This document shows, piece after piece, positions 1-64,000 of a stretch of 64,000 nucleotides of DNA. Where the stretch lies: positions 1,103,856 through 1,167,855 of the forward strand of contig NZ_CH724131.1 of assembly GCF_000152725.1 (NCBI RefSeq), given 5' to 3'. The DNA is from Pseudooceanicola batsensis HTCC2597 (GTDB lineage Bacteria; Pseudomonadota; Alphaproteobacteria; Rhodobacterales; Rhodobacteraceae). Made by a program: the position numbers and the translations under genes. Each line of letters starts with the position of its first letter. Position 1 is the first letter of the stretch. A model generated the notes under the pieces. The model worked only from the letters and a program-made list of their open reading frames with translations. It did no database searches and was not told the DNA's origin.

Positions 1-552
1 CGGTTCAGACGCTCCGAGCGGGCGCGGCTGATAGCGGCGCGCGCCCTCTCATCGGAAGAGCGCGAGAGGGCGACGGCGGCGCTCGTCACAGGTCTCGACC
101 GGATCGTGACCCTCGAGGCTGGCATGAACGTTGCCGTCTACTGGCCAATCCGCGGCGAACCTGATCTCCGCTCCTGGATGGAGAGGGCACATGCTGCTGG
201 TGCCCGGGTCCTGCTCCCTGTCGTCGTCGAAGAACACGCACCCGTTGAGTTCCACGCCTGGTCTCCGGGCTGCCGCATGACCCGCGGATTCTGGAACATC
301 TTGGTGCCGGCCGATCGAGAGGACCATGAGCCGGACATTGTCATCGCACCACTGGTGGGCGCCGACGAGAATCTTTACCGCCTCGGCAATGGCGGAGGTT
401 ACTATGACCGCACGCTGGCGCGGCGCGCCCCGCGGCCACGGGTTATCGGCGTCGGGTTCTCCGGCTGTCTCCTGCCGACCATCTACCCTATGCCCTGGGA
501 CGTGCCTATGAGCGAGGTGCTATTGTCGGATGGGACGCATTTGAAGCGATAG
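1..552 (+). CDS. 5-formyltetrahydrofolate cyclo-ligase family protein (5' end cut by window edge)
   Basis: The enzyme converts 5-formyl-THF to 5,10-methenyl-THF with ATP, a cytosolic folate salvage step. The frame is open from base 1 to a TAG at 550-552 (183 codons), close to the family's usual 180-200 residues, so only the first few residues are missing. The diagnostic motif RLGNGGGYYDRTLA lies near residues 130-143, and the family-typical end with GVGFSG and the PMPWDVPM segment is present. An internal ATG at 106 would drop the conserved N-terminal helix, so it is not taken as the start. It lies outside the island that begins near 1700. The family is clear; the exact substrate is inferred. 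Confidence 0.85.
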   Translation, partial: RFRRSERARLIAARALSSEERERATAALVTGLDRIVTLEAGMNVAVYWPIRGEPDLRSWMERAHAAGARVLLPVVVEEHAPVEFHAWSPGCRMTRGFWNILVPADREDHEPDIVIAPLVGADENLYRLGNGGGYYDRTLARRAPRPRVIGVGFSGCLLPTIYPMPWDVPMSEVLLSDGTHLKR

Positions 553-572
553 GGCGCTTGAGCGCCCGTCGG

Positions 573-1319
573 TCAGATTGCGAAGAACACCACCGTCAGC
601 ACAGCACCGATGCCGACGATCAGGGCGCGGAGAGATTCAGTGTCCCGTATGCGACGCGCCTGCCGGGCCCCGATGTATCCTCCCACCGTCGTCGAGATCG
701 CCAGGACCGCCGCAGACTCCCATGCGATCAGGCCGGCGGTCGCGTAGATCGTGACCGAGACCAAGGAGAGCACGGCGGAGAGCAGGTTCTTGAGGCCGTT
801 CATCCCGTGCAGGTTCTGGTAGCCGACCAGGCTGAACACTGCCAGCAACATGATCCCCAGCCCGGCGTTGAAGTAGCCGCCGTAGCCGGCCACGAGGAAG
901 ATCGCGAGAGCCGAGAGAGCCGGCCCGATCATCAGCCCCCTCGCGCGAACGACTGCCACGAGACGTGGCCCTGCGGCGAAGAGCAGCGTGGCAGTGAGCA
1001 GGAGCCAGGGAACGGTCCCGACGAAGGCTTCGCCGGGCGTGACCAACAGAAGACCCGCGCCCGCCAGCCCCCCAAAGGCCGCGACCGTGATAATGCTTCT
1101 CAGCCTTAGGCTTCCCTCGGCGTGGATGTCATAGCGGTAGGCCCAGGCACTCCCGATATAACCCGGTAGCGCGGTCAGTGTCGCCGTGGCGTTGGCTATG
1201 ATCGGAGGGACACCAAGCCAGATCAGGGCGGGGAAGCTGAGCAGTGTGCCGCCGCCGGCGATGGCATTGACGATGCCGGCGAGCAGGCCTGCGATGACAA
1301 GCACAATGATGGAAAGCAC
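573..1319 (-). CDS. Sulfite exporter TauE/SafE family permease
   Basis: An integral membrane protein of the TauE/SafE family (DUF81), which exports sulfite, sulfoacetate or other small organic anions. It is 248 residues, matching the family. Residues 5-25 are hydrophobic and include the conserved GIVNAIAGGGTLLSFPAL loop near residues 13-30; the second family repeat is seen as GGYFNAGLGIMLL around residue 155. The open frame extends upstream to 1613 with no membrane or family similarity. I take the GTG at 1317-1319, which follows a GAGGG ribosome site and puts the first helix at the N-terminus. It converges on the folate gene. The substrate cannot be told from sequence. Confidence 0.82.
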   Translation of the reverse strand: MLSIIVLVIAGLLAGIVNAIAGGGTLLSFPALIWLGVPPIIANATATLTALPGYIGSAWAYRYDIHAEGSLRLRSIITVAAFGGLAGAGLLLVTPGEAFVGTVPWLLLTATLLFAAGPRLVAVVRARGLMIGPALSALAIFLVAGYGGYFNAGLGIMLLAVFSLVGYQNLHGMNGLKNLLSAVLSLVSVTIYATAGLIAWESAAVLAISTTVGGYIGARQARRIRDTESLRALIVGIGAVLTVVFFAI

Positions 1320-1699
1320 TTTGATGCCCTCATGTTGAAGGCCTCTCGATATCCATCGATTGATTTGGTCTGAAAATTGGTCCAGAATGCAGAACGATTT
1401 CTTGCCGCCTGGCAACTTGAGCCGCGAATTGCGGAACTCCGCGGAAAACGTCATGGCGCTGCGGGGGAATGCCCCCGGGTCAGAACCAAGCCGCAGCATT
1501 AGCGAGGGCGAAGGGATGCTAAATTCACTCCTCCCGTCGGATACAGCAAGAGGTTCGCATCGGCATTGGGAGCCGGATTCCGCGTTGCTCACGGGCGAGA
1601 GCTTAAAGAGCACGGACCGGGCCGGGCCTACATTTTCGGCCTACAAGGGTTTTCTATCCGCACGACGAAGGCAACGAAATAAGGCAATTCGCTGCAATT

Positions 1700-1795
1700 C
1701 TATGATCCCTCGGCATTATCCATCATGGGTGCAACGGAAAGCCGTGCGGCCCGCTGGACGTCCGAAACCCCTTGTTTTGCTGGCTCTGCGCGCAT
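1700..1795 (-). pseudogene. dusA: 5' fragment of dusA, left att site of the island
   Basis: Read on the minus strand, an ATG at 1793-1795, preceded by an AGGTGA ribosome site, opens a 31-codon frame containing ARLSVAPMMD. That is the N-terminal strand and flavin-binding start of tRNA-dihydrouridine synthase A (normally RLSVAPMMDWTDRHC). Right after MMD the reading turns to unrelated residues and a stop at 1700-1702, so the gene is interrupted at the point where a known family of tyrosine integrases inserts. The core is about 1703-1726. A homologous fragment lies at 14855-14935 in the same orientation. The dusA body is not in the window. Confidence 0.75.
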
Positions 1796-1852
1796 GGTCA
1801 CCTGACCGGTCTTCCTCTGTTTTCGGGCCTTTTGCCCCCGTTTTCGGGGGTA

Positions 1853-1870
1853 GTGCAACAAATGTTGCAC
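1853..1870. repeat. Perfect palindrome GTGCAACA-AA-TGTTGCAC, probable integrase arm site
   Basis: An 8-base perfect inverted repeat with a 2-base spacer, between the left att core and the integrase. The same GGTGCAACA word occurs as a close direct pair beside both copies of the element's right end (3529-3548 and 14793-14813). This suggests binding sites for the integrase or an excision factor; function is inferred. Confidence 0.5.
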
Positions 1871-2051
1871 CGAATCCCGAATTGTTACACCGCCCTCCAG
1901 CTCCTTCGGAGCCTCGCCTCGTCGCTGCGAAGGCGAGGTCTCCGCCGGGTGCGCCGGTGAGATATCGAACCCTGGACAAAGTTCCGACCGGCGCGCGCCG
2001 CTCGGTTCGATCTCCCGACCATCGGCAACGATTTCCCGAAAGGAGACCCGG

Positions 2052-3165
2052 ATGGGTACCATCATGGCGCGCCAGAAGAAAGACGGCGCGAAGCGCTTCA
2101 CGGCGGTGATCCGCGAGAAGAAAGGCGGCAAGATCGTCCTCACGCTCAGCCAAGACCGAGCGGGGTCCGAAAGGCGAAGGCGCACTCGACCGGGCCGTCG
2201 CGGCGCGGCACCGCAAGACCTGGTCGGGCGTCATCCGGGAATACAGCGACGCCCCGCCGGAGACGTTCGGCAAGACGAAGACCGCGAATCTCGCGTAACT
2301 CCAGCGGCTCGATTTCGGAAAGATGATTGTCGAGGAGACCGGGGAACACGACTTCTTCCGCCTGGCTCGGGATCTTCTGCGGGGCGTGCAAGCCCCGCCG
2401 GCGAACCCTACGGCGGACTGTCCAGAGCATTACGCCCTGAAGCCTCGCATGCCCCAAACTGTCAACAGCTACATGGCGACGCTGCGCACGGTGGTGTCCT
2501 ACGGAGGTCCGATCAGCAAGGTCCGGATGCCGATCGGCGACTCCGAGAGTGCCATGCGCACGCTGAAGCACCAGCGAATGGTCGCTCGGTCGGCGGTTCG
2601 GACTCGCCGGCCTACGCTCGATGAGCTCGACAGGCTTCTGACCCACTTCCACAATCGCTACCTGGCCAACCGCCGAACAGTCCCGATGCACAAGGTGATC
2701 GGCGGCGCGATCACCCTCGCCCATCGTCAGGAGGCGTTGTGCTCCCTTCCCTGGAGGGACCTCGATGAAGAGAAGGCCCGCCTTATGATCCGAAACATGA
2801 AACACCCGCGCCAGACCCAGGGCAACGACATCGAAACGTGGGTCACGGCAGAGGGCATGAAACTCGTTTTGTCGATGTCTCGCAAGAAGGACCGGGTCTT
2901 TCCCTATAGCCCGGACACCATCAGTCGCCTCTTTACGGAAGCATGCCAGATCCTCGGCATCGAGGACCACCACTTCCACGATTTACGCCACGAGGCGATC
3001 TCCCGGTTTTTCGAGACCAGTCTCGGCGGTGGAAGCCGTGACGTCGTCATGAAGTATACCGGGCACTCTCCCGCTGGCAGCCTGTCCCGCTATATTCATG
3101 TGGAACAGATCGGCGACAAATACGCAGACTGGAGATGGGGGCCGATCTTGTTTACCCCGTTGTAG
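2052..3165 (+). pseudogene. Tyrosine recombinase (phage-type integrase), frameshifted and with an internal stop
   Basis: The N-terminus (MGTIMARQKKDGAKRFTAVI) is typical of integrases that start with an arm-binding domain. After LTLSQ near 2155 the family sequence continues in another frame (GALDRAVAARHRKTWSGVIREYSDAPPETF), which is then cut by TAA at 2296-2298. From ATG 2323 an uninterrupted 280-residue frame carries the catalytic domain: HRQE with the first Arg, the KHP lysine segment, FHDLRHE, TGHSPAGS and the nucleophile in RYIH near the C-terminus. So the catalytic half is intact but the full enzyme cannot be made without frame repair. It sits beside the left att site, as expected for an integrase. 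Confidence 0.8.
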
Positions 3166-3170
3166 AGATC

Positions 3171-3209
3171 ACCAAGGGGGGCCTCCAGCGATCCTGCCCC
3201 CCCCTTGGT
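3171..3209 (+). terminator. Hairpin directly after the integrase remnant
   Basis: ACCAAGGGGGG (3171-3181) pairs perfectly with CCCCCCTTGGT (3199-3209) over 11 bases, starting 6 bases after the integrase stop. It lacks a U-tract, so it may be a weak terminator or an RNA-stabilising hairpin. Confidence 0.5.
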
Positions 3210-3528
3210 CAATTGCCGATAGTGAACAGAGGCCGTGGGTAGTGTCCGAGGCGGAGGCAAACCTCTACGCGGCGCTGAAAACTGAAGACATGGCGACGTA
3301 ACTAACCGCAACCAGCCTCCGGCAAACCCGGTGCGGTTCAGAGAGGGTTTGCTCAGCATTGATGTAATCACCAGAGTTCCGCACGCCCTCGCGTAGGAGT
3401 AGTTCAATGCCAGCTCTGTCTGCTGCCCCTATGATCAACCCGCCGCTGGGAAGAGATGAAGGGAAGTGTTCGAATGGTAGCCGGATGCTATCCTCTGCAT
3501 GCGCTCGTAGCCGGCGAAATTGATTGAG

Positions 3529-3616
3529 GTGCAAGAATAGGTGCAACATAATTCGCATGCCAGCGTTTCGGCCAATAAAACAAGGCCTCTCAGGATTCCT
3601 CGGCACCATCCATCAC
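3529..3616. repeat. Copy 1 of the element right end with a dusA-type core
   Basis: The segment contains GGTGCAAGA/GGTGCAACA direct repeats, CAGCGTTT, an ATAAAACAAG tract and a core GATTCCTCGGCACCATCCAT at about 3593-3612. The same elements in the same order occur at 14793-14880. The core matches the dusA reading ATGGATGGTGCCGA on the minus strand. Beyond 3616 the homology to dusA stops and IS3 remnant sequence follows. I read it as the right end of a smaller, earlier or nested island. Confidence 0.6.
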
Positions 3617-3641
3617 CGTACTTGAGGTTCGAAGCCCCTGT

Positions 3642-3709
3642 CCTACCGACAATGGCTTCATCGAAGCGTTCAACAGCAAGCTCCAGACAAAATGCCTGAA
3701 CGCCCCTTG
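3642..3709 (+). mobile_element. IS3-family transposase remnant
   Basis: This short stretch translates as PTDNGFIEAFNSKLQTKCLNA. It matches the end of the DDE core of IS3-family OrfB proteins (consensus near PTDNAFIEAFNGRLRAECLN), including the catalytic Glu. Nothing of the rest of the transposase or terminal repeats is recognisable. It abuts the truncated att copy at 3616, so an IS event probably destroyed that junction. Confidence 0.6.
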
Positions 3710-3716
3710 GTCTATA

Positions 3717-4421
3717 CTACCACTGCACCTCTGGCGGTGCAGTGATCGGTCCGGCAGTCAGGATCCCGCAGGCCGAGATGATCAGGTTCTCGATCGCCAG
3801 TTCCGAGGACCAGAGCTTACCGCCGGTGGGATCCTGCTCAAACGCGGCCTCGCGCGCAGCCAACGTGGAGCCCATGAAGAGGTCCATAAAGATCAGCCGC
3901 TGGTTCAGGACCGACTTCGGGATGCCCGGCAGCAGCCGATAGATATGGTCGATGCAGCGCAGATAGCCCGAGTTCCGGTGCCCCGTGAGCGCCTGCATGA
4001 AGACACGCCGGTTGTTGATCTGCAGCCCCATGACGAAGCGCATATGTCCGGAACTGGCCCCCATGGCGCCGCCGCTGCCGACGCCGCGCGGCGTGGTCTC
4101 GACCTCGACGATCAGGCGGATGATCTCGGCGACCTCCCGTGGCCCGCCGGCGGCCTCGATCTCGTCCAGCCGCCGGATGCGGGCGCTGTCGCTCAGGTGC
4201 GCGCATTCGAGGATCAGCGCCCGGACAAGCGCATCCTTGGAGCCGAAGTAGTAATGGAGCGAGGCGTTGTTGCGCGCCCCCGCCTCGGCCACAATCTGGC
4301 GCACGGTCACGCCGTCGATTCCACGGGCCGAGAAGAGCTTCAGCGCGGCGTCCTTGATCCGCTCCGCCGCCGATTCCGCCTGGTCGTGCCTGCTGTCCTC
4401 TGTCCTTTGCCGCTGCGCCAT
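3717..4421 (-). CDS. TetR/AcrR family transcriptional regulator
   Basis: A 234-residue one-component repressor. Residues 20-65 form the TetR helix-turn-helix (ALKLFSARGIDGVTVRQIVAEAGARNNASLHYYFGSKDAL in pieces), followed by an all-helical ligand-binding domain. The start at 4421 follows GGAGGGA by 11 bases; the longer frame to 4676 overlaps the upstream dctM and has no family similarity. It is the last gene of a minus-strand run esterase-dctP-dctQ-dctM-tetR, so it probably controls that run and the divergent monooxygenase genes through palindromes at 8808-8839. Ligand unknown; likely the substrate or a CoA ester of the pathway (inference). Confidence 0.85.
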   Translation of the reverse strand: MAQRQRTEDSRHDQAESAAERIKDAALKLFSARGIDGVTVRQIVAEAGARNNASLHYYFGSKDALVRALILECAHLSDSARIRRLDEIEAAGGPREVAEIIRLIVEVETTPRGVGSGGAMGASSGHMRFVMGLQINNRRVFMQALTGHRNSGYLRCIDHIYRLLPGIPKSVLNQRLIFMDLFMGSTLAAREAAFEQDPTGGKLWSSELAIENLIISACGILTAGPITAPPEVQW

Positions 4422-4456
4422 GGCGTACCGTTCCCTCCGTTCACAGGCCGGATGCC

Positions 4457-5764
4457 TTACCCGAAGACAGCCGGAAGATACATGACCAGCCCCGGGAAAA
4501 GCACCAGCACGGCCAGAAGCACGAGGTCCATGACCAGGAACCACCAGATCCCGCGGAAAATGGCGGCAGTCGTGATATGCGACGGCACGATGCCCTTGAT
4601 GACGAAGACGTTCATCCCGATGGGCGGCGTGATCATCCCGATCTCCAGCAGCTTGGTCACGATGATCCCGAACCACAGCAGGTCGAAGCCCGCGCCATCG
4701 ATCACCGGCAGGATGATCGGCAGGGTCAGCAGCATCGCCCCGATCGGTTCAAGGAACATCCCCAGCAGCAGGTAGACGAGGATCACGCCCAGCAGGATCG
4801 TCATCGGCCCCGCGCCCGACGCGAGGATCGCCCCGCTCAGGAAATCGCCGGTGCCCGACAGTGCGAGGAACCGGGTCAGCAGGCTGGCGCCGACCCCGAT
4901 GATGATCAGCGCGCCGGTGGTCAGCACCGTCTCGGTGATGGCGTCGGTGAAGCGGCGTAGGGTAAAGCTGCCCTTCAGGATCGCCGTCAGCGTGGCCAGC
5001 GTGGCCCCGACGGCGCCCGCCTCGGTCGGGGTGAAGACCCCGCCGAACAGCCCCGAGAAGATGCCCAGCATGATCAGCAGCACCGGCCAGGTCTCGCGCA
5101 GCGCCGCGATCCGTTCGGACCACGAGGCGCGGTCGTCGGTCGAGGGGGCCAGCAACGGGTCCAGCGTCACCCGGATCATCACCACGGCGATATAGCCGAG
5201 CGCCGTCAGCACCCCCGCCGCGATGCCGCCAAGGAACAGGTGCGTCACCGGCACCTGGGCCACGATTCCATAAAGGATCATAATCACCGACGGCGGGATC
5301 AGCGCCCCGATGGTCCCGGCGACCGCCACCGTGCCCGTCGCGAGCTGCGGGTGATAGCCCGATTTCAGCATCTCCGGTACTGCGATCCGCCCCATGGTCG
5401 CCGAGCAGGCGATCGACGAGCCGGACACCGCCGCGAACCCCGCGCTGCCCAGAATGCTGGCGATCGCCAGGCCTCCTGGCAGCACCGAGAGCCACGCCCG
5501 CGCGGCCCGGAACAGCCCCTCGGTCAGCCGCGTCTGGTAGCTGATGAACCCCAGAAGCAGGAACATCGGCACCGAGGACAGCACCCAGTTGGCCGCGAAG
5601 TTGTGCGGGATCAGCCCCAACGAACCCCACGCGATGCGCCAGTTGGTGAGCTGCCACAGGCCGAGGAAGGACACGCCGATCAGTGCCACGCCGATGGGCA
5701 TCCGCAGCGCGATCAACACGATGAGAAGCCCGAGCACGGCGAGTCCCAGTTCCACCCCGGTCAT
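4457..5764 (-). CDS. dctM: TRAP transporter large permease subunit, DctM family
   Basis: The 12-helix ion-coupled subunit of a tripartite ATP-independent periplasmic transporter, 435 residues (usual about 430). Family landmarks include IALRMPIGVALIG near the N-terminus, the hairpin segment AGFAAVSGSSIACSATMGRIAVPEML around residues 110-140, GTIGALIPPSVIMILYG near 165, and TPPIGMNVFVIKGI near the C-terminus. The ATG overlaps the stop of dctQ by four bases (ATGA), indicating translational coupling. It works with the dctQ and dctP genes just upstream. Given the adjacent esterase and monooxygenase, a carboxylate or keto substrate is likely, but that is inference. Confidence 0.93.
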   Translation of the reverse strand: MTGVELGLAVLGLLIVLIALRMPIGVALIGVSFLGLWQLTNWRIAWGSLGLIPHNFAANWVLSSVPMFLLLGFISYQTRLTEGLFRAARAWLSVLPGGLAIASILGSAGFAAVSGSSIACSATMGRIAVPEMLKSGYHPQLATGTVAVAGTIGALIPPSVIMILYGIVAQVPVTHLFLGGIAAGVLTALGYIAVVMIRVTLDPLLAPSTDDRASWSERIAALRETWPVLLIMLGIFSGLFGGVFTPTEAGAVGATLATLTAILKGSFTLRRFTDAITETVLTTGALIIIGVGASLLTRFLALSGTGDFLSGAILASGAGPMTILLGVILVYLLLGMFLEPIGAMLLTLPIILPVIDGAGFDLLWFGIIVTKLLEIGMITPPIGMNVFVIKGIVPSHITTAAIFRGIWWFLVMDLVLLAVLVLFPGLVMYLPAVFG

Positions 5765-6270
5765 TGCGGCAGCTCCCGTCCGTCATCGCCGGTCACGTAG
5801 GTGGCGAAGCGCAGAACCAGCAGCGCCGTCATCAACCCCGCCCCCGCCGGCAGGGCGAAGTAGGCGGGCCACACCGGGATCGTCGAGGAGCCGCTGACCT
5901 GCGCCGTCCCGCCGCGGAAGGCATCCATCGCCGCGCCGAAGGTCCGCCATGTCAGCAGCCCCGTCACTGCCGCCGTCGGCAGCAGCATCACCCCTGCGAC
6001 GTGGCGCTGAACCCGCTGCGGCAACAGGTCGGTGACGAACTCGACCGAGATATGGGCCCGCCGCTCCTCGGCCAGCGCCAGCGGGATGAAGGCGGCGATG
6101 ACCATGTAGTAGTAGCTGACGAGCGTGAGCGTCGCGGGCAGCGGATGGCCGAAGAGATGGCGCAGGGCGACGGAGAGCGTCACCTGCAGCATCATCAAGG
6201 CCACGGCGAGGCCGGCCAGAGCCGAGCTCCACCGTGCGGCGCGCGAAAGGATGAACGAAAGGGTTTTCAT
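5761..6270 (-). CDS. dctQ: TRAP transporter small permease subunit, DctQ family
   Basis: The four-helix small membrane subunit (169 residues) that holds the large subunit and contacts the binding protein. Helices are near residues 15-35, 48-68, 88-108 and 130-150; the family segment PLALAEERRAHISVEFVTDLLP lies near residues 60-82. It overlaps dctM by four bases and follows dctP after a 51-base gap that contains a strong hairpin. Part of the dctPQM set in the island. Confidence 0.88.
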   Translation of the reverse strand: MKTLSFILSRAARWSSALAGLAVALMMLQVTLSVALRHLFGHPLPATLTLVSYYYMVIAAFIPLALAEERRAHISVEFVTDLLPQRVQRHVAGVMLLPTAAVTGLLTWRTFGAAMDAFRGGTAQVSGSSTIPVWPAYFALPAGAGLMTALLVLRFATYVTGDDGRELPQ

Positions 6271-6286
6271 GGGCGGCCCGTGCAGG

Positions 6287-6315
6287 TGCGGGGGCCCCGG
6301 ACGAGGGCCCCCGCA
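6287..6315 (-). terminator. Hairpin between dctP and dctQ
   Basis: TGCGGGGGCCC (6287-6297) pairs with GGGCCCCCGCA (6305-6315), 11 perfect pairs with a 7-base loop, just after the dctP stop on the minus strand. No U-tract is seen, so partial termination or protection of the dctP transcript from 3' decay is more likely than full termination. It would give more binding protein than permease. Confidence 0.6.
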
Positions 6316-6321
6316 TGTCTC

Positions 6322-7479
6322 TTACTTGACGCCGTACTGGCTGACGTCGACCTTCGAGAAGATCTCCTCCCAGTACAGATCGCCGTAGCCCTGTTCGGGA
6401 TCCGCCTCGCCGATCAGGCCGACCCATTTCTCCAGCAGCGCCGTGAAATCGTCGAGCATCTCCTCGCCGCGCTCCACGCCGTATTCCTCCTGAAAGTAGG
6501 CGACGGTCGACGCGCGGTCCTCGGCGATGAACTCCTGCGTGGCCTCGACCACGGCGTCATCCGCCTGCATGATCTCGACACCGTTCTCGCGCGCCGCGGC
6601 TTCCACCTCGGCCGCGCCCTCCTGGTAGCGTTGCGAGGTCCAGGCCGACCCGTGGGCCATCGCCTTCAGAAAATCGGTGCGCTGCTCTTCCGACAGCTCG
6701 TTCCAGCTGCTGATGTTCATGTTCGACATTGAGGCGAAATAGGCCCCCCCGGGGGCGCCCTTGGTGATGTGAGTGACGGAATCGCCCATGCCGAAGTTGT
6801 AGATGTCCGGCGTCGACAGGATGATGCAGTCCAGCACGCCCTGGTTCAGCGCCTCGAGCATCTCGTTGCCTGACATGGTGATCGGCGCGGCGCCGATCGC
6901 CTCGGACCAGCGCGCCCAGTTGGCCCCGCCGATGCGCAGCCGTGCGCCCTGCAGGTCCTCCATCGTGGCCACCGGTTTGGTGCAGTTCAGCACGTATTGC
7001 GGCGTGCCCGCGCCCCCGGTGAACACCTGGTTCTGCGCGGCGAATTCCTCGACGCACTCCGGACACTTGGTGAAGACGAACTCGGACACGGCGGCGGCGA
7101 AGGCCGGCCCCTGCACCTCGGTCGCGCCCTCGCCGAGGGTCTCGAGGATCATCGAGGATTCGATGATCAGGTTCGTGTGCGGGAACTCGGCCGGGAAATA
7201 GGGCGTCATCACGGTGCCCACGTCGGCCAGCCCCTCGCGCAGGCCGCCCATGGTCTCGGCCATGGAGAGCAGCGACATCGGGTAGACCTTGAGGGTCATG
7301 TCGCCGCCGGTCGCCTCGTTGAACTCTTCCGAGGCCCGTTCGCCCCCCTTCACGAGGTAGGACACCGGCGGATGCCCGATGGCAAAGCTCAGTTCGCGCG
7401 CCTGCGTCGCCCCGGCCAGCAGCCCGGTGCAGAGCGCCGCCGCGGAAACGGCGGTGGTCAGTCCTTTCAGTTGAGTCAT
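6322..7479 (-). CDS. dctP: TRAP transporter substrate-binding protein, DctP family
   Basis: Periplasmic solute-binding protein of 385 residues with a Sec signal peptide (MTQLKGLTTAVSAAALCTGLLAGATQA, cleavage near residue 27). Family features include the GGLREGLADVG segment near 80, MEDLQGARLRIGG near 180-192 with the conserved ligand-carboxylate Arg, and the GVLDCIILS helix. It has a CPEC pair near residue 130 and a further Cys before position 170, unusual but possibly a periplasmic disulfide. The start follows GGGAGGAAG; the frame upstream to 7560 is not used because it would bury the signal peptide. It lies 38 bases after the esterase and was probably co-transcribed with it. Confidence 0.92.
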   Translation of the reverse strand: MTQLKGLTTAVSAAALCTGLLAGATQARELSFAIGHPPVSYLVKGGERASEEFNEATGGDMTLKVYPMSLLSMAETMGGLREGLADVGTVMTPYFPAEFPHTNLIIESSMILETLGEGATEVQGPAFAAAVSEFVFTKCPECVEEFAAQNQVFTGGAGTPQYVLNCTKPVATMEDLQGARLRIGGANWARWSEAIGAAPITMSGNEMLEALNQGVLDCIILSTPDIYNFGMGDSVTHITKGAPGGAYFASMSNMNISSWNELSEEQRTDFLKAMAHGSAWTSQRYQEGAAEVEAAARENGVEIMQADDAVVEATQEFIAEDRASTVAYFQEEYGVERGEEMLDDFTALLEKWVGLIGEADPEQGYGDLYWEEIFSKVDVSQYGVK

Positions 7480-7517
7480 GGTCTTCCTCCCTATTTGACC
7501 TATGGTCGTTCTGTGGT

Positions 7518-8759
7518 TCAGCTCCAGAACCCGTGGCGATCCTCCGTCGCCCCGAGACATCCGTAGGTGGCGTCGATCAGCGACTGGCCGCGTTCGTTCA
7601 GAAGCAGCCCACCGCCCAGACGGTTCATCGTGTACCCGAAGGCCAGCCCGCGATCGGGATCGGCGAAGCCCACCGATCCGCCCATGCCGACATGACCGAA
7701 GGCGCGAGGCCCGATCACCAGCCCCTCTTCGCCCACCGGCGTCGGCCGCCGCCCCATCGCCAGCATGAACCCCGGCCCGAAGCGCGTCGGCGCCTGCAGC
7801 GTGGCGTCATGATGGGTGGCCGAATTCGCCTGCGCGAAGCTTTCGACGGTGACGGGATCGAGGCCCAGCGCCTCGCCCCCCGCGGCAAGCGCCGCGAACA
7901 GCCCGGCCAGACCGCGCGCGTTGGTCACGCCGTTGGCGGCCCCGATTTCGGTGGCGCGACCGGCACGGGTGTTCACCCCCTTCACCGCCCAGTCCCCGCT
8001 GTTGAAGACGAAGAGGTTGGGGATCGTCCCCTCCTCCATCGCCGCGCGGAGGAAGGGCATGCCTTGTTCCTCCCGGCTGGGGCGATAGGGCACGACCGGC
8101 GCCACGCGCGGCTCGTCCTCCTCGGGCAGGCCGATGGCGAAATCCAGCCCCAGCGGCCGCGCGATCTCATCGCGGAAGAAGGCGCCGAGCGACCGGCCCG
8201 ACACCCGCCGCACGACCTCGCCCACGAGGAAGCCGAAGGTGACGGCATGGTATCCCACCTGAGACCCCGGCGCCCAGAAGGCCGTCTCGGCCTCGAGGTG
8301 GCTGACCATGTAGTCCCAGTCCTGCAGGCAATCGGGCTTCAGCGGCGCGCGCAGCGCGGGCAGCCCGGCAGAGTGGTCCAGTAGCATGCGCAGGGTGATC
8401 GCGTCCTTCCCCTGCCCGGCGAACTCGGGCCAGTAGCGGGCGACCGGCGCGTCAAGTTCGATCTCGCCGCACGCGGCGAGGACGTGCAGGCACAGCGCCG
8501 TCGCGGCCTTGGTGCAGGAAAAGACCACGCCCACGGTATCGCGCTGCCACGCGGGGCCATCCGGTTCGGTGACGCCGCCCCAGAGGTCCACGACCCGCCG
8601 GCCCCCGACCGTCACGCAAAGCGAAGCGCCCAGTTCCCCGCGCTCGGCGAAGTTCGCCGCGAAGGCGTGTGCGATGCACGTGTAGTCCAAATGCACCTCT
8701 CCCGTGATCGCGGCGGAGAGCGGCTGAGTCAGCGCTTCCGTCACCGGCAGCATGTCCAT
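7518..8759 (-). CDS. Serine hydrolase / esterase of the class C beta-lactamase fold
   Basis: A 413-residue member of the family VIII esterase / class C beta-lactamase-like group. The nucleophile motif SCTK is at residues 81-84 (S-x-x-K), the second motif tyrosine is in VGYHAVTFG near 168, and the HxG-like GHVGMGGS lies near 353. There is no signal peptide, so it is cytosolic, which argues for ester hydrolysis rather than antibiotic resistance. It heads the minus-strand operon with the TRAP genes and is divergent from the Baeyer-Villiger monooxygenase. Its simplest role is to cleave the ester or lactone that enzyme makes (inference from context). A second in-frame ATG lies two codons in. Confidence 0.82.
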   Translation of the reverse strand: MDMLPVTEALTQPLSAAITGEVHLDYTCIAHAFAANFAERGELGASLCVTVGGRRVVDLWGGVTEPDGPAWQRDTVGVVFSCTKAATALCLHVLAACGEIELDAPVARYWPEFAGQGKDAITLRMLLDHSAGLPALRAPLKPDCLQDWDYMVSHLEAETAFWAPGSQVGYHAVTFGFLVGEVVRRVSGRSLGAFFRDEIARPLGLDFAIGLPEEDEPRVAPVVPYRPSREEQGMPFLRAAMEEGTIPNLFVFNSGDWAVKGVNTRAGRATEIGAANGVTNARGLAGLFAALAAGGEALGLDPVTVESFAQANSATHHDATLQAPTRFGPGFMLAMGRRPTPVGEEGLVIGPRAFGHVGMGGSVGFADPDRGLAFGYTMNRLGGGLLLNERGQSLIDATYGCLGATEDRHGFWS

Positions 8760-8807
8760 GGGCCCTCCTCACAGAACGAAACGAACCGCATTAAGTCATT
8801 TGGTTAA

Positions 8808-8839
8808 ATCATATGATCAAGTCTATTGACTTACGTCAA
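8808..8839. promoter_or_regulatory. Two palindromes in the divergent promoter region
   Basis: ATCATATGAT (8808-8817) is a perfect 10-base palindrome, and TTGAC-TTAC-GTCAA (8826-8839) is a 5-base inverted repeat. Both lie in the 152-base AT-richer gap between the esterase and the monooxygenase. This is the natural place for the island TetR protein to control both arms. The assignment is inferred. Confidence 0.45.
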
Positions 8840-8911
8840 GTCCAAGGTTCATTCTTGCCGAAATCGCAGCCCGGCGTGCTGGCCGCGAAGACGACAAGGA
8901 GGCGCCGCTCC

Positions 8912-10825
8912 ATGGCATTGGCAGAGACGAAGCAGACCTGGACAGACTGGGACAGCCGCCTGAAAAAGGCGGTCGGGATCGCGAACGTGCCCACGCTCCT
9001 GCTGGTGCTGGTGCAGATGACCGGCGCCCCCCGCTGGCTCGAGCCGCCCTACGCCCCCCGTCGCGGCCGGGGGCTGGACGACAACGACTCCGGCGGGCTG
9101 CCCAAGGAGACGCAGGACGAGATTCGCACCGCCGCCTTCCAAGCCATCCGCGCCTGGCACAACGGCGCCTCCCTGGCCTGGCCCGACCCCTCGCCGTCGA
9201 TGCTGGCGCACATGCTTTCGGTCTCCATGGGCGAGGACGTCTCCGAGGACTACGGCGACATCATCAAGGCCGAGCTTTCCGGCACCTCTTTCGACCAGCA
9301 TCCGGTGAACGCCCCCGAGAGCTTCCGCGCGCTGATCATCGGGGCCGGCATGTCGGGCATCTGCGCCGCGATCCGGCTGCAGGCGGCGGGTATCCCTTTC
9401 GACATCGTCGAGAAGGACGGCGATTTCGGCGGGACATGGCGCGAGAACACCTATCCCGGCGCCGGGGTGGACACGCCGAACCACCTCTATTCCTACTCCT
9501 TCGCGCAATACGACTGGTCGCATTACTTCGCCCTGCGCGACGAGCTCTATGACTACTTCCGCACTGTCGCGACGGACTATGGCCTGTCGGAGCACACCGC
9601 GTTCCACACCAAGGTCAAACGCGCGTCCTACGACACCGACAGCCACGACTGGCAGGTGCAGATCACCGGTCCCGACGGGACAGAGACACGGCGCTACGGC
9701 GCGATCTTTTCGGCTGTCGGCGTGCTGAACATCCCCAAGGTGCCGCCGATCAAGGGACTCGAAACCTTCTCCGGGCGCAGCTTCCATACCGCCGAATGGC
9801 CCGACGACGTTGACCTGACGGGCAAGCGCGTCGGCATCGTCGGCAACGGGGCGAGCGCCATGCAGGTCGTACCGGCGATCGCCGGGCAGGTCTCGCACCT
9901 GACGATCTTCGCGCGTTCCAAGCAATGGGCCGCACCCTTCCCCAAGTTCCGCCAGCCCGTGCCCGACGCGATCCGCTGGCTGATCCAGGAAGTGCCGCTT
10001 TACCAAAAATGGTATCGCCAGCGGCTGGCCTGGACCTTCAACGACCGCGTCCACGGCTCGCTGCAGCGCGACCCCGAATGGGAGGACAGCGGCCGCGCCA
10101 TCAACCCCACCAATGAATCGCACCGCAAGTTCTTCACCGACTACGTGAAGGAAGAACTTGGCGACCGGCAAGACCTGCTGGACAAGGTCCTGCCCGACTA
10201 CCCGCCCTTCGGAAAGCGCATGCTGCTGGACAACGGATGGTTCCGCACCGTGGCGCGGGAGGACGTGACACTGGTAGACGAGCACCTGAAGGAGGTCCGC
10301 GGATCGACGCTGGTGGCCGGCGACGGAAGCGAACACGAGGTCGACGTGCTAATTCTCGGCACCGGCTTCCACGCGACCGAGCTTCTGGCCTCGCTCGACG
10401 TGGTGGGCCGTGACGGCCAGGCGCTGCGCGAGGTCTGGAACGACGACGACGCGCGCGCCTACCTTGGCACCACGGTGCCCGGCTTCCCGAACCTGTTCAC
10501 CCTGCTGGGGCCCAACATCGGCCTCGGTCACGGGGGCAGCGTGATCACGCCTGTCGAGGCGCAGATCAACTACGTCATGGACCTGCTGGAAAAGGCATTC
10601 GCCCGCGGCGCCCGCGCCGTCGAGGTCCGCGAGGACGTCCATGACGACTACAACCGCCGCGTTGACCACGCCCATGATAACATGGTCTGGACTCATCCCG
10701 GCATGGAGAACTGGTACCGCAACTCGAAGGGACGCGTGGTGGCCATCACCCCATGGCGTCACGACGACTTCTGGCGCATGACGCGCGAGGCGGACCTCGG
10801 AGACTACGAACTCGACACGCCCTGA
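8912..10825 (+). CDS. Flavin-containing Baeyer-Villiger monooxygenase, long (HAPMO-like) type
   Basis: Inserts one oxygen atom next to a carbonyl, turning a ketone into an ester or lactone with NADPH and FAD. The protein is 637 residues. About 130 extra N-terminal residues precede the first Rossmann motif GAGMSG (near 143), a layout and length known from 4-hydroxyacetophenone monooxygenase. The type I fingerprint FSGRSFHTAEWP (near 285-296) and the second dinucleotide motif GNGAS (near 312) are intact. The ATG at 8912 has AAGGAGG nine bases upstream; an in-frame ATG at 8813 is rejected since it lies within the palindrome region and has no good ribosome site. The natural ketone is unknown; aryl or cyclic ketones are candidates. 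Confidence 0.9.
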   Translation: MALAETKQTWTDWDSRLKKAVGIANVPTLLLVLVQMTGAPRWLEPPYAPRRGRGLDDNDSGGLPKETQDEIRTAAFQAIRAWHNGASLAWPDPSPSMLAHMLSVSMGEDVSEDYGDIIKAELSGTSFDQHPVNAPESFRALIIGAGMSGICAAIRLQAAGIPFDIVEKDGDFGGTWRENTYPGAGVDTPNHLYSYSFAQYDWSHYFALRDELYDYFRTVATDYGLSEHTAFHTKVKRASYDTDSHDWQVQITGPDGTETRRYGAIFSAVGVLNIPKVPPIKGLETFSGRSFHTAEWPDDVDLTGKRVGIVGNGASAMQVVPAIAGQVSHLTIFARSKQWAAPFPKFRQPVPDAIRWLIQEVPLYQKWYRQRLAWTFNDRVHGSLQRDPEWEDSGRAINPTNESHRKFFTDYVKEELGDRQDLLDKVLPDYPPFGKRMLLDNGWFRTVAREDVTLVDEHLKEVRGSTLVAGDGSEHEVDVLILGTGFHATELLASLDVVGRDGQALREVWNDDDARAYLGTTVPGFPNLFTLLGPNIGLGHGGSVITPVEAQINYVMDLLEKAFARGARAVEVREDVHDDYNRRVDHAHDNMVWTHPGMENWYRNSKGRVVAITPWRHDDFWRMTREADLGDYELDTP

Positions 10826-10874
10826 CCGGGCGGTCCGGCGGCTGGAGGAGGCCGCCGAAACCAGGGAGGAGAAT

Positions 10875-12524
10875 ATGCTGGAAGTGCTCGAAAGCCCGAC
10901 GTCCGAAGAGACGTCCGACCCCCGGGTTCCGGCGCGCGACAGCGTCGTCACCCGCTACCTGATCGACCGTTGGGCACGGGAGCGGCCCGACAAGATCTTC
11001 GCCAAGTTCAACGACGACGGCGAGGAATGGAGCTATGCCGCCTTCCGCGAGTTGATCGTGCAGACCGCCGTCGGCCTTCAGGCGCAGGGCGTCGCGCAGG
11101 GCGATCACGTTCTGGTCTGGATGCCCAACTGCCGCGAACAGATCCGCATCTTCTTCGCGCTGAACTACCTTGGTGCCGTGTACGTGCCGATCAACACCGC
11201 CTACAAGGGCGGGCTGCTGGAGCATGTCATTGACATTTCCGACGCCCGCCTAGCCGTGGTGGACGCGAGCCTTGTCGACCGCCTTGAGGGGGTCGATCAC
11301 GGCCGGCTGGAAAGCCTGATCGTCACCGGCGGCAGCGTGGACAAGCCCCCCCTTCCCCACGTGCACTACGCCGAGGCGCTGCTGCCCGAAAGCGGCCAGC
11401 TTCAGCCCCTGACCCGTGCGATCGATCCCTGGGATTCCATGGCGATCATCTTTACCTCGGGCACCACCGGTCCGTCGAAGGGGGTGCTGACCTCCTACCT
11501 GCACCTCTTCTCGAACGCGGGCCCGGAAAGCTGGCCCTTCGTGACGGAAGACGACCGCTACATGATCAACGCGCCGATGTTCCACATCGGCGGCATGGGC
11601 CCGATGTTCTGCATGCTGGCGCGGGGCGCTTCGATCGCGTTCGTGGACCGCTTCGACACCGCGACTTACTGGGAGTCGGTGCGCAACACCGGCAGCACAG
11701 TGGCCTTCCTGCTGGGCGTCATGGCCAGTTTCCTCGAAAAGCAGCCCGTCGGCCCGCAGGACGCGGACAACCCCCTGCGCCTCGTGCTGATGGTGCCACT
11801 GGCCGCGAACTCGGAAAGCTTCTCAAAGCGGTTCGGCGTGGACGTCTACACCATCTTCAACATGACCGAGGCCTCCACCCCGATCGTCTCGGAGCCCAAC
11901 CCCACCGTACGCGGCACCTGCGGCAAGCCCCGCGATGGGGTCGAGGTGCGTCTGGTAGACGAGAACGACTGCGAAGTGCCCGTCGGCACCATGGGCGAGA
12001 TGATCATCCGCACCGACCGCCCCTGGGCGATGAACAGCGGCTATTACAAGATGCCCGAAGCGACGGCGAAGGCCTGGCGCAACGGCTGGTTCCACTCGGG
12101 CGACGCCTTCGTGCGTGATGAGAAAGGCAACTTCTTCTTCGCTGACCGGATGAAGGATTCCATACGCCGCCGTGGGGAAAACATCTCGTCCTTCGAGGTG
12201 GAGTCCGAGGTCCTCGCCCACCCCGACGTCTTCGAGGCCGCCGCCGTCGCCGTGCCGAGCGAGCACAGCGAGGACGACGTTATGATTTGCATCGCGCCCG
12301 TGGAAGGCAAGACCGTCGATCCGGCGCAGCTGATCGACTTCCTGAAAGATCGGATGGCCTACTTCATGGTCCCGCGCTATGTCCGCACCCTCGACACCCT
12401 ACCCAAGACGCCAAGCGCCAAGGTGCTCAAGCACGAGCTGCGCGCGACAGGCGTAACCGAGGACACCTGGGATCGCGACGCCGCCGGTGTCAGCCTGAAG
12501 AGCGAAAGGTTCGCGCGCGCCTGA
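10875..12524 (+). CDS. Acyl-CoA ligase (AMP-dependent synthetase, class I adenylate-forming)
   Basis: Activates a carboxylic acid as acyl-AMP and then as a CoA thioester. It has 549 residues. The phosphate-binding loop FTSGTTGPSKG starts near residue 192; the A5 segment FNMTEAST lies near 328; the hinge motifs GWFHSGDAF, DRMKD and RRRGENIS follow near 408-437; and the C-terminal lysine is in TPSAKVLK near 510. Overall it resembles carnitine/crotonobetaine-CoA ligase-like enzymes. The start follows AGGGAGGAGAAT. It is 50 bases after the monooxygenase and is read with it. It would activate the acid released by the esterase (inference). Confidence 0.88.
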   Translation: MLEVLESPTSEETSDPRVPARDSVVTRYLIDRWARERPDKIFAKFNDDGEEWSYAAFRELIVQTAVGLQAQGVAQGDHVLVWMPNCREQIRIFFALNYLGAVYVPINTAYKGGLLEHVIDISDARLAVVDASLVDRLEGVDHGRLESLIVTGGSVDKPPLPHVHYAEALLPESGQLQPLTRAIDPWDSMAIIFTSGTTGPSKGVLTSYLHLFSNAGPESWPFVTEDDRYMINAPMFHIGGMGPMFCMLARGASIAFVDRFDTATYWESVRNTGSTVAFLLGVMASFLEKQPVGPQDADNPLRLVLMVPLAANSESFSKRFGVDVYTIFNMTEASTPIVSEPNPTVRGTCGKPRDGVEVRLVDENDCEVPVGTMGEMIIRTDRPWAMNSGYYKMPEATAKAWRNGWFHSGDAFVRDEKGNFFFADRMKDSIRRRGENISSFEVESEVLAHPDVFEAAAVAVPSEHSEDDVMICIAPVEGKTVDPAQLIDFLKDRMAYFMVPRYVRTLDTLPKTPSAKVLKHELRATGVTEDTWDRDAAGVSLKSERFARA

Positions 12525-12569
12525 GAGGCCCGCACAGCCTGCGTTATGTATTTTGAGAGGGAGGAAACC

Positions 12570-13748
12570 ATGACAACACCCAGCACAGGCATGGTGGTGA
12601 TGACATCGACCGAACGGGTCCGCTTCGGCGAACGCGCCGCGGCCTCGATCGCCGCCGAGGCCGAGATGATGGATGCCCAGCGGGTCGTGCTGATCGCCAG
12701 CCGCTCGCTCGCCACCGGGACCGACGAGATCACGCAGGTTGAACAGGCGCTCGGCGCGCGCCACGCGGCCACCTATTCCGGCGTCGAGCCGCACGTGCCC
12801 CGCACCAATGTCATCGAGGCAACTGGGATCGCGCGCGAAGCCGGGGCCGACCTGATCGTCTCCGTGGGCGGCGGATCCGTCACCGACTGCGCCAAGATCG
12901 TGCCGGTGATGCTCAAGCACGACATTGACCGCCCCGAGGATATGGAGGACTATCACATTACCGTGGACGACGCCGGCGCGATGGTCCTGCCGCAGTTCGC
13001 GCCGCAAGAGATCCGCACCATCTGCGTGCCAACCACCCTCTCCGGGGGCGAGTTCAACCCGCTTTCCGGCTCCACCGATCCGGTGAGCAAACACAAGCAA
13101 GGCTATCAGGAACGCATGATGGCGCCTGTGGCGGTCGTCCTCGATCCGGCGCTGACGCGGCATACGCCCGAATGGCTTTGGCTATCGACCGGGGTACGGG
13201 CGCTGGATCACGCGATCGAGACACTGCAGTCCTTCCAGTCCAACGACTTCTGCGACGGGCTGGCGGAAAGCGCGCTCAGACTCCTGATCGAGGGGCTCCC
13301 GCGAGTGAAGGCGAACCCGGAAGACCTCGACGCGCGGCTGAAATGCCAGATGGGCGTCTGGCAGTCCATGCTCCCAATCATAGCCGGGGTCCCGATGGGG
13401 GCCAGCCACGCGATCGGGCACGTGCTGGGCGGCCTCTGCGACGTCCCGCACGGCTACACCTCCTGCGTGATGTCGCCGTTCGTGCTGGAATGGAATTCCA
13501 AGGTGAACACGGAGCGGCAGGCCCGCATCAGCGCCGCCTTCGGCCAGCCGGAAAGGCCGGCGTCCGAGCTTGCGGACAGCTTCATCTCCGGGCTCGGGAT
13601 GCCTCGATCGCTCTCGGCCGTCGGCGTTAGGTCGGATCAGATGCAGAAGGTCGCCGAATACACAATGGACGACATCTGGGGAAAGACGAACCCGCGGACG
13701 ATTTCCGAGCCGGAAGACGTGATGGAGATCCTCCGCTTGGCTGAGTGA
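12570..13748 (+). CDS. Iron-containing alcohol dehydrogenase family (maleylacetate-reductase-like)
   Basis: A group III metal-dependent NAD(P) oxidoreductase of 392 residues. The dinucleotide-binding GGGSVTDCAK begins near residue 100. The metal ligands Asp and His in RALDHAIE (near 210) and the His residues of MGASHAIGH and DVPHG (near 276-292) are all present, so it should bind Fe or Zn. The ATG at 12570 has GGGAGGAAA upstream; the earlier ATG at 12546 is rejected. It is the third plus-strand gene, 45 bases after the CoA ligase. It may oxidise the alcohol half of the cleaved ester, or reduce a maleylacetate-type product if the substrate is aromatic. Context does not decide. Confidence 0.87.
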   Translation: MTTPSTGMVVMTSTERVRFGERAAASIAAEAEMMDAQRVVLIASRSLATGTDEITQVEQALGARHAATYSGVEPHVPRTNVIEATGIAREAGADLIVSVGGGSVTDCAKIVPVMLKHDIDRPEDMEDYHITVDDAGAMVLPQFAPQEIRTICVPTTLSGGEFNPLSGSTDPVSKHKQGYQERMMAPVAVVLDPALTRHTPEWLWLSTGVRALDHAIETLQSFQSNDFCDGLAESALRLLIEGLPRVKANPEDLDARLKCQMGVWQSMLPIIAGVPMGASHAIGHVLGGLCDVPHGYTSCVMSPFVLEWNSKVNTERQARISAAFGQPERPASELADSFISGLGMPRSLSAVGVRSDQMQKVAEYTMDDIWGKTNPRTISEPEDVMEILRLAE

Positions 13749-14792
13749 GGGCAGAGATGCTCCGCTGCCTTCGCGGTACCCCATCCCTTCTGCGGGCGGC
13801 GGCGGACTGTCCATCATCCTCCCGAACCTGTCGATCTTCGCCGTGCCCGAGGATGCCAACATCGGCCATCTCGGCGACCAAGACAATGGTGATCGGGCCG
13901 CTGCTGATCCTGTCTCGTTTCCCAGCGCCGCTTCCTGCAGGCCTTCCTGTGTGCCGGGACCAATTTAAAGCTGATACGACCTGGGAAGACACCCCGGCCC
14001 TGCGCCACCTCGCAGTGAACCCGCTGGCGCGCACTCTTGGCGAGGCCGTAGGGGAGGATCCCGATGTCAAGGGCCGCACTGGGCTGCTGTACCCGATTTT
14101 TTTTGAGTAAGACCACCGCCGCCTGCGCCGCGGCGTCGAGGGGAGCAGGGTCAGGGGTGCTGGCAAGGAGCCCGAGCCGTGCCGTTTCGAGCCCGCGCGG
14201 ATCGAAGGGAACGGCGCTATCGTTGTCGCGCCATGCCTGATCGGCATGCTGCTTGACCAAGCCATCTCTATGGGCGGACAGAACAACAAAGAGTGCCGTG
14301 TCCAACAAGACTAGAGACGCCCATGAACGACTCGGAAACTCCGACAGCCTCGCATTGCGATGAGCTGATCAGGAGGAGTTCGGAAGGAAATGTCGCATGA
14401 CAATCGAGATTATCGGCGAGGACTTCGTCGCCCCGACCCAGCAAGCGCAACGCCTGTTCACCGATCTGGGCCAGTCAAGCTTCCAGGCCGCTCTGGAGGA
14501 CGGTCCAACGTGGGCGGCCCTTATGAACCATCGCGGTCGGCGTGTCCAGCATAGTCCTCATGCTGCTCTCCACCGTCGACGACGCTATCAACCTGATCGA
14601 TCGCGCCACGCGCGACACTGTCATGATGGGCGTCGATGACCTCAATGCCGTGCTCGAATCCGCCGGTGCTGAAAGTGATATTACCACCTCGAATGCCGCA
14701 CGCTCCTCCTGCCCAAATCTGCCACCGACGAGATCGTCGATGCCATCATGGCCGAATTCAGGGAACGGCAATCGTAAGGTGGCCATGGCTAA
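13749..14792. pseudogene. Decayed mobile-element region, no intact gene
   Basis: About 1 kb with broken reading frames only. On the minus strand near 13846-13917 a frame reads GPITIVLVAEMADVGILG, faintly like the helix-hairpin-helix end of IS110-family transposases (weak). On the plus strand, 14397-14520 reads MTIEIIGEDFVAPTQQAQRL and onward, then shifts frame. A segment at 14560-14665 reads DDAINLIDRATRDTVMMG. A frame at 14703-14777 ends LLLPKSATDEIVDAIMAEFR before a TAA. These look like pieces of one small, frameshifted gene at the island's right end whose family I do not recognise. An 8-base T run at 14096-14104 could be one frameshift site. Confidence 0.45.
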
Positions 14793-14880
14793 GGTGCAAC
14801 AATCGGTGCAACAGATTTCGTTGGGCAGCGTTTTGATAAATAAAACAAGAGCCTTTAGGACTCATCGGCACCATCCATAA
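14793..14880. repeat. Copy 2 of the element right end with dusA core
   Basis: Direct repeats GGTGCAACA at 14793-14801 and 14805-14813, CAGCGTTTT, an ATAAAACAAG tract and a core CTCATCGGCACCATCCATAA at 14861-14880. It is homologous, with the same spacing, to 3529-3616. Here it joins a dusA 5' fragment with no break, so this is the complete right boundary of the island. Confidence 0.65.
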
Positions 14881-14935
14881 TCGGGGCGACGGAAAGGCGC
14901 GCGGCCGCGCGGATGCTGGATACCCCGTGTTTCAT
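14855..14935 (-). pseudogene. dusA: 5' fragment of dusA, right att site
   Basis: The minus-strand ATG at 14933-14935 opens a 26-codon frame containing ARLSVAPIMDGADES. The first part is the DusA N-terminus; the reading diverges after IMD at the att core. Alignment with 1700-1795 covers roughly 90 bases: both read GVS-x-x-x-x-AARLSVAP-x-MD, and the two are in the same orientation. The sequence to the right (14936-15137) would be the original dusA promoter side. With no dusA body nearby, the tRNA-modifying gene must have been separated from this start, or reconstituted with another start outside the window. Confidence 0.72.
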
Positions 14936-15445
14936 TGGCTGTCCCGACAAGTCGCGCATCCGGCATTTCCGTCGTATTGACCGCGTCGCGCGGTATTTCA
15001 TCCATATGGGACCACACATAAGGGCCCGGGACCGGATTGGTAGTCCCGGTGCGAGGCTCATAACAGCACGTGTCCGCGGCTTCAAACCTGGCGATCGCAG
15101 ATCGAGGCGGGAATGGTCCCGGGTTCATAGCATATAGAGGACCGCATCCACCCCGAGGGCCCCGATCAGCCGGCGATGCACTGGCAAACCAAAGATGCGT
15201 CGCCGTTCTCGTCCTGGCGCGCTGCCGGCCCCCGATACGTCTCGCGGCATCTTTGCCGGAAGAGGCATCGCGGAGTGCAGGAAGGGCTGTCGGCAGGGTC
15301 CGTCGGGTGACAGCGGCACCCGAGGATGAATCGCACCGTGGCCGCGTCGCGGAGGCGGCGGGGCAAGCGGCACAATCTGGCGCGATCGTTCAAGCGCCGG
15401 GAGCGATTCACGCGCAGTCTCTTCTCCGGAACAAGGAGAGAGATC
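14936..15445. other. Intergenic region right of the island
   Basis: Some 510 bases with no supported gene. The left part should be the former dusA upstream region. The right part holds the ribosome site (AAGGAGAG) of the ferredoxin-like subunit gene. I see no repeat or strong hairpin. Confidence 0.4.
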
Positions 15446-15910
15446 ATGGAACTCGAGATCAACGGCGAAACGGTCGCGCTGCCCGACAGGCTGCAGCATG
15501 CGCCCTTGCTGGATGTCATACGTGACCACCTCGGACTGAAGGGCACCAAGTTCGGCTGTGGAGCCGGCCTGTGCGGGGCCTGCACGATCCATGTGGACGG
15601 CGTGGCGACCCGCTCATGCCAGATGACCCCCGCCTCGGTCGCGGGCGCCTCGGTCCGCACGATCGAGGGGCTCGCCGGCAAAGACCGGCTGCATCCCGTC
15701 CAGCGGGCGTGGATGGCGGAACGCGTTCCCCAGTGCGGCTATTGCCAGCCCGGGCAGATCATGACCGCGGCGGCCTTCATCCAGGAGGTGCCGCAGCCTT
15801 CCGATGCCGAGATACGTCAGGCGATGCAGGGCAACCTGTGCCGCTGCGGGACCTATCCCCGCATCCGGGCCGCCGTGGCGCGCGCCGCAAGGGAGGCGCG
15901 GCATGACTGA
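15446..15910 (+). CDS. iorA: (2Fe-2S)-binding subunit of a molybdenum hydroxylase, IorA type
   Basis: Small electron-transfer subunit (154 residues) of a xanthine-oxidase-family enzyme. The plant-ferredoxin-like N-terminal domain has the four cysteines of [16 protein letters not shown] and RSC (about residues 37-60). The second [2Fe-2S] domain has CGYCQPGQ near 99 and [10 protein letters not shown] near 131-140. The ATG at 15446 follows ACAAGGAGAG. Its stop overlaps the next gene's ATG by eight bases (ATGACTGA). Two-gene sets without a FAD subunit are typical of isoquinoline 1-oxidoreductase-like and membrane-linked aldehyde-oxidising enzymes; the electron acceptor is then another carrier. 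Substrate unknown. Confidence 0.88.
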
Positions 15911-18137
15911 CGGACGCACGCTGGCCGATCCGGGCCGCCGCCGCCTCCTGCGGCTCACCGGCTGGGCCGCCGCGGGTGTCGCGGTGGCCGCCGCCGCGTG
16001 GTCGGCGCGTGGCGCCGTTCCGGCCATGCCCACCCTGGCCGGCCCCGAGCCGGACGAGGCGCTGACCTGGATCCAGATGCTGCCGGACGGCCGCGTCCGC
16101 TTCTTCTGTCCGCGCGCCGAGATGGGACAGGGTGCGGGGCTGGGCCTGTCGCAGGTCGTGGCCGGGGAATTGATCCTGACGCAGCAAGAGGTGGAACTGG
16201 TACGCCCCGACACCTCGCAGGTGCCGCCCTGCATGCTGACGGTGGGGAGCGACAGCCTGCGTCTCTTCTTCGGCCCCGTTTCGCGCGCGGCGGCCCTCCT
16301 GCGCGAGCACCTGAGGGACCGCGCGGCCGCGGCAGAAGCTCTCGCCCCCGGGGACCTGGCGCCGGCAATGGGTGGCTTCACAAGGCCGGACGGCGCCCAT
16401 GTCCCCTACGCGGCGCTGGTCTCGGGCGATCCCCTCGTGCTCGATGCCGACGCGGGCCCGCCGCCCCGGGACGACCCGGCGCGCGACGGCACAGCGTCGG
16501 CCGTCGGCGCCGCCTGGGCGCATCCCGAGCTCGAGGATATCGTGACCGGGCGGGCGATCTACAGCCGGGACGTGGCGCGCGAGGGGATGCTTTACGGTGC
16601 CGTGGCGCATCCCCCGTCTCTCGGCGCGCGCCTGCAGGGGGGCGATCGCCTTGCCGCGCGCAGCCTGCCCGGCGTGATCGACGCCGTGGTCGACACCGGG
16701 GCGGACTTCGCCGGGGTGGTCGCGCACGATCCCTTCCTTCTCGTCAGGGCGCTCGAGGCCCTGGGAGCGCGATGGGCCGAGCCGGCCGGCGCGGAAGGAA
16801 AGGACCTGCTACGCGAGGTGGATCTCGCGCGGCTGCGCAAGGCCGGGGACTTCGAACACGTCCTGGTCGATGAGGGCAGCGACGACAGGACGGACGCGCC
16901 GGACGACCGGGCCGCCTCGGCCATGTTCACCACGGCCATGGCGGCCCACGCCGCGATGGAGCCGCGCGCGGCCGTGGCGGATGTGCGTGCGGACAAGGTA
17001 GAGATCTGGTGCGGGACCCAGGATCCCTATTTCGTCCGGGCCCGGATCGCATCGCTTCTGGGGCGCGCGACGGAGAGTGTCGTCATCCACCCGCAGCGCA
17101 TGGGGGGCGCCTTCGGCGGACGGGTGGCCTGCGGCGCGGCCGAGCAGGCGGCGCGGCTCTCGGCGGCTGTCGGCCGGCCCGTGCGCGTGCAATGGAGCCG
17201 GGAGGACGAGTTCCGCAACGGCTACATGCAGCCGCCCTTCGCGCATCGTGTCTCGGCCCGTGTGACGGCCGAGGGCAGACTGACCTCGTGGAAGCAGGAT
17301 TTCGTTTCCGCTCCGATCACCACCGGGCCGGTCTCTGCGCTTGGCGGCGGGCTCAGCCGGGTGATCGCGGCGGGGATCGACCGGTTCTCAAGCGATGCCG
17401 GCACGGCCCGCGGCGCGGTCCATCCCTATGCCGCGGCGACCCGGCGCATCCGGTATTCCGACATCCGGACCCCCGTCCCCTTCGGCCCCTGGCGCGGCCT
17501 CGGGGCGGGACCCAACACCTTCGTCACCGAATGCGTCATGGACGAACTGGCCGAAGCCGCGGCGATGGACCCCTGCGCGTTCCGGCTGCGGAACTTCGCA
17601 CCCGGACAGGAGCGGCTGGCCCATGTGCTGAACCGGGTCGCGGCGCTCTCCGGCTGGCGGAAGGGCACGGGCCGCGCGACATCCGCGACGGCGCGGGGCA
17701 TCGCCTGCGGCAGTTACAAGGGGATGACCCACGTGGCCGCCGTCGCCGAGGTGGAGACCGTTCCCGCGCGGCGCGAGGTTCGGGTCCGCAAGGTCTGGTG
17801 CGTCCAGGACTGCGGGCGCGTAGTGAACCCCGACCAGGTCCGGGCCATGGTCATGGGCAACATCGTCTGGGGCTGCGGCATGGTGCTGAGGGAACGGCTG
17901 ACCCTCGAGGGCACGCGCATTGCGCAGGACAACTTCGACACCTACGAGATCATGCGCAACGAGGACTGTCCGGAGGTCGAGATCGAACTGGTCCCCTCGG
18001 AAGAGCCTCCGGCGGGCGCGGGGGAATCCGCCCTCGTCGCGGTTGCGCCGGCGATCGCGAACGCGGTTCATGCCGCCACGGGACAGCGCATCCGGCGCTT
18101 GCCCCTGAGGGCCGAAGATGTGTTTCCTGAGCCGTGA
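15903..18137 (+). CDS. iorB: Molybdopterin-binding catalytic subunit, IorB type, with Tat signal
   Basis: The catalytic subunit of 744 residues, length typical of isoquinoline 1-oxidoreductase beta subunits. The N-terminus has a twin-arginine motif ([10 protein letters not shown], residues 11-20) followed by an Ala-rich hydrophobic stretch, so the folded complex is probably sent to the periplasm. Family landmarks are [15 protein letters not shown] near 68-82, MGGAFGGR near 400 and the late [17 protein letters not shown] near 703-719, which contains the catalytic Glu. It is coupled to iorA by an 8-base overlap and to the AraC gene by a 4-base overlap. No cofactor-insertion chaperone (XdhC/CoxI type) is seen beside it. 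Substrate (N-heterocycle or aldehyde) is not decidable. Confidence 0.87.
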
Positions 18138-19132
18138 ACGACCATGCAAGGAACTGCGCCGTGCAGGATTTCGCCTCCGCGAGCCTCGTCACCCTGATCC
18201 GGGCCTGGCTGGACCGCACCGCACCGGGAGCCGCCGGCGCATCCCGGGTGGACGCGCTGCGCGAGGGCCGTGTGCCCCCCGAGACCAAGCGCGACCTGCT
18301 GGCACGCGTCGTGCGCGTCTCGGGTCCCTTCGCGCCGGCAGAAGTGGGCGGGATGCTGGATCACATCGCCTATCACCCGATCTGGGCCGCGGCGCTCCGG
18401 TCGGCCACGCCCGGCGTGCTCTTCGACAAATGGGGCCGTTTCGAACGGTTCGGGCACTCGACCAACCGGCTGGAGATCACGCGACCGCGCGAGGGCGTCG
18501 CGCTCTGTCGCCGCACCGCGGTGGACGGCTCGGCGCCGACCGATACCGAGAGCCTCTTCATCTGCGGCCTGATCGTCGCCCTTGTCGAGGGCATCGGCTG
18601 CCACGGCGTGACCTGTCACATGCGCCGGGTCGACGGGGGCGAATGGTGCCTCCGCAAGGGGGGCCGGTTCGCCTTCCCCGCCTCGCTCGCGGGGCTGGAC
18701 ACCGCGCACTGGCGCCTGAGCTGGCAGAAGGGCGAGCCCGGGCCGCCGGACAACCTCGGCCGGGCCTGCCTCCCGGTCCTCGCACAGGCCCCGGCAGAGG
18801 CCGGAACGCTGCGCCGGGTGGCGGCGCTGCTGGCACGCGATCCGGGACAGCGATGGAGCCTCGGCGACCTCGCGTCCGAGACCGCGCTCTCCGTGCGCAC
18901 GCTCCAGCGCCGTCTCGGCGGGGCCGGGTTCCCCGTGTCGCGCCTCACGCGCCTGATCCGCGTGGAAGAAGCGTGCCGTCTGCTGTCCTCGGGCGATCTG
19001 AGCGTCACGGCGGTCGCCTTCTGCGCAGGCTATTCAGACAGCGCGCATCTGAGCCGGGATTTCCGCGCCGTGATGGGAATGAGCCCCAGCACCTATCGTA
19101 ACCTGCAGGCCGCCGCCCCTCCGAAGAATTAG
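18134..19132 (+). CDS. AraC family transcriptional regulator
   Basis: A 332-residue regulator. The last 100 residues carry the double helix-turn-helix of AraC/XylS proteins (LASETALSVRTLQRRLGG and AFCAGYSDSAHLSRDFRAVMGMSPSTYR). The first 200 residues form a ligand-sensing region I cannot assign to a named sensory family. It starts with GTG at 18134, and the TGA of iorB sits inside the overlap, so it is translationally coupled to the oxidoreductase genes. It is therefore likely their own activator responding to the substrate (inference). Confidence 0.83.
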   Translation: MNDHARNCAVQDFASASLVTLIRAWLDRTAPGAAGASRVDALREGRVPPETKRDLLARVVRVSGPFAPAEVGGMLDHIAYHPIWAAALRSATPGVLFDKWGRFERFGHSTNRLEITRPREGVALCRRTAVDGSAPTDTESLFICGLIVALVEGIGCHGVTCHMRRVDGGEWCLRKGGRFAFPASLAGLDTAHWRLSWQKGEPGPPDNLGRACLPVLAQAPAEAGTLRRVAALLARDPGQRWSLGDLASETALSVRTLQRRLGGAGFPVSRLTRLIRVEEACRLLSSGDLSVTAVAFCAGYSDSAHLSRDFRAVMGMSPSTYRNLQAAAPPKN

Positions 19133-19269
19133 CGGCACCTGCATGAGCGCCTCTACCCGGTGCGGAGGCGCCAAGCCCGGTGCGGGTGCCGGGTCGCCCC
19201 GATCGCTCCGGGGCGGACGACCGGGGGCACACCCGGCAAAGGGCCCGCTCCGCAATCCAACCTGTGATG

Positions 19270-20403
19270 TCAGAGCGACTGCGGGGCCTCACCGCAGGGA
19301 AAGACGAGGCGATAAGCCACCCCCTCCGGATGGTGATCGAGGTTCACTTCGCCACCCAGTTCGGCCCCCACGATCGTCTCCAGCAGGCGGGACCCGAAGC
19401 CGCGCTGTTCCGGCGGCGCCACCCGGGGGCCGTCGAATTCCTGCCAGTGCAGCACGATGCGTGGCTGGCCTGCCCCCTCCTCGCGGTGCCATTCCAGTTC
19501 GACGCGGCCCTCCGGAACCGAGAGCGCGCCATGTTTCGCGGCATTGGTGGCCAGTTCGTGCAAGGCCAGCCCGATCATGCGGCCCTGCTGCGCGGAAAGA
19601 CCGACGGCCGGTCCCGCGAGGGCGATCGCCTCGGCGCGGGCCTGTCGATGCGGCGCAACCACATCCTCTGCGATCCGGCGCAGGTCGACGTTTTCGCCGC
19701 GGTCCTCGAAAACGAGGCTCTCGGCCGCCGACAGGGCACGGAGACGGCCCAGGAACTCGTCCCGGAAGTCCACTGCCGAGCGGCTGTCGGCAGAGGTCTG
19801 CTTGGCCAGCGCCTGCACCAGGCTCAGGACGTTCGTCACCCGGTGCCCGAGCTCGCGTGCGAGAATGGACTGCTCCCGCGCCTGTCGCTCAAGTGCCTCG
19901 TGCTGGCGCATCCGTTCGATCGCCGCGGCGAGCAGGTTGGCATAGGTTCTGAGAAACGCGATCTCGCCCTGCCCGAAATCGCAGCGCCCCTGCGCATCCA
20001 CCTCGAGCACGCCGAACGGGTCCTCCTCGCCGACGATGATGACGTTGATCATGCTCTTCACGTTGTGGCGGAGAAGAACCTCCGGGATCTGGAACCGGGT
20101 CTCGGTGTCGACGTCGCGGGACACGACCGGCTCGCCCGAAAGCAGCGCGTAGCCGGCTGGCGAGTTCTCGTGGTCGGCAAAGGTCACATGGCCCACGACG
20201 CCGGGCGCCCAGTTCACGCCGGCGCGGAGCAGGAAGTCGCCCTGTTCCGGCCGGTGCTCCAGCACCTTGACGAGTTCGACCCCGAGCGCCTCGGACACGA
20301 GTTCTGCCGCGCGGGTCAACAGTTCGTCGAGGTCCCCGCACCGGAAAGCGAACAGCCCGAAATCGGCAAGCGCCGCACGTTGGGCCTCGTATTCGTTAGC
20401 CAA
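19270..20403 (-). CDS. HWE-type sensor histidine kinase with GAF domain
   Basis: A soluble 377-residue sensor kinase. Residues 15-155 form a GAF domain (GVVGHVTFADHENSPAGYALL, NVIIVGEEDPFGVLEVDA). The phosphoacceptor box is ARELGHRVTNVLSLVQAL near 177, the N box HELATNAAKHGALS near 283, and the defining WxE as HWQEFDGP near 323. I chose a TTG at 20401-20403 because it has AAAGGAC just upstream and brings the protein to the GAF domain start; the open frame to 20976 upstream has no similarity. HWE kinases in this group often act in light, redox or general stress pathways. No response regulator is adjacent, so it is an orphan in this window. Confidence 0.82.
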   Translation of the reverse strand: MANEYEAQRAALADFGLFAFRCGDLDELLTRAAELVSEALGVELVKVLEHRPEQGDFLLRAGVNWAPGVVGHVTFADHENSPAGYALLSGEPVVSRDVDTETRFQIPEVLLRHNVKSMINVIIVGEEDPFGVLEVDAQGRCDFGQGEIAFLRTYANLLAAAIERMRQHEALERQAREQSILARELGHRVTNVLSLVQALAKQTSADSRSAVDFRDEFLGRLRALSAAESLVFEDRGENVDLRRIAEDVVAPHRQARAEAIALAGPAVGLSAQQGRMIGLALHELATNAAKHGALSVPEGRVELEWHREEGAGQPRIVLHWQEFDGPRVAPPEQRGFGSRLLETIVGAELGGEVNLDHHPEGVAYRLVFPCGEAPQSL

Positions 20404-20926
20404 GCAATGTCCTTTCGCGCCACCGGAATCGCGCGCCACCCTAGGACAAAGCCGGGCAACAGGCCACATCCCGCCTGTGCGTTCCGCGGTCGCATGGCGA
20501 GCCGGTCTGCAGCCCGCCCGGGGGCGGCGGCCCACGCATGCGATCTGGACCCGGCGGCGGGCTTGTACCGGCCTATCGGCCAGGCGTCGTTTCGCAAGGA
20601 AGGCCACGGTCGGCCTTGCACCTTTCCGGCCATTCCGCACCAGGCAGTCCGCCTCATCACGACCGATCCTGCCGTTCGGCCAGGGCGGCGCGGACCGGCC
20701 CGAACGGCGCGGCCTGCGAGCAGCGGTCGCGCGGGAGTGTCGCCCGCTCTGCCCGGCGGGCCGGCGTGCCATTGCAGGGGCCGCAGGCACGGCCATTCTG
20801 GAACATGCCGCCGGTTGCGGTGTTGGCCCTGCAGTATTTGACCAGGACCGAGGGCATGATGAGCGATCAGAGAGCAATCGGAGCGCGACCGTCCGCCGCC
20901 GCGATTCCGGACGGAAAGGCCGCCGG
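20404..20926. other. 523-base intergenic region, divergent promoters
   Basis: It separates the histidine kinase (minus) from the fusion gene (plus), so both promoters must lie here. A GC hairpin AAGGCC-ACGGTC-GGCCTT is at 20600-20617. Small frames on both strands lack similarity and ribosome sites. I see no supported gene. Confidence 0.35.
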
Positions 20927-23401
20927 ATGGTGACCGGCGACACCGAAGCATCCTCGAAACCGCTGATCGTCGTCACCGGCGCGGGGGGCAGCCTCGGCTC
21001 GGCGCTGACCCGACGCCTTGCGGGCGATTACGAGGTGATGGGGCTGGACCTCGACGAAGGCGAAGGGATCATAGGGTGCGACATCACCGACCCGGAGTCG
21101 GTCGACGCTGCCCTGGAAACGATCCGGGACACGCATGGCGACCACATCGCCGCCGTCATCCATCTGGCCGCCTATTTCGACTTTTCGGGCGAGGAAAGCC
21201 CGCTTTACGACAAGGTCAATGTCGAAGGCACGCGCAACCTGCTGCGCGCGCTCGGTCGCTTCCGCGTCGACCGGTTCATCTATTCCGGCACCATGCTGGT
21301 CCATCGCCCCGGCGCGCCGGGGATGCCCATCGACGAAGAGACCCCGATCGACCCCGCCTGGGCCTATCCCATCTCGAAGGCGCGCACCGAAGAGGTGATC
21401 CGCGACGAGCACGGCGGCATCCCCTATGCGCTGCTGCATCTCGCCGGGCTCTACGACGAGCACGCCGCCGTTCCCACGCTGGCCGAACAGATCCGCCGGA
21501 TCTACGAACGCGATCCCAAGGGGCACGCCTATTCCGGCGATCTCTCGACCGGCCAGTCCTTCCTTCACCGCGAGGACATGCTGGAGGCCTTCGCCCGCAC
21601 CGTGGACCGCCGCTCGGACCTGCCCGAGGAGGTGACGATCCTGATCGGCGAATCCGAGGCCATGGGCTATGACGCCCTGCAGCGCCGCATCGCCTGGCTG
21701 ATCCACGGCACCGAGGACTGGCAGACCCTGTCGGTTCCCAAGCCGATCGCCGCCGCCGGTGCCTGGGCCCAGGTCAAGGCCGAGCCGGTGGTGCCGGACG
21801 CCTTCGACCAGGGCGAGGAGCCCTTTATCAAGCCGTTCATGATCCGCATGGCCGACGATCACTACGAGCTCGACACCTCGCGCGCGGCCGACCTGCTGGG
21901 GTGGTCCCCCCGTCACAGCCTGCGCGAGACCCTGCCCGCGATGATCGCCAACCTGAAGGCCGATCCCGCTGGCTGGTACGAGGCCAACGGCCTGACGAAA
22001 CCCCACTGGCTTCAGGTCGCGGAAGAACGCGGCGATCCCGAAGCCCTGCGCAGCCGCCGCGAGGAGGAGTTCCGCACCGCACATGCGCGGAATGTATGGG
22101 CGCAGTTCCTGAACATCGGCCTGGGCGGGTGGATGATGACCGCGCCGGTCATCCTGGGCTATGGCGGCGCGACCTGGATGACCGTCAGCGACGTGGCCGC
22201 CGGCCTTCTGGTGATGATCGGCAGCTTTATCGCGCTCTCCTGGCGCGCGGCGCTGGTCAGGTGGGGCGTCGCCGCGGTGGCGGCCTGGATCATGACCGCG
22301 CCGCTGATCTTCTGGACCGAAAGCGCGGCGGCCTACCTGAACGGCACGCTCGCCGGGGCGCTGATCTTCGCCCTCGCCGTCTGTGTCCGGCCCGCACCCG
22401 GCGTCGGAACCATGGCGGCCACGACGGGGCCGACCGTGCCGCCGGGCTGGGACTATTCCCCCTCGGACTGGACGCAGCGGATGCCGGTCATCGGACTGGC
22501 CTTCATCGGGCTCTTCGTGTCGCGCTATCTCGCGGCCTACCAGATGGGGCATGTCGACGGGGTATGGGAGCCGTTCTTCGCCGGCAGCGCCCAGGACCCG
22601 CAGAACGGCACCGAGGAAATCATCACCTCGGACATCTCCGAGGCCTGGCCGGTTCCGGACGCGGGCCTGGGCGCGCTGACCTATCTGCTGGAGATCCTGA
22701 TCGGCTTCATCGGCTCGGCTCGGCGTTGGCGGACCATGCCCTGGCTGGTGCTGATCTTCGGCATCATGATCGTGCCCCTGGGGGTCGTCTCGATCACCTT
22801 CATCGTGATCCAGCCGATCCTGCTGGGCACCTGGTGCACGCTCTGCCTGATCACCGCCGCCGCCATGCTGATCCAGATCCCCTATGCGGTGGACGAGCTG
22901 ATCGCCACCTGCCAGTTCCTGCGCCGCCGCAAGCGCGCGGGCGCGCCGCTGCTGCGGGTCTTCCTGACCGGCGACACGGACGAGGGGCCGGACGACCGGA
23001 CGGACGAGAGTTTCGAACGGCGCCCCCTCGCGGTGGTGCGCGACATGCTCGGCGGTGGCGTCAGCGTCACCTGGGGCCTGCTGGCCAGCATCGCGATCGG
23101 CGTCTGGCTGATGTTCACGCGGCTGACGCTGGGCACCGAGGGGATGCTGGCGGATACCGACCACCTGATCGGCGCGCTCGCCGTCACGATCGCCGTCAGC
23201 GCCATGGCCGAGAGCATCCGCGCGGCGCGGTTCCTCAACATCTGCCTCGGCGCCGCGCTGGTGATCTGCGCCTTCGTGATGGAGGCGACCTGGCTTCAGA
23301 GCGGGGCCGACATCGCCGCCGGCATCGCGCTGATGATCGCCAGCATCCCGCGCGGCCCCGTACGCCACAGCTACGGCTCGTGGTCCCGCGTGGTCGTATG
23401 A
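20927..23401 (+). CDS. Fusion protein: extended SDR (NAD-epimerase) domain plus polytopic membrane part with VKOR-like segment
   Basis: A single 824-residue frame. Residues 10-340 are an extended short-chain dehydrogenase: GAGGSLGS at about 14-21, HLAAYFDF, and catalytic YPISK near 145. Residues 390-510 and 720-815 hold several hydrophobic helices that look like SPW-type repeats (FLNIGLGGWMMTAPVILGY, FLNICLGAALVICAFVM). Between them, around 520-660, is a helix bundle with WCTLCL near 635-639, the CxxC active site of vitamin K epoxide reductase (VKOR) homologues, preceded by the helix typical of that fold. There are no cysteines in the loop where VKORs normally keep their relay pair. ATG 20927 follows GGAAAGG. 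Its stop overlaps the exchanger gene (ATGA). Substrate unknown. Confidence 0.8.
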   Translation: MVTGDTEASSKPLIVVTGAGGSLGSALTRRLAGDYEVMGLDLDEGEGIIGCDITDPESVDAALETIRDTHGDHIAAVIHLAAYFDFSGEESPLYDKVNVEGTRNLLRALGRFRVDRFIYSGTMLVHRPGAPGMPIDEETPIDPAWAYPISKARTEEVIRDEHGGIPYALLHLAGLYDEHAAVPTLAEQIRRIYERDPKGHAYSGDLSTGQSFLHREDMLEAFARTVDRRSDLPEEVTILIGESEAMGYDALQRRIAWLIHGTEDWQTLSVPKPIAAAGAWAQVKAEPVVPDAFDQGEEPFIKPFMIRMADDHYELDTSRAADLLGWSPRHSLRETLPAMIANLKADPAGWYEANGLTKPHWLQVAEERGDPEALRSRREEEFRTAHARNVWAQFLNIGLGGWMMTAPVILGYGGATWMTVSDVAAGLLVMIGSFIALSWRAALVRWGVAAVAAWIMTAPLIFWTESAAAYLNGTLAGALIFALAVCVRPAPGVGTMAATTGPTVPPGWDYSPSDWTQRMPVIGLAFIGLFVSRYLAAYQMGHVDGVWEPFFAGSAQDPQNGTEEIITSDISEAWPVPDAGLGALTYLLEILIGFIGSARRWRTMPWLVLIFGIMIVPLGVVSITFIVIQPILLGTWCTLCLITAAAMLIQIPYAVDELIATCQFLRRRKRAGAPLLRVFLTGDTDEGPDDRTDESFERRPLAVVRDMLGGGVSVTWGLLASIAIGVWLMFTRLTLGTEGMLADTDHLIGALAVTIAVSAMAESIRAARFLNICLGAALVICAFVMEATWLQSGADIAAGIALMIASIPRGPVRHSYGSWSRVVV

Positions 23402-24432
23402 GCGGCTGGATCGAAAGCCTGCCGATCGGCCTCAGCGCGGCGCTGTTTCTCGGCGCCGCCGTGGTGGTCTGGATCGCCGGCACGCGCCTGTCGCGGCTGG
23501 CGGATGCCATCGCGCGCCGGACCGGGATCGGCCAGGCGACCCTGGGCGTGCTTCTGCTGGGCGGCGTCACCTCGCTCCCCGAGATTGCCGTGGCGGGCAG
23601 TGCCGCCTTCGCCGGCAACGGGCCGCTGGCGGTGAACAACCTGCTGGGCGGCTTCACCATGCAGGTGGCGATCCTGGCGCTCGCCGACGCGGTTTACCGG
23701 CGCGGCGCCCTGACCACGGCCGTGCCGGACCCGGTGGTGCTGCTGCAGGGCACGCTGGGCGTGATCCTCATGGCCCTGGTGGTGGCTGCCATCGCGGTCG
23801 GCGACCATCTGGTTCTGGGCGCGGGCCTCTGGAGCTGGGGCATCTTCACCGTCTTCCTCGTCTCGCTGCGCCTGCTGTCGTCGGCGCAGGGCCGGCTCGA
23901 CTGGAAGGTGGTCGGCGAACCCCCCTCCGAGGACCTGCCCGACATCGAGACGCCCGACTTCGGCAAGAAGAGCCTGATCCTGCGCACCGCGGGGGTCGCC
24001 GCCGCGATCTTCGCCGCCGGCTGGCTGCTCTCGTCCACCGCCGAGACGCTGGCCGAGCGGACCGGACTGGGTCAGAGCTTCTTCGGCGCCGTCTTCGTGG
24101 CGATAGCCACCTCGCTGCCCGAGGTCTCGACGGTCGTCTCGGCGATGCGGCTCAAACGTTACGTCATGGCGGTCTCGGATATCCTGGGCACCAACCTTTT
24201 CGACATCGCGCTGATCCTTGTCGTCGACCTGGCCTATGTCGGCCCCGCGGTCCTGGGCGAGGCGGGCAGCTTCTCGATCCTGGCGGGCGTGCTCGGCATC
24301 CTCGTGACGGCGATCTACATGGCCGGCCTGCTGGAACGACGGGACCCGGCGGTCGCGGGCATCGGCCATGATTCGCTGGCCGTGGCGATCGTCTATCTCG
24401 GCGGCATCGCCCTGCTCTTCGGCATGCGGTGA
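23398..24432 (+). CDS. Sodium/calcium exchanger family membrane protein
   Basis: A 344-residue CaCA-superfamily antiporter-like protein. It shows the two inverted alpha repeats that bind the cations: GGVTSLPEIAVAGSA with VNNLLGG (near 59-85), and AIATSLPEVSTVVSA with SDILGTNLFDIA (near 234-265). Hydrophobic helices flank each repeat and a hydrophilic loop with acidic residues lies near 170-190. It overlaps the fusion gene by four bases, so the two are made together, suggesting that the fusion protein and an ion flux serve one membrane function. Ion specificity is not shown. Confidence 0.85.
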   Translation: MSGWIESLPIGLSAALFLGAAVVVWIAGTRLSRLADAIARRTGIGQATLGVLLLGGVTSLPEIAVAGSAAFAGNGPLAVNNLLGGFTMQVAILALADAVYRRGALTTAVPDPVVLLQGTLGVILMALVVAAIAVGDHLVLGAGLWSWGIFTVFLVSLRLLSSAQGRLDWKVVGEPPSEDLPDIETPDFGKKSLILRTAGVAAAIFAAGWLLSSTAETLAERTGLGQSFFGAVFVAIATSLPEVSTVVSAMRLKRYVMAVSDILGTNLFDIALILVVDLAYVGPAVLGEAGSFSILAGVLGILVTAIYMAGLLERRDPAVAGIGHDSLAVAIVYLGGIALLFGMR

Positions 24433-24517
24433 CCGGTGCGATGCGCCCGCCAACCGTGCGGCGCGGCGCCGGTGCGGAAAAGAAAACCCGGGATCGCATA
24501 TCGAAAACTTGACTAAT

Positions 24518-24527
24518 TTGATCGGAC
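24518..24527 (+). promoter_or_regulatory. Shared motif TTGATCGGAC upstream of the haem-uptake operon
   Basis: Lies in TTGACTAATTTGATCGGAC, 173 bases before hemP. The word TTGATCTGAC occurs upstream of the convergent receptor gene at 30443-30452 on the minus strand. A 9-of-10 match in front of both haem-locus arms suggests one iron-responsive regulator. I cannot name the factor with certainty; an iron-responsive Rrf2- or Fur-family protein is plausible. Confidence 0.4.
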
Positions 24528-24699
24528 ATTGAAAGAGTCGGGGCCATAAATCCGAGTCGAATGCTCGGATATTCGCATTCGCACCTCGGCGGTGCAGGTC
24601 CCAGCCACCCCAAGCGGCAGCCCGGACGTCAGAAACATGGAGAAACGGAATGACACCGGACCCGAACGGAACGGCCGACCAAGTCATGGCGAGGGCGCA

Positions 24700-24873
24700 A
24701 TGGGCCTGATGCAACACGTACCCGCGCCAGAGTCCTGCAACGAAGCGGACGGAACCGTCACCTACGACGCCGAAGCGCTGATCCCCAATGGCGTGAAGGC
24801 CCAGATCGTCCTGGGCGGTCAGACCTACATCCTGCGGATCACCCGCGCCGGAAAGCTGATCCTGACCAAGTGA
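24700..24873 (+). CDS. hemP: Hemin uptake protein HemP
   Basis: A 57-residue member of the HemP/HmuP family, small cytosolic proteins needed for haem utilisation, in some species as activators of haem-receptor genes. The C-terminal GGQTYILRITRAGKLILTK-like end matches the family signature (Y-x-L-R-I/L-T-x-x-x-K-L-I-L-T-K). ATG 24700 has GCGAGGG just upstream; longer starts to 24592 are possible but would add an unconserved tail. It is the first gene of the haem/TonB operon. Confidence 0.82.
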   Translation: MGLMQHVPAPESCNEADGTVTYDAEALIPNGVKAQIVLGGQTYILRITRAGKLILTK

Positions 24874-24956
24874 CGCCCCGCGCCGGACGCACCGGACCGC
24901 CCCGCGCGACCGGTGCCGCCCGCGATCGATTCCGCCAGCCGAGAGCCCGCAGCAAA

Positions 24957-25442
24957 ATGAGATTACCGCCCGTGTCATTCCCCCGTGCCATCCGGAGCCT
25001 TCCGGTCCTCGTCGCCGCCATCGGCCTGATGAGCCAGCCCGCCGCCGCCCAATCCGCCGCCCAACCCGCCGCGGAACAGCCCGCCGAGACCGGCGGACAT
25101 CTCAGCATTCAGCTGAACGCGCTCGACCCCGTCGATGACGCCTGCCGCATCAGCTTTCTCATCCGGAACGGCCACGACCGCGACATCGCGCAGGCGGTCT
25201 TCGAGACGGTCCTCTTCGACACCGAGGGACGGGTCGACCGGTTGACGCTCTTCGATTTCGGCGACTTGCCTGCCAGCCGTCCGCGCGTGCGGCAGTTCCT
25301 CGTGCCGGGCCTCGACTGTGCCCGGCTGGGCCGCGTGCTCATCAACGGCGCCGAGACCTGCACGGGCGAGGGTGTCGAAGCGGCCGCCTGTTCCGACGGG
25401 CTGCAACTCGACAGCCGGACCGAGGCGGAGATCATCGGATGA
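24957..25442 (+). CDS. Secreted hypothetical protein in the hemP-tonB operon
   Basis: A 161-residue protein with a signal peptide (residues 1-30, ending near PAAAQSAAQ), so periplasmic or outer-membrane linked. After an Ala/Glu-rich linker, the domain LNALDPVDDACRISFLIRN, FETVLFDTEGRVDRLTLFDFG, RQFLVPGLDCARLGRVLINGAETC has four or five cysteines that could form disulfides. I recognise it as a recurrent small protein next to exbBD in this bacterial group but cannot assign a function. The start is ATG 24957. Its stop overlaps exbB by four bases, so it belongs to the energy-transducing operon. Confidence 0.7.
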   Translation: MRLPPVSFPRAIRSLPVLVAAIGLMSQPAAAQSAAQPAAEQPAETGGHLSIQLNALDPVDDACRISFLIRNGHDRDIAQAVFETVLFDTEGRVDRLTLFDFGDLPASRPRVRQFLVPGLDCARLGRVLINGAETCTGEGVEAAACSDGLQLDSRTEAEIIG

Positions 25443-26089
25443 TCGAGACGCTGCAATCCGCCATCTTCCGCATCGCCGAACTGGGCGGTCCGGTGGTTCT
25501 GATCCTCGGCGCCCTCTCCATCCTCGTCCTGACTGTGGTGCTCTACAAGCTCTGGCAGTTCGCCGCATCGGGCGTCGGCCGTCACCGGGCGCTGCGCGAC
25601 GCGATCCGCGCCTGGGACGCGGGCGAGCGGGCGGGCGCGCGGGGCCATCTCGACCGCTCCACCAGCTACCTGCGCCCGGTCGTGGCCATGGCGCTCGACG
25701 GACAGTCCGACGCCCCCCGGCTCGAGGCCGAGGCCGAGGCCCGGTTCGCCCGGCTGGAAAGCGGCTTCCGGCTGCTCGATTCCGTGGCGCAGCTGGCGCC
25801 CCTGCTGGGTCTCTTCGGAACGGTTCTCGGCATGATCTCGGCCTTCCAGGCCATGCAGGAGGCCGGCTCGCAGGTCGACCCTTCGGTCCTTGCGGGCGGC
25901 ATCTGGGTCGCGCTGCTGACCACCGCCGTCGGTCTTGCCGTGGCCATGCCGACCGCCTTGGTGCTGAGCTGGTTCGAGGCGCGGATGGACGCCGACCGCG
26001 TGCTCGCCCAGACCGCGCTGCGCACGATCCTCGCCCCTTCGGGCCGGGCGGAGCACGCGCCGGACGGGGCGCAGCCCCTCCATGCGTAG
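25439..26089 (+). CDS. exbB: Biopolymer transport protein ExbB (MotA/TolQ/ExbB proton channel)
   Basis: A 216-residue inner-membrane proton-channel subunit that powers TonB with ExbD. Helix 1 (PVVLILGALSILVLTVVLY) is near 17-36. The long cytoplasmic loop contains the acidic helix RLEAEAEARFARLESGFRLLDSVAQLAP, and helices 2 and 3 include LLGLFGTVLGMISAF near 120-135 and the conserved TTAVGLAVAMP near 160. It overlaps the gene before and the first exbD after it. Confidence 0.9.
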   Translation: MIETLQSAIFRIAELGGPVVLILGALSILVLTVVLYKLWQFAASGVGRHRALRDAIRAWDAGERAGARGHLDRSTSYLRPVVAMALDGQSDAPRLEAEAEARFARLESGFRLLDSVAQLAPLLGLFGTVLGMISAFQAMQEAGSQVDPSVLAGGIWVALLTTAVGLAVAMPTALVLSWFEARMDADRVLAQTALRTILAPSGRAEHAPDGAQPLHA

Positions 26090-26462
26090 ACCCAAGGCAC
26101 GGCGCAGGCTGTCGATGACGTCGCTGATCGACGTCATCTTTCTTCTGCTGCTCTTCTTCATGCTGTCCTCGACCTTTACCCGCTTTGCCGAGGTCGAGCT
26201 GGCCGCGGCGGGCGCCGGCGCGGGCCTCTCCGATGCGCGGCCGGTCTTTCTGCGCCTCACCCCCGGGACGCTGACCGTGAACGGCACCGAGAACACCCTC
26301 GCCGACCTGCCCGCGACGCTGGACACGCAGCGGCAGGAGGGGGCCGACCTGCCGGTTCTAGTCTCGCTCGGGGGCGAGGTCACGTCGCAGCGCCTGACCG
26401 ATCTCCTCGTCGCGCTGCGGGCCGTGCCCGGCCTGCAGGTGACCGTGCTGGGGGCCGCATGA
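26082..26462 (+). CDS. exbD: Biopolymer transport protein ExbD/TolR, first copy
   Basis: A 126-residue single-pass protein. After a basic N-terminus, SMTSLIDVIFLLLLFFML forms the transmembrane helix with the essential proton-carrying Asp (in LIDV, about residue 17). The periplasmic part is a short ExbD/TolR domain ending TVLGAA. It overlaps exbB by 8 bases and the second exbD by 4. Two different ExbDs with one ExbB suggests a heteromeric stator. Confidence 0.88.
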   Translation: MRRPKARRRLSMTSLIDVIFLLLLFFMLSSTFTRFAEVELAAAGAGAGLSDARPVFLRLTPGTLTVNGTENTLADLPATLDTQRQEGADLPVLVSLGGEVTSQRLTDLLVALRAVPGLQVTVLGAA

Positions 26463-26845
26463 TCCGCAAGCGCGCCAAATCGCAACGCGAACCCACCATC
26501 GCGCTGATCAACATCGTCTTCCTGATGCTGATCTTCTTCCTGGTGACCGGCACCCTGGCACGACCTCTGGACAAGGGGCTGACGCTGGTCCGCACGTCCG
26601 AACTGGAAGGCGCGGCGCCGCCCGATGCGCTGGTGATCCACGCCGATGGCCGCATGAGCTGGCGCGGCAGCGACATCTCCGAGGCCGGCGCGGTCCTCTC
26701 CACCCTGCCCGAGACGGACCGCGCCGTCATACGCCTCGTGCCCGACCGCGACCTCCCCGCCTCCCGCCTGGTCGAGATCGGTCGCACGCTGCGCGCCGCC
26801 GGGGCGGGCAAGGTGGTGGTGGTCACCGAACGGGGCCTGGAATGA
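26459..26845 (+). CDS. Biopolymer transport protein ExbD/TolR, second copy
   Basis: A 128-residue ExbD paralogue. Its helix PTIALINIVFLMLIFFLVTG has Asn where the first copy and the family have the proton-carrying Asp (ALINIVF against SLIDVIF). A helix lacking the acidic residue may be structural rather than a proton carrier, so the two copies are probably not redundant. The periplasmic domain (VIRLVPDRDLPASRLVEIGRTLRAAG) is otherwise normal. It overlaps both neighbours by 4 bases. Confidence 0.85.
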   Translation: MIRKRAKSQREPTIALINIVFLMLIFFLVTGTLARPLDKGLTLVRTSELEGAAPPDALVIHADGRMSWRGSDISEAGAVLSTLPETDRAVIRLVPDRDLPASRLVEIGRTLRAAGAGKVVVVTERGLE

Positions 26846-27948
26846 CCCGCTCGTCCCGCACCGCCAAGATCGCCGCCCTCTCTGTCGCGGTCGTGGCCCA
26901 CGGGGCCATGGCCCTGGCCCTGATGCATAGGGAGGAAACACGCATGGAGGGGGCGAGCGGCGCCTCCGAGGTCCGCCTCGGCAATGCCTTCGAGGACCTC
27001 GCCACGGGCACCATCGCCCCCGACGCCGCCGAACGCGAGACCGAGCGAGAGACGCCCGACCGGATCGAGGCCGCGCAGCCCGACACCGTCGCGCGCGAAA
27101 CCCCGCCCGATCCCGTCGAGACGCAGGCGCCCGACGCGGCCCGGCCCGCCACCGCCGAACCGGTCGAGGCGGAGCAGCCCGTCGCGACCGAGCGGACGAC
27201 GGCCGAACGGGTTCCGGCCTCACCCCCGGCCCGGCCCGATCCGCAGACGCCCGCGATCCCCCTCACGCCCGAAGGCGCCCTGCCCCTCGCCGCATCGCAG
27301 GCAGAGGCCACAGACCGCGCCGAGGCCACGCCCGAAGCCCCCGCCGAGTCCGTGCAACCGGCCCAGGCGCCGGTGCAGTCCGCCGCCCTCGCCCCCAGAC
27401 CTGAACCCCTGTCCGCCACGCGTGCCGCCCCTGCCGAACGGATCACCGGAACGACGCGGGACACCACCGCGCCGCCCGTCTCCAAGCGGCCCGCCCGCAG
27501 GCCGGAAAGCCTCGAGACAGCCGAGCCCCGCCCCGCGCCGAAACCCGCCCGGCCCGCGCGGCAGACCGCGCAGCCCTCGGCCCCCGGCAATGCCGCGCAG
27601 AACGCCCGCGCCGGCCAGGCCTCGGGTCAGGAACAGGCGCAGGCGCGTTCGAGCGGCAGCGGCGGCCGCGCGCAGGAGGCCGGCAACGCCGCGGCCAGCA
27701 ACTATCCCGGCCTGGTCATGCGCAAGCTCTCGCGCGCGCGGAAACCGAACATCCGGACGCGCGGCACCGCCACCGTCGCCTTCAGCATCGCCGCGAACGG
27801 CCGTCTCTCGGGCGCGCGGATCCTCAGCAGTTCGGGCTCGTCCCGGGTGGACCAGGCGGCGTTGCAGGTCGTCCGGTCCGCCGCCCCGTTCCCGCGCCCG
27901 CCCAGTGGTGCGCAGCGGAATTTCTCGACACAGGTCATCTGGCGGTAG
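26842..27948 (+). CDS. tonB: TonB family energy-transducing protein
   Basis: A 368-residue TonB-like protein. The N-terminal helix (about residues 9-28) anchors it in the inner membrane. Residues 45-270 are a long Pro/Ala/Glu/Thr-rich, unstructured spacer that crosses the periplasm. Residues 285-368 form the TonB C-terminal domain (GTATVAFSIAANGRLSGARILSSSGSSRVD in part, ending FSTQVIWR) that grips receptor plugs. It overlaps the second exbD by 4 bases. Its partner is probably the receptor encoded convergently at 28386-30347. The spacer is longer than in E. coli TonB. Confidence 0.88.
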   Translation: MTRSSRTAKIAALSVAVVAHGAMALALMHREETRMEGASGASEVRLGNAFEDLATGTIAPDAAERETERETPDRIEAAQPDTVARETPPDPVETQAPDAARPATAEPVEAEQPVATERTTAERVPASPPARPDPQTPAIPLTPEGALPLAASQAEATDRAEATPEAPAESVQPAQAPVQSAALAPRPEPLSATRAAPAERITGTTRDTTAPPVSKRPARRPESLETAEPRPAPKPARPARQTAQPSAPGNAAQNARAGQASGQEQAQARSSGSGGRAQEAGNAAASNYPGLVMRKLSRARKPNIRTRGTATVAFSIAANGRLSGARILSSSGSSRVDQAALQVVRSAAPFPRPPSGAQRNFSTQVIWR

Positions 27949-27982
27949 GACCGCCCCGGACACAACAAGAAGGGAAAATGAC

Positions 27983-28273
27983 ATGACGATGACGCAGACC
28001 GGAACCTTCCGGACCCCAAATGCCTCGCGGTATCTTCAGCAGCTCTGCAAGCATTTCGAACACAAGATCGCGGTGGACTACGACGACCGGAAGGGCAAGG
28101 CCGCCCTGCCTTCGGGCGAAGCGACGCTGGCCGCCTCCGACGAGGCGCTGACCGTGACCGTCTCGGCCGAGGACGATCCGGGGCTGGAACGCGCCCGGTT
28201 CATCGTCGACGATCACCTCAAGCGCTTCGCCTTCCGCGAGGACTGCCAGGGCATGGACTGGCGGGCGGACTGA
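27983..28273 (+). CDS. DUF2218 domain protein
   Basis: A 96-residue soluble protein matching DUF2218: YLQQLCKHFEHKI near 19-31, then DDPGLERARFIVDDHLKRFAFRED near 64-87. Family members are often found in siderophore and haem operons, but their biochemical role is not established. The start at 27983 has AAGAAGGGAAA upstream; it is 34 bases after tonB and is the last gene before a strong bidirectional hairpin. Confidence 0.82.
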   Translation: MTMTQTGTFRTPNASRYLQQLCKHFEHKIAVDYDDRKGKAALPSGEATLAASDEALTVTVSAEDDPGLERARFIVDDHLKRFAFREDCQGMDWRAD

Positions 28274-28331
28274 ACCCCGCCCGGCGGGCGCCTCGGCCCG
28301 CGTCGATCCCGTACCCCTGACCGAAACGAAA

Positions 28332-28360
28332 ACGCCCCCGCCGATCTCCGGCGGGGGCGT
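28332..28360. terminator. Bidirectional terminator between the TonB operon and the receptor gene
   Basis: ACGCCCCCGCCG (28332-28343) pairs with CGGCGGGGGCGT (28349-28360), 12 perfect pairs with a 5-base loop, between convergent genes. An A-rich tract (GAAACGAAAA) precedes it, giving a U-rich end for transcripts from the minus strand; the plus-strand side has only UCUG. Confidence 0.75.
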
Positions 28361-28385
28361 CTGCATCGGGACGTCGCCCCCGCGG

Positions 28386-30347
28386 TCAGAACCGCATCGT
28401 CGCCGTCAGCGAGATCGTCCGCCCCGGCTCGTTCAGGGCGATGGCGTTCGGGGCGTTCACCCCGTCCGCGGACCGGCGGACGTAGGTGCTGTCGAAGACG
28501 TTCTCGACATCCAGCCGCAGTTCGAGCCCCGCGACGCTTTCGGGCTTGTAGCTGGCAAAGACGTTGACCACCTCGTACCCGGCGAGCGAGGCGGAACTGT
28601 CGGCAAGCGCGATCTGCGCATTGCCGCCGAGCCGCACCTCGTTCGTCACGTCGTAGCCCGCCTCGAACCCGAAGACATGACCCATCGGGCGCCCGTAGTA
28701 GTAGGAGGTCGAGGTCAGCGGCCCCTCGGACCCGGTCAGCGTCACATCCGCGTAGGTATAGTTCAGCCGGGCGAAACCGCGCGCGCCCGTGAAGGCGATC
28801 GAGCCGTCGAAGCCCTGCGAGGTCAGGTCCGAGGTCGCGCCCCGGCGGCCGCCGGTCGGCAGGATGTCGGCGATGTCGTTGATCTCGGTCCGGAAGAGCG
28901 CACCGCTCACCGACCACCGGCCGTCATCGTAGCGCAGCCCGACCCGCGCCGTCTGCGACTGCGAGGCCTGGAACCCGGCATAGCCCCACGGGGTGATGAA
29001 GTTCACCAGCGCCGCTTCGCCCAGCTCGTACCCGCCCCAGCTCGTTGCGAGGCCCGCGTTCAGGCTGACGGTGTCGGTCAGCGCATAATCGAGCATCCCG
29101 TTGACGCTAACGCCCGTGTCGGAAAGCTCGGTCCCGTCCGCCCCGGTAAACGCCTGGTAGTCGAAGCGCCCGCCGTAGGAGACCGACAGCCGGTCGGTCA
29201 GATCCTGCCGTGCCTGCGCGAAGAGGCCAACGCTCGTCAGCTCTTCGCGGCCGCTGTAGGTTCCGGCGAAGGGGCCGGCGGGGATGAAGGAGCGGCCCTC
29301 GCCCGTTTCGTGGAAGAAGTCGATCCCGGCCGTCACCGTGCCGTTGCCCAGCTGCCATTCGTTCTTGGCCACGCCGCTCAGGCTGGTGTTGGTCCCCTGG
29401 ACGTCGCCGGCATCGGTTTCCTGCTCGTTGTAGCTCAGTTGCAGCGTGGGCGCGAACCACCCCTCCGGCGCCTCGTCGGTATAGGTGAGCGTATAGGACC
29501 TGCGGCTCGAATAGGCGTTGACCGGCACCGTCACGAGCCCGGGCACGCCGGTCAGGTCGGGCCGGATGGTCACGAAGCCGAAGACCGGATGCGCCTGCCC
29601 GCTTCTCACGCCGGTATCCTCGGTATGCGAGGCCGCGAAGGACAGCCGCTTGCCGGTGTCCGAGGTGAAGGCGATCTTGGCGACCAGCGCCGAGACGTCC
29701 GGAGCGGTGCCGGGCACCGTCACGCCGTCGCCGTCCTCGTAGGCGTCGCCGGTGTGGCGGGTGCCGCTCAGCAGCCATTCGAATCCACCCTGCCGGCCGA
29801 ACAGGGTCAGCGACCGGCGGAACCCCTCGCCGTTGGTGCCGGCCCGCAGCGTCGTCAGCCCGCCGAACGTCTCGCCCGGGGCAAGGAAGTCGCGCGCATC
29901 CTTGGTCTCGTAGGCGAGACCGCCGGCCAGGGCGTTCGGTCCGGCATCCGCCGGCGCGATCCCCTCGCTCACCTCGACCGACTTCAGCAGCTGGGGATCG
30001 AGGAGGACGTTGCCCGAATGGTGAAAGGCGGACTTGTTCTGCCGCGCCCCGTCGATGGTCACCGACAGGAGGCTTTCCTCGATCCCGTTGACAAAGACCT
30101 TCTGCGCGATGGCGGCTCCGCCGCTGGCCGTCACCGACGACTCGCCGACGAAGACATCCGCGGCCGAGGCCGGATTGCGGTCCTCGATCTCCTCTTCCGT
30201 GATCTCGGCGTTGCCCAAAAGGGTCTGCGCGCCGGCGGTGTCGATCCGGAGCGTGCCCAGGAACTGGGTGTCGGCCTCCTGCGCCGTGGCGGCGCCGGCG
30301 AGGATGGTGGTGGAAAGCAGCAGGGCGCTGCGGGCTGTGGTGATCAT
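28386..30347 (-). CDS. TonB-dependent outer-membrane receptor, haem/haemoprotein type
   Basis: A 653-residue beta-barrel receptor. The signal peptide ends near residue 22 (AGAATAQ). The plug domain holds VFVNGIEESLLSVTIDGARQNKS-like sequence near 85-108 and LLKSVEVSEGIAPADAGPNALAGGLAYET near 120-150, the pattern of haemoglobin/haem receptors. The chain ends in a C-terminal Phe (LTATMRF) as outer-membrane barrels do. It is convergent with hemP-exbBDD-tonB, which should energise it, and shares an upstream motif with that operon. Ligand inferred as haem or a haem protein. Confidence 0.88.
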   Translation of the reverse strand: MITTARSALLLSTTILAGAATAQEADTQFLGTLRIDTAGAQTLLGNAEITEEEIEDRNPASAADVFVGESSVTASGGAAIAQKVFVNGIEESLLSVTIDGARQNKSAFHHSGNVLLDPQLLKSVEVSEGIAPADAGPNALAGGLAYETKDARDFLAPGETFGGLTTLRAGTNGEGFRRSLTLFGRQGGFEWLLSGTRHTGDAYEDGDGVTVPGTAPDVSALVAKIAFTSDTGKRLSFAASHTEDTGVRSGQAHPVFGFVTIRPDLTGVPGLVTVPVNAYSSRRSYTLTYTDEAPEGWFAPTLQLSYNEQETDAGDVQGTNTSLSGVAKNEWQLGNGTVTAGIDFFHETGEGRSFIPAGPFAGTYSGREELTSVGLFAQARQDLTDRLSVSYGGRFDYQAFTGADGTELSDTGVSVNGMLDYALTDTVSLNAGLATSWGGYELGEAALVNFITPWGYAGFQASQSQTARVGLRYDDGRWSVSGALFRTEINDIADILPTGGRRGATSDLTSQGFDGSIAFTGARGFARLNYTYADVTLTGSEGPLTSTSYYYGRPMGHVFGFEAGYDVTNEVRLGGNAQIALADSSASLAGYEVVNVFASYKPESVAGLELRLDVENVFDSTYVRRSADGVNAPNAIALNEPGRTISLTATMRF

Positions 30348-30442
30348 GCTGATGTCCCTCGAAGATTCCTGCGTGGCTCGAACGACGGCGAGGGACGGCG
30401 TTGTGGCTGCGTGACTGGAGGCGGGAATAGTTGATAAAAACC

Positions 30443-30452
30443 GTCAGATCAA
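30443..30452 (-). promoter_or_regulatory. Motif TTGATCTGAC upstream of the receptor gene
   Basis: Minus-strand match to the element before hemP. It lies 96 bases before the receptor start and overlaps an inverted repeat TTGAT (30431-30435) / ATCAA (30448-30452). The region is locally AT-rich, as expected for a promoter. Likely iron control; factor not identified. Confidence 0.4.
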
Positions 30453-30701
30453 TGACATTGTCCGGAATTCGCCGAGGCGGATCCCCGATGTGCATGAATT
30501 CCGGTCAGAAGCATCAGGGTGCGCGCGAGGTCGCCCCCCGGATCGCCGTTTTGCAAGAGAAGTGAAATAAAATCCGTTCCGAACGCCGCAAATCACACCA
30601 GAAAGGTTCGAATTTGGAAAGGTGAGACCGAGAACCGAACCGGGCCCCGATCCGAACCGGCTGGCGAACGCCCCCCCTGCAACGCCGGCTTCGCAACGAA
30701 A

Positions 30702-30734
30702 AAGGCCCGCCGCGTGTCACGCGCGACGGGCCTT
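30702..30734 (-). terminator. Rho-independent terminator of icd
   Basis: A GC-rich stem AAGGCCCGCCGCG / CGCGCGACGGGCCTT with a short loop. On the minus strand it is followed by a run of five T (TTTTTCGTT), and it sits 22 bases after the icd stop. Bases 30348-30700 otherwise hold only the receptor promoter. Confidence 0.8.
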
Positions 30735-30755
30735 GGAACCGGTGGTCCGACGGGA

Positions 30756-32960
<2,205 letters not shown>

Positions 32961-33704
32961 TGGTCCACGCCTCGGATTGTTCTGCCGGACGCTTAACGCA
33001 GTGCGGAGGCGAGATCCACAGCGACCCGTGGCTGCGCGTCATTTTGCTGCATACATTGGCATACAATACCCGCCATCGGCGCGAGCCCCCGGTCGCGGAC
33101 GGGCGAAGGGTCATCCTCGGCCCCGCGCCACCGACGTCGTCGGGCTTGATCCGAGGACCACCCGCCACCCCGCGCGCACCCGTCAGACTATTACACGCCT
33201 TGAGCACTTCCCGCCAATCGCAACCATCTCCCCAGGAGCCGAGCCCCGAGGTCCCCGGATCAAGTCCGAAGACGACCTCCCGCGGGGCCGGAAACGCACC
33301 GGCCGATCTCGTTGCAGGCGGAGAGCCCCATCAGGGCCCTTCGGTCCCTACCGCTCACGTGGCATCGCAGAAGGTGTCCCGGCCTTGCGCCGGGACCCCG
33401 CAGGCCATGCAACACGGCGCAGTCACAGGGCCACGCCCCACGCCGGCCCCCCGCAGGGCAACGCCACGCGCGCAGTCGCAGGGCAACGCCTCGCGCCGGA
33501 ACCCGGCAGGCCATGCAACGCGCCGCAGCCGGAGGGCAACGCCCCGCGCGCGGTCGCCGCCTCAGCGGGGCCACGTTGGCCCGCGGGGCCCCGGCGCGGG
33601 GGCCGGGGCGCGATGGCGTTGCGCACGAGTATCACATCCCGCTGCATGCTTCCTTGAGGGCGCCTGGACGGGCGCCGGCCCGGTCCGGGGCCGGCGTTCG
33701 GGCG
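32961..33704. repeat. 744-base intergenic region with a REP-like pair and degenerate GC-rich repeats
   Basis: No gene is supported. GTCGTCGGGCTTGATCCGAG (from 33136, unit to 33159) and an inverted copy at 33250-33276 form a palindromic pair of the REP type common in alphaproteobacteria. From about 33380 to 33600 a degenerate unit recurs: GCGCCGG-AACCC-GGCAGGCCATG followed by CGCAGnCnnAGGGCAACGCC, with copies at about 33387-33445 and 33500-33550 and extra AGGGCAACGCC words between. Composition is extremely GC-rich here. Confidence 0.5.
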
Positions 33705-34211
33705 TCACTTGCGCTTCCCGGCCCCGTCGATCTCTCCCACGGTCAGCACGGGCGAGGCGTCGATCAGATGCGCGTCCAGCATTCCCGCCACACGTTCGAG
33801 CGAGGCGACGAGCTGGGCCTGTTCCCAGTCGGCCAGCTGGACGAATTCCCGCACGTACCGCTGTTGCAGGGCATCCGGCGCCTCCTCCAGCGCGGATCGC
33901 CCGGTCACGGTCAGGATGACGTTGGTCTGCCGCCGGTCGGTCTCGGACGGCACGCGCCGCACGTGTCCGCGCGCGACCAGCTTGTCGACGACCGAGGTCA
34001 CGGTCGCCTGGGTCACGCCCATCCTCTGCGCCAGCGCCTTGGGCGTCGCCGTCTTGTCGGTCTGGCCGGCGATGATCTGCAGGACGCGCAGCTGCGCGGG
34101 CGACAGGCCCGCCGCGGAGGCGAGGTCGCGCTCGTACTGCTCTGTCGCGCGCAGGATGCGGCGCAGCGCGATCAGGCTCTCGTCAACTCGGTCCGGGTCG
34201 GTCTCGCTCAT
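33705..34211 (-). CDS. ectR: MarR family regulator, EctR-like repressor of ectoine synthesis
   Basis: A 168-residue winged-helix protein. SPAQLRVLQIIAGQ, ALAQRMGVTQATVTSVVDKLVARGHVRR and the wing SETDRRQTNVILTVTG lie in order between residues 36 and 108. It is divergent from ectABC-ask, the position of EctR1/CosR-type repressors that respond to osmotic state. I chose ATG 34211 (AGGA upstream) over the TTG at 34247, which would lie closer to the shared promoter. The gene name rests on context and family; the regulator class is solid. Confidence 0.82.
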   Translation of the reverse strand: MSETDPDRVDESLIALRRILRATEQYERDLASAAGLSPAQLRVLQIIAGQTDKTATPKALAQRMGVTQATVTSVVDKLVARGHVRRVPSETDRRQTNVILTVTGRSALEEAPDALQQRYVREFVQLADWEQAQLVASLERVAGMLDAHLIDASPVLTVGEIDGAGKRK

Positions 34212-34391
34212 GTCGTCCTGTATGGCATTCGGCGGGGTTTCTTTCAATATTCAAAGCAATGAAGATAACCTTATGAAATTAACTTCATGCCTCGAAGTTT
34301 CCACATGGCCCGCAATACAACGGAATTCAACGGTTTTTCCACGATGCGGGACGGGTCCAGCCGAGATCGGGGAAGAAAATTGCTTAGACGG

Positions 34392-34420
34392 TTGAAACTT
34401 TCATGTCCTGAAGTTAGTTA
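34392..34420 (+). promoter_or_regulatory. Putative ectA promoter with overlapping palindrome
   Basis: TTGAAA (34392-34397) and TAGTTA (34415-34420) are spaced by 17 bases and end 31 bases before ectA. An imperfect palindrome AACTTTCA-TGTCC-TGAAGTT (34396-34415) fills the spacer. A repressor bound there would block polymerase. A second inverted repeat ATGAA-ATTAAC-TTCAT lies at 34273-34288 nearer the regulator gene. Both are candidate EctR operators. Confidence 0.5.
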
Positions 34421-34451
34421 GATAAGCGAAGCAACAAGAGGGCCAGACGAA

Positions 34452-34988
34452 ATGCCAAAGGATCTTGAGCAGACCCGAAGTCGCAAACCCGTGCTGCGCA
34501 AACCCGAGACGACGGATGGTTCGGCCATCTGGGCGCTCGTGCGCGAGTGCAAGCCGCTCGACGAGAACTCCATGTACTGCAATCTCATCCAGGCGGACCA
34601 CTTCCGCGACACCTGTGTCGTGGCCGAGGTCGACGGAGAGATTCTCGGATGGATTTCCGGTCACATGATCCCCAACGACGACGCGTTCTTCGTCTGGCAG
34701 GTGGCGGTCAGCCCCAAGGCCCGCGGAATGGGTCTGGGCCGCAAGATGCTGACGCATCTGATCGAACGTGACGAATGCGGCGAGGCAAAGGCCCTCAAGA
34801 CCACGATCACCGAAGACAACGATGCCTCATGGGGCCTTTTCCGCAGCTTCGCCAAACATGTGGGCGGCGAACTCACGGACGAGCCGCACTACCATGAAGA
34901 AGATCACTTCGACGGGCACCACGACACCGAGCACATGGTGACGATCTCGCTGCCCGAAATGGACGACGACCTGGCGAAAGCCGCCTGA
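34452..34988 (+). CDS. ectA: L-2,4-diaminobutyrate N-gamma-acetyltransferase
   Basis: Second step of ectoine synthesis: acetylates 2,4-diaminobutyrate with acetyl-CoA. A GNAT-fold protein of 178 residues with the acetyl-CoA loop VSPKARGMGLGRKML near 87-101 and the EctA signature CKPLDENSMYCNLIQADHF-like segment near 35-53. AGAGGG precedes the start. It is the first gene of ectABC-ask and its promoter region is shared with the MarR gene. Confidence 0.96.
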   Translation: MPKDLEQTRSRKPVLRKPETTDGSAIWALVRECKPLDENSMYCNLIQADHFRDTCVVAEVDGEILGWISGHMIPNDDAFFVWQVAVSPKARGMGLGRKMLTHLIERDECGEAKALKTTITEDNDASWGLFRSFAKHVGGELTDEPHYHEEDHFDGHHDTEHMVTISLPEMDDDLAKAA

Positions 34989-35078
34989 TCCGTCCGGATC
35001 CGACTGCACGAATCCCGAACATGATCGGCGAGGCGCGGCCTCGCCCGACCCCTCATTCGTCCCGAAAGGACTGATCCG

Positions 35079-36374
35079 ATGCCGAAAGACATGACACCCG
35101 ACACCACCATCTACGAACGCCGCGAGAGCGAGGCACGCTCCTACTGCCGCTCCTTCCCGACGACCTTCGTCAAGGCGCAGGGCAGCGAGATGACCGACGC
35201 CGACGGCAACACCTACATCGACTTTCTCGCCGGCTGTTCCTCGCTGAACTACGGCCATGGCGACCCCGACATGAAGGCCGCGCTGATCGAGCACATCAGC
35301 CGCGACGGCATCTCGCATGGACTGGACATGCACACCGACGCCAAGGCGGACTTTCTCGAAGCCTACGAGAAGCACATTCTCGAGCCGCGGGGACTGGACT
35401 ACAAGATCATGATGACCGGACCGACCGGCACCAATGCCGTCGAAGCCGCCATCAAGCTGGCCCGCAAGGTCACCGGCCGCCGCAACGTGATCGCCTTCAC
35501 CAACGGCTTCCACGGCATGACGCTCGGCTCGCTGGCGCTGACCGGCAATTCCGGCAAGCGCAACGGCGCGGGCGGCGCGCATCTCGGCGACGTGACCCAC
35601 CTGCCCTACGACGGCTCGATGGGCGACGGCGTCGACACGCTGCAGTTCATCGAGGCGATGCTGGAAAACGGCTCCTCGGGCGTCGACGCCCCCGCGGCCT
35701 TCATCTTCGAACCCGTGCAGGGCGAAGGCGGTCTGAACGCGGCCTCCGACGAATGGATGCAGGGGGTGGCACGGCTGGCGAAACGGCTCGGCGCGCTGCT
35801 GATCGTCGACGACATCCAATCGGGCTGCGGCCGCACCGGAACCTATTTCGCCTTCGAGCGCGCCGGGATCGAACCGGACATGGTGACCCAGGCAAAATCG
35901 CTTTCGGGCTACGGCCTGCCCTTCGCGGCACTGCTGATCAAGCCCGAGCACGACATCTGGAAGCCGGCCGAGCACAACGGCACCTTCCGGGGCAACAACC
36001 ACGCCTTCGTTACGGGCCGCGTCGCGATCGAGAAGTTCTGGGCCGACAAGTCCTTCGAGAGCGAGCTCCAGTCGAAGGCCACGGTGCTCACCACCGGCCT
36101 GCAGGAGGTCGCGGATCTCATCCCCGGTGCCAAGCTCAAGGGCCGCGGCCTGATGCAGGGCGTCGACGTGGGATCGGGCGAACTGGCCGGAGAGATCTGC
36201 GCCCGCGCCTTCGAGAAGGGACTGATCATCGAGACATCGGGCGCCGACGACGAGGTCGTCAAGGTGCTCGCCCCGCTGACCACGCCGGACGAGATGTTCC
36301 GCAAGGGGCTCGGCATCCTGCTCGAGGCGGCCCGCGACGTGACCGACAACAACAACAAGATTGCAGCGGAGTAA
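35079..36374 (+). CDS. ectB: L-2,4-diaminobutyrate:2-oxoglutarate aminotransferase
   Basis: First committed step: transaminates aspartate semialdehyde to diaminobutyrate using glutamate. A class III PLP enzyme of 431 residues. The cofactor region shows GPTGTNAVEAAIKLAR near 110-125, FIFEPVQGEGG near 207, and the Schiff-base lysine in QAKSLSGYGLP near 272. AAAGGA precedes ATG 35079; it is 90 bases after ectA, the widest gap in the operon. Confidence 0.96.
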   Translation: MPKDMTPDTTIYERRESEARSYCRSFPTTFVKAQGSEMTDADGNTYIDFLAGCSSLNYGHGDPDMKAALIEHISRDGISHGLDMHTDAKADFLEAYEKHILEPRGLDYKIMMTGPTGTNAVEAAIKLARKVTGRRNVIAFTNGFHGMTLGSLALTGNSGKRNGAGGAHLGDVTHLPYDGSMGDGVDTLQFIEAMLENGSSGVDAPAAFIFEPVQGEGGLNAASDEWMQGVARLAKRLGALLIVDDIQSGCGRTGTYFAFERAGIEPDMVTQAKSLSGYGLPFAALLIKPEHDIWKPAEHNGTFRGNNHAFVTGRVAIEKFWADKSFESELQSKATVLTTGLQEVADLIPGAKLKGRGLMQGVDVGSGELAGEICARAFEKGLIIETSGADDEVVKVLAPLTTPDEMFRKGLGILLEAARDVTDNNNKIAAE

Positions 36375-36380
36375 ATCGAC

Positions 36381-36779
36381 ATGATCGTACGCGACTTCAA
36401 CAAGATCGTTCAGGAAGAGAAAGACCGCGTCGTCTCGCACGCCAACTGGACCTCGGTCCGGATGCTGCTGGCCAGCGACAACATGGGCTTTTCCTTCCAC
36501 ATCACCTTTCTCGAAGCGGGATCGGAACACACGTTCCACTACAAGAACCACTTCGAGAGCGTCTATTGCATGCAGGGCACCGGGCGGATCACCGACCTCG
36601 CCACCGGCGAGACCCACGAGATCAAGCCCGGCGTGATGTACGCACTGGACAAGCATGACAAGCACACTCTGGTGGCGGACGAGGAACTCGTCATGGCCTG
36701 CTGCTTCAATCCGCCGGTGACCGGCGACGAGGTGCACCAGGCCGACGGCTCCTATGCCGCCCCGGTGGAGACGGCCTGA
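36381..36779 (+). CDS. ectC: Ectoine synthase
   Basis: Closes N-gamma-acetyl-diaminobutyrate to ectoine. It is a 132-residue cupin that needs a metal. Landmarks are RMLLASDNMGFSFHIT near 28-43, HYKNHFESVYCMQGTG near 54-69 and DLATGETHEIKPG near 73-85. It lies 6 bases after ectB. No ectoine hydroxylase (ectD) follows, so this locus should make ectoine but not 5-hydroxyectoine. Confidence 0.96.
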   Translation: MIVRDFNKIVQEEKDRVVSHANWTSVRMLLASDNMGFSFHITFLEAGSEHTFHYKNHFESVYCMQGTGRITDLATGETHEIKPGVMYALDKHDKHTLVADEELVMACCFNPPVTGDEVHQADGSYAAPVETA

Positions 36780-36788
36780 GGCGAAGCA

Positions 36789-38213
36789 ATGACCCATACT
36801 GTCGAAAAGATCGGCGGGACTTCGATGTCCCGCGTCCATGAACTGCGCGACACGCTCTTCATCGGCGGGCGCGAAGGCGACGACCTCTATGGTCGCATCT
36901 TCGTCGTCTCCGCCTTCGGAGGCATCACCAACCTCCTGCTGGAACACAAGAAGTCCGGCGATGCGGGTGTCTATGCGCAGTTCTCCAACGCCGACAACGA
37001 TCGCGGCTGGCACGAGGCCCTCGATCGCGTGACGCAGAAGATGATCGAGGCGCACGAGACCGTTCTGGATCACCCGGCGGACGTCGAACGCGCGACCGAC
37101 TGGGTGCGCGGCCGGATCGAGGATGCGCGCAACGCGCTGACGGACCTTCAGCGGTTGTGCAACTATGGCCATTTCCGCCTGGCCGAGCACCTGCTTCAGG
37201 TGCGCGAGCTGCTCTCGGGCCTGGGCGAAAGCCACTCGGCCTTCGTGACCACGATGCTGCTGCAACGGGCTGGCGTCAACGCGCGCCTCGTCGACCTCTC
37301 CGGTTGGCGGGACGAGGGCGACATCTGCCTCGAGGACCGCATCACCAAGGCCATGGCCCGCGTGGATCCCGCGACCGAAATGCCCATCGTCACCGGCTAT
37401 GCCCAGTGCGCCGAAGGGCTGATGCGGGAATTCGACCGCGGCTATTCCGAGGTCACCTTCTCCAAGCTCGCCGCCCTCACCGGCGCGAAGGAGGCGATCA
37501 TCCACAAGGAGTTCCACCTCAGCTCCGCCGACCCCAACCTCGTCGGAGAGGGCGCGGTGCGCAAGCTGGGCCGGACGAACTACGACGTGGCCGACCAGCT
37601 GTCGAACATGGGGATGGAGGCGATCCACCCCAAGGCGGCCAAGACCCTGCGCCAGGCCGAGGTGCCGCTGCGGGTGACGAACGCCTTCGAGCCCGAGGAC
37701 CCGGGAACCCTGATCGACGACCAGCCGGCGGATGAGCCCTCGGTCGAGATCGTCACCGGTCTCGACGTGATCGCGCTGGAAGTCTTCGAACAGGACATGG
37801 TCGGGGTGAAGGGTTACGATGCCGCGATCCTCGACGTGCTCAAGCGCCACGACGTCCGGATCGTGTCGAAGCTCTCCAACGCCAACACGATCACGCATTA
37901 CGTCGACAGCTCGCTCAAGAAGATGAAGCGGGTCGAGAAGGACATCGCCGACCTCTACCCCTCGGCCGAGATCCGGTCCCGCACGCTCGCCATGGCCAGC
38001 GTCATCGGCCGCGACCTCAGCACCCTTCGCGTCCTGCAGCGCGGCCTCTGCGCCATCGCCGACAGCGGGCACGAATGCATCGGGGCGACCCAGGGCCCGC
38101 GCAACGTGGACGTGCAGTTCGTCATGGAACGCGATGTGCTCAAGCCCTGCATCAAGGCGCTGCACGACGCCTTCTTCGAGCCCGAGACGGCCGAGCTGAA
38201 ATCCGCGGCCTGA
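36789..38213 (+). CDS. ask: Ectoine-pathway aspartate kinase
   Basis: Phosphorylates aspartate, the entry to aspartate semialdehyde, dedicated here to ectoine. A 474-residue aspartokinase with KIGGTSMSRVHELRD at the N-terminus, SGLGESHSAFVTTMLLQRAG near 140, and GYAQCAEGLMREFDRGYSEVTFSKLAA-like active-site sequence near 200-225 in pieces, followed by ACT-type regulatory regions. This is the Ask_ect group, thought to be relieved of the usual end-product feedback. It lies 9 bases after ectC, last in the operon. Confidence 0.94.
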   Translation: MTHTVEKIGGTSMSRVHELRDTLFIGGREGDDLYGRIFVVSAFGGITNLLLEHKKSGDAGVYAQFSNADNDRGWHEALDRVTQKMIEAHETVLDHPADVERATDWVRGRIEDARNALTDLQRLCNYGHFRLAEHLLQVRELLSGLGESHSAFVTTMLLQRAGVNARLVDLSGWRDEGDICLEDRITKAMARVDPATEMPIVTGYAQCAEGLMREFDRGYSEVTFSKLAALTGAKEAIIHKEFHLSSADPNLVGEGAVRKLGRTNYDVADQLSNMGMEAIHPKAAKTLRQAEVPLRVTNAFEPEDPGTLIDDQPADEPSVEIVTGLDVIALEVFEQDMVGVKGYDAAILDVLKRHDVRIVSKLSNANTITHYVDSSLKKMKRVEKDIADLYPSAEIRSRTLAMASVIGRDLSTLRVLQRGLCAIADSGHECIGATQGPRNVDVQFVMERDVLKPCIKALHDAFFEPETAELKSAA

Positions 38214-38230
38214 TCCCGCCGCACCGAGAT

Positions 38231-38294
38231 GACGGGGCGCTTCACCCCGTCCAGCGGCCCGGCAGCGTCATCTGGCCCGATGACTGCCGGGCCG
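38231..38294 (+). terminator. Tandem hairpins after the ectoine operon
   Basis: GACGGGG-CGCTTCA-CCCCGTC (38231-38251) is followed by a long hairpin from 38255 to 38294. In the second, CGGCCCGGCAG pairs with CTGCCGGGCCG and an inner TCATC/GATGA extends the stem. There is no clear U-run, so termination is probable but not certain. Confidence 0.6.
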
Positions 38295-38334
38295 TTCCAT
38301 TGTGCGCCGGCGCCCCCGATGCTACCGGGGGGCC

Positions 38335-38883
38335 ATGGCGCGGACGATCCTCTTCAACAAGCCCTTCGACGTGCTGTCGCAGTTCACCGACGCCGGCACG
38401 GCAGGCACGCCGCGCCGGACACTGTCGGATTTCATCGACCTGCCCGGCGTCTACCCCGCCGGCCGCCTCGACCGCGACAGCGAGGGGCTGATGATCCTCA
38501 CCGACGACGGCCGCCTCCAGGCCCGGATCGCGCATCCGAGGTACAAGGCCGCGAAGACCTACCTCGCCCAGGTCGAAGGCCTGCCCGACCACGCCGCGCT
38601 CGAGGCCCTGCGCCGGGGCGTGACGCTCAAGGACGGCCCCACCCGTCCCGCCCGCGTCCGCCGCATCGATGTGCCGGAGGACCTCTGGGACCGGGATCCG
38701 CCCGTCCGCTACCGCAAGAGCGTGCCCGACTGCTGGATCGAGCTGACCCTCACCGAAGGCCGCAACCGCCAGGTCCGCCGCATGACCGCCCATGTCGGGC
38801 ATCCCACCCTGCGCCTGATCCGCATCCGCATCGGCGACTGGCAACTGGACCACCTGCCCCCGGGCCACTGGCGCGACGCCTGA
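38335..38883 (+). CDS. rluE: 23S rRNA pseudouridine synthase, RluE/RsuA family
   Basis: A 182-residue stand-alone pseudouridine synthase with no S4 domain, as in RluE (which modifies 23S rRNA position 2457 in E. coli). The catalytic Asp is in [17 protein letters not shown] near 45-61. The family opening [14 protein letters not shown] and the late [24 protein letters not shown]-like stretch are present. The start at 38335 removes a short unconserved extension and fits the family opening. It is a single gene between the ectoine operon and the envelope group. Confidence 0.86.
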
Positions 38884-39119
38884 CCGGTCCCGCCGGTGCC
38901 GTCCCCCGCAGGACACCGGCGCTGCTCCCGCACCGCGGCCCCCACCACCGTCATCCGCTTGCTCGACCGCAGGATCTCCCGCCGCTCCGCACCCGCATCG
39001 GCCCCAGGCCGCCGACACCCCCAGGCCCTCGGATCACGTCCAAGAATGGTCCCAACCGCCTTCCGCGATTGCCCGCCCCGCGTGACCCCGCTAGCCTGCG
39101 CCGGAAACGAGGGGCGCCG
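38884..39119. other. Short intergenic region
   Basis: A Pro/Arg-coding-like, GC-rich stretch of 236 bases with no supported gene. The end carries GAGGGG, the ribosome site for the next gene. Confidence 0.3.
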
Positions 39120-39407
39120 ATGCAGCAGCTGACAGACCTTTTCCGGATCGACTGGCGGCAGGAGGCCGTCGGGCTGATCGGCGGCGCCCTCTTCTTCGGC
39201 TCCTGGCTCCTCCAGGCGTGGGAAAGCCGCCGCGCCGGACGATCCGTCGTCTCCACCCGCTTCTTCGTGATCCGCGCCCTGGCCGCCGCGCTGCTGGCCG
39301 CCGAAGGACTGCGCACCGGCTCCTTCTCGGTCTTCGCCGTGATGGCCGCCACGGGCCTGCTGATGCTCTACAATCTCCGGCTGACGCTCAGAACGCCCCG
39401 CGACTGA
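39120..39407 (+). CDS. Small membrane protein with a lipid-A-disaccharide-synthase N-terminal (LAB_N) domain
   Basis: A 95-residue protein matching the LAB_N domain: GGALFFGSWLLQAWESRRAGRSVVSTRFF near 20-48, then two further hydrophobic helices ending LLMLYNLRLTLR. LAB_N proteins occur alone or fused and often accompany sugar-lipid glycosyltransferases. Its neighbours on the other strand (GT2, GT39-like) fit that. GAGGGG precedes ATG 39120. Biochemical role not known. Confidence 0.72.
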   Translation: MQQLTDLFRIDWRQEAVGLIGGALFFGSWLLQAWESRRAGRSVVSTRFFVIRALAAALLAAEGLRTGSFSVFAVMAATGLLMLYNLRLTLRTPRD

Positions 39408-39441
39408 CGCACCCCCGCCGGCCATCCGCCTGCGGGCCCAG

Positions 39442-39500
39442 CTTCTTTGGTCTTCGAAATATCCCGGGGGGAGTCCGCAGGACGGGGGGCAGCGCCCCCC
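39442..39500 (+). repeat. Dispersed intergenic repeat, copy 1, with GC hairpin
   Basis: The unit CTTCTTTGGTCTTCGAAATA continues through TCCCGGGGGGAG to 39473. A hairpin GGGGGGC-AGC-GCCCCCC lies at 39484-39500. It is 34 bases after the LAB_N gene and points the same way. Related copies are at 51304, 55617, 56387 (reverse) and 60637. Confidence 0.6.
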
Positions 39501-39507
39501 CGCCACC

Positions 39508-40218
39508 TCAGGCCAGCGCCCGCCGGCGGGTCAGCACGGCCGTGCTGTCCGGCAGGGGCAGGCAGACCGCCAGCCCCTCGTGCCGCGCGATCTTCAGCCC
39601 GCTCGCCTCGGCGGCGACCTGGTAGCGCTTGCGCCGGAAGTCGTCCAGAAGGATCATTCCGCCCGGCGCCAGCCGGTCCGCCGCCTCGCGAAGGCAGACC
39701 TCGCGCGCGCGCCCGTCGATGACGATCAGATCGAGCGCTCCGGGCACGTCGCGGATCGCCCGCACGTAGTCGTCGAAGTACTGCCCCGCGAAACCGGCCT
39801 TGCGCGAGGCGACCTCGCCCGCGGCCTGTGCGGGGACATGGCGCAGCGCGACATGGGCACATCCCGCCAGTTTCCGCGCCACCATGTCCGACCACTCCGG
39901 GTCGTGCTCGACCGAGATCACCTCGCCCGCGCGCCGCGACAGCCAGAGCGTGCTGGCGCCCGAACCCCATTCGAAGACCCGCGCCTGCGGACGGCCCGCC
40001 AGGAACCGCTCGACCGTGTCGATCGCATCGAAGGTCCACCAGGGGAGATCCAGCCGGGCCAGATCGTCGAAATCGTAGATCGCGAAGAGCGAGCGGAGCC
40101 AGCGGCTGCGCCGGTGCGGACCCGCCTCGAGCCGATCCAGAACACCCGTTTTATTCGCCACGACGCGCGCGCCGCGGATGGCCGAGACATAGCCGCTGCG
40201 GATGGTCCGATGCATCAT
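39508..40218 (-). CDS. Class I SAM-dependent methyltransferase-like protein
   Basis: A 236-residue Rossmann-fold protein. ARVFEWGSGASTLWLSRRAGEVISVEHDPEW (near 79-109, in parts) is motif I and the acidic end of strand 2; ALDLIVIDGRARE near 160-172 is motif post-II; GGMILLDDFRRKRY near 186-199 follows. It resembles the methyltransferase-24 / O-methyltransferase-like group with an IDGxxR motif. The start overlaps the stop of the glycosyltransferase gene (40215) by 4 bases, so the pair is coupled. The acceptor is unknown, perhaps a glycan. Confidence 0.72.
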   Translation of the reverse strand: MMHRTIRSGYVSAIRGARVVANKTGVLDRLEAGPHRRSRWLRSLFAIYDFDDLARLDLPWWTFDAIDTVERFLAGRPQARVFEWGSGASTLWLSRRAGEVISVEHDPEWSDMVARKLAGCAHVALRHVPAQAAGEVASRKAGFAGQYFDDYVRAIRDVPGALDLIVIDGRAREVCLREAADRLAPGGMILLDDFRRKRYQVAAEASGLKIARHEGLAVCLPLPDSTAVLTRRRALA

Positions 40219-41249
40219 GGCCGCACCTCCTCGATCACCGCGGGGGCGGCGTCGCTTTCGCCGAACCTCTGGTCGATGACGTATTTGTCGCGCTCGCGCA
40301 GGCCCGCCGCCTGCAGCAGCTCCGCCACGAGACCCACGCCCAGAACCTGCGTTCCGGTCACGGTGAAGAGGATGCCGATCAGCAGCAGCGGCCGGTTGCC
40401 GATCGGTCCCATGTCGAGAATCCAGAGCGCCGAAAGGTAGGAGATGAAGGCCAGCCCCACCAGCAGCAGCGGCAGGCCGAGCATGGCGAAGAAATGCAGC
40501 GGCCGCGACTGGTAACGGGTCACCAGCTTGACCGTCGCGATGTCCAGCAGCCCCTTGATCAGCCGTCTGGTGCCGTATTTCGACTGCCCGTGCGCCCGCG
40601 GATGATGCTCCACCGCGATTTCCGCCACCCGGTAGCCGGCGGCGTGCAGCAGGGCGGGCGTGAAGCGGTGCAACTCGCCATAGAGGTTGAGATGCCGCGC
40701 CGCGCGGCGGGAATAGGCCTTGAAGCCACAGTTGATGTCATGCAGGTCGACGTCGAAGAGCCGCGCCGTCATGCGGTTGAAGATCTTCGACGGAAGGGTC
40801 TTGCCCACGGGATCGTGCCGGGTCTGCTTCCAGCCCGAGACCACATCGTACCCCTCGTCCAGCTTGGCCAGGAAGCGCCCGATCTCCTTCGGATCGTCCT
40901 GGAGATCGGCGTCCATGGTGACGATCACGTCGCCCCGCGCCTCGGCGATGCCCGCCGACAGGGCGGCGGCCTTGCCGAAGTTCCGGGTGAAGCGGATCAC
41001 GCGCACATGCGCATCGGTTTCGGCCAGCGCCTCGGCGATCAGTTCGCCCCCGTCCTCGGAGCCGTCGTCCACCAGGATGATCTCGTAGGCCGGTCCGAGC
41101 CCGGCCAGCGTCGCCGTGATGCGTTGATGCAGAACCTCCAGCGTCTCCGCCTCGTTCAGGAAGGGCACCACGACCGAGACCCGGCGAACCGGCCCGCGCC
41201 GCGCCGCCCGGTCCCGCAGGGCCTTCTGGAGCTGTGGAGAAACATTCAT
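40215..41249 (-). CDS. Glycosyltransferase family 2, polyprenyl-phosphate sugar synthase type
   Basis: A 344-residue membrane-linked GT2 related to dolichyl-phosphate mannose synthase and ArnC. The A domain has VSVVVPFLNEAETL near 24-37, ILVDDGSEDGG near 59 and TMDADLQDDPKEI near 111, with the metal-binding DAD. Two C-terminal helices lie near 250-270 and 285-310. It would transfer a sugar from a nucleotide donor to undecaprenyl phosphate, feeding a GT-C enzyme such as the one encoded next door. Start ATG 41249; the upstream extension is unconserved. Confidence 0.86.
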   Translation of the reverse strand: MNVSPQLQKALRDRAARRGPVRRVSVVVPFLNEAETLEVLHQRITATLAGLGPAYEIILVDDGSEDGGELIAEALAETDAHVRVIRFTRNFGKAAALSAGIAEARGDVIVTMDADLQDDPKEIGRFLAKLDEGYDVVSGWKQTRHDPVGKTLPSKIFNRMTARLFDVDLHDINCGFKAYSRRAARHLNLYGELHRFTPALLHAAGYRVAEIAVEHHPRAHGQSKYGTRRLIKGLLDIATVKLVTRYQSRPLHFFAMLGLPLLLVGLAFISYLSALWILDMGPIGNRPLLLIGILFTVTGTQVLGVGLVAELLQAAGLRERDKYVIDQRFGESDAAPAVIEEVRP

Positions 41250-41392
41250 TCTGGAACCTCGGCAACGCGTCGGCGGCGGCGAAACGGCCACCGGATCGCC
41301 GCCCATTGTTTCCACAAACTTGGTAATTTTATGGCAACGGCCCGGGGTTTGGTGCAGATTGCGCGGAAAAGCGAAACGGTGAGGGCAGAGGC

Positions 41393-42955
41393 ATGACCCA
41401 GGCGATCGGCCCGACGGGCTGGACCCGCGCGTATCTCTATGCGGGGCTGAGCGTCGTTCTGCTGGGCCTCTACACGATCGCGGAACCCTTCGGCCGGGAC
41501 CAGGGCATTCACGCCACGATCGCCTTTGCCTGGGGCGAGGGCCTGACCACCTATCGCGACGTCTACAACATCAAGCCGCCCCTCACCACGCTGATGCACC
41601 ACCTCTCGCAGGCGGCGTTCGGCACCCATATGCAGGCGATCCGCCTGTGGGACCTGGGGTTCGTCCTGCTGGCGGTGCTGGGCCTGGTGCGGGTGATGCA
41701 GCGCCTGGGCCGCAGCCCGGCCGAGGCGGGCTTTTCCGGTCTCGGCTTCGCGCTGATCTACTATGCGCTGACCTACTGGGAACACGCCCAGACCGATGGC
41801 TGGGCCGGGATGACCGTGATCCCCTCGCTGCTGTGCCTGCTGGCGGGATGGGACCGGTCGGGCTGGCCGCGGGTCCTTTGGATGCTGGCGGGCGGCGCGG
41901 TTCTGGCCGTGGGGGTCGGGTTCAAGTACACCGTCGCCGCCTCCGGCCTGCTGGTCTTCCTCCCCCTCGTTGCCGGCGGGGCCGCTGTGCGCTTCCACCT
42001 TTCAGACCTGCTGGCCTATGTCCTCGGGGGCGCTTGCGTCCTCGGGCTGATCGGAGTTTCGCTCCACCTGGCGGGCGCCCTCGTCCCCTTTCTCGAGATC
42101 CAGGACTACATCCGCGGCTATATCGCCTACGGCTCGCAGGCGCCGGGGATCCTGCGCGAGGTGGTGGCGATCCTCACCCCGTCGCCGGTGATGGCCTGGA
42201 TCACCGTGCTGGGCCTGCTGCCCTGGCTCGCCGCCCTCATGCGCGGCGAGAGCCTGTTTGTCTACTCGCTGCTCGTCTGGGGACTGACCGCCTTCCTGTC
42301 GGGCCATGTCCAGGGCAAGGGCTTTGCCTATCATTTCATGCCGCTGATCCCGGTCTACGCGATCCTCTGGGGCCTCTTCCTCGCCGCGCTGCACGGCGCT
42401 CTGGTGCGGCGGCTGGTCGGCCCGGCGACAGCCCGGGCGCTGATCGCGCTCGGCCTGGCCTGGGTGATCGTCTCGACGCCGATCTGGGGCCGCAGCATCA
42501 AGTCGCTCAGCCTCTGGCTGCGCCAGGCCCCGCTGACCGACTACCATGCCATCCACCCCATGCCGCCCGATTTCGACATCGTCGATACCGAGGCCTTCGC
42601 CGCCCGTCTCGCCGCGCACCGCGCGCCGGAAGACGGGCTTTTCGTCTGGGGCTACGAGACGATGCTCTACCTGCTCGTCGGAGAGCCCCCGCGCTACCGT
42701 TATCCCTATGCCTGGCCTTTCGTCGTGGATTTTCACGACGGCCGCTATACCGGCGACCTGATGACACGCCTGGTGTCCGACCCGCCCCGCCACATCGTGG
42801 TCCAGCATGGCGACGGGACGCCCTGGGTGACGGGCCGGCCGGAAAGCTCGGCCGAGTATCTGGAGCAGTTCCCGGTTCTCGATGCCTTCATCCAGGGCGG
42901 CTACACCGAGATCGACCGGACCGAGCGTTTCCGCCTGCTGGAACGGCGCGACTGA
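41393..42955 (+). CDS. GT39-like polytopic glycosyltransferase (GT-C fold)
   Basis: A 520-residue protein with around ten hydrophobic helices. The first large loop has EPFGRDQGIHATIAFAWGEGLTTYRDVYNIKPP, giving the acidic GRDQG motif near 31 typical of GT-C enzymes (PMT/ArnT type). The C-terminal third is soluble. It is divergent from the GT2 gene that likely makes its polyprenyl-linked donor. The target could be lipid A, O-antigen or another envelope polymer. Not close enough to ArnT to name. Confidence 0.7.
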   Translation: MTQAIGPTGWTRAYLYAGLSVVLLGLYTIAEPFGRDQGIHATIAFAWGEGLTTYRDVYNIKPPLTTLMHHLSQAAFGTHMQAIRLWDLGFVLLAVLGLVRVMQRLGRSPAEAGFSGLGFALIYYALTYWEHAQTDGWAGMTVIPSLLCLLAGWDRSGWPRVLWMLAGGAVLAVGVGFKYTVAASGLLVFLPLVAGGAAVRFHLSDLLAYVLGGACVLGLIGVSLHLAGALVPFLEIQDYIRGYIAYGSQAPGILREVVAILTPSPVMAWITVLGLLPWLAALMRGESLFVYSLLVWGLTAFLSGHVQGKGFAYHFMPLIPVYAILWGLFLAALHGALVRRLVGPATARALIALGLAWVIVSTPIWGRSIKSLSLWLRQAPLTDYHAIHPMPPDFDIVDTEAFAARLAAHRAPEDGLFVWGYETMLYLLVGEPPRYRYPYAWPFVVDFHDGRYTGDLMTRLVSDPPRHIVVQHGDGTPWVTGRPESSAEYLEQFPVLDAFIQGGYTEIDRTERFRLLERRD

Positions 42956-43435
42956 GGGGCACGGCGTCGCGGCGCGGAAGGGTCGCGGACCGGCGAACGG
43001 CCCGTTATGCGGGCGGACGCAGCATACCGGGCAGGAAGCCAAGGCCCTCCGCTGTCCGCCGCGTCCCGCACCGCCCCGCGCACCTGTTCCGCCGGCCTGA
43101 CCGCCGGCCAGCGTCGCCGCCCCCCATTTCGCCGAAGCCCTTGGCTCCGAAGTCGGCGCCACTGCGCCACCCTCGGCCGGGCGCCGTCCTCTCCGCATTG
43201 CGCGGGCCGGAGCGTCCCCGGGTCGGAACGGGTGAGCACGTTGTTTCCAGCAACGTTCGGATCGGAATGAACTCCGTGTCGTGAACCTCGGCCTTCGGAT
43301 CATGTACTGCCCGGCCGCACGAAGACGACCTCGGCTCCGACGACCGCGCCCCTGCGCCACCCTCGGGCCGGGCGCAGTCCTCTCCGCATTGCGCGGGCCG
43401 GAGCGCTCCCGGGCCGGAACCGCGGGATCGGGCGG
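42956..43435. repeat. Intergenic region with a roughly 90-base direct repeat
   Basis: Two near-identical units lie at 43141-43229 and 43331-43420 (period about 190). They share CGGCTCCGA-like starts, TGCGCCACCCTCGG, CCGGGCGC, GTCCTCTCCGCATTGCGCGG and GCCGGAGCG, ending GGAAC. Changes are a few substitutions and a one-base indel. The unit contains short inverted words (GGGCCGG / CCGGGC). No gene is supported in the 480 bases. Confidence 0.6.
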
Positions 43436-44833
43436 TCAGGCCAGGGACGGCAGCCAGAGCACGATGCCCGGGAAGGCCACCAGCCCCGCGATGGTCAGCG
43501 CGTCCGCCACGAAGAAGGGCGTCACGCCGCGGAAGACGTCCTGCACCGAAAGCTCCGGCCGCACGCCCGCGACGACGAAGCAGTTCAGGCCTATGGGCGG
43601 CGTTATCAGACAGAACTCGGCCATCTTCACCACCAGGATCCCGAACCAGATCGCGCACATCGGCCCCGACATGCCGAAGGTGCTGTCGGCCGCCGACACA
43701 AGATCGCCCCCGTTCAGCGCCATCACCGCCGGGTAGACCACCGGCAGGGTCAGCAGCAGCATTCCGATCGCGTCCATGAACATGCCCAGCACCGCGTAGG
43801 CCAGCAGGATCATGATCAGCGTCACCATCGGCGACTGCTCCAGCCCCTGGATCCAGTCCGAGAAGGCGCGCGGCAGGTTCGCGAAGCCGAGAAAGCGGAC
43901 GTAGATCAGCACGCCCCAGATGATCGTGAAGATCATCGTGGCCAGCTTGGCGGTCTCGAGCAGCGCATCCTTGAGCTGCGACCAGGACATCCCCTTGATC
44001 AGCGCCATGGCGAAGATCAGCGCCGCGCCGAGCGCCCCGCCCTCGGTCGGCGTGCCGAGCGGGTCGCCGAAGGGGTTGTAGATGAAGGAAATGATGATCA
44101 GCACCACGAAGAAGATCGGGAAGGCCGGGCCGAGAGACCGGAGCCGCTCGCCCCAGGTGAAGCCCCGGATCGGCGGTCCGAATTTCGGCATCGTCAGCGC
44201 CAGCCCCACGATCAGCCCGCCATAGACCACGGCCGAGAAGACGCCGGGGATGAAGCCCGCCAGCAGCAGCTTGCCCACGTCCTGTTCGACGATGATCGCG
44301 TAGATCACCAGGATCGCCGAGGGCGGGATCAGCGAGGCCAGCGTGCCGCCTGCCGCCACGACGCCCGCCGCGAACCGCTTGTCATAGCCGAGCTTCAGCA
44401 TTTCGGGGATGGCGATGCGGGCGAAGACGGCCGAGGTCGCCACAGAAGCCCCCGACACCGCCGAGAACCCCGCCGTCGCGAAGACGGTCGAGACCGCCAT
44501 GCCGCCGGGCAGCCAGCCCAGCCATTTCTTGGCCGCGTCGAAGAGCGCCTTGGTCAACCCCGCGTAATAGGCCATGTAGCCGATCAGGATGAAGACCGGG
44601 ATAAGCGACAGCTCCTGGCTGGCGATCTTGGAGTGGGGCACCTGCCCCGCCGTCTTGACCGCCACGCCGAGCGCCCAGCTGAACTCGTCCCAGGCGTAGT
44701 CCTTCTTTTCCCAGAAAATCCAGATCAGCCCGACCAAGCCCGCCGTGCCGGCGGCGAAGGCCACGCGCATTCCCAGCAGGACCAGGACCAGCAGCCCGCC
44801 CGAGACCCAGAGCCCGATTTCGATACTTGTCAT
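43436..44833 (-). CDS. dctM: TRAP transporter large permease, DctM family (second system)
   Basis: A 465-residue large subunit, somewhat longer than the island copy because of an inserted stretch (WEKKDYAWDEFSWALGVAVK) near 40-60. Family hairpin motifs AGFSAVSGASVATSAVFARIAIPEML near 115-140, GTLASLIPPSAILVIYAI near 160-178 and LITPPIGLNCFVVAGV near 415-430 are present. It follows dctQ by 10 bases. The set dctP-dctQ-dctM is complete; no catabolic gene next to it hints at a substrate. Confidence 0.93.
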   Translation of the reverse strand: MTSIEIGLWVSGGLLVLVLLGMRVAFAAGTAGLVGLIWIFWEKKDYAWDEFSWALGVAVKTAGQVPHSKIASQELSLIPVFILIGYMAYYAGLTKALFDAAKKWLGWLPGGMAVSTVFATAGFSAVSGASVATSAVFARIAIPEMLKLGYDKRFAAGVVAAGGTLASLIPPSAILVIYAIIVEQDVGKLLLAGFIPGVFSAVVYGGLIVGLALTMPKFGPPIRGFTWGERLRSLGPAFPIFFVVLIIISFIYNPFGDPLGTPTEGGALGAALIFAMALIKGMSWSQLKDALLETAKLATMIFTIIWGVLIYVRFLGFANLPRAFSDWIQGLEQSPMVTLIMILLAYAVLGMFMDAIGMLLLTLPVVYPAVMALNGGDLVSAADSTFGMSGPMCAIWFGILVVKMAEFCLITPPIGLNCFVVAGVRPELSVQDVFRGVTPFFVADALTIAGLVAFPGIVLWLPSLA

Positions 44834-44843
44834 CCCGCAGCCC

Positions 44844-45476
44844 CTACCTGTCGAGGCCCGAGACGTGCTCGGCCTCTTCCGCCGCCAGTTCGGCGGCCGA
44901 TTTCATCAGCGGCACGCCGATCGGCCTGTCCCCGCCGTGGACCAGCGCCCGCACGTAGCCCCAGAGCTGGAGAACGAGGCGCGCCGCCATCACGCCGAAG
45001 GCGATCGGCACGATGATCTTGGCCGGCCAGATCGGCAGGCCGATGTCGATGGTGCTGTCACGGCTCCAGTTCGGCGCGTCCCAGTCGAAGGACCGGCCGA
45101 AATGCGCCCAGCTGCCCCAGATCAGCAGCGCGATCAGCAGCAGCGTGGCGAGGGTCGTGAGGAACTCGGCCGCCCAGAGCGGCCGGCCGTGCAGCCGCCC
45201 GATCAGGATGTCCATGCGGATGTGCCCGCCGTCGCGCTGCGCGTAGGAGATCCCCAGAAAGGCGATCAGCGGCATGGCCAGCTGGATCCAGTCGACATAG
45301 CCCGGCAGCGGCGCGTTGAAGAAATGTCGCCCCCCGACCGAGAAGACGGCCAGCAGCATCAGGGCCAGCACCGCCAGCCCGGATATCACGCCGAACACCT
45401 GCTCAAGCCGGTAGAGAGCCCGCTCCAGCCGGCTGAGCGCCGACCCGTCCTCGAGTACCGCGGCTGATCCGGCCAT
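44844..45476 (-). CDS. dctQ: TRAP transporter small permease, DctQ family (second system)
   Basis: A 210-residue four-helix subunit. Helices are near 25-48, 60-80 and 103-125, with the last near 155-175; GISYAQRDGGHIRMDILIGRL near 75-95 is the family signature. It has a longer cytoplasmic tail than the first DctQ. A hairpin at 45514-45536 separates it from dctP. Confidence 0.87.
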   Translation of the reverse strand: MAGSAAVLEDGSALSRLERALYRLEQVFGVISGLAVLALMLLAVFSVGGRHFFNAPLPGYVDWIQLAMPLIAFLGISYAQRDGGHIRMDILIGRLHGRPLWAAEFLTTLATLLLIALLIWGSWAHFGRSFDWDAPNWSRDSTIDIGLPIWPAKIIVPIAFGVMAARLVLQLWGYVRALVHGGDRPIGVPLMKSAAELAAEEAEHVSGLDR

Positions 45477-45513
45477 GGCCGCCCCCTCTCATGTTCCCGT
45501 TCGAAAAAGCGGA

Positions 45514-45536
45514 GGCCCCGGTCGCGAACCGGGGCC
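45514..45536 (-). terminator. Hairpin with U-run between dctP and dctQ (second system)
   Basis: GGCCCCGGT (45514-45522) pairs with ACCGGGGCC (45528-45536), 9 perfect pairs. On the minus strand the stem is followed by TCCGCTTTTTCG, a partial U-tract. It sits after dctP and before dctQ, an attenuating terminator that would favour binding-protein synthesis. Confidence 0.65.
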
Positions 45537-45561
45537 CCCTGATCCCGGCATCCGGCCGGGA

Positions 45562-46575
45562 TCACATGCCGTGCATTTCGGCCAGCTTGGCCTTGACCAT
45601 GTCATAGAGCTCCTGCGCGGGGATGCCCTGCGCGCTCTTCTCCTCGATCCACTGGTCGGCAATACCTTGCGTCGCCTCGCGGAACTTCTGCAGCTCCTCT
45701 TCGGAGAACTCGACCTTGGTCACGTTCTTCTCTTCCAGGATCTGGTCCCACTGTTTGAGGACGTTGTTCTGATAGTTGTCGACGTAGTACTCGATCGCCT
45801 CATCGACCGAACTGTCGAGCGCCTCGCGGTGTTCGTCGGACAGCCCCTCGTAGGCGTCCATGTTCACCACGATCGGGCAGTTCACGGTGCCCGGGTTCAG
45901 GTTCGCCGTCCACCAGGTGGCCTGGTCGATGGTGCGGAACGACAGGTGCGCGTGCTGGGCGAAGGCCACGGTGTCGACCACGTTGGAATCCATCGCGTTG
46001 TAGGCCTCGTTCGAGGGCACGGAGGTCGGCACGGCGCCGACCGCGCGGAACGCCTCGCCGAGGCCGCCGGTGGCACGGACGCGCATGCCTTCGAAATCCT
46101 CGACGGTAGAGCGCGGATCGCCGGTGCCGACGATGTTGTACTGCGGCATCGGCGAGGTCATCAGCAGCTTGGCGTTCCACCGCGCGAGGTCTTCCTGCAC
46201 CGCCGGATGATCATAGATCATGTGGCTGACCGCGACTTCCTCTTCCAGGTTGCGCACGCCGAGGAACGGCAGTTCCAGCACGGTGATCGTGGGGTTCTTG
46301 TCCTCGTGGTAGCCGGCGCAGAACTGCGCCATCTCGAAGGCGCCGATCGAGATCCCGTCGAGGTTCTCGGTGTTCTTGGACAGCCCGCCATAGGAGATGT
46401 TCATCGTGAACTCGCCGTCGGTCTTTTCCGACACCAGTTCGGCCAGTTTCTCGACATGTTCGGTGAAGGCTCGGCGCTTGCCCCAGACGGAGACGTTCCA
46501 TTCCTCGGCCACGGCGGGCGCGGCGATGGCGACGGAAAGCGCAGCCACGGCTGCACCCTGAAGGTACTTGGTCAT
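45562..46575 (-). CDS. dctP: TRAP transporter substrate-binding protein, DctP family (second system)
   Basis: A 337-residue periplasmic protein with a signal peptide (cleavage near residue 23, APAVAEEW). The central segment VEDFEGMRVRATGG near 170-183 has the ligand Arg, and GVPNE-type sequence appears as SVPSNEAYNAMDSNVVDTVAF near 197-217. ATG 46575 follows GGGAGGAA. First gene of the second dctPQM set. Bases 46576-46775 upstream hold only its promoter and the 3' flank of phnM. Confidence 0.92.
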   Translation of the reverse strand: MTKYLQGAAVAALSVAIAAPAVAEEWNVSVWGKRRAFTEHVEKLAELVSEKTDGEFTMNISYGGLSKNTENLDGISIGAFEMAQFCAGYHEDKNPTITVLELPFLGVRNLEEEVAVSHMIYDHPAVQEDLARWNAKLLMTSPMPQYNIVGTGDPRSTVEDFEGMRVRATGGLGEAFRAVGAVPTSVPSNEAYNAMDSNVVDTVAFAQHAHLSFRTIDQATWWTANLNPGTVNCPIVVNMDAYEGLSDEHREALDSSVDEAIEYYVDNYQNNVLKQWDQILEEKNVTKVEFSEEELQKFREATQGIADQWIEEKSAQGIPAQELYDMVKAKLAEMHGM

Positions 46576-46775
46576 GATATTCCTCCCGGTATCCGGCCTC
46601 ATCATGGGCCGGTTCTTCCAAAATCGTACAGCGCGATACTCAATTCGCAAGCAGAATCAAAGGCGGAATCGTGGCGGAGCCGAACATCGCTCTCTCCGCG
46701 TGCATCGCGCATGCCCCCTGCCGCGAAGGGGATGCGGGGGCGGGATCGTCGGCGGCACGGCGCGGCCCCGTCCGG

Positions 46776-47930
46776 TCAGGCCACCCGCGCGCCCTGCACC
46801 CAGACCCCGCGCACGGCCGGCACGCCGCCGGTCATCGCGAACCGAACGATATCGGCCCGTTGCCCCGGCTCGAGCATGCCGCGATCCGTCAGGCCGGCCG
46901 CGCGCGCCGGGCCCGAGGTCACCGTCGCGATGCCGCGCGCCATGTCGCCCCAGATCTCGCCCAGCTGCACGGCCGCCAGCAGAAGCGCCGAGGGCACGTA
47001 GTCCGACGACAGGATGTCCAGCAGCCCGGCCTGCGCCAGATCCCGCGCCGCGACATTGCCCGAATGCGACCCCCCCCGCACGAGGTTCGGCGCCCCCATG
47101 ATCACCTTGATGCCATTGGCGTGACAGGCCCGCGCGGCCTCTTCCGTCGTGGGGAATTCCGCCATTCCCACGCCATGCGCCGCCGAGGTCGCGACCTGCC
47201 CGGCCGTGGTATCGTCGTGACTGGCCAGCACCGCGCCGTAGCGCGCCGCCGCCGCGACCGCCCCGGCCTCGTGCTCGGCCCCCAGCCGGTCGTGCAAACC
47301 GGTCAGGAAGTCGCAATATTCGCCGAACCCCTCCTTCGACAGGCCGTGCTTGCCGCAGACATAGTCCTCGAACTTGCGGATATCGCGGAACTGCCGCTGC
47401 CCCGGCGTGTGATCCATGAGCGATACGATGCCCACGCGATCCGCCTCGTCGAACTCGGCCAGTTCCTCCAGCAGGGTCTCGGAACAGGTCTCGGCCCGCA
47501 GGTGGAGGTGATGGCTGATCCGCAGCGCGCCCAGGTCCCGCATGGCGAGGATCTCGTCCGCCATCGAGCGCGCGTATTTACCGTACCGCTTGTTCTGGTC
47601 CGAGACGATCGACCCCACCCGGATCGCGTCGAAGACGGTGGTGATGCCGCAGCCCGCCAGTTCCCGGTCATGCGAGACGATGGCGGCGTGATGCGGCCAG
47701 TTCACCCCGGGACGCGGCTGCATGTGCCGTTCCAGGTTGTCGGTGTGCAGCTCGACCAGCCCCGGCGCGATCCAGTCACCGGCACAGTCGATGCCCTGCG
47801 CCGCGTCGCCCGTTCCGATCTCGGCCACCCGGCCGTCGCGCAGGACCACATGGCCCTCGATCACCTCGCCCGGCAGGATCAGCCGCGCATTGGTCAGGAC
47901 GGTTTCTCCGCCCGGCACCGTATCTCTCAT
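46776..47930 (-). CDS. phnM: Alpha-D-ribose 1-methylphosphonate 5-triphosphate diphosphatase PhnM
   Basis: Removes pyrophosphate from ribose 1-methylphosphonate 5-triphosphate, the step between the PhnGHI product and PhnJ. A 384-residue amidohydrolase-fold protein. HTDNLERHMQPRPGVNWP near 61-78 holds the metal-binding region, SHHLHLRAE near 138, SLMDHTPGQRQF near 168 and ASHDDTT near 236 carry further metal ligands. The end includes the LEPGQRADIV signature. It is the last gene of phnGHIJKLNM and overlaps phnN by 4 bases. Confidence 0.95.
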   Translation of the reverse strand: MRDTVPGGETVLTNARLILPGEVIEGHVVLRDGRVAEIGTGDAAQGIDCAGDWIAPGLVELHTDNLERHMQPRPGVNWPHHAAIVSHDRELAGCGITTVFDAIRVGSIVSDQNKRYGKYARSMADEILAMRDLGALRISHHLHLRAETCSETLLEELAEFDEADRVGIVSLMDHTPGQRQFRDIRKFEDYVCGKHGLSKEGFGEYCDFLTGLHDRLGAEHEAGAVAAAARYGAVLASHDDTTAGQVATSAAHGVGMAEFPTTEEAARACHANGIKVIMGAPNLVRGGSHSGNVAARDLAQAGLLDILSSDYVPSALLLAAVQLGEIWGDMARGIATVTSGPARAAGLTDRGMLEPGQRADIVRFAMTGGVPAVRGVWVQGARVA

Positions 47931-48490
47931 TCCGTCACCTCTGTCCCGGCGGGGTCCAGCAGGGCCAGCACCTCCGCCACCGTGTCCTCGAGCGCGCCGC
48001 CATTGTCCACCGTCATCACGCGGTCGAGCCCCGGGGGCAGCGCCCTGTCCGCGCGCTCCAGGCGGCGCGCGATCTCTTCGGCGCTCTCGCGGCCGCGGCC
48101 CGCCAGGCGCTGCGCCAGCACCTCGGGCGCGGCGGTCAGCGCCAGCACGGCAAAGCGGGGAAACCGCGCCTGCGCCTGTACCAGCACCCCGCGCGAGAGG
48201 TTGACCAGGGCGGTCCGCCCCTCGGCGATCATTCCCTCGACGGCGCGCGGGATGCCGTAGCGCAGGCCGTGCGCCTCCCAGTGCAGCGCGAATTCGCCCG
48301 CGGCGGCGCGTCGGGCGAAAGCCTCTTCCGACACGCCGTCGAAGGCCTCGCCGCCGGCATCGCCGGGCCGCGTGATGACCCGCCGGACCAGCCGCACCTC
48401 CGGCCGCGCCGCGGCGACGGCCTCCATCACCGTGTCCTTGCCGACCCCCGAGGGCCCCACCACGCCGATCAGCCGCCCCGCCACGGTCAT
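47927..48490 (-). CDS. phnN: Ribose 1,5-bisphosphate phosphokinase PhnN
   Basis: Phosphorylates ribose 1,5-bisphosphate to PRPP, returning the sugar from phosphonate breakdown to metabolism. A 187-residue guanylate-kinase-like protein with the P-loop GPSGVGKDT near 11-19 and the family segment HWEAHGLRYGIP near 69-80. I chose ATG 48490, at the 4-base overlap with phnL; the longer open frame is a shadow. It overlaps phnM at its end too. Confidence 0.93.
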   Translation of the reverse strand: MTVAGRLIGVVGPSGVGKDTVMEAVAAARPEVRLVRRVITRPGDAGGEAFDGVSEEAFARRAAAGEFALHWEAHGLRYGIPRAVEGMIAEGRTALVNLSRGVLVQAQARFPRFAVLALTAAPEVLAQRLAGRGRESAEEIARRLERADRALPPGLDRVMTVDNGGALEDTVAEVLALLDPAGTEVTE

Positions 48491-49173
48491 GCCGCCCGCG
48501 CCGGCGAAAAGCCGGTCACGTCCACCACCCGGTCGCAGACCCGGTCGCGGGCCGCCTCGTCGTGAAAGATGCCCACGATGGCGGCGCCGCGCGCCTTGGC
48601 CTCCTCGATCAGCGACAGCACCACGTCCCGGTTGCGCGCGTCCAGGCTCGCCGTCGGCTCGTCCAGCAGCAGCGCGGGATAGTCGTGGGCAAAGCCGCGC
48701 GCGATGTTCACCCTCTGCTGCTCTCCGCCCGAAAACGTCGTCGGGCTGAGCGTCCAGAGCGTCTCGGGGACGTTCAGCCGCCTGAGCAGTTCCTCGGCCC
48801 GGCGCCGGGCGCGCTCGCCCGGCACGCCCACGGTCCTCAGCGGTTCGGCCACCACGTCCAGCACCGGCACGCGTGGCACCACCCGCAGGAACTGGCTGAC
48901 ATAGCCCAGAACCTCGCGCCTCAGTTGCAGGATCTCGCGCGGGTCGGCCGCCGCCACGTCGGTCCCGCCCACCCGGATATGCCCCGAGGCCGCGAGGTAG
49001 TTGCCGTAGATCATCCGCATCAGCGTCGACTTGCCCGCCCCCGACGCCCCGGTGAGCGCGACGCACTCACCCTTTTCCACCGTGAGCTCCGCGCCCTCCA
49101 TGACCGGGATCACGGCCCCGCCCTGGTTGTGCAGGGTGAAGGTCTTGGACAGGTTCTCGATCCTGATCATCAT
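48487..49173 (-). CDS. phnL: C-P lyase complex ABC-type protein PhnL
   Basis: A 228-residue ABC-fold ATPase that binds the C-P lyase core complex rather than a membrane transporter. Walker A GASGAGKST is near 42-50, the Q loop YVSQFLRVVPRVP near 90, signature SGGEQQR near 147, and Walker B LLLDEPTAS near 166. The H loop histidine is in GIFHDEA. It overlaps phnN by 4 bases and follows phnK after a 136-base gap. Confidence 0.94.
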   Translation of the reverse strand: MMIRIENLSKTFTLHNQGGAVIPVMEGAELTVEKGECVALTGASGAGKSTLMRMIYGNYLAASGHIRVGGTDVAAADPREILQLRREVLGYVSQFLRVVPRVPVLDVVAEPLRTVGVPGERARRRAEELLRRLNVPETLWTLSPTTFSGGEQQRVNIARGFAHDYPALLLDEPTASLDARNRDVVLSLIEEAKARGAAIVGIFHDEAARDRVCDRVVDVTGFSPARAA

Positions 49174-49309
49174 GGTCTTCCTTCTAGCTTGCAGTGCGCG
49201 GCCGCGCGCGGGTGCCGTGTCCGTCCGACGCCGTCACTTGTCGCTTGGCGCGCCGTGTCTCCGTCCCCGCGCCGGCCCGCGTCCGGCCCCTGCCCTCGGT
49301 CACGCACGC

Positions 49310-50095
49310 TCATACCTGCAGCACGCTCGACACCAGCAGCTGCGTATAGCCATGCTGCGGGTCGTCCAGCACCTGGTCGGTCAGCCCCGTCTCGACCACA
49401 TGGCCGTCCTTCATCACCATCAGCCGGTCCGCCAGCAGCCGCACCACGGCCAGGTCGTGCGTCACGATCACCGCCGAGAGGCCCATCTCGCGCACCAGCC
49501 CGCGCAGAAGGTCGAGCAGCCGCGCCTGCACCGACACGTCCAGCCCGCCGGTCGGCTCGTCCATGAAGACCAGACGGGGGCCCGTCACCAGGTTCCGCGC
49601 GATCTGCAGCCGCTGGCGCATCCCGCCCGAGAAGGCCGAGGGGCGGTCGTCTATCCTGTCCCCGGCGATCTCGACCCGGCCCAGCCAGTCGAGCGCCTGG
49701 TCGCGGATGTCGCCGTAGTGCCGCGCGCCGACCGCCATCAGCCGCTCGCCCACGTTGCCGCCGGCCGAGACGTTCATCCGCAGCCCCTGGTGGGCATGCT
49801 GATGGACGAAGGCCCAGTCGGTCCGTCCCAGGCGGCGCCGCTGCGGCTCGGGCATGGTGACCGTGTCCACGAGCACGCCCCCCTGATCGAAAAGGACCGC
49901 CCCGCCGTCCGGCTCCAGCTGCCCGGCGAGGCAGTTGAGCAGCGTCGTCTTGCCCGATCCGCTCTCGCCGACGATTCCCATGACCTCGCCCGGCCAGAGA
50001 TCGAACGACACATCTGCACAGCCGATCCGCGAGCCGTAGCTCCGGCTCAGCCCCTCGACCCGCAGCAGCGGTTGCATCACCCCGAGATCCTTCAT
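49310..50095 (-). CDS. phnK: C-P lyase complex ABC-type protein PhnK
   Basis: A 261-residue ABC ATPase that docks on PhnJ in the core complex. Walker A GESGSGKTT near 44-52, signature FSGGMRQRLQ near 152, Walker B LVFMDEPTGGLD near 172 and the H-loop VTHDLAV are intact. Overlaps phnJ by 4 bases. The 136 bases downstream (49174-49309), before phnL, are GC-rich, with CCGTGTCCGTC/CGCCGTGTCTCCGTC repeats and no gene, an unusual break in an otherwise overlapping operon. Confidence 0.94.
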   Translation of the reverse strand: MKDLGVMQPLLRVEGLSRSYGSRIGCADVSFDLWPGEVMGIVGESGSGKTTLLNCLAGQLEPDGGAVLFDQGGVLVDTVTMPEPQRRRLGRTDWAFVHQHAHQGLRMNVSAGGNVGERLMAVGARHYGDIRDQALDWLGRVEIAGDRIDDRPSAFSGGMRQRLQIARNLVTGPRLVFMDEPTGGLDVSVQARLLDLLRGLVREMGLSAVIVTHDLAVVRLLADRLMVMKDGHVVETGLTDQVLDDPQHGYTQLLVSSVLQV

Positions 50096-50952
50096 GCCAT
50101 CTCCTCCGCGGCGAGCCGCCCGCGATGCCCCGCCTCGCGCCGCGCGCGGCAGTAATCCGTATCGGAGCAGACGAACATCCGCCCACCCCGGTCATCGACG
50201 ATGACCTCGTCGAGATAGCTGTCTCCGGCCCCGCACATGTCACAGGGATGCGCGGCCTTGGACGGGTCGAACGGGTGATCCTCGAAATCCAGGCTGACCA
50301 CCTGCGTATGGGGGGGCAGCGCATAGATCCGCTGCTCGCGCCCGGCCCCGAACAGCTGGATCGCCGCCATCTCCATCTTGGGATTGTCGAACTTGGGGAT
50401 CGGCGAAGGGTCCATGACATAGCGCCCCTCGACCTTCACCGGGTAGGCGTAGGCCGTCGAGATATGCCCGTGGCGCGAGATATCCTCGTAGAGCTTGACA
50501 TGCATCAGCCCGTATTCCTCGAGCGCATGCATCTTCCGCGTCTCGACCTCGGAGGGTTCGAGAAAGCGCAGCGGCTCGGGAATGGGCACCTGGTAGACCA
50601 GCACCTGCCCCTCCTTCAGCGGCTCCTCGGGGATGCGGTGGCGGGTCTGGATGACCGTCGCCTCCGCCGTCCGCTCGGTCACCGCGACCCCGCCGGTCTT
50701 TTCGAAGAACTTGCGGATCGAGACCGCGTTGGTGGTGTCGTCCGCCCCCTGGTCGATCACCTTGAAGGTGTCATCGGGTGTCAGGGTCGCGGCCGAGACC
50801 TGCACACCGCCCGTCCCCCAGCCATAGGGCATGGGCATCTCGCGGCTGGCGAAGGGCACCTGATAGCCGGGGATCGCCAGCCCCTTGAGGATCGCCCTGC
50901 GGATCATCCGCTTGGTCTGTTCGTCGAGATAGGCGAAGTTGTACTCAGACAT
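50092..50952 (-). CDS. phnJ: Carbon-phosphorus lyase, radical-SAM subunit PhnJ
   Basis: Breaks the C-P bond of ribose 1-methylphosphonate 5-phosphate, releasing methane or another alkane. A 286-residue radical-SAM enzyme with an unusual cluster site: cysteines in PCDMC (near 241-244) and FVCSDTDYC (near 265-271) are present as in the family, giving the [4Fe-4S] ligands and the thiyl radical Cys. GYQVPFASREMPMPYGWGTGG-like sequence near 29-48 is the conserved N-terminal part. Overlaps phnK by 4 bases. Confidence 0.96.
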   Translation of the reverse strand: MSEYNFAYLDEQTKRMIRRAILKGLAIPGYQVPFASREMPMPYGWGTGGVQVSAATLTPDDTFKVIDQGADDTTNAVSIRKFFEKTGGVAVTERTAEATVIQTRHRIPEEPLKEGQVLVYQVPIPEPLRFLEPSEVETRKMHALEEYGLMHVKLYEDISRHGHISTAYAYPVKVEGRYVMDPSPIPKFDNPKMEMAAIQLFGAGREQRIYALPPHTQVVSLDFEDHPFDPSKAAHPCDMCGAGDSYLDEVIVDDRGGRMFVCSDTDYCRARREAGHRGRLAAEEMA

Positions 50953-51369
50953 GACGCGTCCCCCGGTCTGGACGAGGCGCGCGCCCGCCCTTCGAATTCT
51001 GATCGGCCCGTTCGCCGTGATCTGGCCGCGCGTCGCGATGGTCCGGCTCCGGCTCGTCCCGCGGCCCGGCGATCATCCCGCGCTCGGATCTGTCTCGCCG
51101 ACCTGCCCGTCCGGCCTGATCTTCGCTTTCCTCGTCCCGCGCCAACGCCGGCGCCGGCGCGAAAGCCTCGAGGGCACGATCGCCCCCGACGGCGCGCCGC
51201 GCTCCGCTTGGGATGATCCCGACGCCACGCGCCGCCACCCCGACGCCGATCCGACACCGCGCCGGAAGCTGGACGATGCCGGGGAGCGGGGAACCGCCCC
51301 GCCTCTTCATCTTGCCCGAAATACTCCCGCCGGAGGCGACTGCCCTCGCCACTGGCGCCACGCCGACAC
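50953..51369. other. 417-base gap inside the phn operon with a dispersed repeat
   Basis: phnI and phnJ, usually adjacent, are separated by 417 non-coding bases. It carries copy 2 of the dispersed repeat at 51304-51336 (CTTCATCTTGCCCGAAATAC, then TCCCGCCGGAGGC), pointing against phnI-J transcription. I see no gene with a ribosome site on either strand. It may hold an internal promoter or RNA-processing site. Confidence 0.5.
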
Positions 51370-52473
51370 TCATTCCGCCGCCTCCCTCTGCGCGTCTCCG
51401 CCCCGTTCCTCGGCCTCGCGGCGCAGCTTGCGGATCAGCTCGAGCTCGGACTGGAAGTCCACGTAATGCGGCAGCTTGATGTGTTCCAGGAACCCCGTCG
51501 CCTGGATGTTGTCCGAATGGTAGAGCACAAATTCCTCGTCCTGCGCCGGCGCGCCCACGTTGTCCTCGCCCAGCTCTTCCCATCTCAGCGCCCGGTCCAC
51601 CAGCGCCATGGAGATCGCCTTGCGCTCGGTCTGGCCGAAAACCAGCCCGTAGCCGCGCGTGAATTGCGGCGGCTCGGTCTTCGATCCGACGAACTGGTTC
51701 ACCGTCTCGCATTCGGTCAGGACGATCTCACCGATCTCGACCGCGAACCCCAGCTCGGGCACCTCCATCTCGACCGGCACCGTCCCGATCCGCAGTTCGC
51801 CGACGAAGGGGTGGTTCCGCCCGTAGCCGCGCTGCGTCGAATAGGCCATGCCCAGGACGAACCCCTCGTCCCCGCGCGTCAGTGCCTGCAACCGCAGCGG
51901 CCGGTCGGCGGGAAGCTCCAGCGGCTCGCGGGTCAGATCGCGCGGGCGATCGTCCCCGGGCATTGTCTCGGTCTGAAGCAGCCCCTCGCGGTCGAGGAAA
52001 TCCGTCACATGCGGCACCGGACCCGGCGCCGCCTCGGCCCGCGCCGCCTCGGGTGGTTCGAGACCCTCGGCCTCCAGCGCAAAATCCAGAAGCCTGTGCG
52101 TATAGTCGAAGGTCGGCCCCAGCACCTGCCCCCCCGGCGCGTCCTTGAACGTGGCCGAGATCCGGCGGTCGCAGTCCATCGCCCCCGTCTCGACCGGCTC
52201 GGACGCCCCGAACCGGGGCAGCGTCGTGCGGTAGGCGCGGATCAGGAAGATCGCCTCGATCAGGTCGCCGCGCGCCTGCTTGATCGCCAGCGCGGCGAGA
52301 TCGGGATCGTAGAGCGACCCTTCCGCCATGACCCGGTTCACCGCAAGCGCCAGCTGTTCGCGGATCTGGGCCACCGACAACTCGGCCACCGCCGGATCGC
52401 CGCGCCGTTCCTCGTCCAGCCAGCGATGCGCATTGTCGATGGCGCGCTCGCCCCCCTTGACGGCCACGTACAT
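51370..52473 (-). CDS. phnI: C-P lyase subunit PhnI
   Basis: With PhnG, PhnH and PhnL it exchanges the adenine of ATP for methylphosphonate. A 367-residue protein, slightly short of E. coli PhnI (354) in range. MYVAVKGGERAIDNAHRWLDE opens the chain (given here in 20 or fewer residues as MYVAVKGGERAIDNAH); YSTQRGYGRNHPFVGELR near 225 and LYHSDNIQATGFLEHIKLPHY near 318-338 are family landmarks. The ATG at 52473 overlaps the last base of the phnH stop. The long open frame upstream to 52959 is a shadow of phnH. Confidence 0.95.
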   Translation of the reverse strand: MYVAVKGGERAIDNAHRWLDEERRGDPAVAELSVAQIREQLALAVNRVMAEGSLYDPDLAALAIKQARGDLIEAIFLIRAYRTTLPRFGASEPVETGAMDCDRRISATFKDAPGGQVLGPTFDYTHRLLDFALEAEGLEPPEAARAEAAPGPVPHVTDFLDREGLLQTETMPGDDRPRDLTREPLELPADRPLRLQALTRGDEGFVLGMAYSTQRGYGRNHPFVGELRIGTVPVEMEVPELGFAVEIGEIVLTECETVNQFVGSKTEPPQFTRGYGLVFGQTERKAISMALVDRALRWEELGEDNVGAPAQDEEFVLYHSDNIQATGFLEHIKLPHYVDFQSELELIRKLRREAEERGGDAQREAAE

Positions 52474-53039
52474 CAGGAAACCTCCGTCGTGCGCGGCAGC
52501 GCGGCCAGCCGCGTCCCGCAGGTGAAGAAGAAATCGAGGCCCAGCGGAAAGAGCTGCCGGTTCGCCACGAAAGCCGCGCGCTCCGGCAGGGACAGCGCGG
52601 CCGTCTCGCGGATCCCCGGCCCCCGCAGCATGGCGCCCGCAGGCTCCAGCCCGTCCAGTTCGACGATCAGCGTCGCCGAGCGATCGGGGTATTCCGGCGT
52701 GCCGACACGAAAGCGGTCCAACGGCATCAACTCGTCCCAGTGGCCGACGGCGAACAGGGCCTCGCCGGCTTCGACCAGCGGTGCGCCGGCGTGGAACGTG
52801 ATCCATTCCCGCAGCTCGGCCCGGTCGAAGGCGCCGGCGAGGTGCACCGGCGTCTCGGGATCGCAAAGCGTCAGAAGCAGGGTCGAGGCGGCCACGGACA
52901 GCGGCGCCGGCCCGGCGCCCCCGGCGATCTCGTCGATCCGACCCGGCCGCGCCATGCATTCCATCGCCGCGCGGAACGCCTGCGCCGACTGGATCGGCGC
53001 CTCGGCGAACCCGCCTTCCAGAGCGTCTGCCGCCATCAC
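52473..53039 (-). CDS. phnH: C-P lyase subunit PhnH
   Basis: A 188-residue core-complex subunit needed with PhnG and PhnI for the nucleosidase step. FRAAMECMARPGRI near 22-35 is the family opening, LTLCDPETPVHL near 56-67 and PLGLDFFFTCGTRLAALPR near 165-183 follow. It overlaps phnG by 4 bases and meets phnI as TGATG. Confidence 0.93.
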   Translation of the reverse strand: MMAADALEGGFAEAPIQSAQAFRAAMECMARPGRIDEIAGGAGPAPLSVAASTLLLTLCDPETPVHLAGAFDRAELREWITFHAGAPLVEAGEALFAVGHWDELMPLDRFRVGTPEYPDRSATLIVELDGLEPAGAMLRGPGIRETAALSLPERAAFVANRQLFPLGLDFFFTCGTRLAALPRTTEVS

Positions 53040-53491
53040 TCCCCCCGTACCATCGTAAAGAAATCCACCTTCGTCGCCGCCGCCCTGGCCGCCCGATCCG
53101 CGCGCCGCCCGGCCTGTGCCGCCGCCAGCGGATCGAGGATCGTCGCCCGGACCTCGTCCGCCTCCGAACCCTGCATCAGCGCGTCGACCAGAGCCGCGAT
53201 CTCGGCCTTCCGGCGGTCACGCCCCTGCGCCACCGCGTGACCGACCCGCCCGTCCTCCAGCTTCAGCGAACAGCGCGTGACGGTCATCTCGCCCAGGTTG
53301 AAGGCGGCGCCGGTGGCCCCCGCCCGGCCACGCACCATCACGCCCCCGGTTTCCGGCGCCCGCAGCCAGGCGAACCCGGGCGCGACCCCCGCCGCCGCCC
53401 AGAGCGCGGCCAGCTCGGTCGCCGGGGCGCGCGCCAGCAGACCCATCCAGGCCTTGCGCCCGGTCGCATCGTCTTGGGGAAGTTCTTTCAT
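53036..53491 (-). CDS. phnG: C-P lyase subunit PhnG
   Basis: A 151-residue core subunit and first gene of the phnGHIJKLNM operon. RKAWMGLLARAPATEL near 12-27 and RAGATGAAFNLGEMTVTRCSL near 55-75 (in pieces) are family landmarks, ending KVDFFTMVRGE. Its start codon lies beside a TCTAGACA half-site; the PhnF-like operator and a Pho-box-like element lie 17-103 bases upstream. Confidence 0.93.
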   Translation of the reverse strand: MKELPQDDATGRKAWMGLLARAPATELAALWAAAGVAPGFAWLRAPETGGVMVRGRAGATGAAFNLGEMTVTRCSLKLEDGRVGHAVAQGRDRRKAEIAALVDALMQGSEADEVRATILDPLAAAQAGRRADRAARAAATKVDFFTMVRGE

Positions 53492-53507
53492 CTAGACACC
53501 TTGCCGA

Positions 53508-53537
53508 GTTGTCTATTTACCTATACAACTAGACAAG
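53508..53537. promoter_or_regulatory. Palindromic operator between phnG and phnF, likely PhnF site
   Basis: GTTGTCTAT (53508-53516) is inverted as ATACAAC (53523-53529), and TTGTCTA (53509-53515) as TAGACAA (53530-53536). A further TCTAGACA is at 53491-53498. TAGACA half-sites are typical for HutC-group GntR proteins, and PhnF belongs to that group. The position blocks both divergent promoters. Confidence 0.65.
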
Positions 53538-53576
53538 TGATAACCCGGTTCGCCCGATCACCTCAACCCCGTCCCG

Positions 53577-53594
53577 GTGAAAGTTTCGTGACAC
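53577..53594 (-). promoter_or_regulatory. Pho-box-like element directed at phnG
   Basis: Minus strand reads GTGTCAC-GAAA-CTTTCAC, two 7-base half-sites spaced by 4 bases, the arrangement bound by PhoB (E. coli half-site CTGTCAT). It is 86 bases upstream of the phnG start and overlaps the phnF start codon. Phosphate-starvation control fits the operon. Confidence 0.55.
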
Positions 53595-54340
53595 GAGAAA
53601 AGACGCCGCTCTGGCAATCCATCGCCTCGGCCCTGACCGATGACCTCGCCGCGGGCCGCTACATGCCCGGCGACCGGCTCCCGACCGAGGCGCAGCTGTC
53701 GGCCCGTTTCGGCGTCAACCGCCATACGGTGCGGCGGGCGCTGCGCGACCTCTCCGACCGCGACCTCGTCCTGTCGCGCCGCGGCGCCGGCGTCTTCGTC
53801 ACACAGCGCCCCACGGATTATCCCATCGGGACGCGGGTGCGCTTTCACCAGAACATCCGCGCCGCCGGGCGGCTTCCGCTGCGCCGGATCCTGTCGCAGG
53901 AGACCCGCGCCGGCGATGAAGAGGAGACCGGAGCGCTCGGCCTGGCCCAGGCCGCGCGGGTCCATGTCTCCGAGGGGCTCTCCTTTGCCGACGACCTGCC
54001 GATGGCCTATTTCCGCTCGGTCTTTCCGGCGGCGGACCTGCCCGACCTGCCGCACCACCTGCTTGCCACCGGCTCGGTCACCGCAGCGCTTGGGGCCTGC
54101 GGCGTTCCGGACTACACCCGCGCCTGGACGCGGATCACCACGGAACGCGCCACCGCCACCCTGGCCCTCCACCTGCAATGCCGCGAGGGCGACCCGCTCC
54201 TGCGGACGGTCTCGGTCAATGCCGCGACCGGCGGTCGCCCCGTGGAATTCGGCCGGACCTGGTTTGCCGGCGACCGGGTGACGCTGACCCTCGACCACGA
54301 GCGCGACCCAGACCCCGGGCCCGGATCGGCCCCCGGCTGA
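53588..54340 (+). CDS. phnF: GntR/HutC family phosphonate regulator PhnF
   Basis: A 250-residue repressor. Residues 5-70 are the GntR winged helix (LPTEAQLSARFGVNRHTVRRAL, DLVLSRRGAGVFV in pieces); residues 85-240 are a UTRA ligand domain. It is divergent from phnG and co-directional with phnM2. I start at GTG 53588 since the winged helix begins at once; another GTG at 53537 would sit in the operator. Probably represses both phn arms until a phosphonate-derived ligand appears (inference). Confidence 0.88.
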   Translation: MTREKTPLWQSIASALTDDLAAGRYMPGDRLPTEAQLSARFGVNRHTVRRALRDLSDRDLVLSRRGAGVFVTQRPTDYPIGTRVRFHQNIRAAGRLPLRRILSQETRAGDEEETGALGLAQAARVHVSEGLSFADDLPMAYFRSVFPAADLPDLPHHLLATGSVTAALGACGVPDYTRAWTRITTERATATLALHLQCREGDPLLRTVSVNAATGGRPVEFGRTWFAGDRVTLTLDHERDPDPGPGSAPG

Positions 54341-54403
54341 GCCGAAACGCCCGCCGGTGTCACGCCGACGATACATTGTTCGTTTATCCACAGGCGAAAC
54401 ACG

Positions 54404-55603
54404 ATGAGCAGGCCGAACCCGATGTCGATGCCACTCCCCGCCCTGCGCTTCACCGGCGCGGAGATCCTGCGCGACGGCGAAATGCAGTCGCGTTCGATCG
54501 CCATCGCCGGCGGGCGCATCACCCGCGGCCCCCTCCCCGAGGTCGATCTCTCGGGCTATCTCGTCCTGCCCGGCATCGTCGATCTGCATGGCGACGCCTT
54601 CGAACGCCACATCGCCCCCCGCGCCGCCGCCCCCTTCGACATCTCCACCGGCCTGCGCTCGACCGACCGCGAGGCGGCGGCCAACGGAATCACCACCGCC
54701 TACCTCGCCCAGAGCTGGAGCTGGGAGGGCGGCCGGCGCGGCCCCGAACAGGCGGTCCGGATGATGCAGGCACTCGCGCGCTACCGCGCACAGGCCCTGA
54801 CCGACCTGCGCCTGCAGATCCGCTGCGAGACCCATACCGTGGGAACCGCCGACCGCCTTCTGTCGGCCATCGAAACCTATGGGATCGACTACGTGATCTT
54901 CAACGATCACCTCGACCAGGCCGATCACATGGCCGCCTGCAACCCCGAGGAACTGGCCGCCTGGGCCGCCTCCGCCGGCCGCACCGCCCAGGAGCACCTG
55001 GCGGTCATCCGCGAGGCGCACCGCCAGAAGCACCTCGTCCCGCGGTACCTCTGCCGCCTGGCCGAACGCTTCGACGAACTCGGCGTGATCTACGGCAGCC
55101 ACGACGACCCCGATGGCGAAACCCGCGAGATGTTCTCGATGATCGGCGCGAAGATCTGCGAATTCCCGACCGCCCGCTCGGCCGCCGCCCTGGCCCGCGC
55201 GGTCGGCGACCCGGTCCTGATGGGCGCGCCCAACATCGTGCGCGGCGGATCGCAGTCCGGCAACATCGCCGCCGAGGATCTCGTCCGCACCGACCTCTGC
55301 CAGGCGCTGGTCTCGGACTACTACTATCCCGCGCTGCACCTCGCCGCCTTCCATCTCGCCGACGAGGACATCCTCCCGCTGCCCCGGGCCTGGGAGATGA
55401 TCTCGGAAACTCCGGCCCGCATCCTGCGTCTGCCGGACCGCGGCCGGCTCGACCCGGGCCGACGCGCCGATCTCGTCGTCGTCAACGCCGCGACCCGCGC
55501 CATCGAGGCCACCATCGCCGGCGGCCGCATCACCCACCTCGCCGGCGAGGCCGCGCACCGCTTCGCCCTGGCCTCACTGGGAAACGCGCTCGCCGCGGAA
55601 TGA
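54404..55603 (+). CDS. Second PhnM-type diphosphatase (amidohydrolase fold)
   Basis: A 399-residue PhnM paralogue, read with phnF after a 63-base gap. It keeps the metal-site segments: HGDAFERHIAPR near 62-73, IFNDHLDQADH near 166, YGSHDDPDGET near 230 and MGAPNIVRGGSQSGN near 272-286, plus the LDPGRRADLVV end. The first motif is HGDAFERH rather than HTDNLERH in the operon copy, and HxHL becomes RCETH. So it belongs to a distinct subgroup, perhaps acting on a different alkyl-phosphonate ribosyl triphosphate (inference). Confidence 0.88.
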   Translation: MSRPNPMSMPLPALRFTGAEILRDGEMQSRSIAIAGGRITRGPLPEVDLSGYLVLPGIVDLHGDAFERHIAPRAAAPFDISTGLRSTDREAAANGITTAYLAQSWSWEGGRRGPEQAVRMMQALARYRAQALTDLRLQIRCETHTVGTADRLLSAIETYGIDYVIFNDHLDQADHMAACNPEELAAWAASAGRTAQEHLAVIREAHRQKHLVPRYLCRLAERFDELGVIYGSHDDPDGETREMFSMIGAKICEFPTARSAAALARAVGDPVLMGAPNIVRGGSQSGNIAAEDLVRTDLCQALVSDYYYPALHLAAFHLADEDILPLPRAWEMISETPARILRLPDRGRLDPGRRADLVVVNAATRAIEATIAGGRITHLAGEAAHRFALASLGNALAAE

Positions 55604-55616
55604 CCGACGACCTGCC

Positions 55617-55685
55617 CTTCTTTGGTCCGGAAAATATCCTCCGGGGGTGAATGGGCCGCAGGCCCAGAGGGGGCGGAAAGCCCCC
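55617..55685 (+). repeat. Dispersed intergenic repeat, copy 3, with two hairpins
   Basis: CTTCTTTGGTCCGGAAAATA then TCCTCCGGGGGTG (55617-55649), followed by TGGGCC-GCA-GGCCCA (55652-55666) and GGGGGC-GGAAA-GCCCCC (55669-55685). It begins 14 bases after the phnM2 stop on the same strand and probably ends that transcript. Confidence 0.6.
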
Positions 55686-55734
55686 TGTCTGGCACCGGGA
55701 TCGCGTGGCCCCGCCGCGCGGGGCGTCCGCCGGT

Positions 55735-56352
55735 TCACCCGCCGTGCTTCTCGAGAAAGGCCGCGGCCGTGAGCGCGCGGAAATCCTCCAGCGCCGCGCG
55801 CAGCTCCGCGTGGCTCCAGTCCCACCAGGCCAGCGCGATCAGCCGCTCGGCGATGTCCGCCGGCTGTCGGCGCCGCAGGACACGGGCGGGCGTGCCCGCG
55901 ACGATCGTGTAGGGCGCCACGTCCTTCGTCACGACGGCCCCCGCCGCCACCACCGCGCCGTGACCGAGAGTGACCTCGGGCTTGATCATGCAGTTGTGGC
56001 CCAGCCAGGTGTCGTGCCCGATCCGTGCCCGGCGCGACCGCCGGTGCGCGAAGAAGGCCGGATCGTCCTCCGCATCCTCCCAGTAATCGGCCGAACGATA
56101 GAGGAAATGATGGCAGGCCGCCGTCTCCAGCGGATGGTCCGTCGCCCCGATCCGCGTGTAGCTGGCGATATTGGCGAACTTCCCGATGCTGGCATTGGCG
56201 ATGTCGGCGAAGCGGTCGCAATAGGAATAGTCGCCGAACTCGGATTGGGCGATCCGGCTGCCCTGCCCGACCTCGCAAAAGCGGCCGAACCGGCTTTCGG
56301 CGATCGCGCAGCCCTCATGGATGACGGGTCCGTGGTCGGAGAGGCGGGGCAT
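55735..56352 (-). CDS. Phosphonate-locus hexapeptide-repeat acyltransferase
   Basis: A 205-residue left-handed beta-helix protein of the group often annotated as phosphonate metabolism transferase. Hexapeptide turns begin at residue 7 ([15 protein letters not shown]) and resume near 120 with [17 protein letters not shown] and [30 protein letters not shown] is the inserted loop near 78-95. It probably acetylates an aminophosphonate or related compound before or instead of C-P cleavage (inference). Start ATG 56352; the extended frame runs through a repeat. It is last in the phnCDEE operon. Confidence 0.82.
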
Positions 56353-56386
56353 GATCTGGCTCCTTCGGGATGCGGCGCCGCCGGAC

Positions 56387-56419
56387 GCCTCCGGCGGGAG
56401 TATTTTCGGCAAGATGAAG
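56387..56419 (-). repeat. Dispersed intergenic repeat, copy 4
   Basis: On the minus strand it reads CTTCATCTTGCCGAAAATAC then TCCCGCCGGAGGC, almost identical to the copy at 51304. It starts 15 bases after the phnE stop and ends 35 bases before the acyltransferase start. Confidence 0.6.
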
Positions 56420-56433
56420 AGGGGCGCGCGCGC

Positions 56434-57750
56434 TCAGTGTCCGCTGTCGTCGCCCCTGATCAGGCGGCGGCGCAGCCAGCCCGAGAACCAGTCCATGGCG
56501 AAGACCATCAGCACCACGAGCACGATGTAATAGGTCACCTCTTCCCAGTCCTTCTGGGTGATCATCGCCTGGGTCAGCAAGAGCCCGATGCCGCCGCCGG
56601 TGATCGCGCCGATCACCGTGGCCGATCGCGTGTTCGATTCGAAGAAGTAGAGCACCTGGCTCAGCAGCACCGGCGTCACCTGCGGGATCACCCCGAACCG
56701 GTAGCGCTGGACCGGTTTCGCGCCGGTGGATTGCAGCCCTTCGATCTGGCGGCCGTCGACATTCTCCAGCGCTTCCGAGAACATCTTGCCGAAGCTGCCG
56801 GTGTCGGTCACCAGGATCGCCAGCGCCCCGGTCAGCGGTCCCGGCCCGAAGGCGCGGGCCAGCACGATCGTCCAGATCAGCGCGTCCACGCCCCGGAAGA
56901 AATCGAAGAACCGTCGTGCGACCTGCTGGACGATCATCAGCGGCGTGAAGTTCCGCGCCGCGAGGAAGGCCAGCGGCAGTGCCACCAGAGCCGCGCCGAA
57001 GGTGCCGAGGAAGGCCATCAGAACCGTCTCGAACAGCGCCCAGGCCACGTCGGCGTGACGCCACATGCGATTGTGCCAGAAGTCGTTCCAGATCGCGGGC
57101 AATTCGCCCGACATCGCGCGCGCGGCGATCTCGCCCGGCCCCACGCCGTGATAGGGGCTGTCGAGGGTGAAGAAGAAGAGCTCCCACCCGGTTTCATAGC
57201 GGAAGACTTCGGTTTTGCGCCGGGTGATGGTCAGCCGCGCCTCGTCGGTGGTGATCGCCACGCGGTTCTTCGAGGCGTTGATCCACTCGGGCAGCTCTTC
57301 GGTCGGAAAGGTCGCGTTGGCCCCGCCGTTGCCGGGCCGCGCGGTGACGAGGCCGTAGCCGGGAATGTCGTAGCTCACCTCGTCCGGCCCGAAGGTGACG
57401 ATGCCGCCGCCGTCGAGCGTGATCACCGTCGTCTCGCCGAGCGCGACCCAGCCGGGTGCCGTGCCGTCGGGATATTGGCCCTTGCGCTCGCCCTCGATCG
57501 CGACCGAGACCTCGCCGGACCGGTTGTCCCGGCTCACGTGCGTCTTGTAGCTGTAGCTGTCGCGGATCAGCGTGCGCCCGTTCTCGGGATCGGCCGTCCG
57601 GATCAGCCCCGGCACGTCGAAGGCGAAGACCGCGTAGACGAGGTAGACGAGCACCAGCAACGGGATCCCGAAGGCGGTCAGCCGCTTGCGCCGGAACAGC
57701 CGGCCCGCCTGCGCCCTGAGATCCGGCGCGTTATCCGCGGTCATGGTCAT
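56434..57750 (-). CDS. phnE: Phosphonate ABC transporter permease PhnE with large periplasmic insertion
   Basis: A 438-residue permease. The first helix (LTAFGIPLLVLVYLVYAVFAF) is near 25-45. About 170 mostly beta-type soluble residues follow (residues 50-220), then the core permease helices and the EAA loop, seen as QIEGLQSTGAKPVQRYRFGVIPQVTP near 330-355 (in pieces). This is well beyond the usual 270-290. It overlaps the first phnE by 4 bases, forming a two-permease transporter. Confidence 0.9.
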   Translation of the reverse strand: MTMTADNAPDLRAQAGRLFRRKRLTAFGIPLLVLVYLVYAVFAFDVPGLIRTADPENGRTLIRDSYSYKTHVSRDNRSGEVSVAIEGERKGQYPDGTAPGWVALGETTVITLDGGGIVTFGPDEVSYDIPGYGLVTARPGNGGANATFPTEELPEWINASKNRVAITTDEARLTITRRKTEVFRYETGWELFFFTLDSPYHGVGPGEIAARAMSGELPAIWNDFWHNRMWRHADVAWALFETVLMAFLGTFGAALVALPLAFLAARNFTPLMIVQQVARRFFDFFRGVDALIWTIVLARAFGPGPLTGALAILVTDTGSFGKMFSEALENVDGRQIEGLQSTGAKPVQRYRFGVIPQVTPVLLSQVLYFFESNTRSATVIGAITGGGIGLLLTQAMITQKDWEEVTYYIVLVVLMVFAMDWFSGWLRRRLIRGDDSGH

Positions 57751-58634
57751 TGGTGCAGCATCTCCGACTTGCGGCCATGGGTGAGGCGGTCACGGGCGAG
57801 GGACGAGACCTGGTCGAAGGTCACGATAGTGGCGAAGAGCAGAAGGAAGATCGCCGCGCTCTCGTCGTACTGCCCCTGGCCCCAGGACATGGCGTTCTTG
57901 AGCTCGTAGCCGATGCCGCCCGCCCCCACGAAACCGAGGATGGCCGAGGCGCGGATGTTGATCTCGAACCGCAGCAGCGCGTAGCTGAGGTAGTTCGGCG
58001 CCACCTGCGGCATCACCCCCAGCACCATCCGCTGGGTCCAGGTGGCCCCGACCGAGGCCAGCCCCTCGACCGGTTTGAGCGAGGCATTCTCGTTCACCTC
58101 GGAGAACAGCTTGCCGAGGGCGCCGACCGTATGGAAGGCGATGGCGATCATCGCCGGCACCGGCCCGCCCCCCAGCACGAAGATCAGCACCAGCGCGATG
58201 ACGATCTCGGGGATGGCGCGCATCACGTCCATCATGCGGCGGAAGAGCGGGATCAGCCGGGGCCAGCGCGCCAGCCCCCGGGTCGACAGCATCGACAGCA
58301 GCGCGCCGCCCAGCACGCCGAACAGCGTCGAGACGGCGGCGATGTTGATCGTCTCGATCAGCGCCGGAAAGAAGGCTATCAGATGTCCCGGCAGTTCGCC
58401 GGCCTTCTCCGCCGCTTCCGCCACCACCACGCGCGGAAAATCCAGCACGTTGGTCCAGCCGTCCCAGAACCCGCCCGCATTGCGCGCATCGGCCACCATG
58501 AACCCCGAGACCATCAGCGCCACGAAGACGGCCAGCAGGATCCCCGAATAGAGGCGCTTGCGGCGCGTCAGTTCCATGTAGTCGTCCCGGACCGCCGCCA
58601 CGCGGCCGCCGGACATCCCGCTCGTATCTGCCAT
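57747..58634 (-). CDS. phnE: Phosphonate ABC transporter permease PhnE
   Basis: A 295-residue permease of usual length. Helix 1 (GILLAVFVALMVSGFMV) is near 31-48, and the EAA loop is ASLKPVEGLASVGATWTQRM near 188-207, near the C-terminal half. It precedes the longer phnE with a 4-base overlap. It pairs with that protein, PhnC and PhnD for uptake of phosphonates. Confidence 0.92.
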   Translation of the reverse strand: MADTSGMSGGRVAAVRDDYMELTRRKRLYSGILLAVFVALMVSGFMVADARNAGGFWDGWTNVLDFPRVVVAEAAEKAGELPGHLIAFFPALIETINIAAVSTLFGVLGGALLSMLSTRGLARWPRLIPLFRRMMDVMRAIPEIVIALVLIFVLGGGPVPAMIAIAFHTVGALGKLFSEVNENASLKPVEGLASVGATWTQRMVLGVMPQVAPNYLSYALLRFEINIRASAILGFVGAGGIGYELKNAMSWGQGQYDESAAIFLLLFATIVTFDQVSSLARDRLTHGRKSEMLHQ

Positions 58635-58656
58635 TCAGGCCATGCCCCCGCGAAGA

Positions 58657-58682
58657 GGGCGGACCCGCAAACGGGCCCGCCC
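58657..58682 (-). terminator. Hairpin between phnD and phnE
   Basis: GGGCGGACCCG (58657-58667) pairs with CGGGCCCGCCC (58672-58682) with one mismatch and a 4-base loop. It sits in the 63-base gap after phnD. There is no U-run; it likely protects or attenuates so that more binding protein is made. Confidence 0.55.
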
Positions 58683-58697
58683 GGTTCGGTCCCGTGT

Positions 58698-59603
58698 TTA
58701 CTGGGACTTGGATTTGCGTGCGTCGATGATCGACAGATAGGCGTCGTGGCTGATCGGATCGAAGCCCAGGGATTCACCGGCCGAGATGTTGTAGGTGCAG
58801 TCCCGGTCCTCGTCGTACATGCCGTCGATCAGCTGGGTCATGGTCGCCTTGACCTCCTGCGGAAGGGCCTTGCGCAGCACGATCGGGCCTTCCGGGATCG
58901 GCTTGGAGCGCCAGATCTCCACCAGGTCATTCATGTCGATGAGGCCCGCGTCCACGGCCTTGCGCAGCGCGCCGGAATTGTAGCCGTCTTCCCAGTTGCC
59001 CTGGCCGTCCGCCCAGGTCACGCCGCCGTCAACGTCGCCGTTGTTGACCGCGACGATGGTCTGCTCGTGACCGCCGGTGAAGACGACCTCGCCGAAGTAG
59101 TCGCCATTCTCCATCGTGGCCCCGGTCTCCTGCGGGATCTCGATCGAGGGGATCAGGTAGCCCGAGGTCGAATTCGGATCGCCGAAGCCGAATTTCTTGC
59201 CTGCCATGTCATCGAGCGAGGCGATGTTGCTGTCCTTGCGGGCGAACCCGATGGAGTGATAGCCGTAGGAGCCGTCGAGGTTGATCTTGACCAGCACCGG
59301 CTCGACCGCCTCGGGGTCGTCGAGGTAGGTCTTGGCGTAGGCGCTCGCCCCCAGCCAGGCCATGTCGATCGTGCCGCCCAGCAGGCCCTGGATGACGCCA
59401 TCGTAATCGGCCGGTGCAAAGAGCTTGACCGGAACGCCGAGCGCCTCTTCGGTGTACTCCTTCAGGCATTCGTGGCTGTTCAGCCGGTCCTGGGCGTTCT
59501 CCCCGCCGAGAATGCCGATGCGGAATTCCTCGATCCCGTCCTGGGCCAGGGCGGCGCCGGTCAGCGCGGTGGTCGCCAGTGCGGCGGCAATCAGTGTCTT
59601 CAT
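58698..59603 (-). CDS. phnD: Phosphonate-binding periplasmic protein PhnD
   Basis: A 301-residue binding protein with a signal peptide cleaved near residue 20 (GAALAQDG). GILGGENAQDRL near 29-40, DYDGVIQGLLGGTIDMAWLGASAYA near 67-91 (in pieces), and GFGDPNSTSGYLIP near 144-157 are family regions that form the phosphonate pocket. Start ATG 59603. It lies 67 bases after phnC. Confidence 0.94.
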   Translation of the reverse strand: MKTLIAAALATTALTGAALAQDGIEEFRIGILGGENAQDRLNSHECLKEYTEEALGVPVKLFAPADYDGVIQGLLGGTIDMAWLGASAYAKTYLDDPEAVEPVLVKINLDGSYGYHSIGFARKDSNIASLDDMAGKKFGFGDPNSTSGYLIPSIEIPQETGATMENGDYFGEVVFTGGHEQTIVAVNNGDVDGGVTWADGQGNWEDGYNSGALRKAVDAGLIDMNDLVEIWRSKPIPEGPIVLRKALPQEVKATMTQLIDGMYDEDRDCTYNISAGESLGFDPISHDAYLSIIDARKSKSQ

Positions 59604-59670
59604 CTCAGGTCGTCCCCTTGGTGTTGAGCCGCCGGGCATTCCCCCCGCGCGGCGGTTGGAAATCATGCGG

Positions 59671-60495
59671 TCAGACGATGGCCTTCGCCCCGTGGACCGC
59701 GCGTTCCGGCGCCGTCTCGACCGGCTCGATCGCCGTCGATGTCGCCGCTTCGGAAAAACCGGCATCCGCGCCATAGATGTCGCGCGCCACCCCGGTGGTC
59801 AGCTGTTCGGGCGTGCCGTCGAAGACGATCCGTCCGTGCAGCATCCCGATCACCCGGTCGCAATAGCGCCGCGCGGTATCCAGCGTGTGCAGGTTGGCGA
59901 TGACGGTGCGCCCGTCCTCCTCGTGGATGCGGCGCAGCGCATCCATGACAATTTGCGCGTTCATCGGATCGAGCGAGGCGATCGGCTCGTCGGCGAGGAT
60001 GATCTTCGGATCCTGCATCAGCGCCCGCGCGATGGCCACCCGCTGCTGCTGCCCGCCGGACAGCGCCTCAGCCCGTTTCGGCGCGTGTTCGGCGATGCCC
60101 AACCTGTCCAGGATGTCGATGGCGCGGTGGATGTCCGCGGCCGGGAAAAGGTTGAACAGCGTCGCCAGGGTCGAGCGCCGGTTCAGCGTCCCGTGCAGCA
60201 CGTTCGACACGACGTCCATCCGCGGCACCAGGTTGAACTGCTGGAAAATCATCGCGCAGTCGGCCTGCCAGGCACGCTTCTCGGCCCCGCGCAGCGCAGT
60301 CACCTCGCGCCCCTCGCAACTCACCCGGCCGCTGGTGTGGTCGGTCAGCCGGTTCAGCATCCGCAGCAGGGTCGACTTGCCCGCCCCGGATCGCCCGATG
60401 ATGCCGATCATCATCGGCTTGTCGACCGCGACGGTCGCCGCATCCACGGCGGTGTTCCGGCCGAATGTCTTCGTCAGCTGCTCGATGCGAAGCAA
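59671..60495 (-). CDS. phnC: Phosphonate ABC transporter ATPase PhnC
   Basis: A 274-residue ATPase with Walker [10 protein letters not shown] near 35-43, Q loop [12 protein letters not shown] near 88, signature [15 protein letters not shown] near 147 and Walker [14 protein letters not shown] near 167. No ATG is suitable; a TTG at 60493-60495 follows GGGGTGA and gives the family length, so I use it. It heads phnC-phnD-phnE-phnE-acyltransferase, with a Pho-box-like site 67 bases upstream. Confidence 0.92.
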
Positions 60496-60561
60496 GAGGT
60501 CACCCCTGTCTGTCCCGCAGCCGGTGCTAGGGGCGCGACGCCAAGGTTTTGTATCGGTTCC

Positions 60562-60579
60562 GCGAAACTTTTGTGACGC
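60562..60579 (-). promoter_or_regulatory. Pho-box-like element upstream of phnC
   Basis: Minus strand reads GCGTCAC-AAAA-GTTTCGC, two 7-base halves spaced by 4, closely resembling the element upstream of phnG (GTGTCAC-GAAA-CTTTCAC). It lies 67 bases before the phnC start. Same putative PhoB control. Confidence 0.5.
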
Positions 60580-60636
60580 GGGCCACCCCCGCTCCGGGCC
60601 GCGATGCCCGGGCCGGGCAATCCGCGCCGCCCCCCG

Positions 60637-60670
60637 CTTCTTTGGTCTTGGAAATATCCCCGCCGGAGGC
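60637..60670 (+). repeat. Dispersed intergenic repeat, copy 5
   Basis: CTTCTTTGGTCTTGGAAATA then TCCCCGCCGGAGGC. It lies between the phnC promoter and the 3' end of the sensor kinase gene, pointing towards that kinase's end. The remaining bases of 60496-60755 hold the Pho-box-like site and no gene. Confidence 0.6.
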
Positions 60671-60755
60671 ACCGCGATCCTCCGCGGGAGGAGCGCCTGA
60701 AATCGCGTGCGCCGCAGGCGCGCCGGCGGATCGCGCCCCAGCTATTGCGCCCGCA

Positions 60756-62525
60756 CTATTGCGCCGCCAGGGTTTCCGCCGCAGGTTCCAGCTCGACCGA
60801 GAAGACCGCGCCCCCCTCGGGGCGATTGCGCCCCCGGATCGCGCCTCCGAAGCTCTGGACCAGCCCGTAGCTGATCGACAGGCCCAGCCCCATGCCTTCC
60901 GAGGCGCCGACCTCCTTGGTGGAATAGAAGGGATCGAAGATCCGCTCGGGCTGCGCGATGCCCGGCCCCGTGTCCGACACCCGGATCACCGGACGCGGCC
61001 CGACCGCGATCTCGATCGTCAGTTCGCGGCGCGCGCGCCCGGACATGGCGTCGGCGGCATTGGTGATCAGGTTGACCAGCACCTGCACCAGACGCACTTC
61101 GCCGGCCAAGGCGGCGACCGGCCGCTCCGGCGGCTTCCACGTCAGGGCGATCCCCTCCTTCGCCAGCCGGGCCTCGGTCATCTCCAGCGCGGTGCTCACC
61201 ACCTGGACCAGATCCACCCGGCGCGCCGGCTCGCTCTCCTGCCGCGCGAAGGCGCGCAGGTTGCGGATGATCCGCCCCATCCGTCCCGCGAGGTCGCCGA
61301 TCCGCACCAGGTTCTGCGCCGCCTGGTCCGTCCGGCCGCGATCGACCAGCAGGCTGCCGTTCTCGGCGAACTGCCGGATCGCCATGAGCGGCTGGTTCAG
61401 CTCATGGCTCAGCCCCGCCGACATCTGCCCGAGCGCCGAGAGCTTGCCCGCCTGCACCAGTTCGGCCTGCGCCCGTTTCAGCGCCGCCTCCGCCTCCTGC
61501 CGTTCGGCCACCTCGCGGCGCAATGTCTTGTTCGTCGCCGAGAGCTCGGCGGTCCGCGCCGCGACCCGGCTTTCCAGCTGCGCGTTCGCCCGCGCCAGCA
61601 CCCGGCGCCGCTCGGTCGCCCAGAAGAGCGCTCCGGCAAAGGCCAGCAGGATCAGCCCCGCCACCGCGCCCTGCAGCAGCGCCAGCCGCCTTGCCGGAGC
61701 GACGTCGATCAGCGCCGTGGCCTGCAGCCCGACCTGGGGGATCCCGCGCGACAGCCGCAGCGCCGGGGCCGGCAGGTAGGGTCCCAGATCCGCCCGCCAG
61801 ATCTCGTGCCCCCCGGTGACGCCGCGATCCAGCGCGACCGAGGCGCCGCCGGGCCAGACGAACCGCCCCTTCGTCAGCCGGCCGAAGAGAAGCTCGGAGC
61901 GGTTGGTGACAAAGACCTCGCCCGTCGCGTCGGTGAAGAAGACCGCCGGCCGGTCGCCCCGCCAGGCCTGTTCGACGTGGTCGATATCGACGGCGACCAC
62001 CAGCAGGCCCTGCACGCCGCCCGTCCGGGGATCGAACCGGGGCGCGGCGAAAAGATAGCTGCGCGGCCGGTCCGGCCCCGCGGGCCCGATCCCGCTGCCG
62101 AGCGCGCCGCTCAGCGCCCGCTGGGCGACCGCCCCGGGCACCCCGCCCTCCAGCCCCTCGCCGTCGGGCCGGGCCGAGGCCAGCACCTCGCCCTCGTCCG
62201 ACATGTAGAGCAGGTCGAGCGCCGTGGTCCGGTCCGCCGCCGCCAGCAGCAGGTCCTGCGCCTGCACGCGCAGTTCGGCGCTCTCCGGCGCCTCCGAAAG
62301 AGCGGAGAGAAAGGGATGCCCCGCCATCAGCACCGCCATGTCCTGGTATCGCTGCAACTGGCCGGTCAGCCGGTCGACCGTCAGGGCCAGATCCGCCTCG
62401 CCCCGTTCGCGCAAGGGGGTCAGCGCCTGCCGATAGCCCGCCACCGAGACGCCCCAGGCAAAGGCGAGGGCGAGCGAGAGGCTCAGCAGGATCGCGGCGG
62501 CGCGCCGCAGGGGGGCTCGGTTCAT
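60756..62525 (-). CDS. Sensor histidine kinase, DctB-like
   Basis: A 589-residue membrane kinase. Helices near 10-28 and 290-310 frame a periplasmic double-PAS region of about 260 residues, as in DctB dicarboxylate sensors. A coiled coil (about 320-360) leads to the H box SHELNQPLMAIRQFAENG near 371; the N box LVNLITNAADAM near 465, DTGPGIAQ and GMGLGLSISYGLVQ follow. It stands next to the phn locus with no response regulator (DctD) in the window. It may serve one of the TRAP systems (inference). Confidence 0.87.
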   Translation of the reverse strand: MNRAPLRRAAAILLSLSLALAFAWGVSVAGYRQALTPLRERGEADLALTVDRLTGQLQRYQDMAVLMAGHPFLSALSEAPESAELRVQAQDLLLAAADRTTALDLLYMSDEGEVLASARPDGEGLEGGVPGAVAQRALSGALGSGIGPAGPDRPRSYLFAAPRFDPRTGGVQGLLVVAVDIDHVEQAWRGDRPAVFFTDATGEVFVTNRSELLFGRLTKGRFVWPGGASVALDRGVTGGHEIWRADLGPYLPAPALRLSRGIPQVGLQATALIDVAPARRLALLQGAVAGLILLAFAGALFWATERRRVLARANAQLESRVAARTAELSATNKTLRREVAERQEAEAALKRAQAELVQAGKLSALGQMSAGLSHELNQPLMAIRQFAENGSLLVDRGRTDQAAQNLVRIGDLAGRMGRIIRNLRAFARQESEPARRVDLVQVVSTALEMTEARLAKEGIALTWKPPERPVAALAGEVRLVQVLVNLITNAADAMSGRARRELTIEIAVGPRPVIRVSDTGPGIAQPERIFDPFYSTKEVGASEGMGLGLSISYGLVQSFGGAIRGRNRPEGGAVFSVELEPAAETLAAQ

Positions 62526-62584
62526 CCCGCCCTTATAGCGATCCGGCCCTTGCCATGGAATGCCGCGCCTCTCTAGATGGCCCC

Positions 62585-63775
62585 ATGCGCCTCAGACAGT
62601 CTCCGACCGACCCGCGGTTCGTCCAGGATCCCTATCCCTTCTACGCCCGCGCCCGTGCGCAGGGCGACCTGCACTGGTGGGAGGACTACGACCTGATGGC
62701 CGCCTTCAGCCACGACGCCGTGCAGACCATTCTCAAGGACCGGCGCTTCGGACGGGAGGTCCCGGCGGAACTGGCCGAACCGGTGCCCGCGCACCTCCGG
62801 CCCTTCTACGCGATCGAGGATCACTCGATGCTGGAACTCGAGGCGCCCCGCCACACCCGGCTGCGCGGTCTGGTCCTGCGCGCCTTCACCTCGCGCAGGA
62901 TCGCCGGCCTGGCCCCCGAGATCGAAGCGCTCGCGCATCGCCTGATCGATGCCTTTCCCGAGGACGGGTTCGACCTCCTGCCCGCCTTCGCGGCCCCGCT
63001 GCCGGTGATCGTGATCGCCCGCCTTCTCGGCGTGCCCGAGGCCATGGCGCCGCAGCTGCTCGGCTGGTCGAACGCCATGGTCGCCATGTACCAGGCCCGC
63101 CGCGATCGCGCGGTCGAAGAGGCCGCCGCCACGGCCGCCCGCGACTTCGCCGCCTATCTGGGCGACTATATCGCCGCCCGCCGCACCGATCCGTGCGACG
63201 ACCTGATCACCGAACTGATCGCCGCCGAGCAGGAGGGCGAGCGCCTGTCCACCGAAGAGATGATCGCGACCTGCGTCCTGCTGCTGAACGCCGGTCACGA
63301 GGCCACCGTCCACACCATAGGCAACGGCGTGGCGAACCTGCTTTCCGCGCCCCTGCCCGCGCCGCCCGCCACATGGCTCGCCCCCGACCGCGTCGACGGC
63401 ACGGTCGAGGAGATCCTGCGCCACGACCCGCCGCTGCACATGTTCACCCGCCACGCCTACGAAGAGGTCACGCTCTTCGGCCATACGTTCCGGCGCGGCG
63501 ACCGGGTGGCGCTGCTGCTCGGCGCGGCCAACCGCGATCCCGCCGTCTGGCCCGAGCCGGACCGGTTCGACCCCGGCCGCCCCGTCAGGACCGGCAGCGC
63601 CTTCGGCGGCGGGGCGCATTTCTGCCTCGGGGCGCCGCTGGCGCGGCTGGAGCTGCGCTGCGCCCTGCCCGTCCTCTTCGCGCGTTGCCCGGAACTCGCC
63701 CTCGCCGCGCCGCCGCGCTACGGCGACACCTACCATTTCCACGGGCTCGACAGCCTGCCGGTCCGCACCCGCTGA
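62585..63775 (+). CDS. Cytochrome P450
   Basis: A 396-residue soluble bacterial P450. The I-helix oxygen motif appears as LLNAGHEATVHTIGNG near 237-252 with the acid-alcohol pair modified to HEAT. The ExxR pair lies in TVEEILRHDPP near 277, and the haem-binding loop FGGGAHFCLGAPLARLE near 340 has the ligand Cys at residue 347. The ATG at 62585 matches the family opening (RLRQSPTDPRFVQDPYPFY); the ATG at 62555 would add ten unconserved residues. Divergent from the sensor kinase. No ferredoxin gene is adjacent. Substrate unknown. Confidence 0.9.
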   Translation: MRLRQSPTDPRFVQDPYPFYARARAQGDLHWWEDYDLMAAFSHDAVQTILKDRRFGREVPAELAEPVPAHLRPFYAIEDHSMLELEAPRHTRLRGLVLRAFTSRRIAGLAPEIEALAHRLIDAFPEDGFDLLPAFAAPLPVIVIARLLGVPEAMAPQLLGWSNAMVAMYQARRDRAVEEAAATAARDFAAYLGDYIAARRTDPCDDLITELIAAEQEGERLSTEEMIATCVLLLNAGHEATVHTIGNGVANLLSAPLPAPPATWLAPDRVDGTVEEILRHDPPLHMFTRHAYEEVTLFGHTFRRGDRVALLLGAANRDPAVWPEPDRFDPGRPVRTGSAFGGGAHFCLGAPLARLELRCALPVLFARCPELALAAPPRYGDTYHFHGLDSLPVRTR

Positions 63776-64000
63776 GGTTTGCGCGGCGCTCGGGGGAAAC
63801 CCGACCCGCGAATGCCGAAGCCCCCCTCCGGCTCGGGTGGCTCTCAGCGCACACTTTTCGCTTTCGCGGTACGTTTTCCGCCTCGCGTCGCGGAGAGGTC
63901 CTCGGCACATCGGAGGGCCGTCCCGGCCGGCGACACTTCCGGACCGCGCCGGTCCCGGGCCAGTGCTCGCGCCCGCCCCTCGGCATCGACGGATGCCGCC
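63776..64000. other. Right edge, no supported gene
   Basis: The last 225 bases after the P450 stop show only GC-rich sequence and short unsupported frames. A gene may begin beyond the edge. Confidence 0.3.

Follow-up and report, generated by a model that had tools for sequence, protein, structure and literature searches.

A putative portable catabolic cassette with a Baeyer-Villiger monooxygenase in the outermost of three islands stacked at dusA in Pseudooceanicola batsensis

Described relatives of the locus

Genomic islands that target the 5′ end of dusA have been described by Farrugia et al. (2015, PMC4482086). According to the accessible sections of that paper, a tyrosine integrase adjoins the dusA end, the dusA 5′ sequence is derived from the island, the original end is displaced as a direct repeat and rejoins the gene on excision, semiconserved att sequences of ~21 bp lie at both ends, and the cargo is highly variable, with metabolic enzymes included and no Baeyer-Villiger monooxygenase (BVMO) among the examples given there. 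Two described pathways bear on such a cargo, as far as the available parts of their sources go. In the 4-sulfoacetophenone pathway of Comamonas testosteroni KF-1, the genes for the monooxygenase SAPMO and an ester hydrolase adjoin each other on a putative mobile element flanked by IS1071 (PMC3746432), and in the camphor pathway of Pseudomonas putida, CamF (camF1 + F2) converts an acid to its CoA ester before CamG (OTEMO) acts, yielding a lactone that opens spontaneously (PMC6027186). The natural substrate is known for only a small number of BVMOs (PMC4498894, in part).

The locus described here lies in a 64,000-nt stretch of the P. batsensis HTCC2597 genome (hereafter the window). As in the published dusA islands, a displaced dusA 5′ end is present as a direct repeat and a tyrosine integrase lies beside a dusA end; unlike those islands, three units are stacked with serial dusA fragments, and one integrase is decayed (the word "tandem" does not occur in PMC4482086). 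With the KF-1 genes the locus has in common mobile carriage and a BVMO adjoining an ester hydrolase, a likeness of gene arrangement; the carrier differs, and here a TRAP importer, an acyl-CoA ligase, an iron-containing-type alcohol dehydrogenase (Fe-ADH) and a TetR regulator join the pair in one divergent unit. The camphor pathway resembles what we propose below, namely CoA activation before the BVMO step, but OTEMO was not the closest relative of the window BVMO in a PDB search. Each part of the cassette is of a known kind. We found no published description of the whole among open-licence papers searched with narrow wording, which agrees with the claim of an earlier sequence-only reading that this is not a described system; copies of the cassette away from dusA are described below.

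Three islands stacked at dusA

The intact dusA gene is at genome position 1008379 on the minus strand, 96 kb to the left of the window. A scan of 164,856 bases (genome 1003000-1167855) for RLSVAPMMDWT, allowing up to four substitutions, returned four copies, all on the minus strand: the intact gene and displaced 5′ fragments at genome 1058317, 1105600 (window ~1745) and 1118755 (window ~14900). A blastn query of 90 nt from the 5′ end of the intact gene recovered all three fragments (1105600, E 5e-7; 1058317, E 2e-6; 1118755, E 8e-4), the next match having E 0.12. A 190-nt query from a congener, spanning its dusA 5′ end and upstream DNA, matched the fragment on the right with 76% identity across 176 nt (E 2e-29). 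The dusA-bounded island of the sequence-only reading, with fragments on both sides, is supported and extended to a tandem array of three islands of ~50, 47 and 13 kb, 110 kb in all. Two integrase genes (genome 1008636-1009883 and 1058642-1059793) and a decayed third in the window share one orientation; each adjoins a dusA 5′ end and carries the Pfam Phage_integrase domain. Matches among the three are 33–44% identical, and the integrase of genome G005 matches the second at 59% identity. The array's own candidate att sites, when aligned with one another, shared a core around the MMDWTD codons.

The third island carries the genes of interest (Table 1), and we refer to it as the ketone unit. Its decayed integrase is interrupted by a stop, with the N-terminal part read in another frame than the C-terminal part, which is open at 2323-3165; the decayed copy matches the intact one at 1058642 with 42% identity across 307 aa. 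Since this integrase and an additional att-like arm also lie inside the stretch, we place the unit proper at ~3618-14884, with both of them to its left. A scrap next to that arm, without a Pfam match, contains a motif that we take to be from an IS3-type transposase. At the right border, window ~14874-15088 matches the dusA 5′ end and upstream DNA of two of seven congeners over 216 nt (76% and 71%). These 216 nt resemble G005 DNA between dusA and an integrase, so fragment 4 may stem from an older island and not from the native dusA end.

Table 1. Features of the ketone unit and its borders (window coordinates).
Feature	Coordinates	Strand	Evidence
dusA 5′ fragment 3, left border of third island	1715..1765	-	translation RLSVAPMMDNAEGS; blastn 96% over 27 nt, E 5e-7
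Decayed tyrosine integrase	2040..3165	+	Pfam Phage_integrase 7e-11
att-like right-arm remnant	3527..3618	-	direct repeat of 14792-14883, 81% over 88 nt, E 3e-16
Scrap resembling IS3-type transposase	3635..3715	+	reads TDNGFIEAFNSKLQTKCLN
TetR-family regulator, last gene of left set	3717..4421	-	Pfam TetR_N 3e-13; start 4421 by eye
TRAP large permease DctM	4457..5764	-	Pfam 2e-78; TIGR00786 above cut-off
TRAP small permease DctQ	5761..6270	-	Pfam 4e-22; 4-nt overlap with DctM
TRAP solute-binding protein DctP	6322..7479	-	Pfam 5e-26
Esterase, beta-lactamase fold, family VIII type	7518..8759	-	Pfam 7e-66; PDB 8j5v carboxylesterase 1e-83
Palindrome, candidate TetR operator	8826..8839		14 bp, TTGACTTACGTCAA
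Type I BVMO, 637 aa	8912..10825	+	fingerprint FSGRSFHTAEWP, GAGMSG, GNGASA
Acyl-CoA ligase (AMP-binding)	10875..12524	+	Pfam 9e-62; TSGTTGPSK
Fe-ADH	12546..13748	+	Pfam 8e-34 and 6e-30; GGGSVTD
Right att-like arm of ketone unit	14792..14883	-	direct repeat of 3527-3618
dusA 5′ fragment 4, outermost found, right border	14884..14935	-	translation RLSVAPIMDGADES

The same chromosomal region was compared among congeners. dusA loci were found in 9 of 22 genomes, own included, with an antisense frame of dusA as the query; later dusA comparisons used the correct frame and covered seven of the eight congener loci, L051 being at a contig end. Core genes that run rightwards from window 30759 are 126 kb from dusA here, while this core begins 15.6 kb upstream of dusA in G008 and 23.8 kb upstream in G019, and part of it is found at ~28.9 kb in G013. 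Between dusA and the core, these three congeners had no frame of at least 150 aa in common at the thresholds used. In G019, a frame that lies 15.4 kb upstream of dusA matches one gene of the second island (63% over 150 aa). None of 21 congeners had a full-length BVMO match above 43% identity, so the refuting case named by the sequence-only reading, the same cluster at the same position in relatives without the dusA repeats, did not arise among them. No clean empty dusA site, which the sequence-only reading had proposed to look for, turned up among the seven congeners examined.

It could be argued that there is no island at all, the dusA-like pieces being chance repeats and the cassette an old chromosomal cluster retained here and lost elsewhere, and the G+C content of the cassette (62–68% in 2-kb windows) does fall inside the range of the remaining window. 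Four same-strand copies of an 11-residue motif, with three adjoining related integrases, the recovery of the three fragments by blastn and a core synteny that is displaced in the congeners speak against this, and we consider it highly improbable. Instead, each incoming island would have recombined at the dusA 5′ end, brought a new 5′ end and displaced the previous one, and there would have been at least three such arrivals. The outermost layer, the ketone unit, has the greatest distance to dusA and is thus probably the oldest; because its integrase has decayed, it is probably now fixed in place. Having collected at least three islands in succession, dusA may retain in its serial fragments a record of their order of arrival.

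The cassette and its copies elsewhere

The genes listed by the sequence-only reading were all found in place by Pfam, in eight frames without stops. The TRAP set is complete (DctP, DctQ and DctM); the DctP start at 7479 agrees with homologues, and R182, which aligns with an arginine in the four solved relatives shown, is a candidate for the conserved carboxylate-binding arginine of TRAP proteins. A structure model of DctP, considered as a source of substrate information, was set aside as too poor (mean pLDDT 38). In the esterase, the SxxK nucleophile motif reads SCTK (residues 81–84), and a simple pattern search gave no match to the second (tyrosine) motif. The BVMO starts at 8912 rather than 8813, has its FxGxxxHxxxW(P/D) fingerprint between two Rossmann motifs, and bears an N-terminal extension that is predicted to be helical (residues 13–123; model pLDDT 66, used for this part only). 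Cyclohexanone monooxygenase (5e-62), phenylacetone monooxygenase and other BVMOs scored best in the PDB search, with OTEMO (3uov, 6e-56) ranking below the cyclohexanone and phenylacetone enzymes, a ranking that does not indicate close kinship to OTEMO.

Next, we compared BVMO loci from other genomes that offered several kb around the gene. Five of seven from one search (L012 and L013 being too short) and 7 of 20 records listed of 842 were taken, together with matches from family, class and phylum samples (394, 385 and 398 genomes, of which 5, 7 and 2 matched, own included, at cut-offs of 1e-150, 1e-200 and 1e-200), minus the short G369 contigs and the own-genome paralogue L063, which has the BVMO only and no further cassette genes. 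Two of the 23 loci repeat others (L076 repeats L052, and L084 repeats L011), and counts are therefore given on 21, without the short Gemmobacter contig L012.

All eight genes occur in the same order in L011 (Heliomarina baculiformis) and L017 (Phaeobacter sp. 22II1-1F12B), at 67–86% amino acid identity. Collinear sets of seven, without Fe-ADH, are present in L052 (Tistrella mobilis pTM2), L075 and L077, the latter two from genomes with the same genus label and hence Tistrella-type. dN/dS was 0.11–0.24 between the window and L011 and 0.01–0.20 between L011 and L017, and the cassette shows purifying selection. Within 21.9 kb, neither L011 nor L017 has a dusA or an integrase of this kind, which rules out a cassette tied to dusA. 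Of ten proteins beside the L011 copy, most are components of ABC transporters, an amidohydrolase, a CobW-type protein and a regulator, and one lacks a match; the cassette of G259 sits amid an acyl-CoA dehydrogenase, a family III CoA-transferase, an enoyl-CoA hydratase, a beta-keto acid cleavage enzyme and a second ligase (Pfam). A ligase homologue (at least 50% identity) is found at 9 of the 21 loci, including 7/7 with the TRAP permease, 6/6 with an adjacent esterase and 4/4 with Fe-ADH. At the remaining 12 no cassette homologue reached 50%, which indicates that this BVMO family has other roles too.

Proposed pathway and its control

We judge it slightly better than an even bet that this outermost unit of the dusA array holds a portable catabolic cassette for acid import, early CoA activation, BVMO oxidation and ester cleavage under a TetR switch. 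The TRAP transporter would import a carboxylate that bears a ketone or can be oxidised to one, the ligase would activate the acid to its CoA ester, the BVMO would insert oxygen beside the ketone, the esterase would cut the resulting ester or lactone, and Fe-ADH would oxidise an alcohol, which could be the precursor of the ketone, ahead of the BVMO, or a product of ester cleavage. The gene context, with the pairing of ligase and BVMO and the CoA-type enzymes around the G259 cassette, points to an acid that is activated to its CoA ester early, and a keto acid seems to us a better candidate than a neutral ketone. In described TRAP proteins a conserved arginine salt-bridges the ligand carboxylate (PMC5812351, in part), and CamF followed by CamG/OTEMO offers a precedent for a CoA ester preceding the BVMO (PMC6027186, in part). 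A coherent pathway for one substrate, as the sequence-only reading had it, is plausible; besides its particular order of steps at least two others fit, and the context leans otherwise.

In that order a neutral ketone enters, the BVMO forms an ester, the esterase releases acid and alcohol, and activation of the acid by the ligase comes last, once the alcohol has been oxidised by the dehydrogenase. BVMO and esterase genes are indeed divergent neighbours in the window, L011, L017, L052, L075, L077, L062 and L012, as SAPMO and its hydrolase are neighbours in KF-1. L012 (3.5 kb) has the divergent pair and the palindrome, with no ligase homologue in the 0.7 kb between the BVMO and the contig end, which fits a ligase-last order and led us to rate the favoured pathway, as well as the undescribed route named below, slightly lower and this order slightly higher. 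On the other hand, the ligase is the commoner BVMO partner (9 loci against 6 with an adjacent esterase, of 21), and since TRAP transporters most commonly carry carboxylates (PMC5812351, in part), a dedicated one makes little sense for a neutral ketone; we regard this order as the less likely one. Alternatively, the dehydrogenase could act first, converting an imported hydroxy acid to the keto acid before ligase, BVMO and esterase. L053 (Novosphingobium EMRT-2) and L082 (G1097) pair a BVMO-ligase-Fe-ADH trio with a cytochrome P450, as if hydroxylation and alcohol oxidation made the ketone; homologues of the cassette esterase and TRAP genes were absent from the stretches retrieved. In L079 the ligase and BVMO genes are separated by one for a short-chain dehydrogenase, and such a gene follows the BVMO in Rhodococcus opacus. 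The usual substrates of iron-type dehydrogenases are primary alcohols or aldehydes, in line with a role after ester cleavage instead, and the L052, L075 and L077 stretches lack Fe-ADH. We think this order somewhat unlikely, bearing in mind that it is compatible with the favoured keto-acid pathway and that the two estimates overlap. About as unlikely, in our estimate, is the full proposal of a hitherto undescribed route in Alphaproteobacteria: a keto or hydroxy acid would be imported, converted to its CoA ester and then cut by a ~640-aa non-OTEMO BVMO under one dedicated TetR switch, on a ready-made cassette that spread between orders and was captured here in a dusA stack.

Both gene sets, putative operons judging by gene order, diverge from 8760-8911. 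Where palindromes had been claimed between two divergent sets, the divergence stood and we found a single control region with one 14-bp palindrome, which overlaps a -35-like TTGACT (by eye) and occurs just once in the 4.44-Mb genome with up to one mismatch allowed. It was not found at up to two mismatches in L052, L075, L077 or L062; in L011, L017 and L012 it is at the same place. This conserved candidate operator supports, at the level of sequence, the co-regulation that had been assumed, and the cassette is apparently self-regulated: in the presence of the substrate or its CoA ester, the TetR protein would come off the shared operator, turning on both gene sets. Conserved in several genera and bundling importer, switch, ligase, BVMO, esterase and dehydrogenase, the cassette offers a testable handle, as DctP and the TetR regulator can report its substrate.

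The dusA array

The sequence-only reading had placed the ketone-oxidation genes between two direct fragments of the dusA 5′ end at 1700-14935 of the window, and both fragments were recovered by translation, motif scan and blastn. The island and the array to which it belongs are well supported: three islands of approximately 49.9, 47.3 and 13.2 kb follow one another, with an integrase just past the dusA end, always on the + strand, at the first three of the four dusA sites. According to section 15 of PMC4482086, an incoming island brings a replacement 5′ end for dusA and pushes the previous one aside, and on this mechanism we infer an order of arrival in which the unit farthest from dusA is probably the oldest. 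The array illustrates well how insertions at dusA can follow one another in series.

Features of the dusA array and strands of the cassette genes
Feature	Position	Strand	Remark
Intact dusA	genome C2:1007416-1008417	-	approximately 96 kb to the left of the window
Displaced dusA 5′ ends	genome 1058317, 1105600, 1118755	same as intact dusA	motif scan
Integrase next to intact dusA end	genome 1008636-1009883	+	
Integrase next to first displaced dusA end	genome 1058642-1059793	+	
Decayed integrase of third island	window ~2040-3165	+	
Esterase, dctP, dctQ, dctM, tetR		-	
BVMO, ligase, Fe-ADH		+	

The right arm of the third island (14792-14883) has a second copy at 3527-3618 (81% identity over 88 nt), and the island is therefore probably made of two units: a 1.9-kb remnant with a broken integrase, and the ketone unit at 3618-14884. 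From the latter, its own integrase and most of the left dusA piece appear to have been lost. A scrap at the seam between the two reads like what we take to be an IS3 transposase, yet gave no Pfam match.

The cargo of the two islands nearer to dusA was surveyed by scanning 10 proteins from each, 4 of the 20 giving no match. The first island encodes proteins of metallo-beta-lactamase fold and of rhodanese type, together with a sulfate permease, an MFS protein, a multicopper oxidase and two flavin disulfide reductases; the second encodes an IS21-type pair, a PIN-domain protein, a SMODS nucleotidyltransferase followed by a ThiF-family protein, another phage-integrase-family protein (701 aa), a DUF305 protein, a heavy-metal P-type ATPase and SCO1. 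Rhodanese and sulfate permease are sulfur-handling cargo of the stretches L005, L007 and L009, and the multicopper oxidase, ATPase and SCO1 are metal-related. The SMODS and ThiF-family pair (L008:5885-8571; genome 1068884-1071573) resembles a CBASS anti-phage system, and a TauE/SafE-type exporter (window 573-1613) sits at the right-hand edge of the second island, adjoining the third dusA fragment.

Core genes from window position 30759 onward start 126 kb from dusA in this genome; the same core, in the same order, starts 15.6 kb upstream of dusA in the congener G008 and 23.8 kb upstream in G019, and part of it starts approximately 28.9 kb upstream in G013. Because these three congeners, at the thresholds used, have no frame of at least 150 aa in common between the core and dusA, the dusA site has the look of a hot spot within this genus. 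The 15.8 kb at 14.9-30.7 kb of the window may also be variable, since no frame there matched the dusA regions of seven congeners. Just right of the array lie a molybdenum-hydroxylase-like pair (2Fe-2S and MoCo-binding proteins) and an AraC-type regulator (15443-19129). In the congener G005 (locus L056), an integrase frame 288 nt upstream of dusA is 59% identical to the integrase of the second island.

The ketone-oxidation cassette and its relatives

Pfam bore out the gene families proposed for the ketone-oxidation set. The gene order is identical in Heliomarina baculiformis (L011) and Phaeobacter sp. 22II1-1F12B (L017), at 67-86% amino acid identity; these two loci are 92.6% identical to each other over 21.9 kb, a stretch with neither dusA nor an integrase of the dusA-array kind. 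dN/dS values were 0.11-0.24 between the window and L011 and 0.01-0.20 between L011 and L017, values which indicate that the cassette genes are held under selection for function. What emerges is a real cassette, intact and conserved; its parts are of known kinds, their combination a new variant, and it offers a clean and testable way into the natural role of a Baeyer-Villiger monooxygenase (BVMO).

The cassette occurs without Fe-ADH in L052 (Tistrella mobilis pTM2) and in L075 and L077 (two genomes under the same genus label), and it is rearranged in genome G259, beside genes for an acyl-CoA dehydrogenase, a CoA-transferase, an enoyl-CoA hydratase, a beta-keto acid cleavage enzyme and a second ligase. 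No full-length match to the cassette BVMO in 21 congeners exceeded 43% identity, the value of the best one. The BVMO query matched 11 stretches of the own genome; a second long BVMO (41% identical) lies on another contig (G000:C5:47269-49215). In the Gemmobacter-type genome G369 (L042), a second BVMO, 56% identical, is flanked on both sides by TetR homologues.

The divergent control region

We set the BVMO start at 8912, as this start aligns in L011 and L017, both of which have a stop upstream of it; 152 nt therefore separate the two divergent gene sets. This intergenic region contains TTGACTTACGTCAA, which is present as a single copy in 4.44 Mb even at one mismatch, while a reversed control pattern had zero copies. 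It is kept at the same position in L011, L017 and the 3.5-kb Gemmobacter contig L012, was not found at up to two mismatches in L052, L075, L077 or L062, and overlaps, by eye, a -35-like TTGACT. The simplest reading of this pattern is that TTGACTTACGTCAA is a candidate cluster-specific TetR operator.

Substrate and order of reactions

We compared 21 distinct BVMO loci, picked for having several kb around the BVMO (seven came from 20 records listed of 842), and counted cassette homologues at 50% identity or above. A ligase homologue was present at nine, and only among those nine did we find the TRAP permease (7), an adjacent esterase (6) and Fe-ADH (4); the remaining 12 had no cassette homologue at this threshold. 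L012, which is not among the 21, is an exception to the restriction of the esterase to ligase loci: its esterase and BVMO are divergent, and the 0.7 kb after the BVMO contains no ligase homologue. Similar activities from other families are found in Rhodococcus opacus, where genes for an adenylate-forming enzyme, the BVMO and a short-chain dehydrogenase lie next to one another and those for a CoA-transferase and an alpha/beta hydrolase come farther along, and at locus L079, where a short-chain dehydrogenase lies between ligase and BVMO. DctP has an arginine aligned with that of solved relatives, which we take to be the carboxylate-binding arginine of the TRAP review. Together, the co-occurrence of the ligase, the R. 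opacus and L079 loci and the DctP arginine favour an acid as the putative substrate, with the ligase predicted to act on that acid.

Given an acid substrate, the BVMO could act either on the free acid or on its CoA ester, for which the camphor pathway (PMC6027186) provides a precedent. Fe-ADH, for its part, might act before or after the BVMO; it is accompanied by a P450 in Novosphingobium EMRT-2 and in genome G1097.
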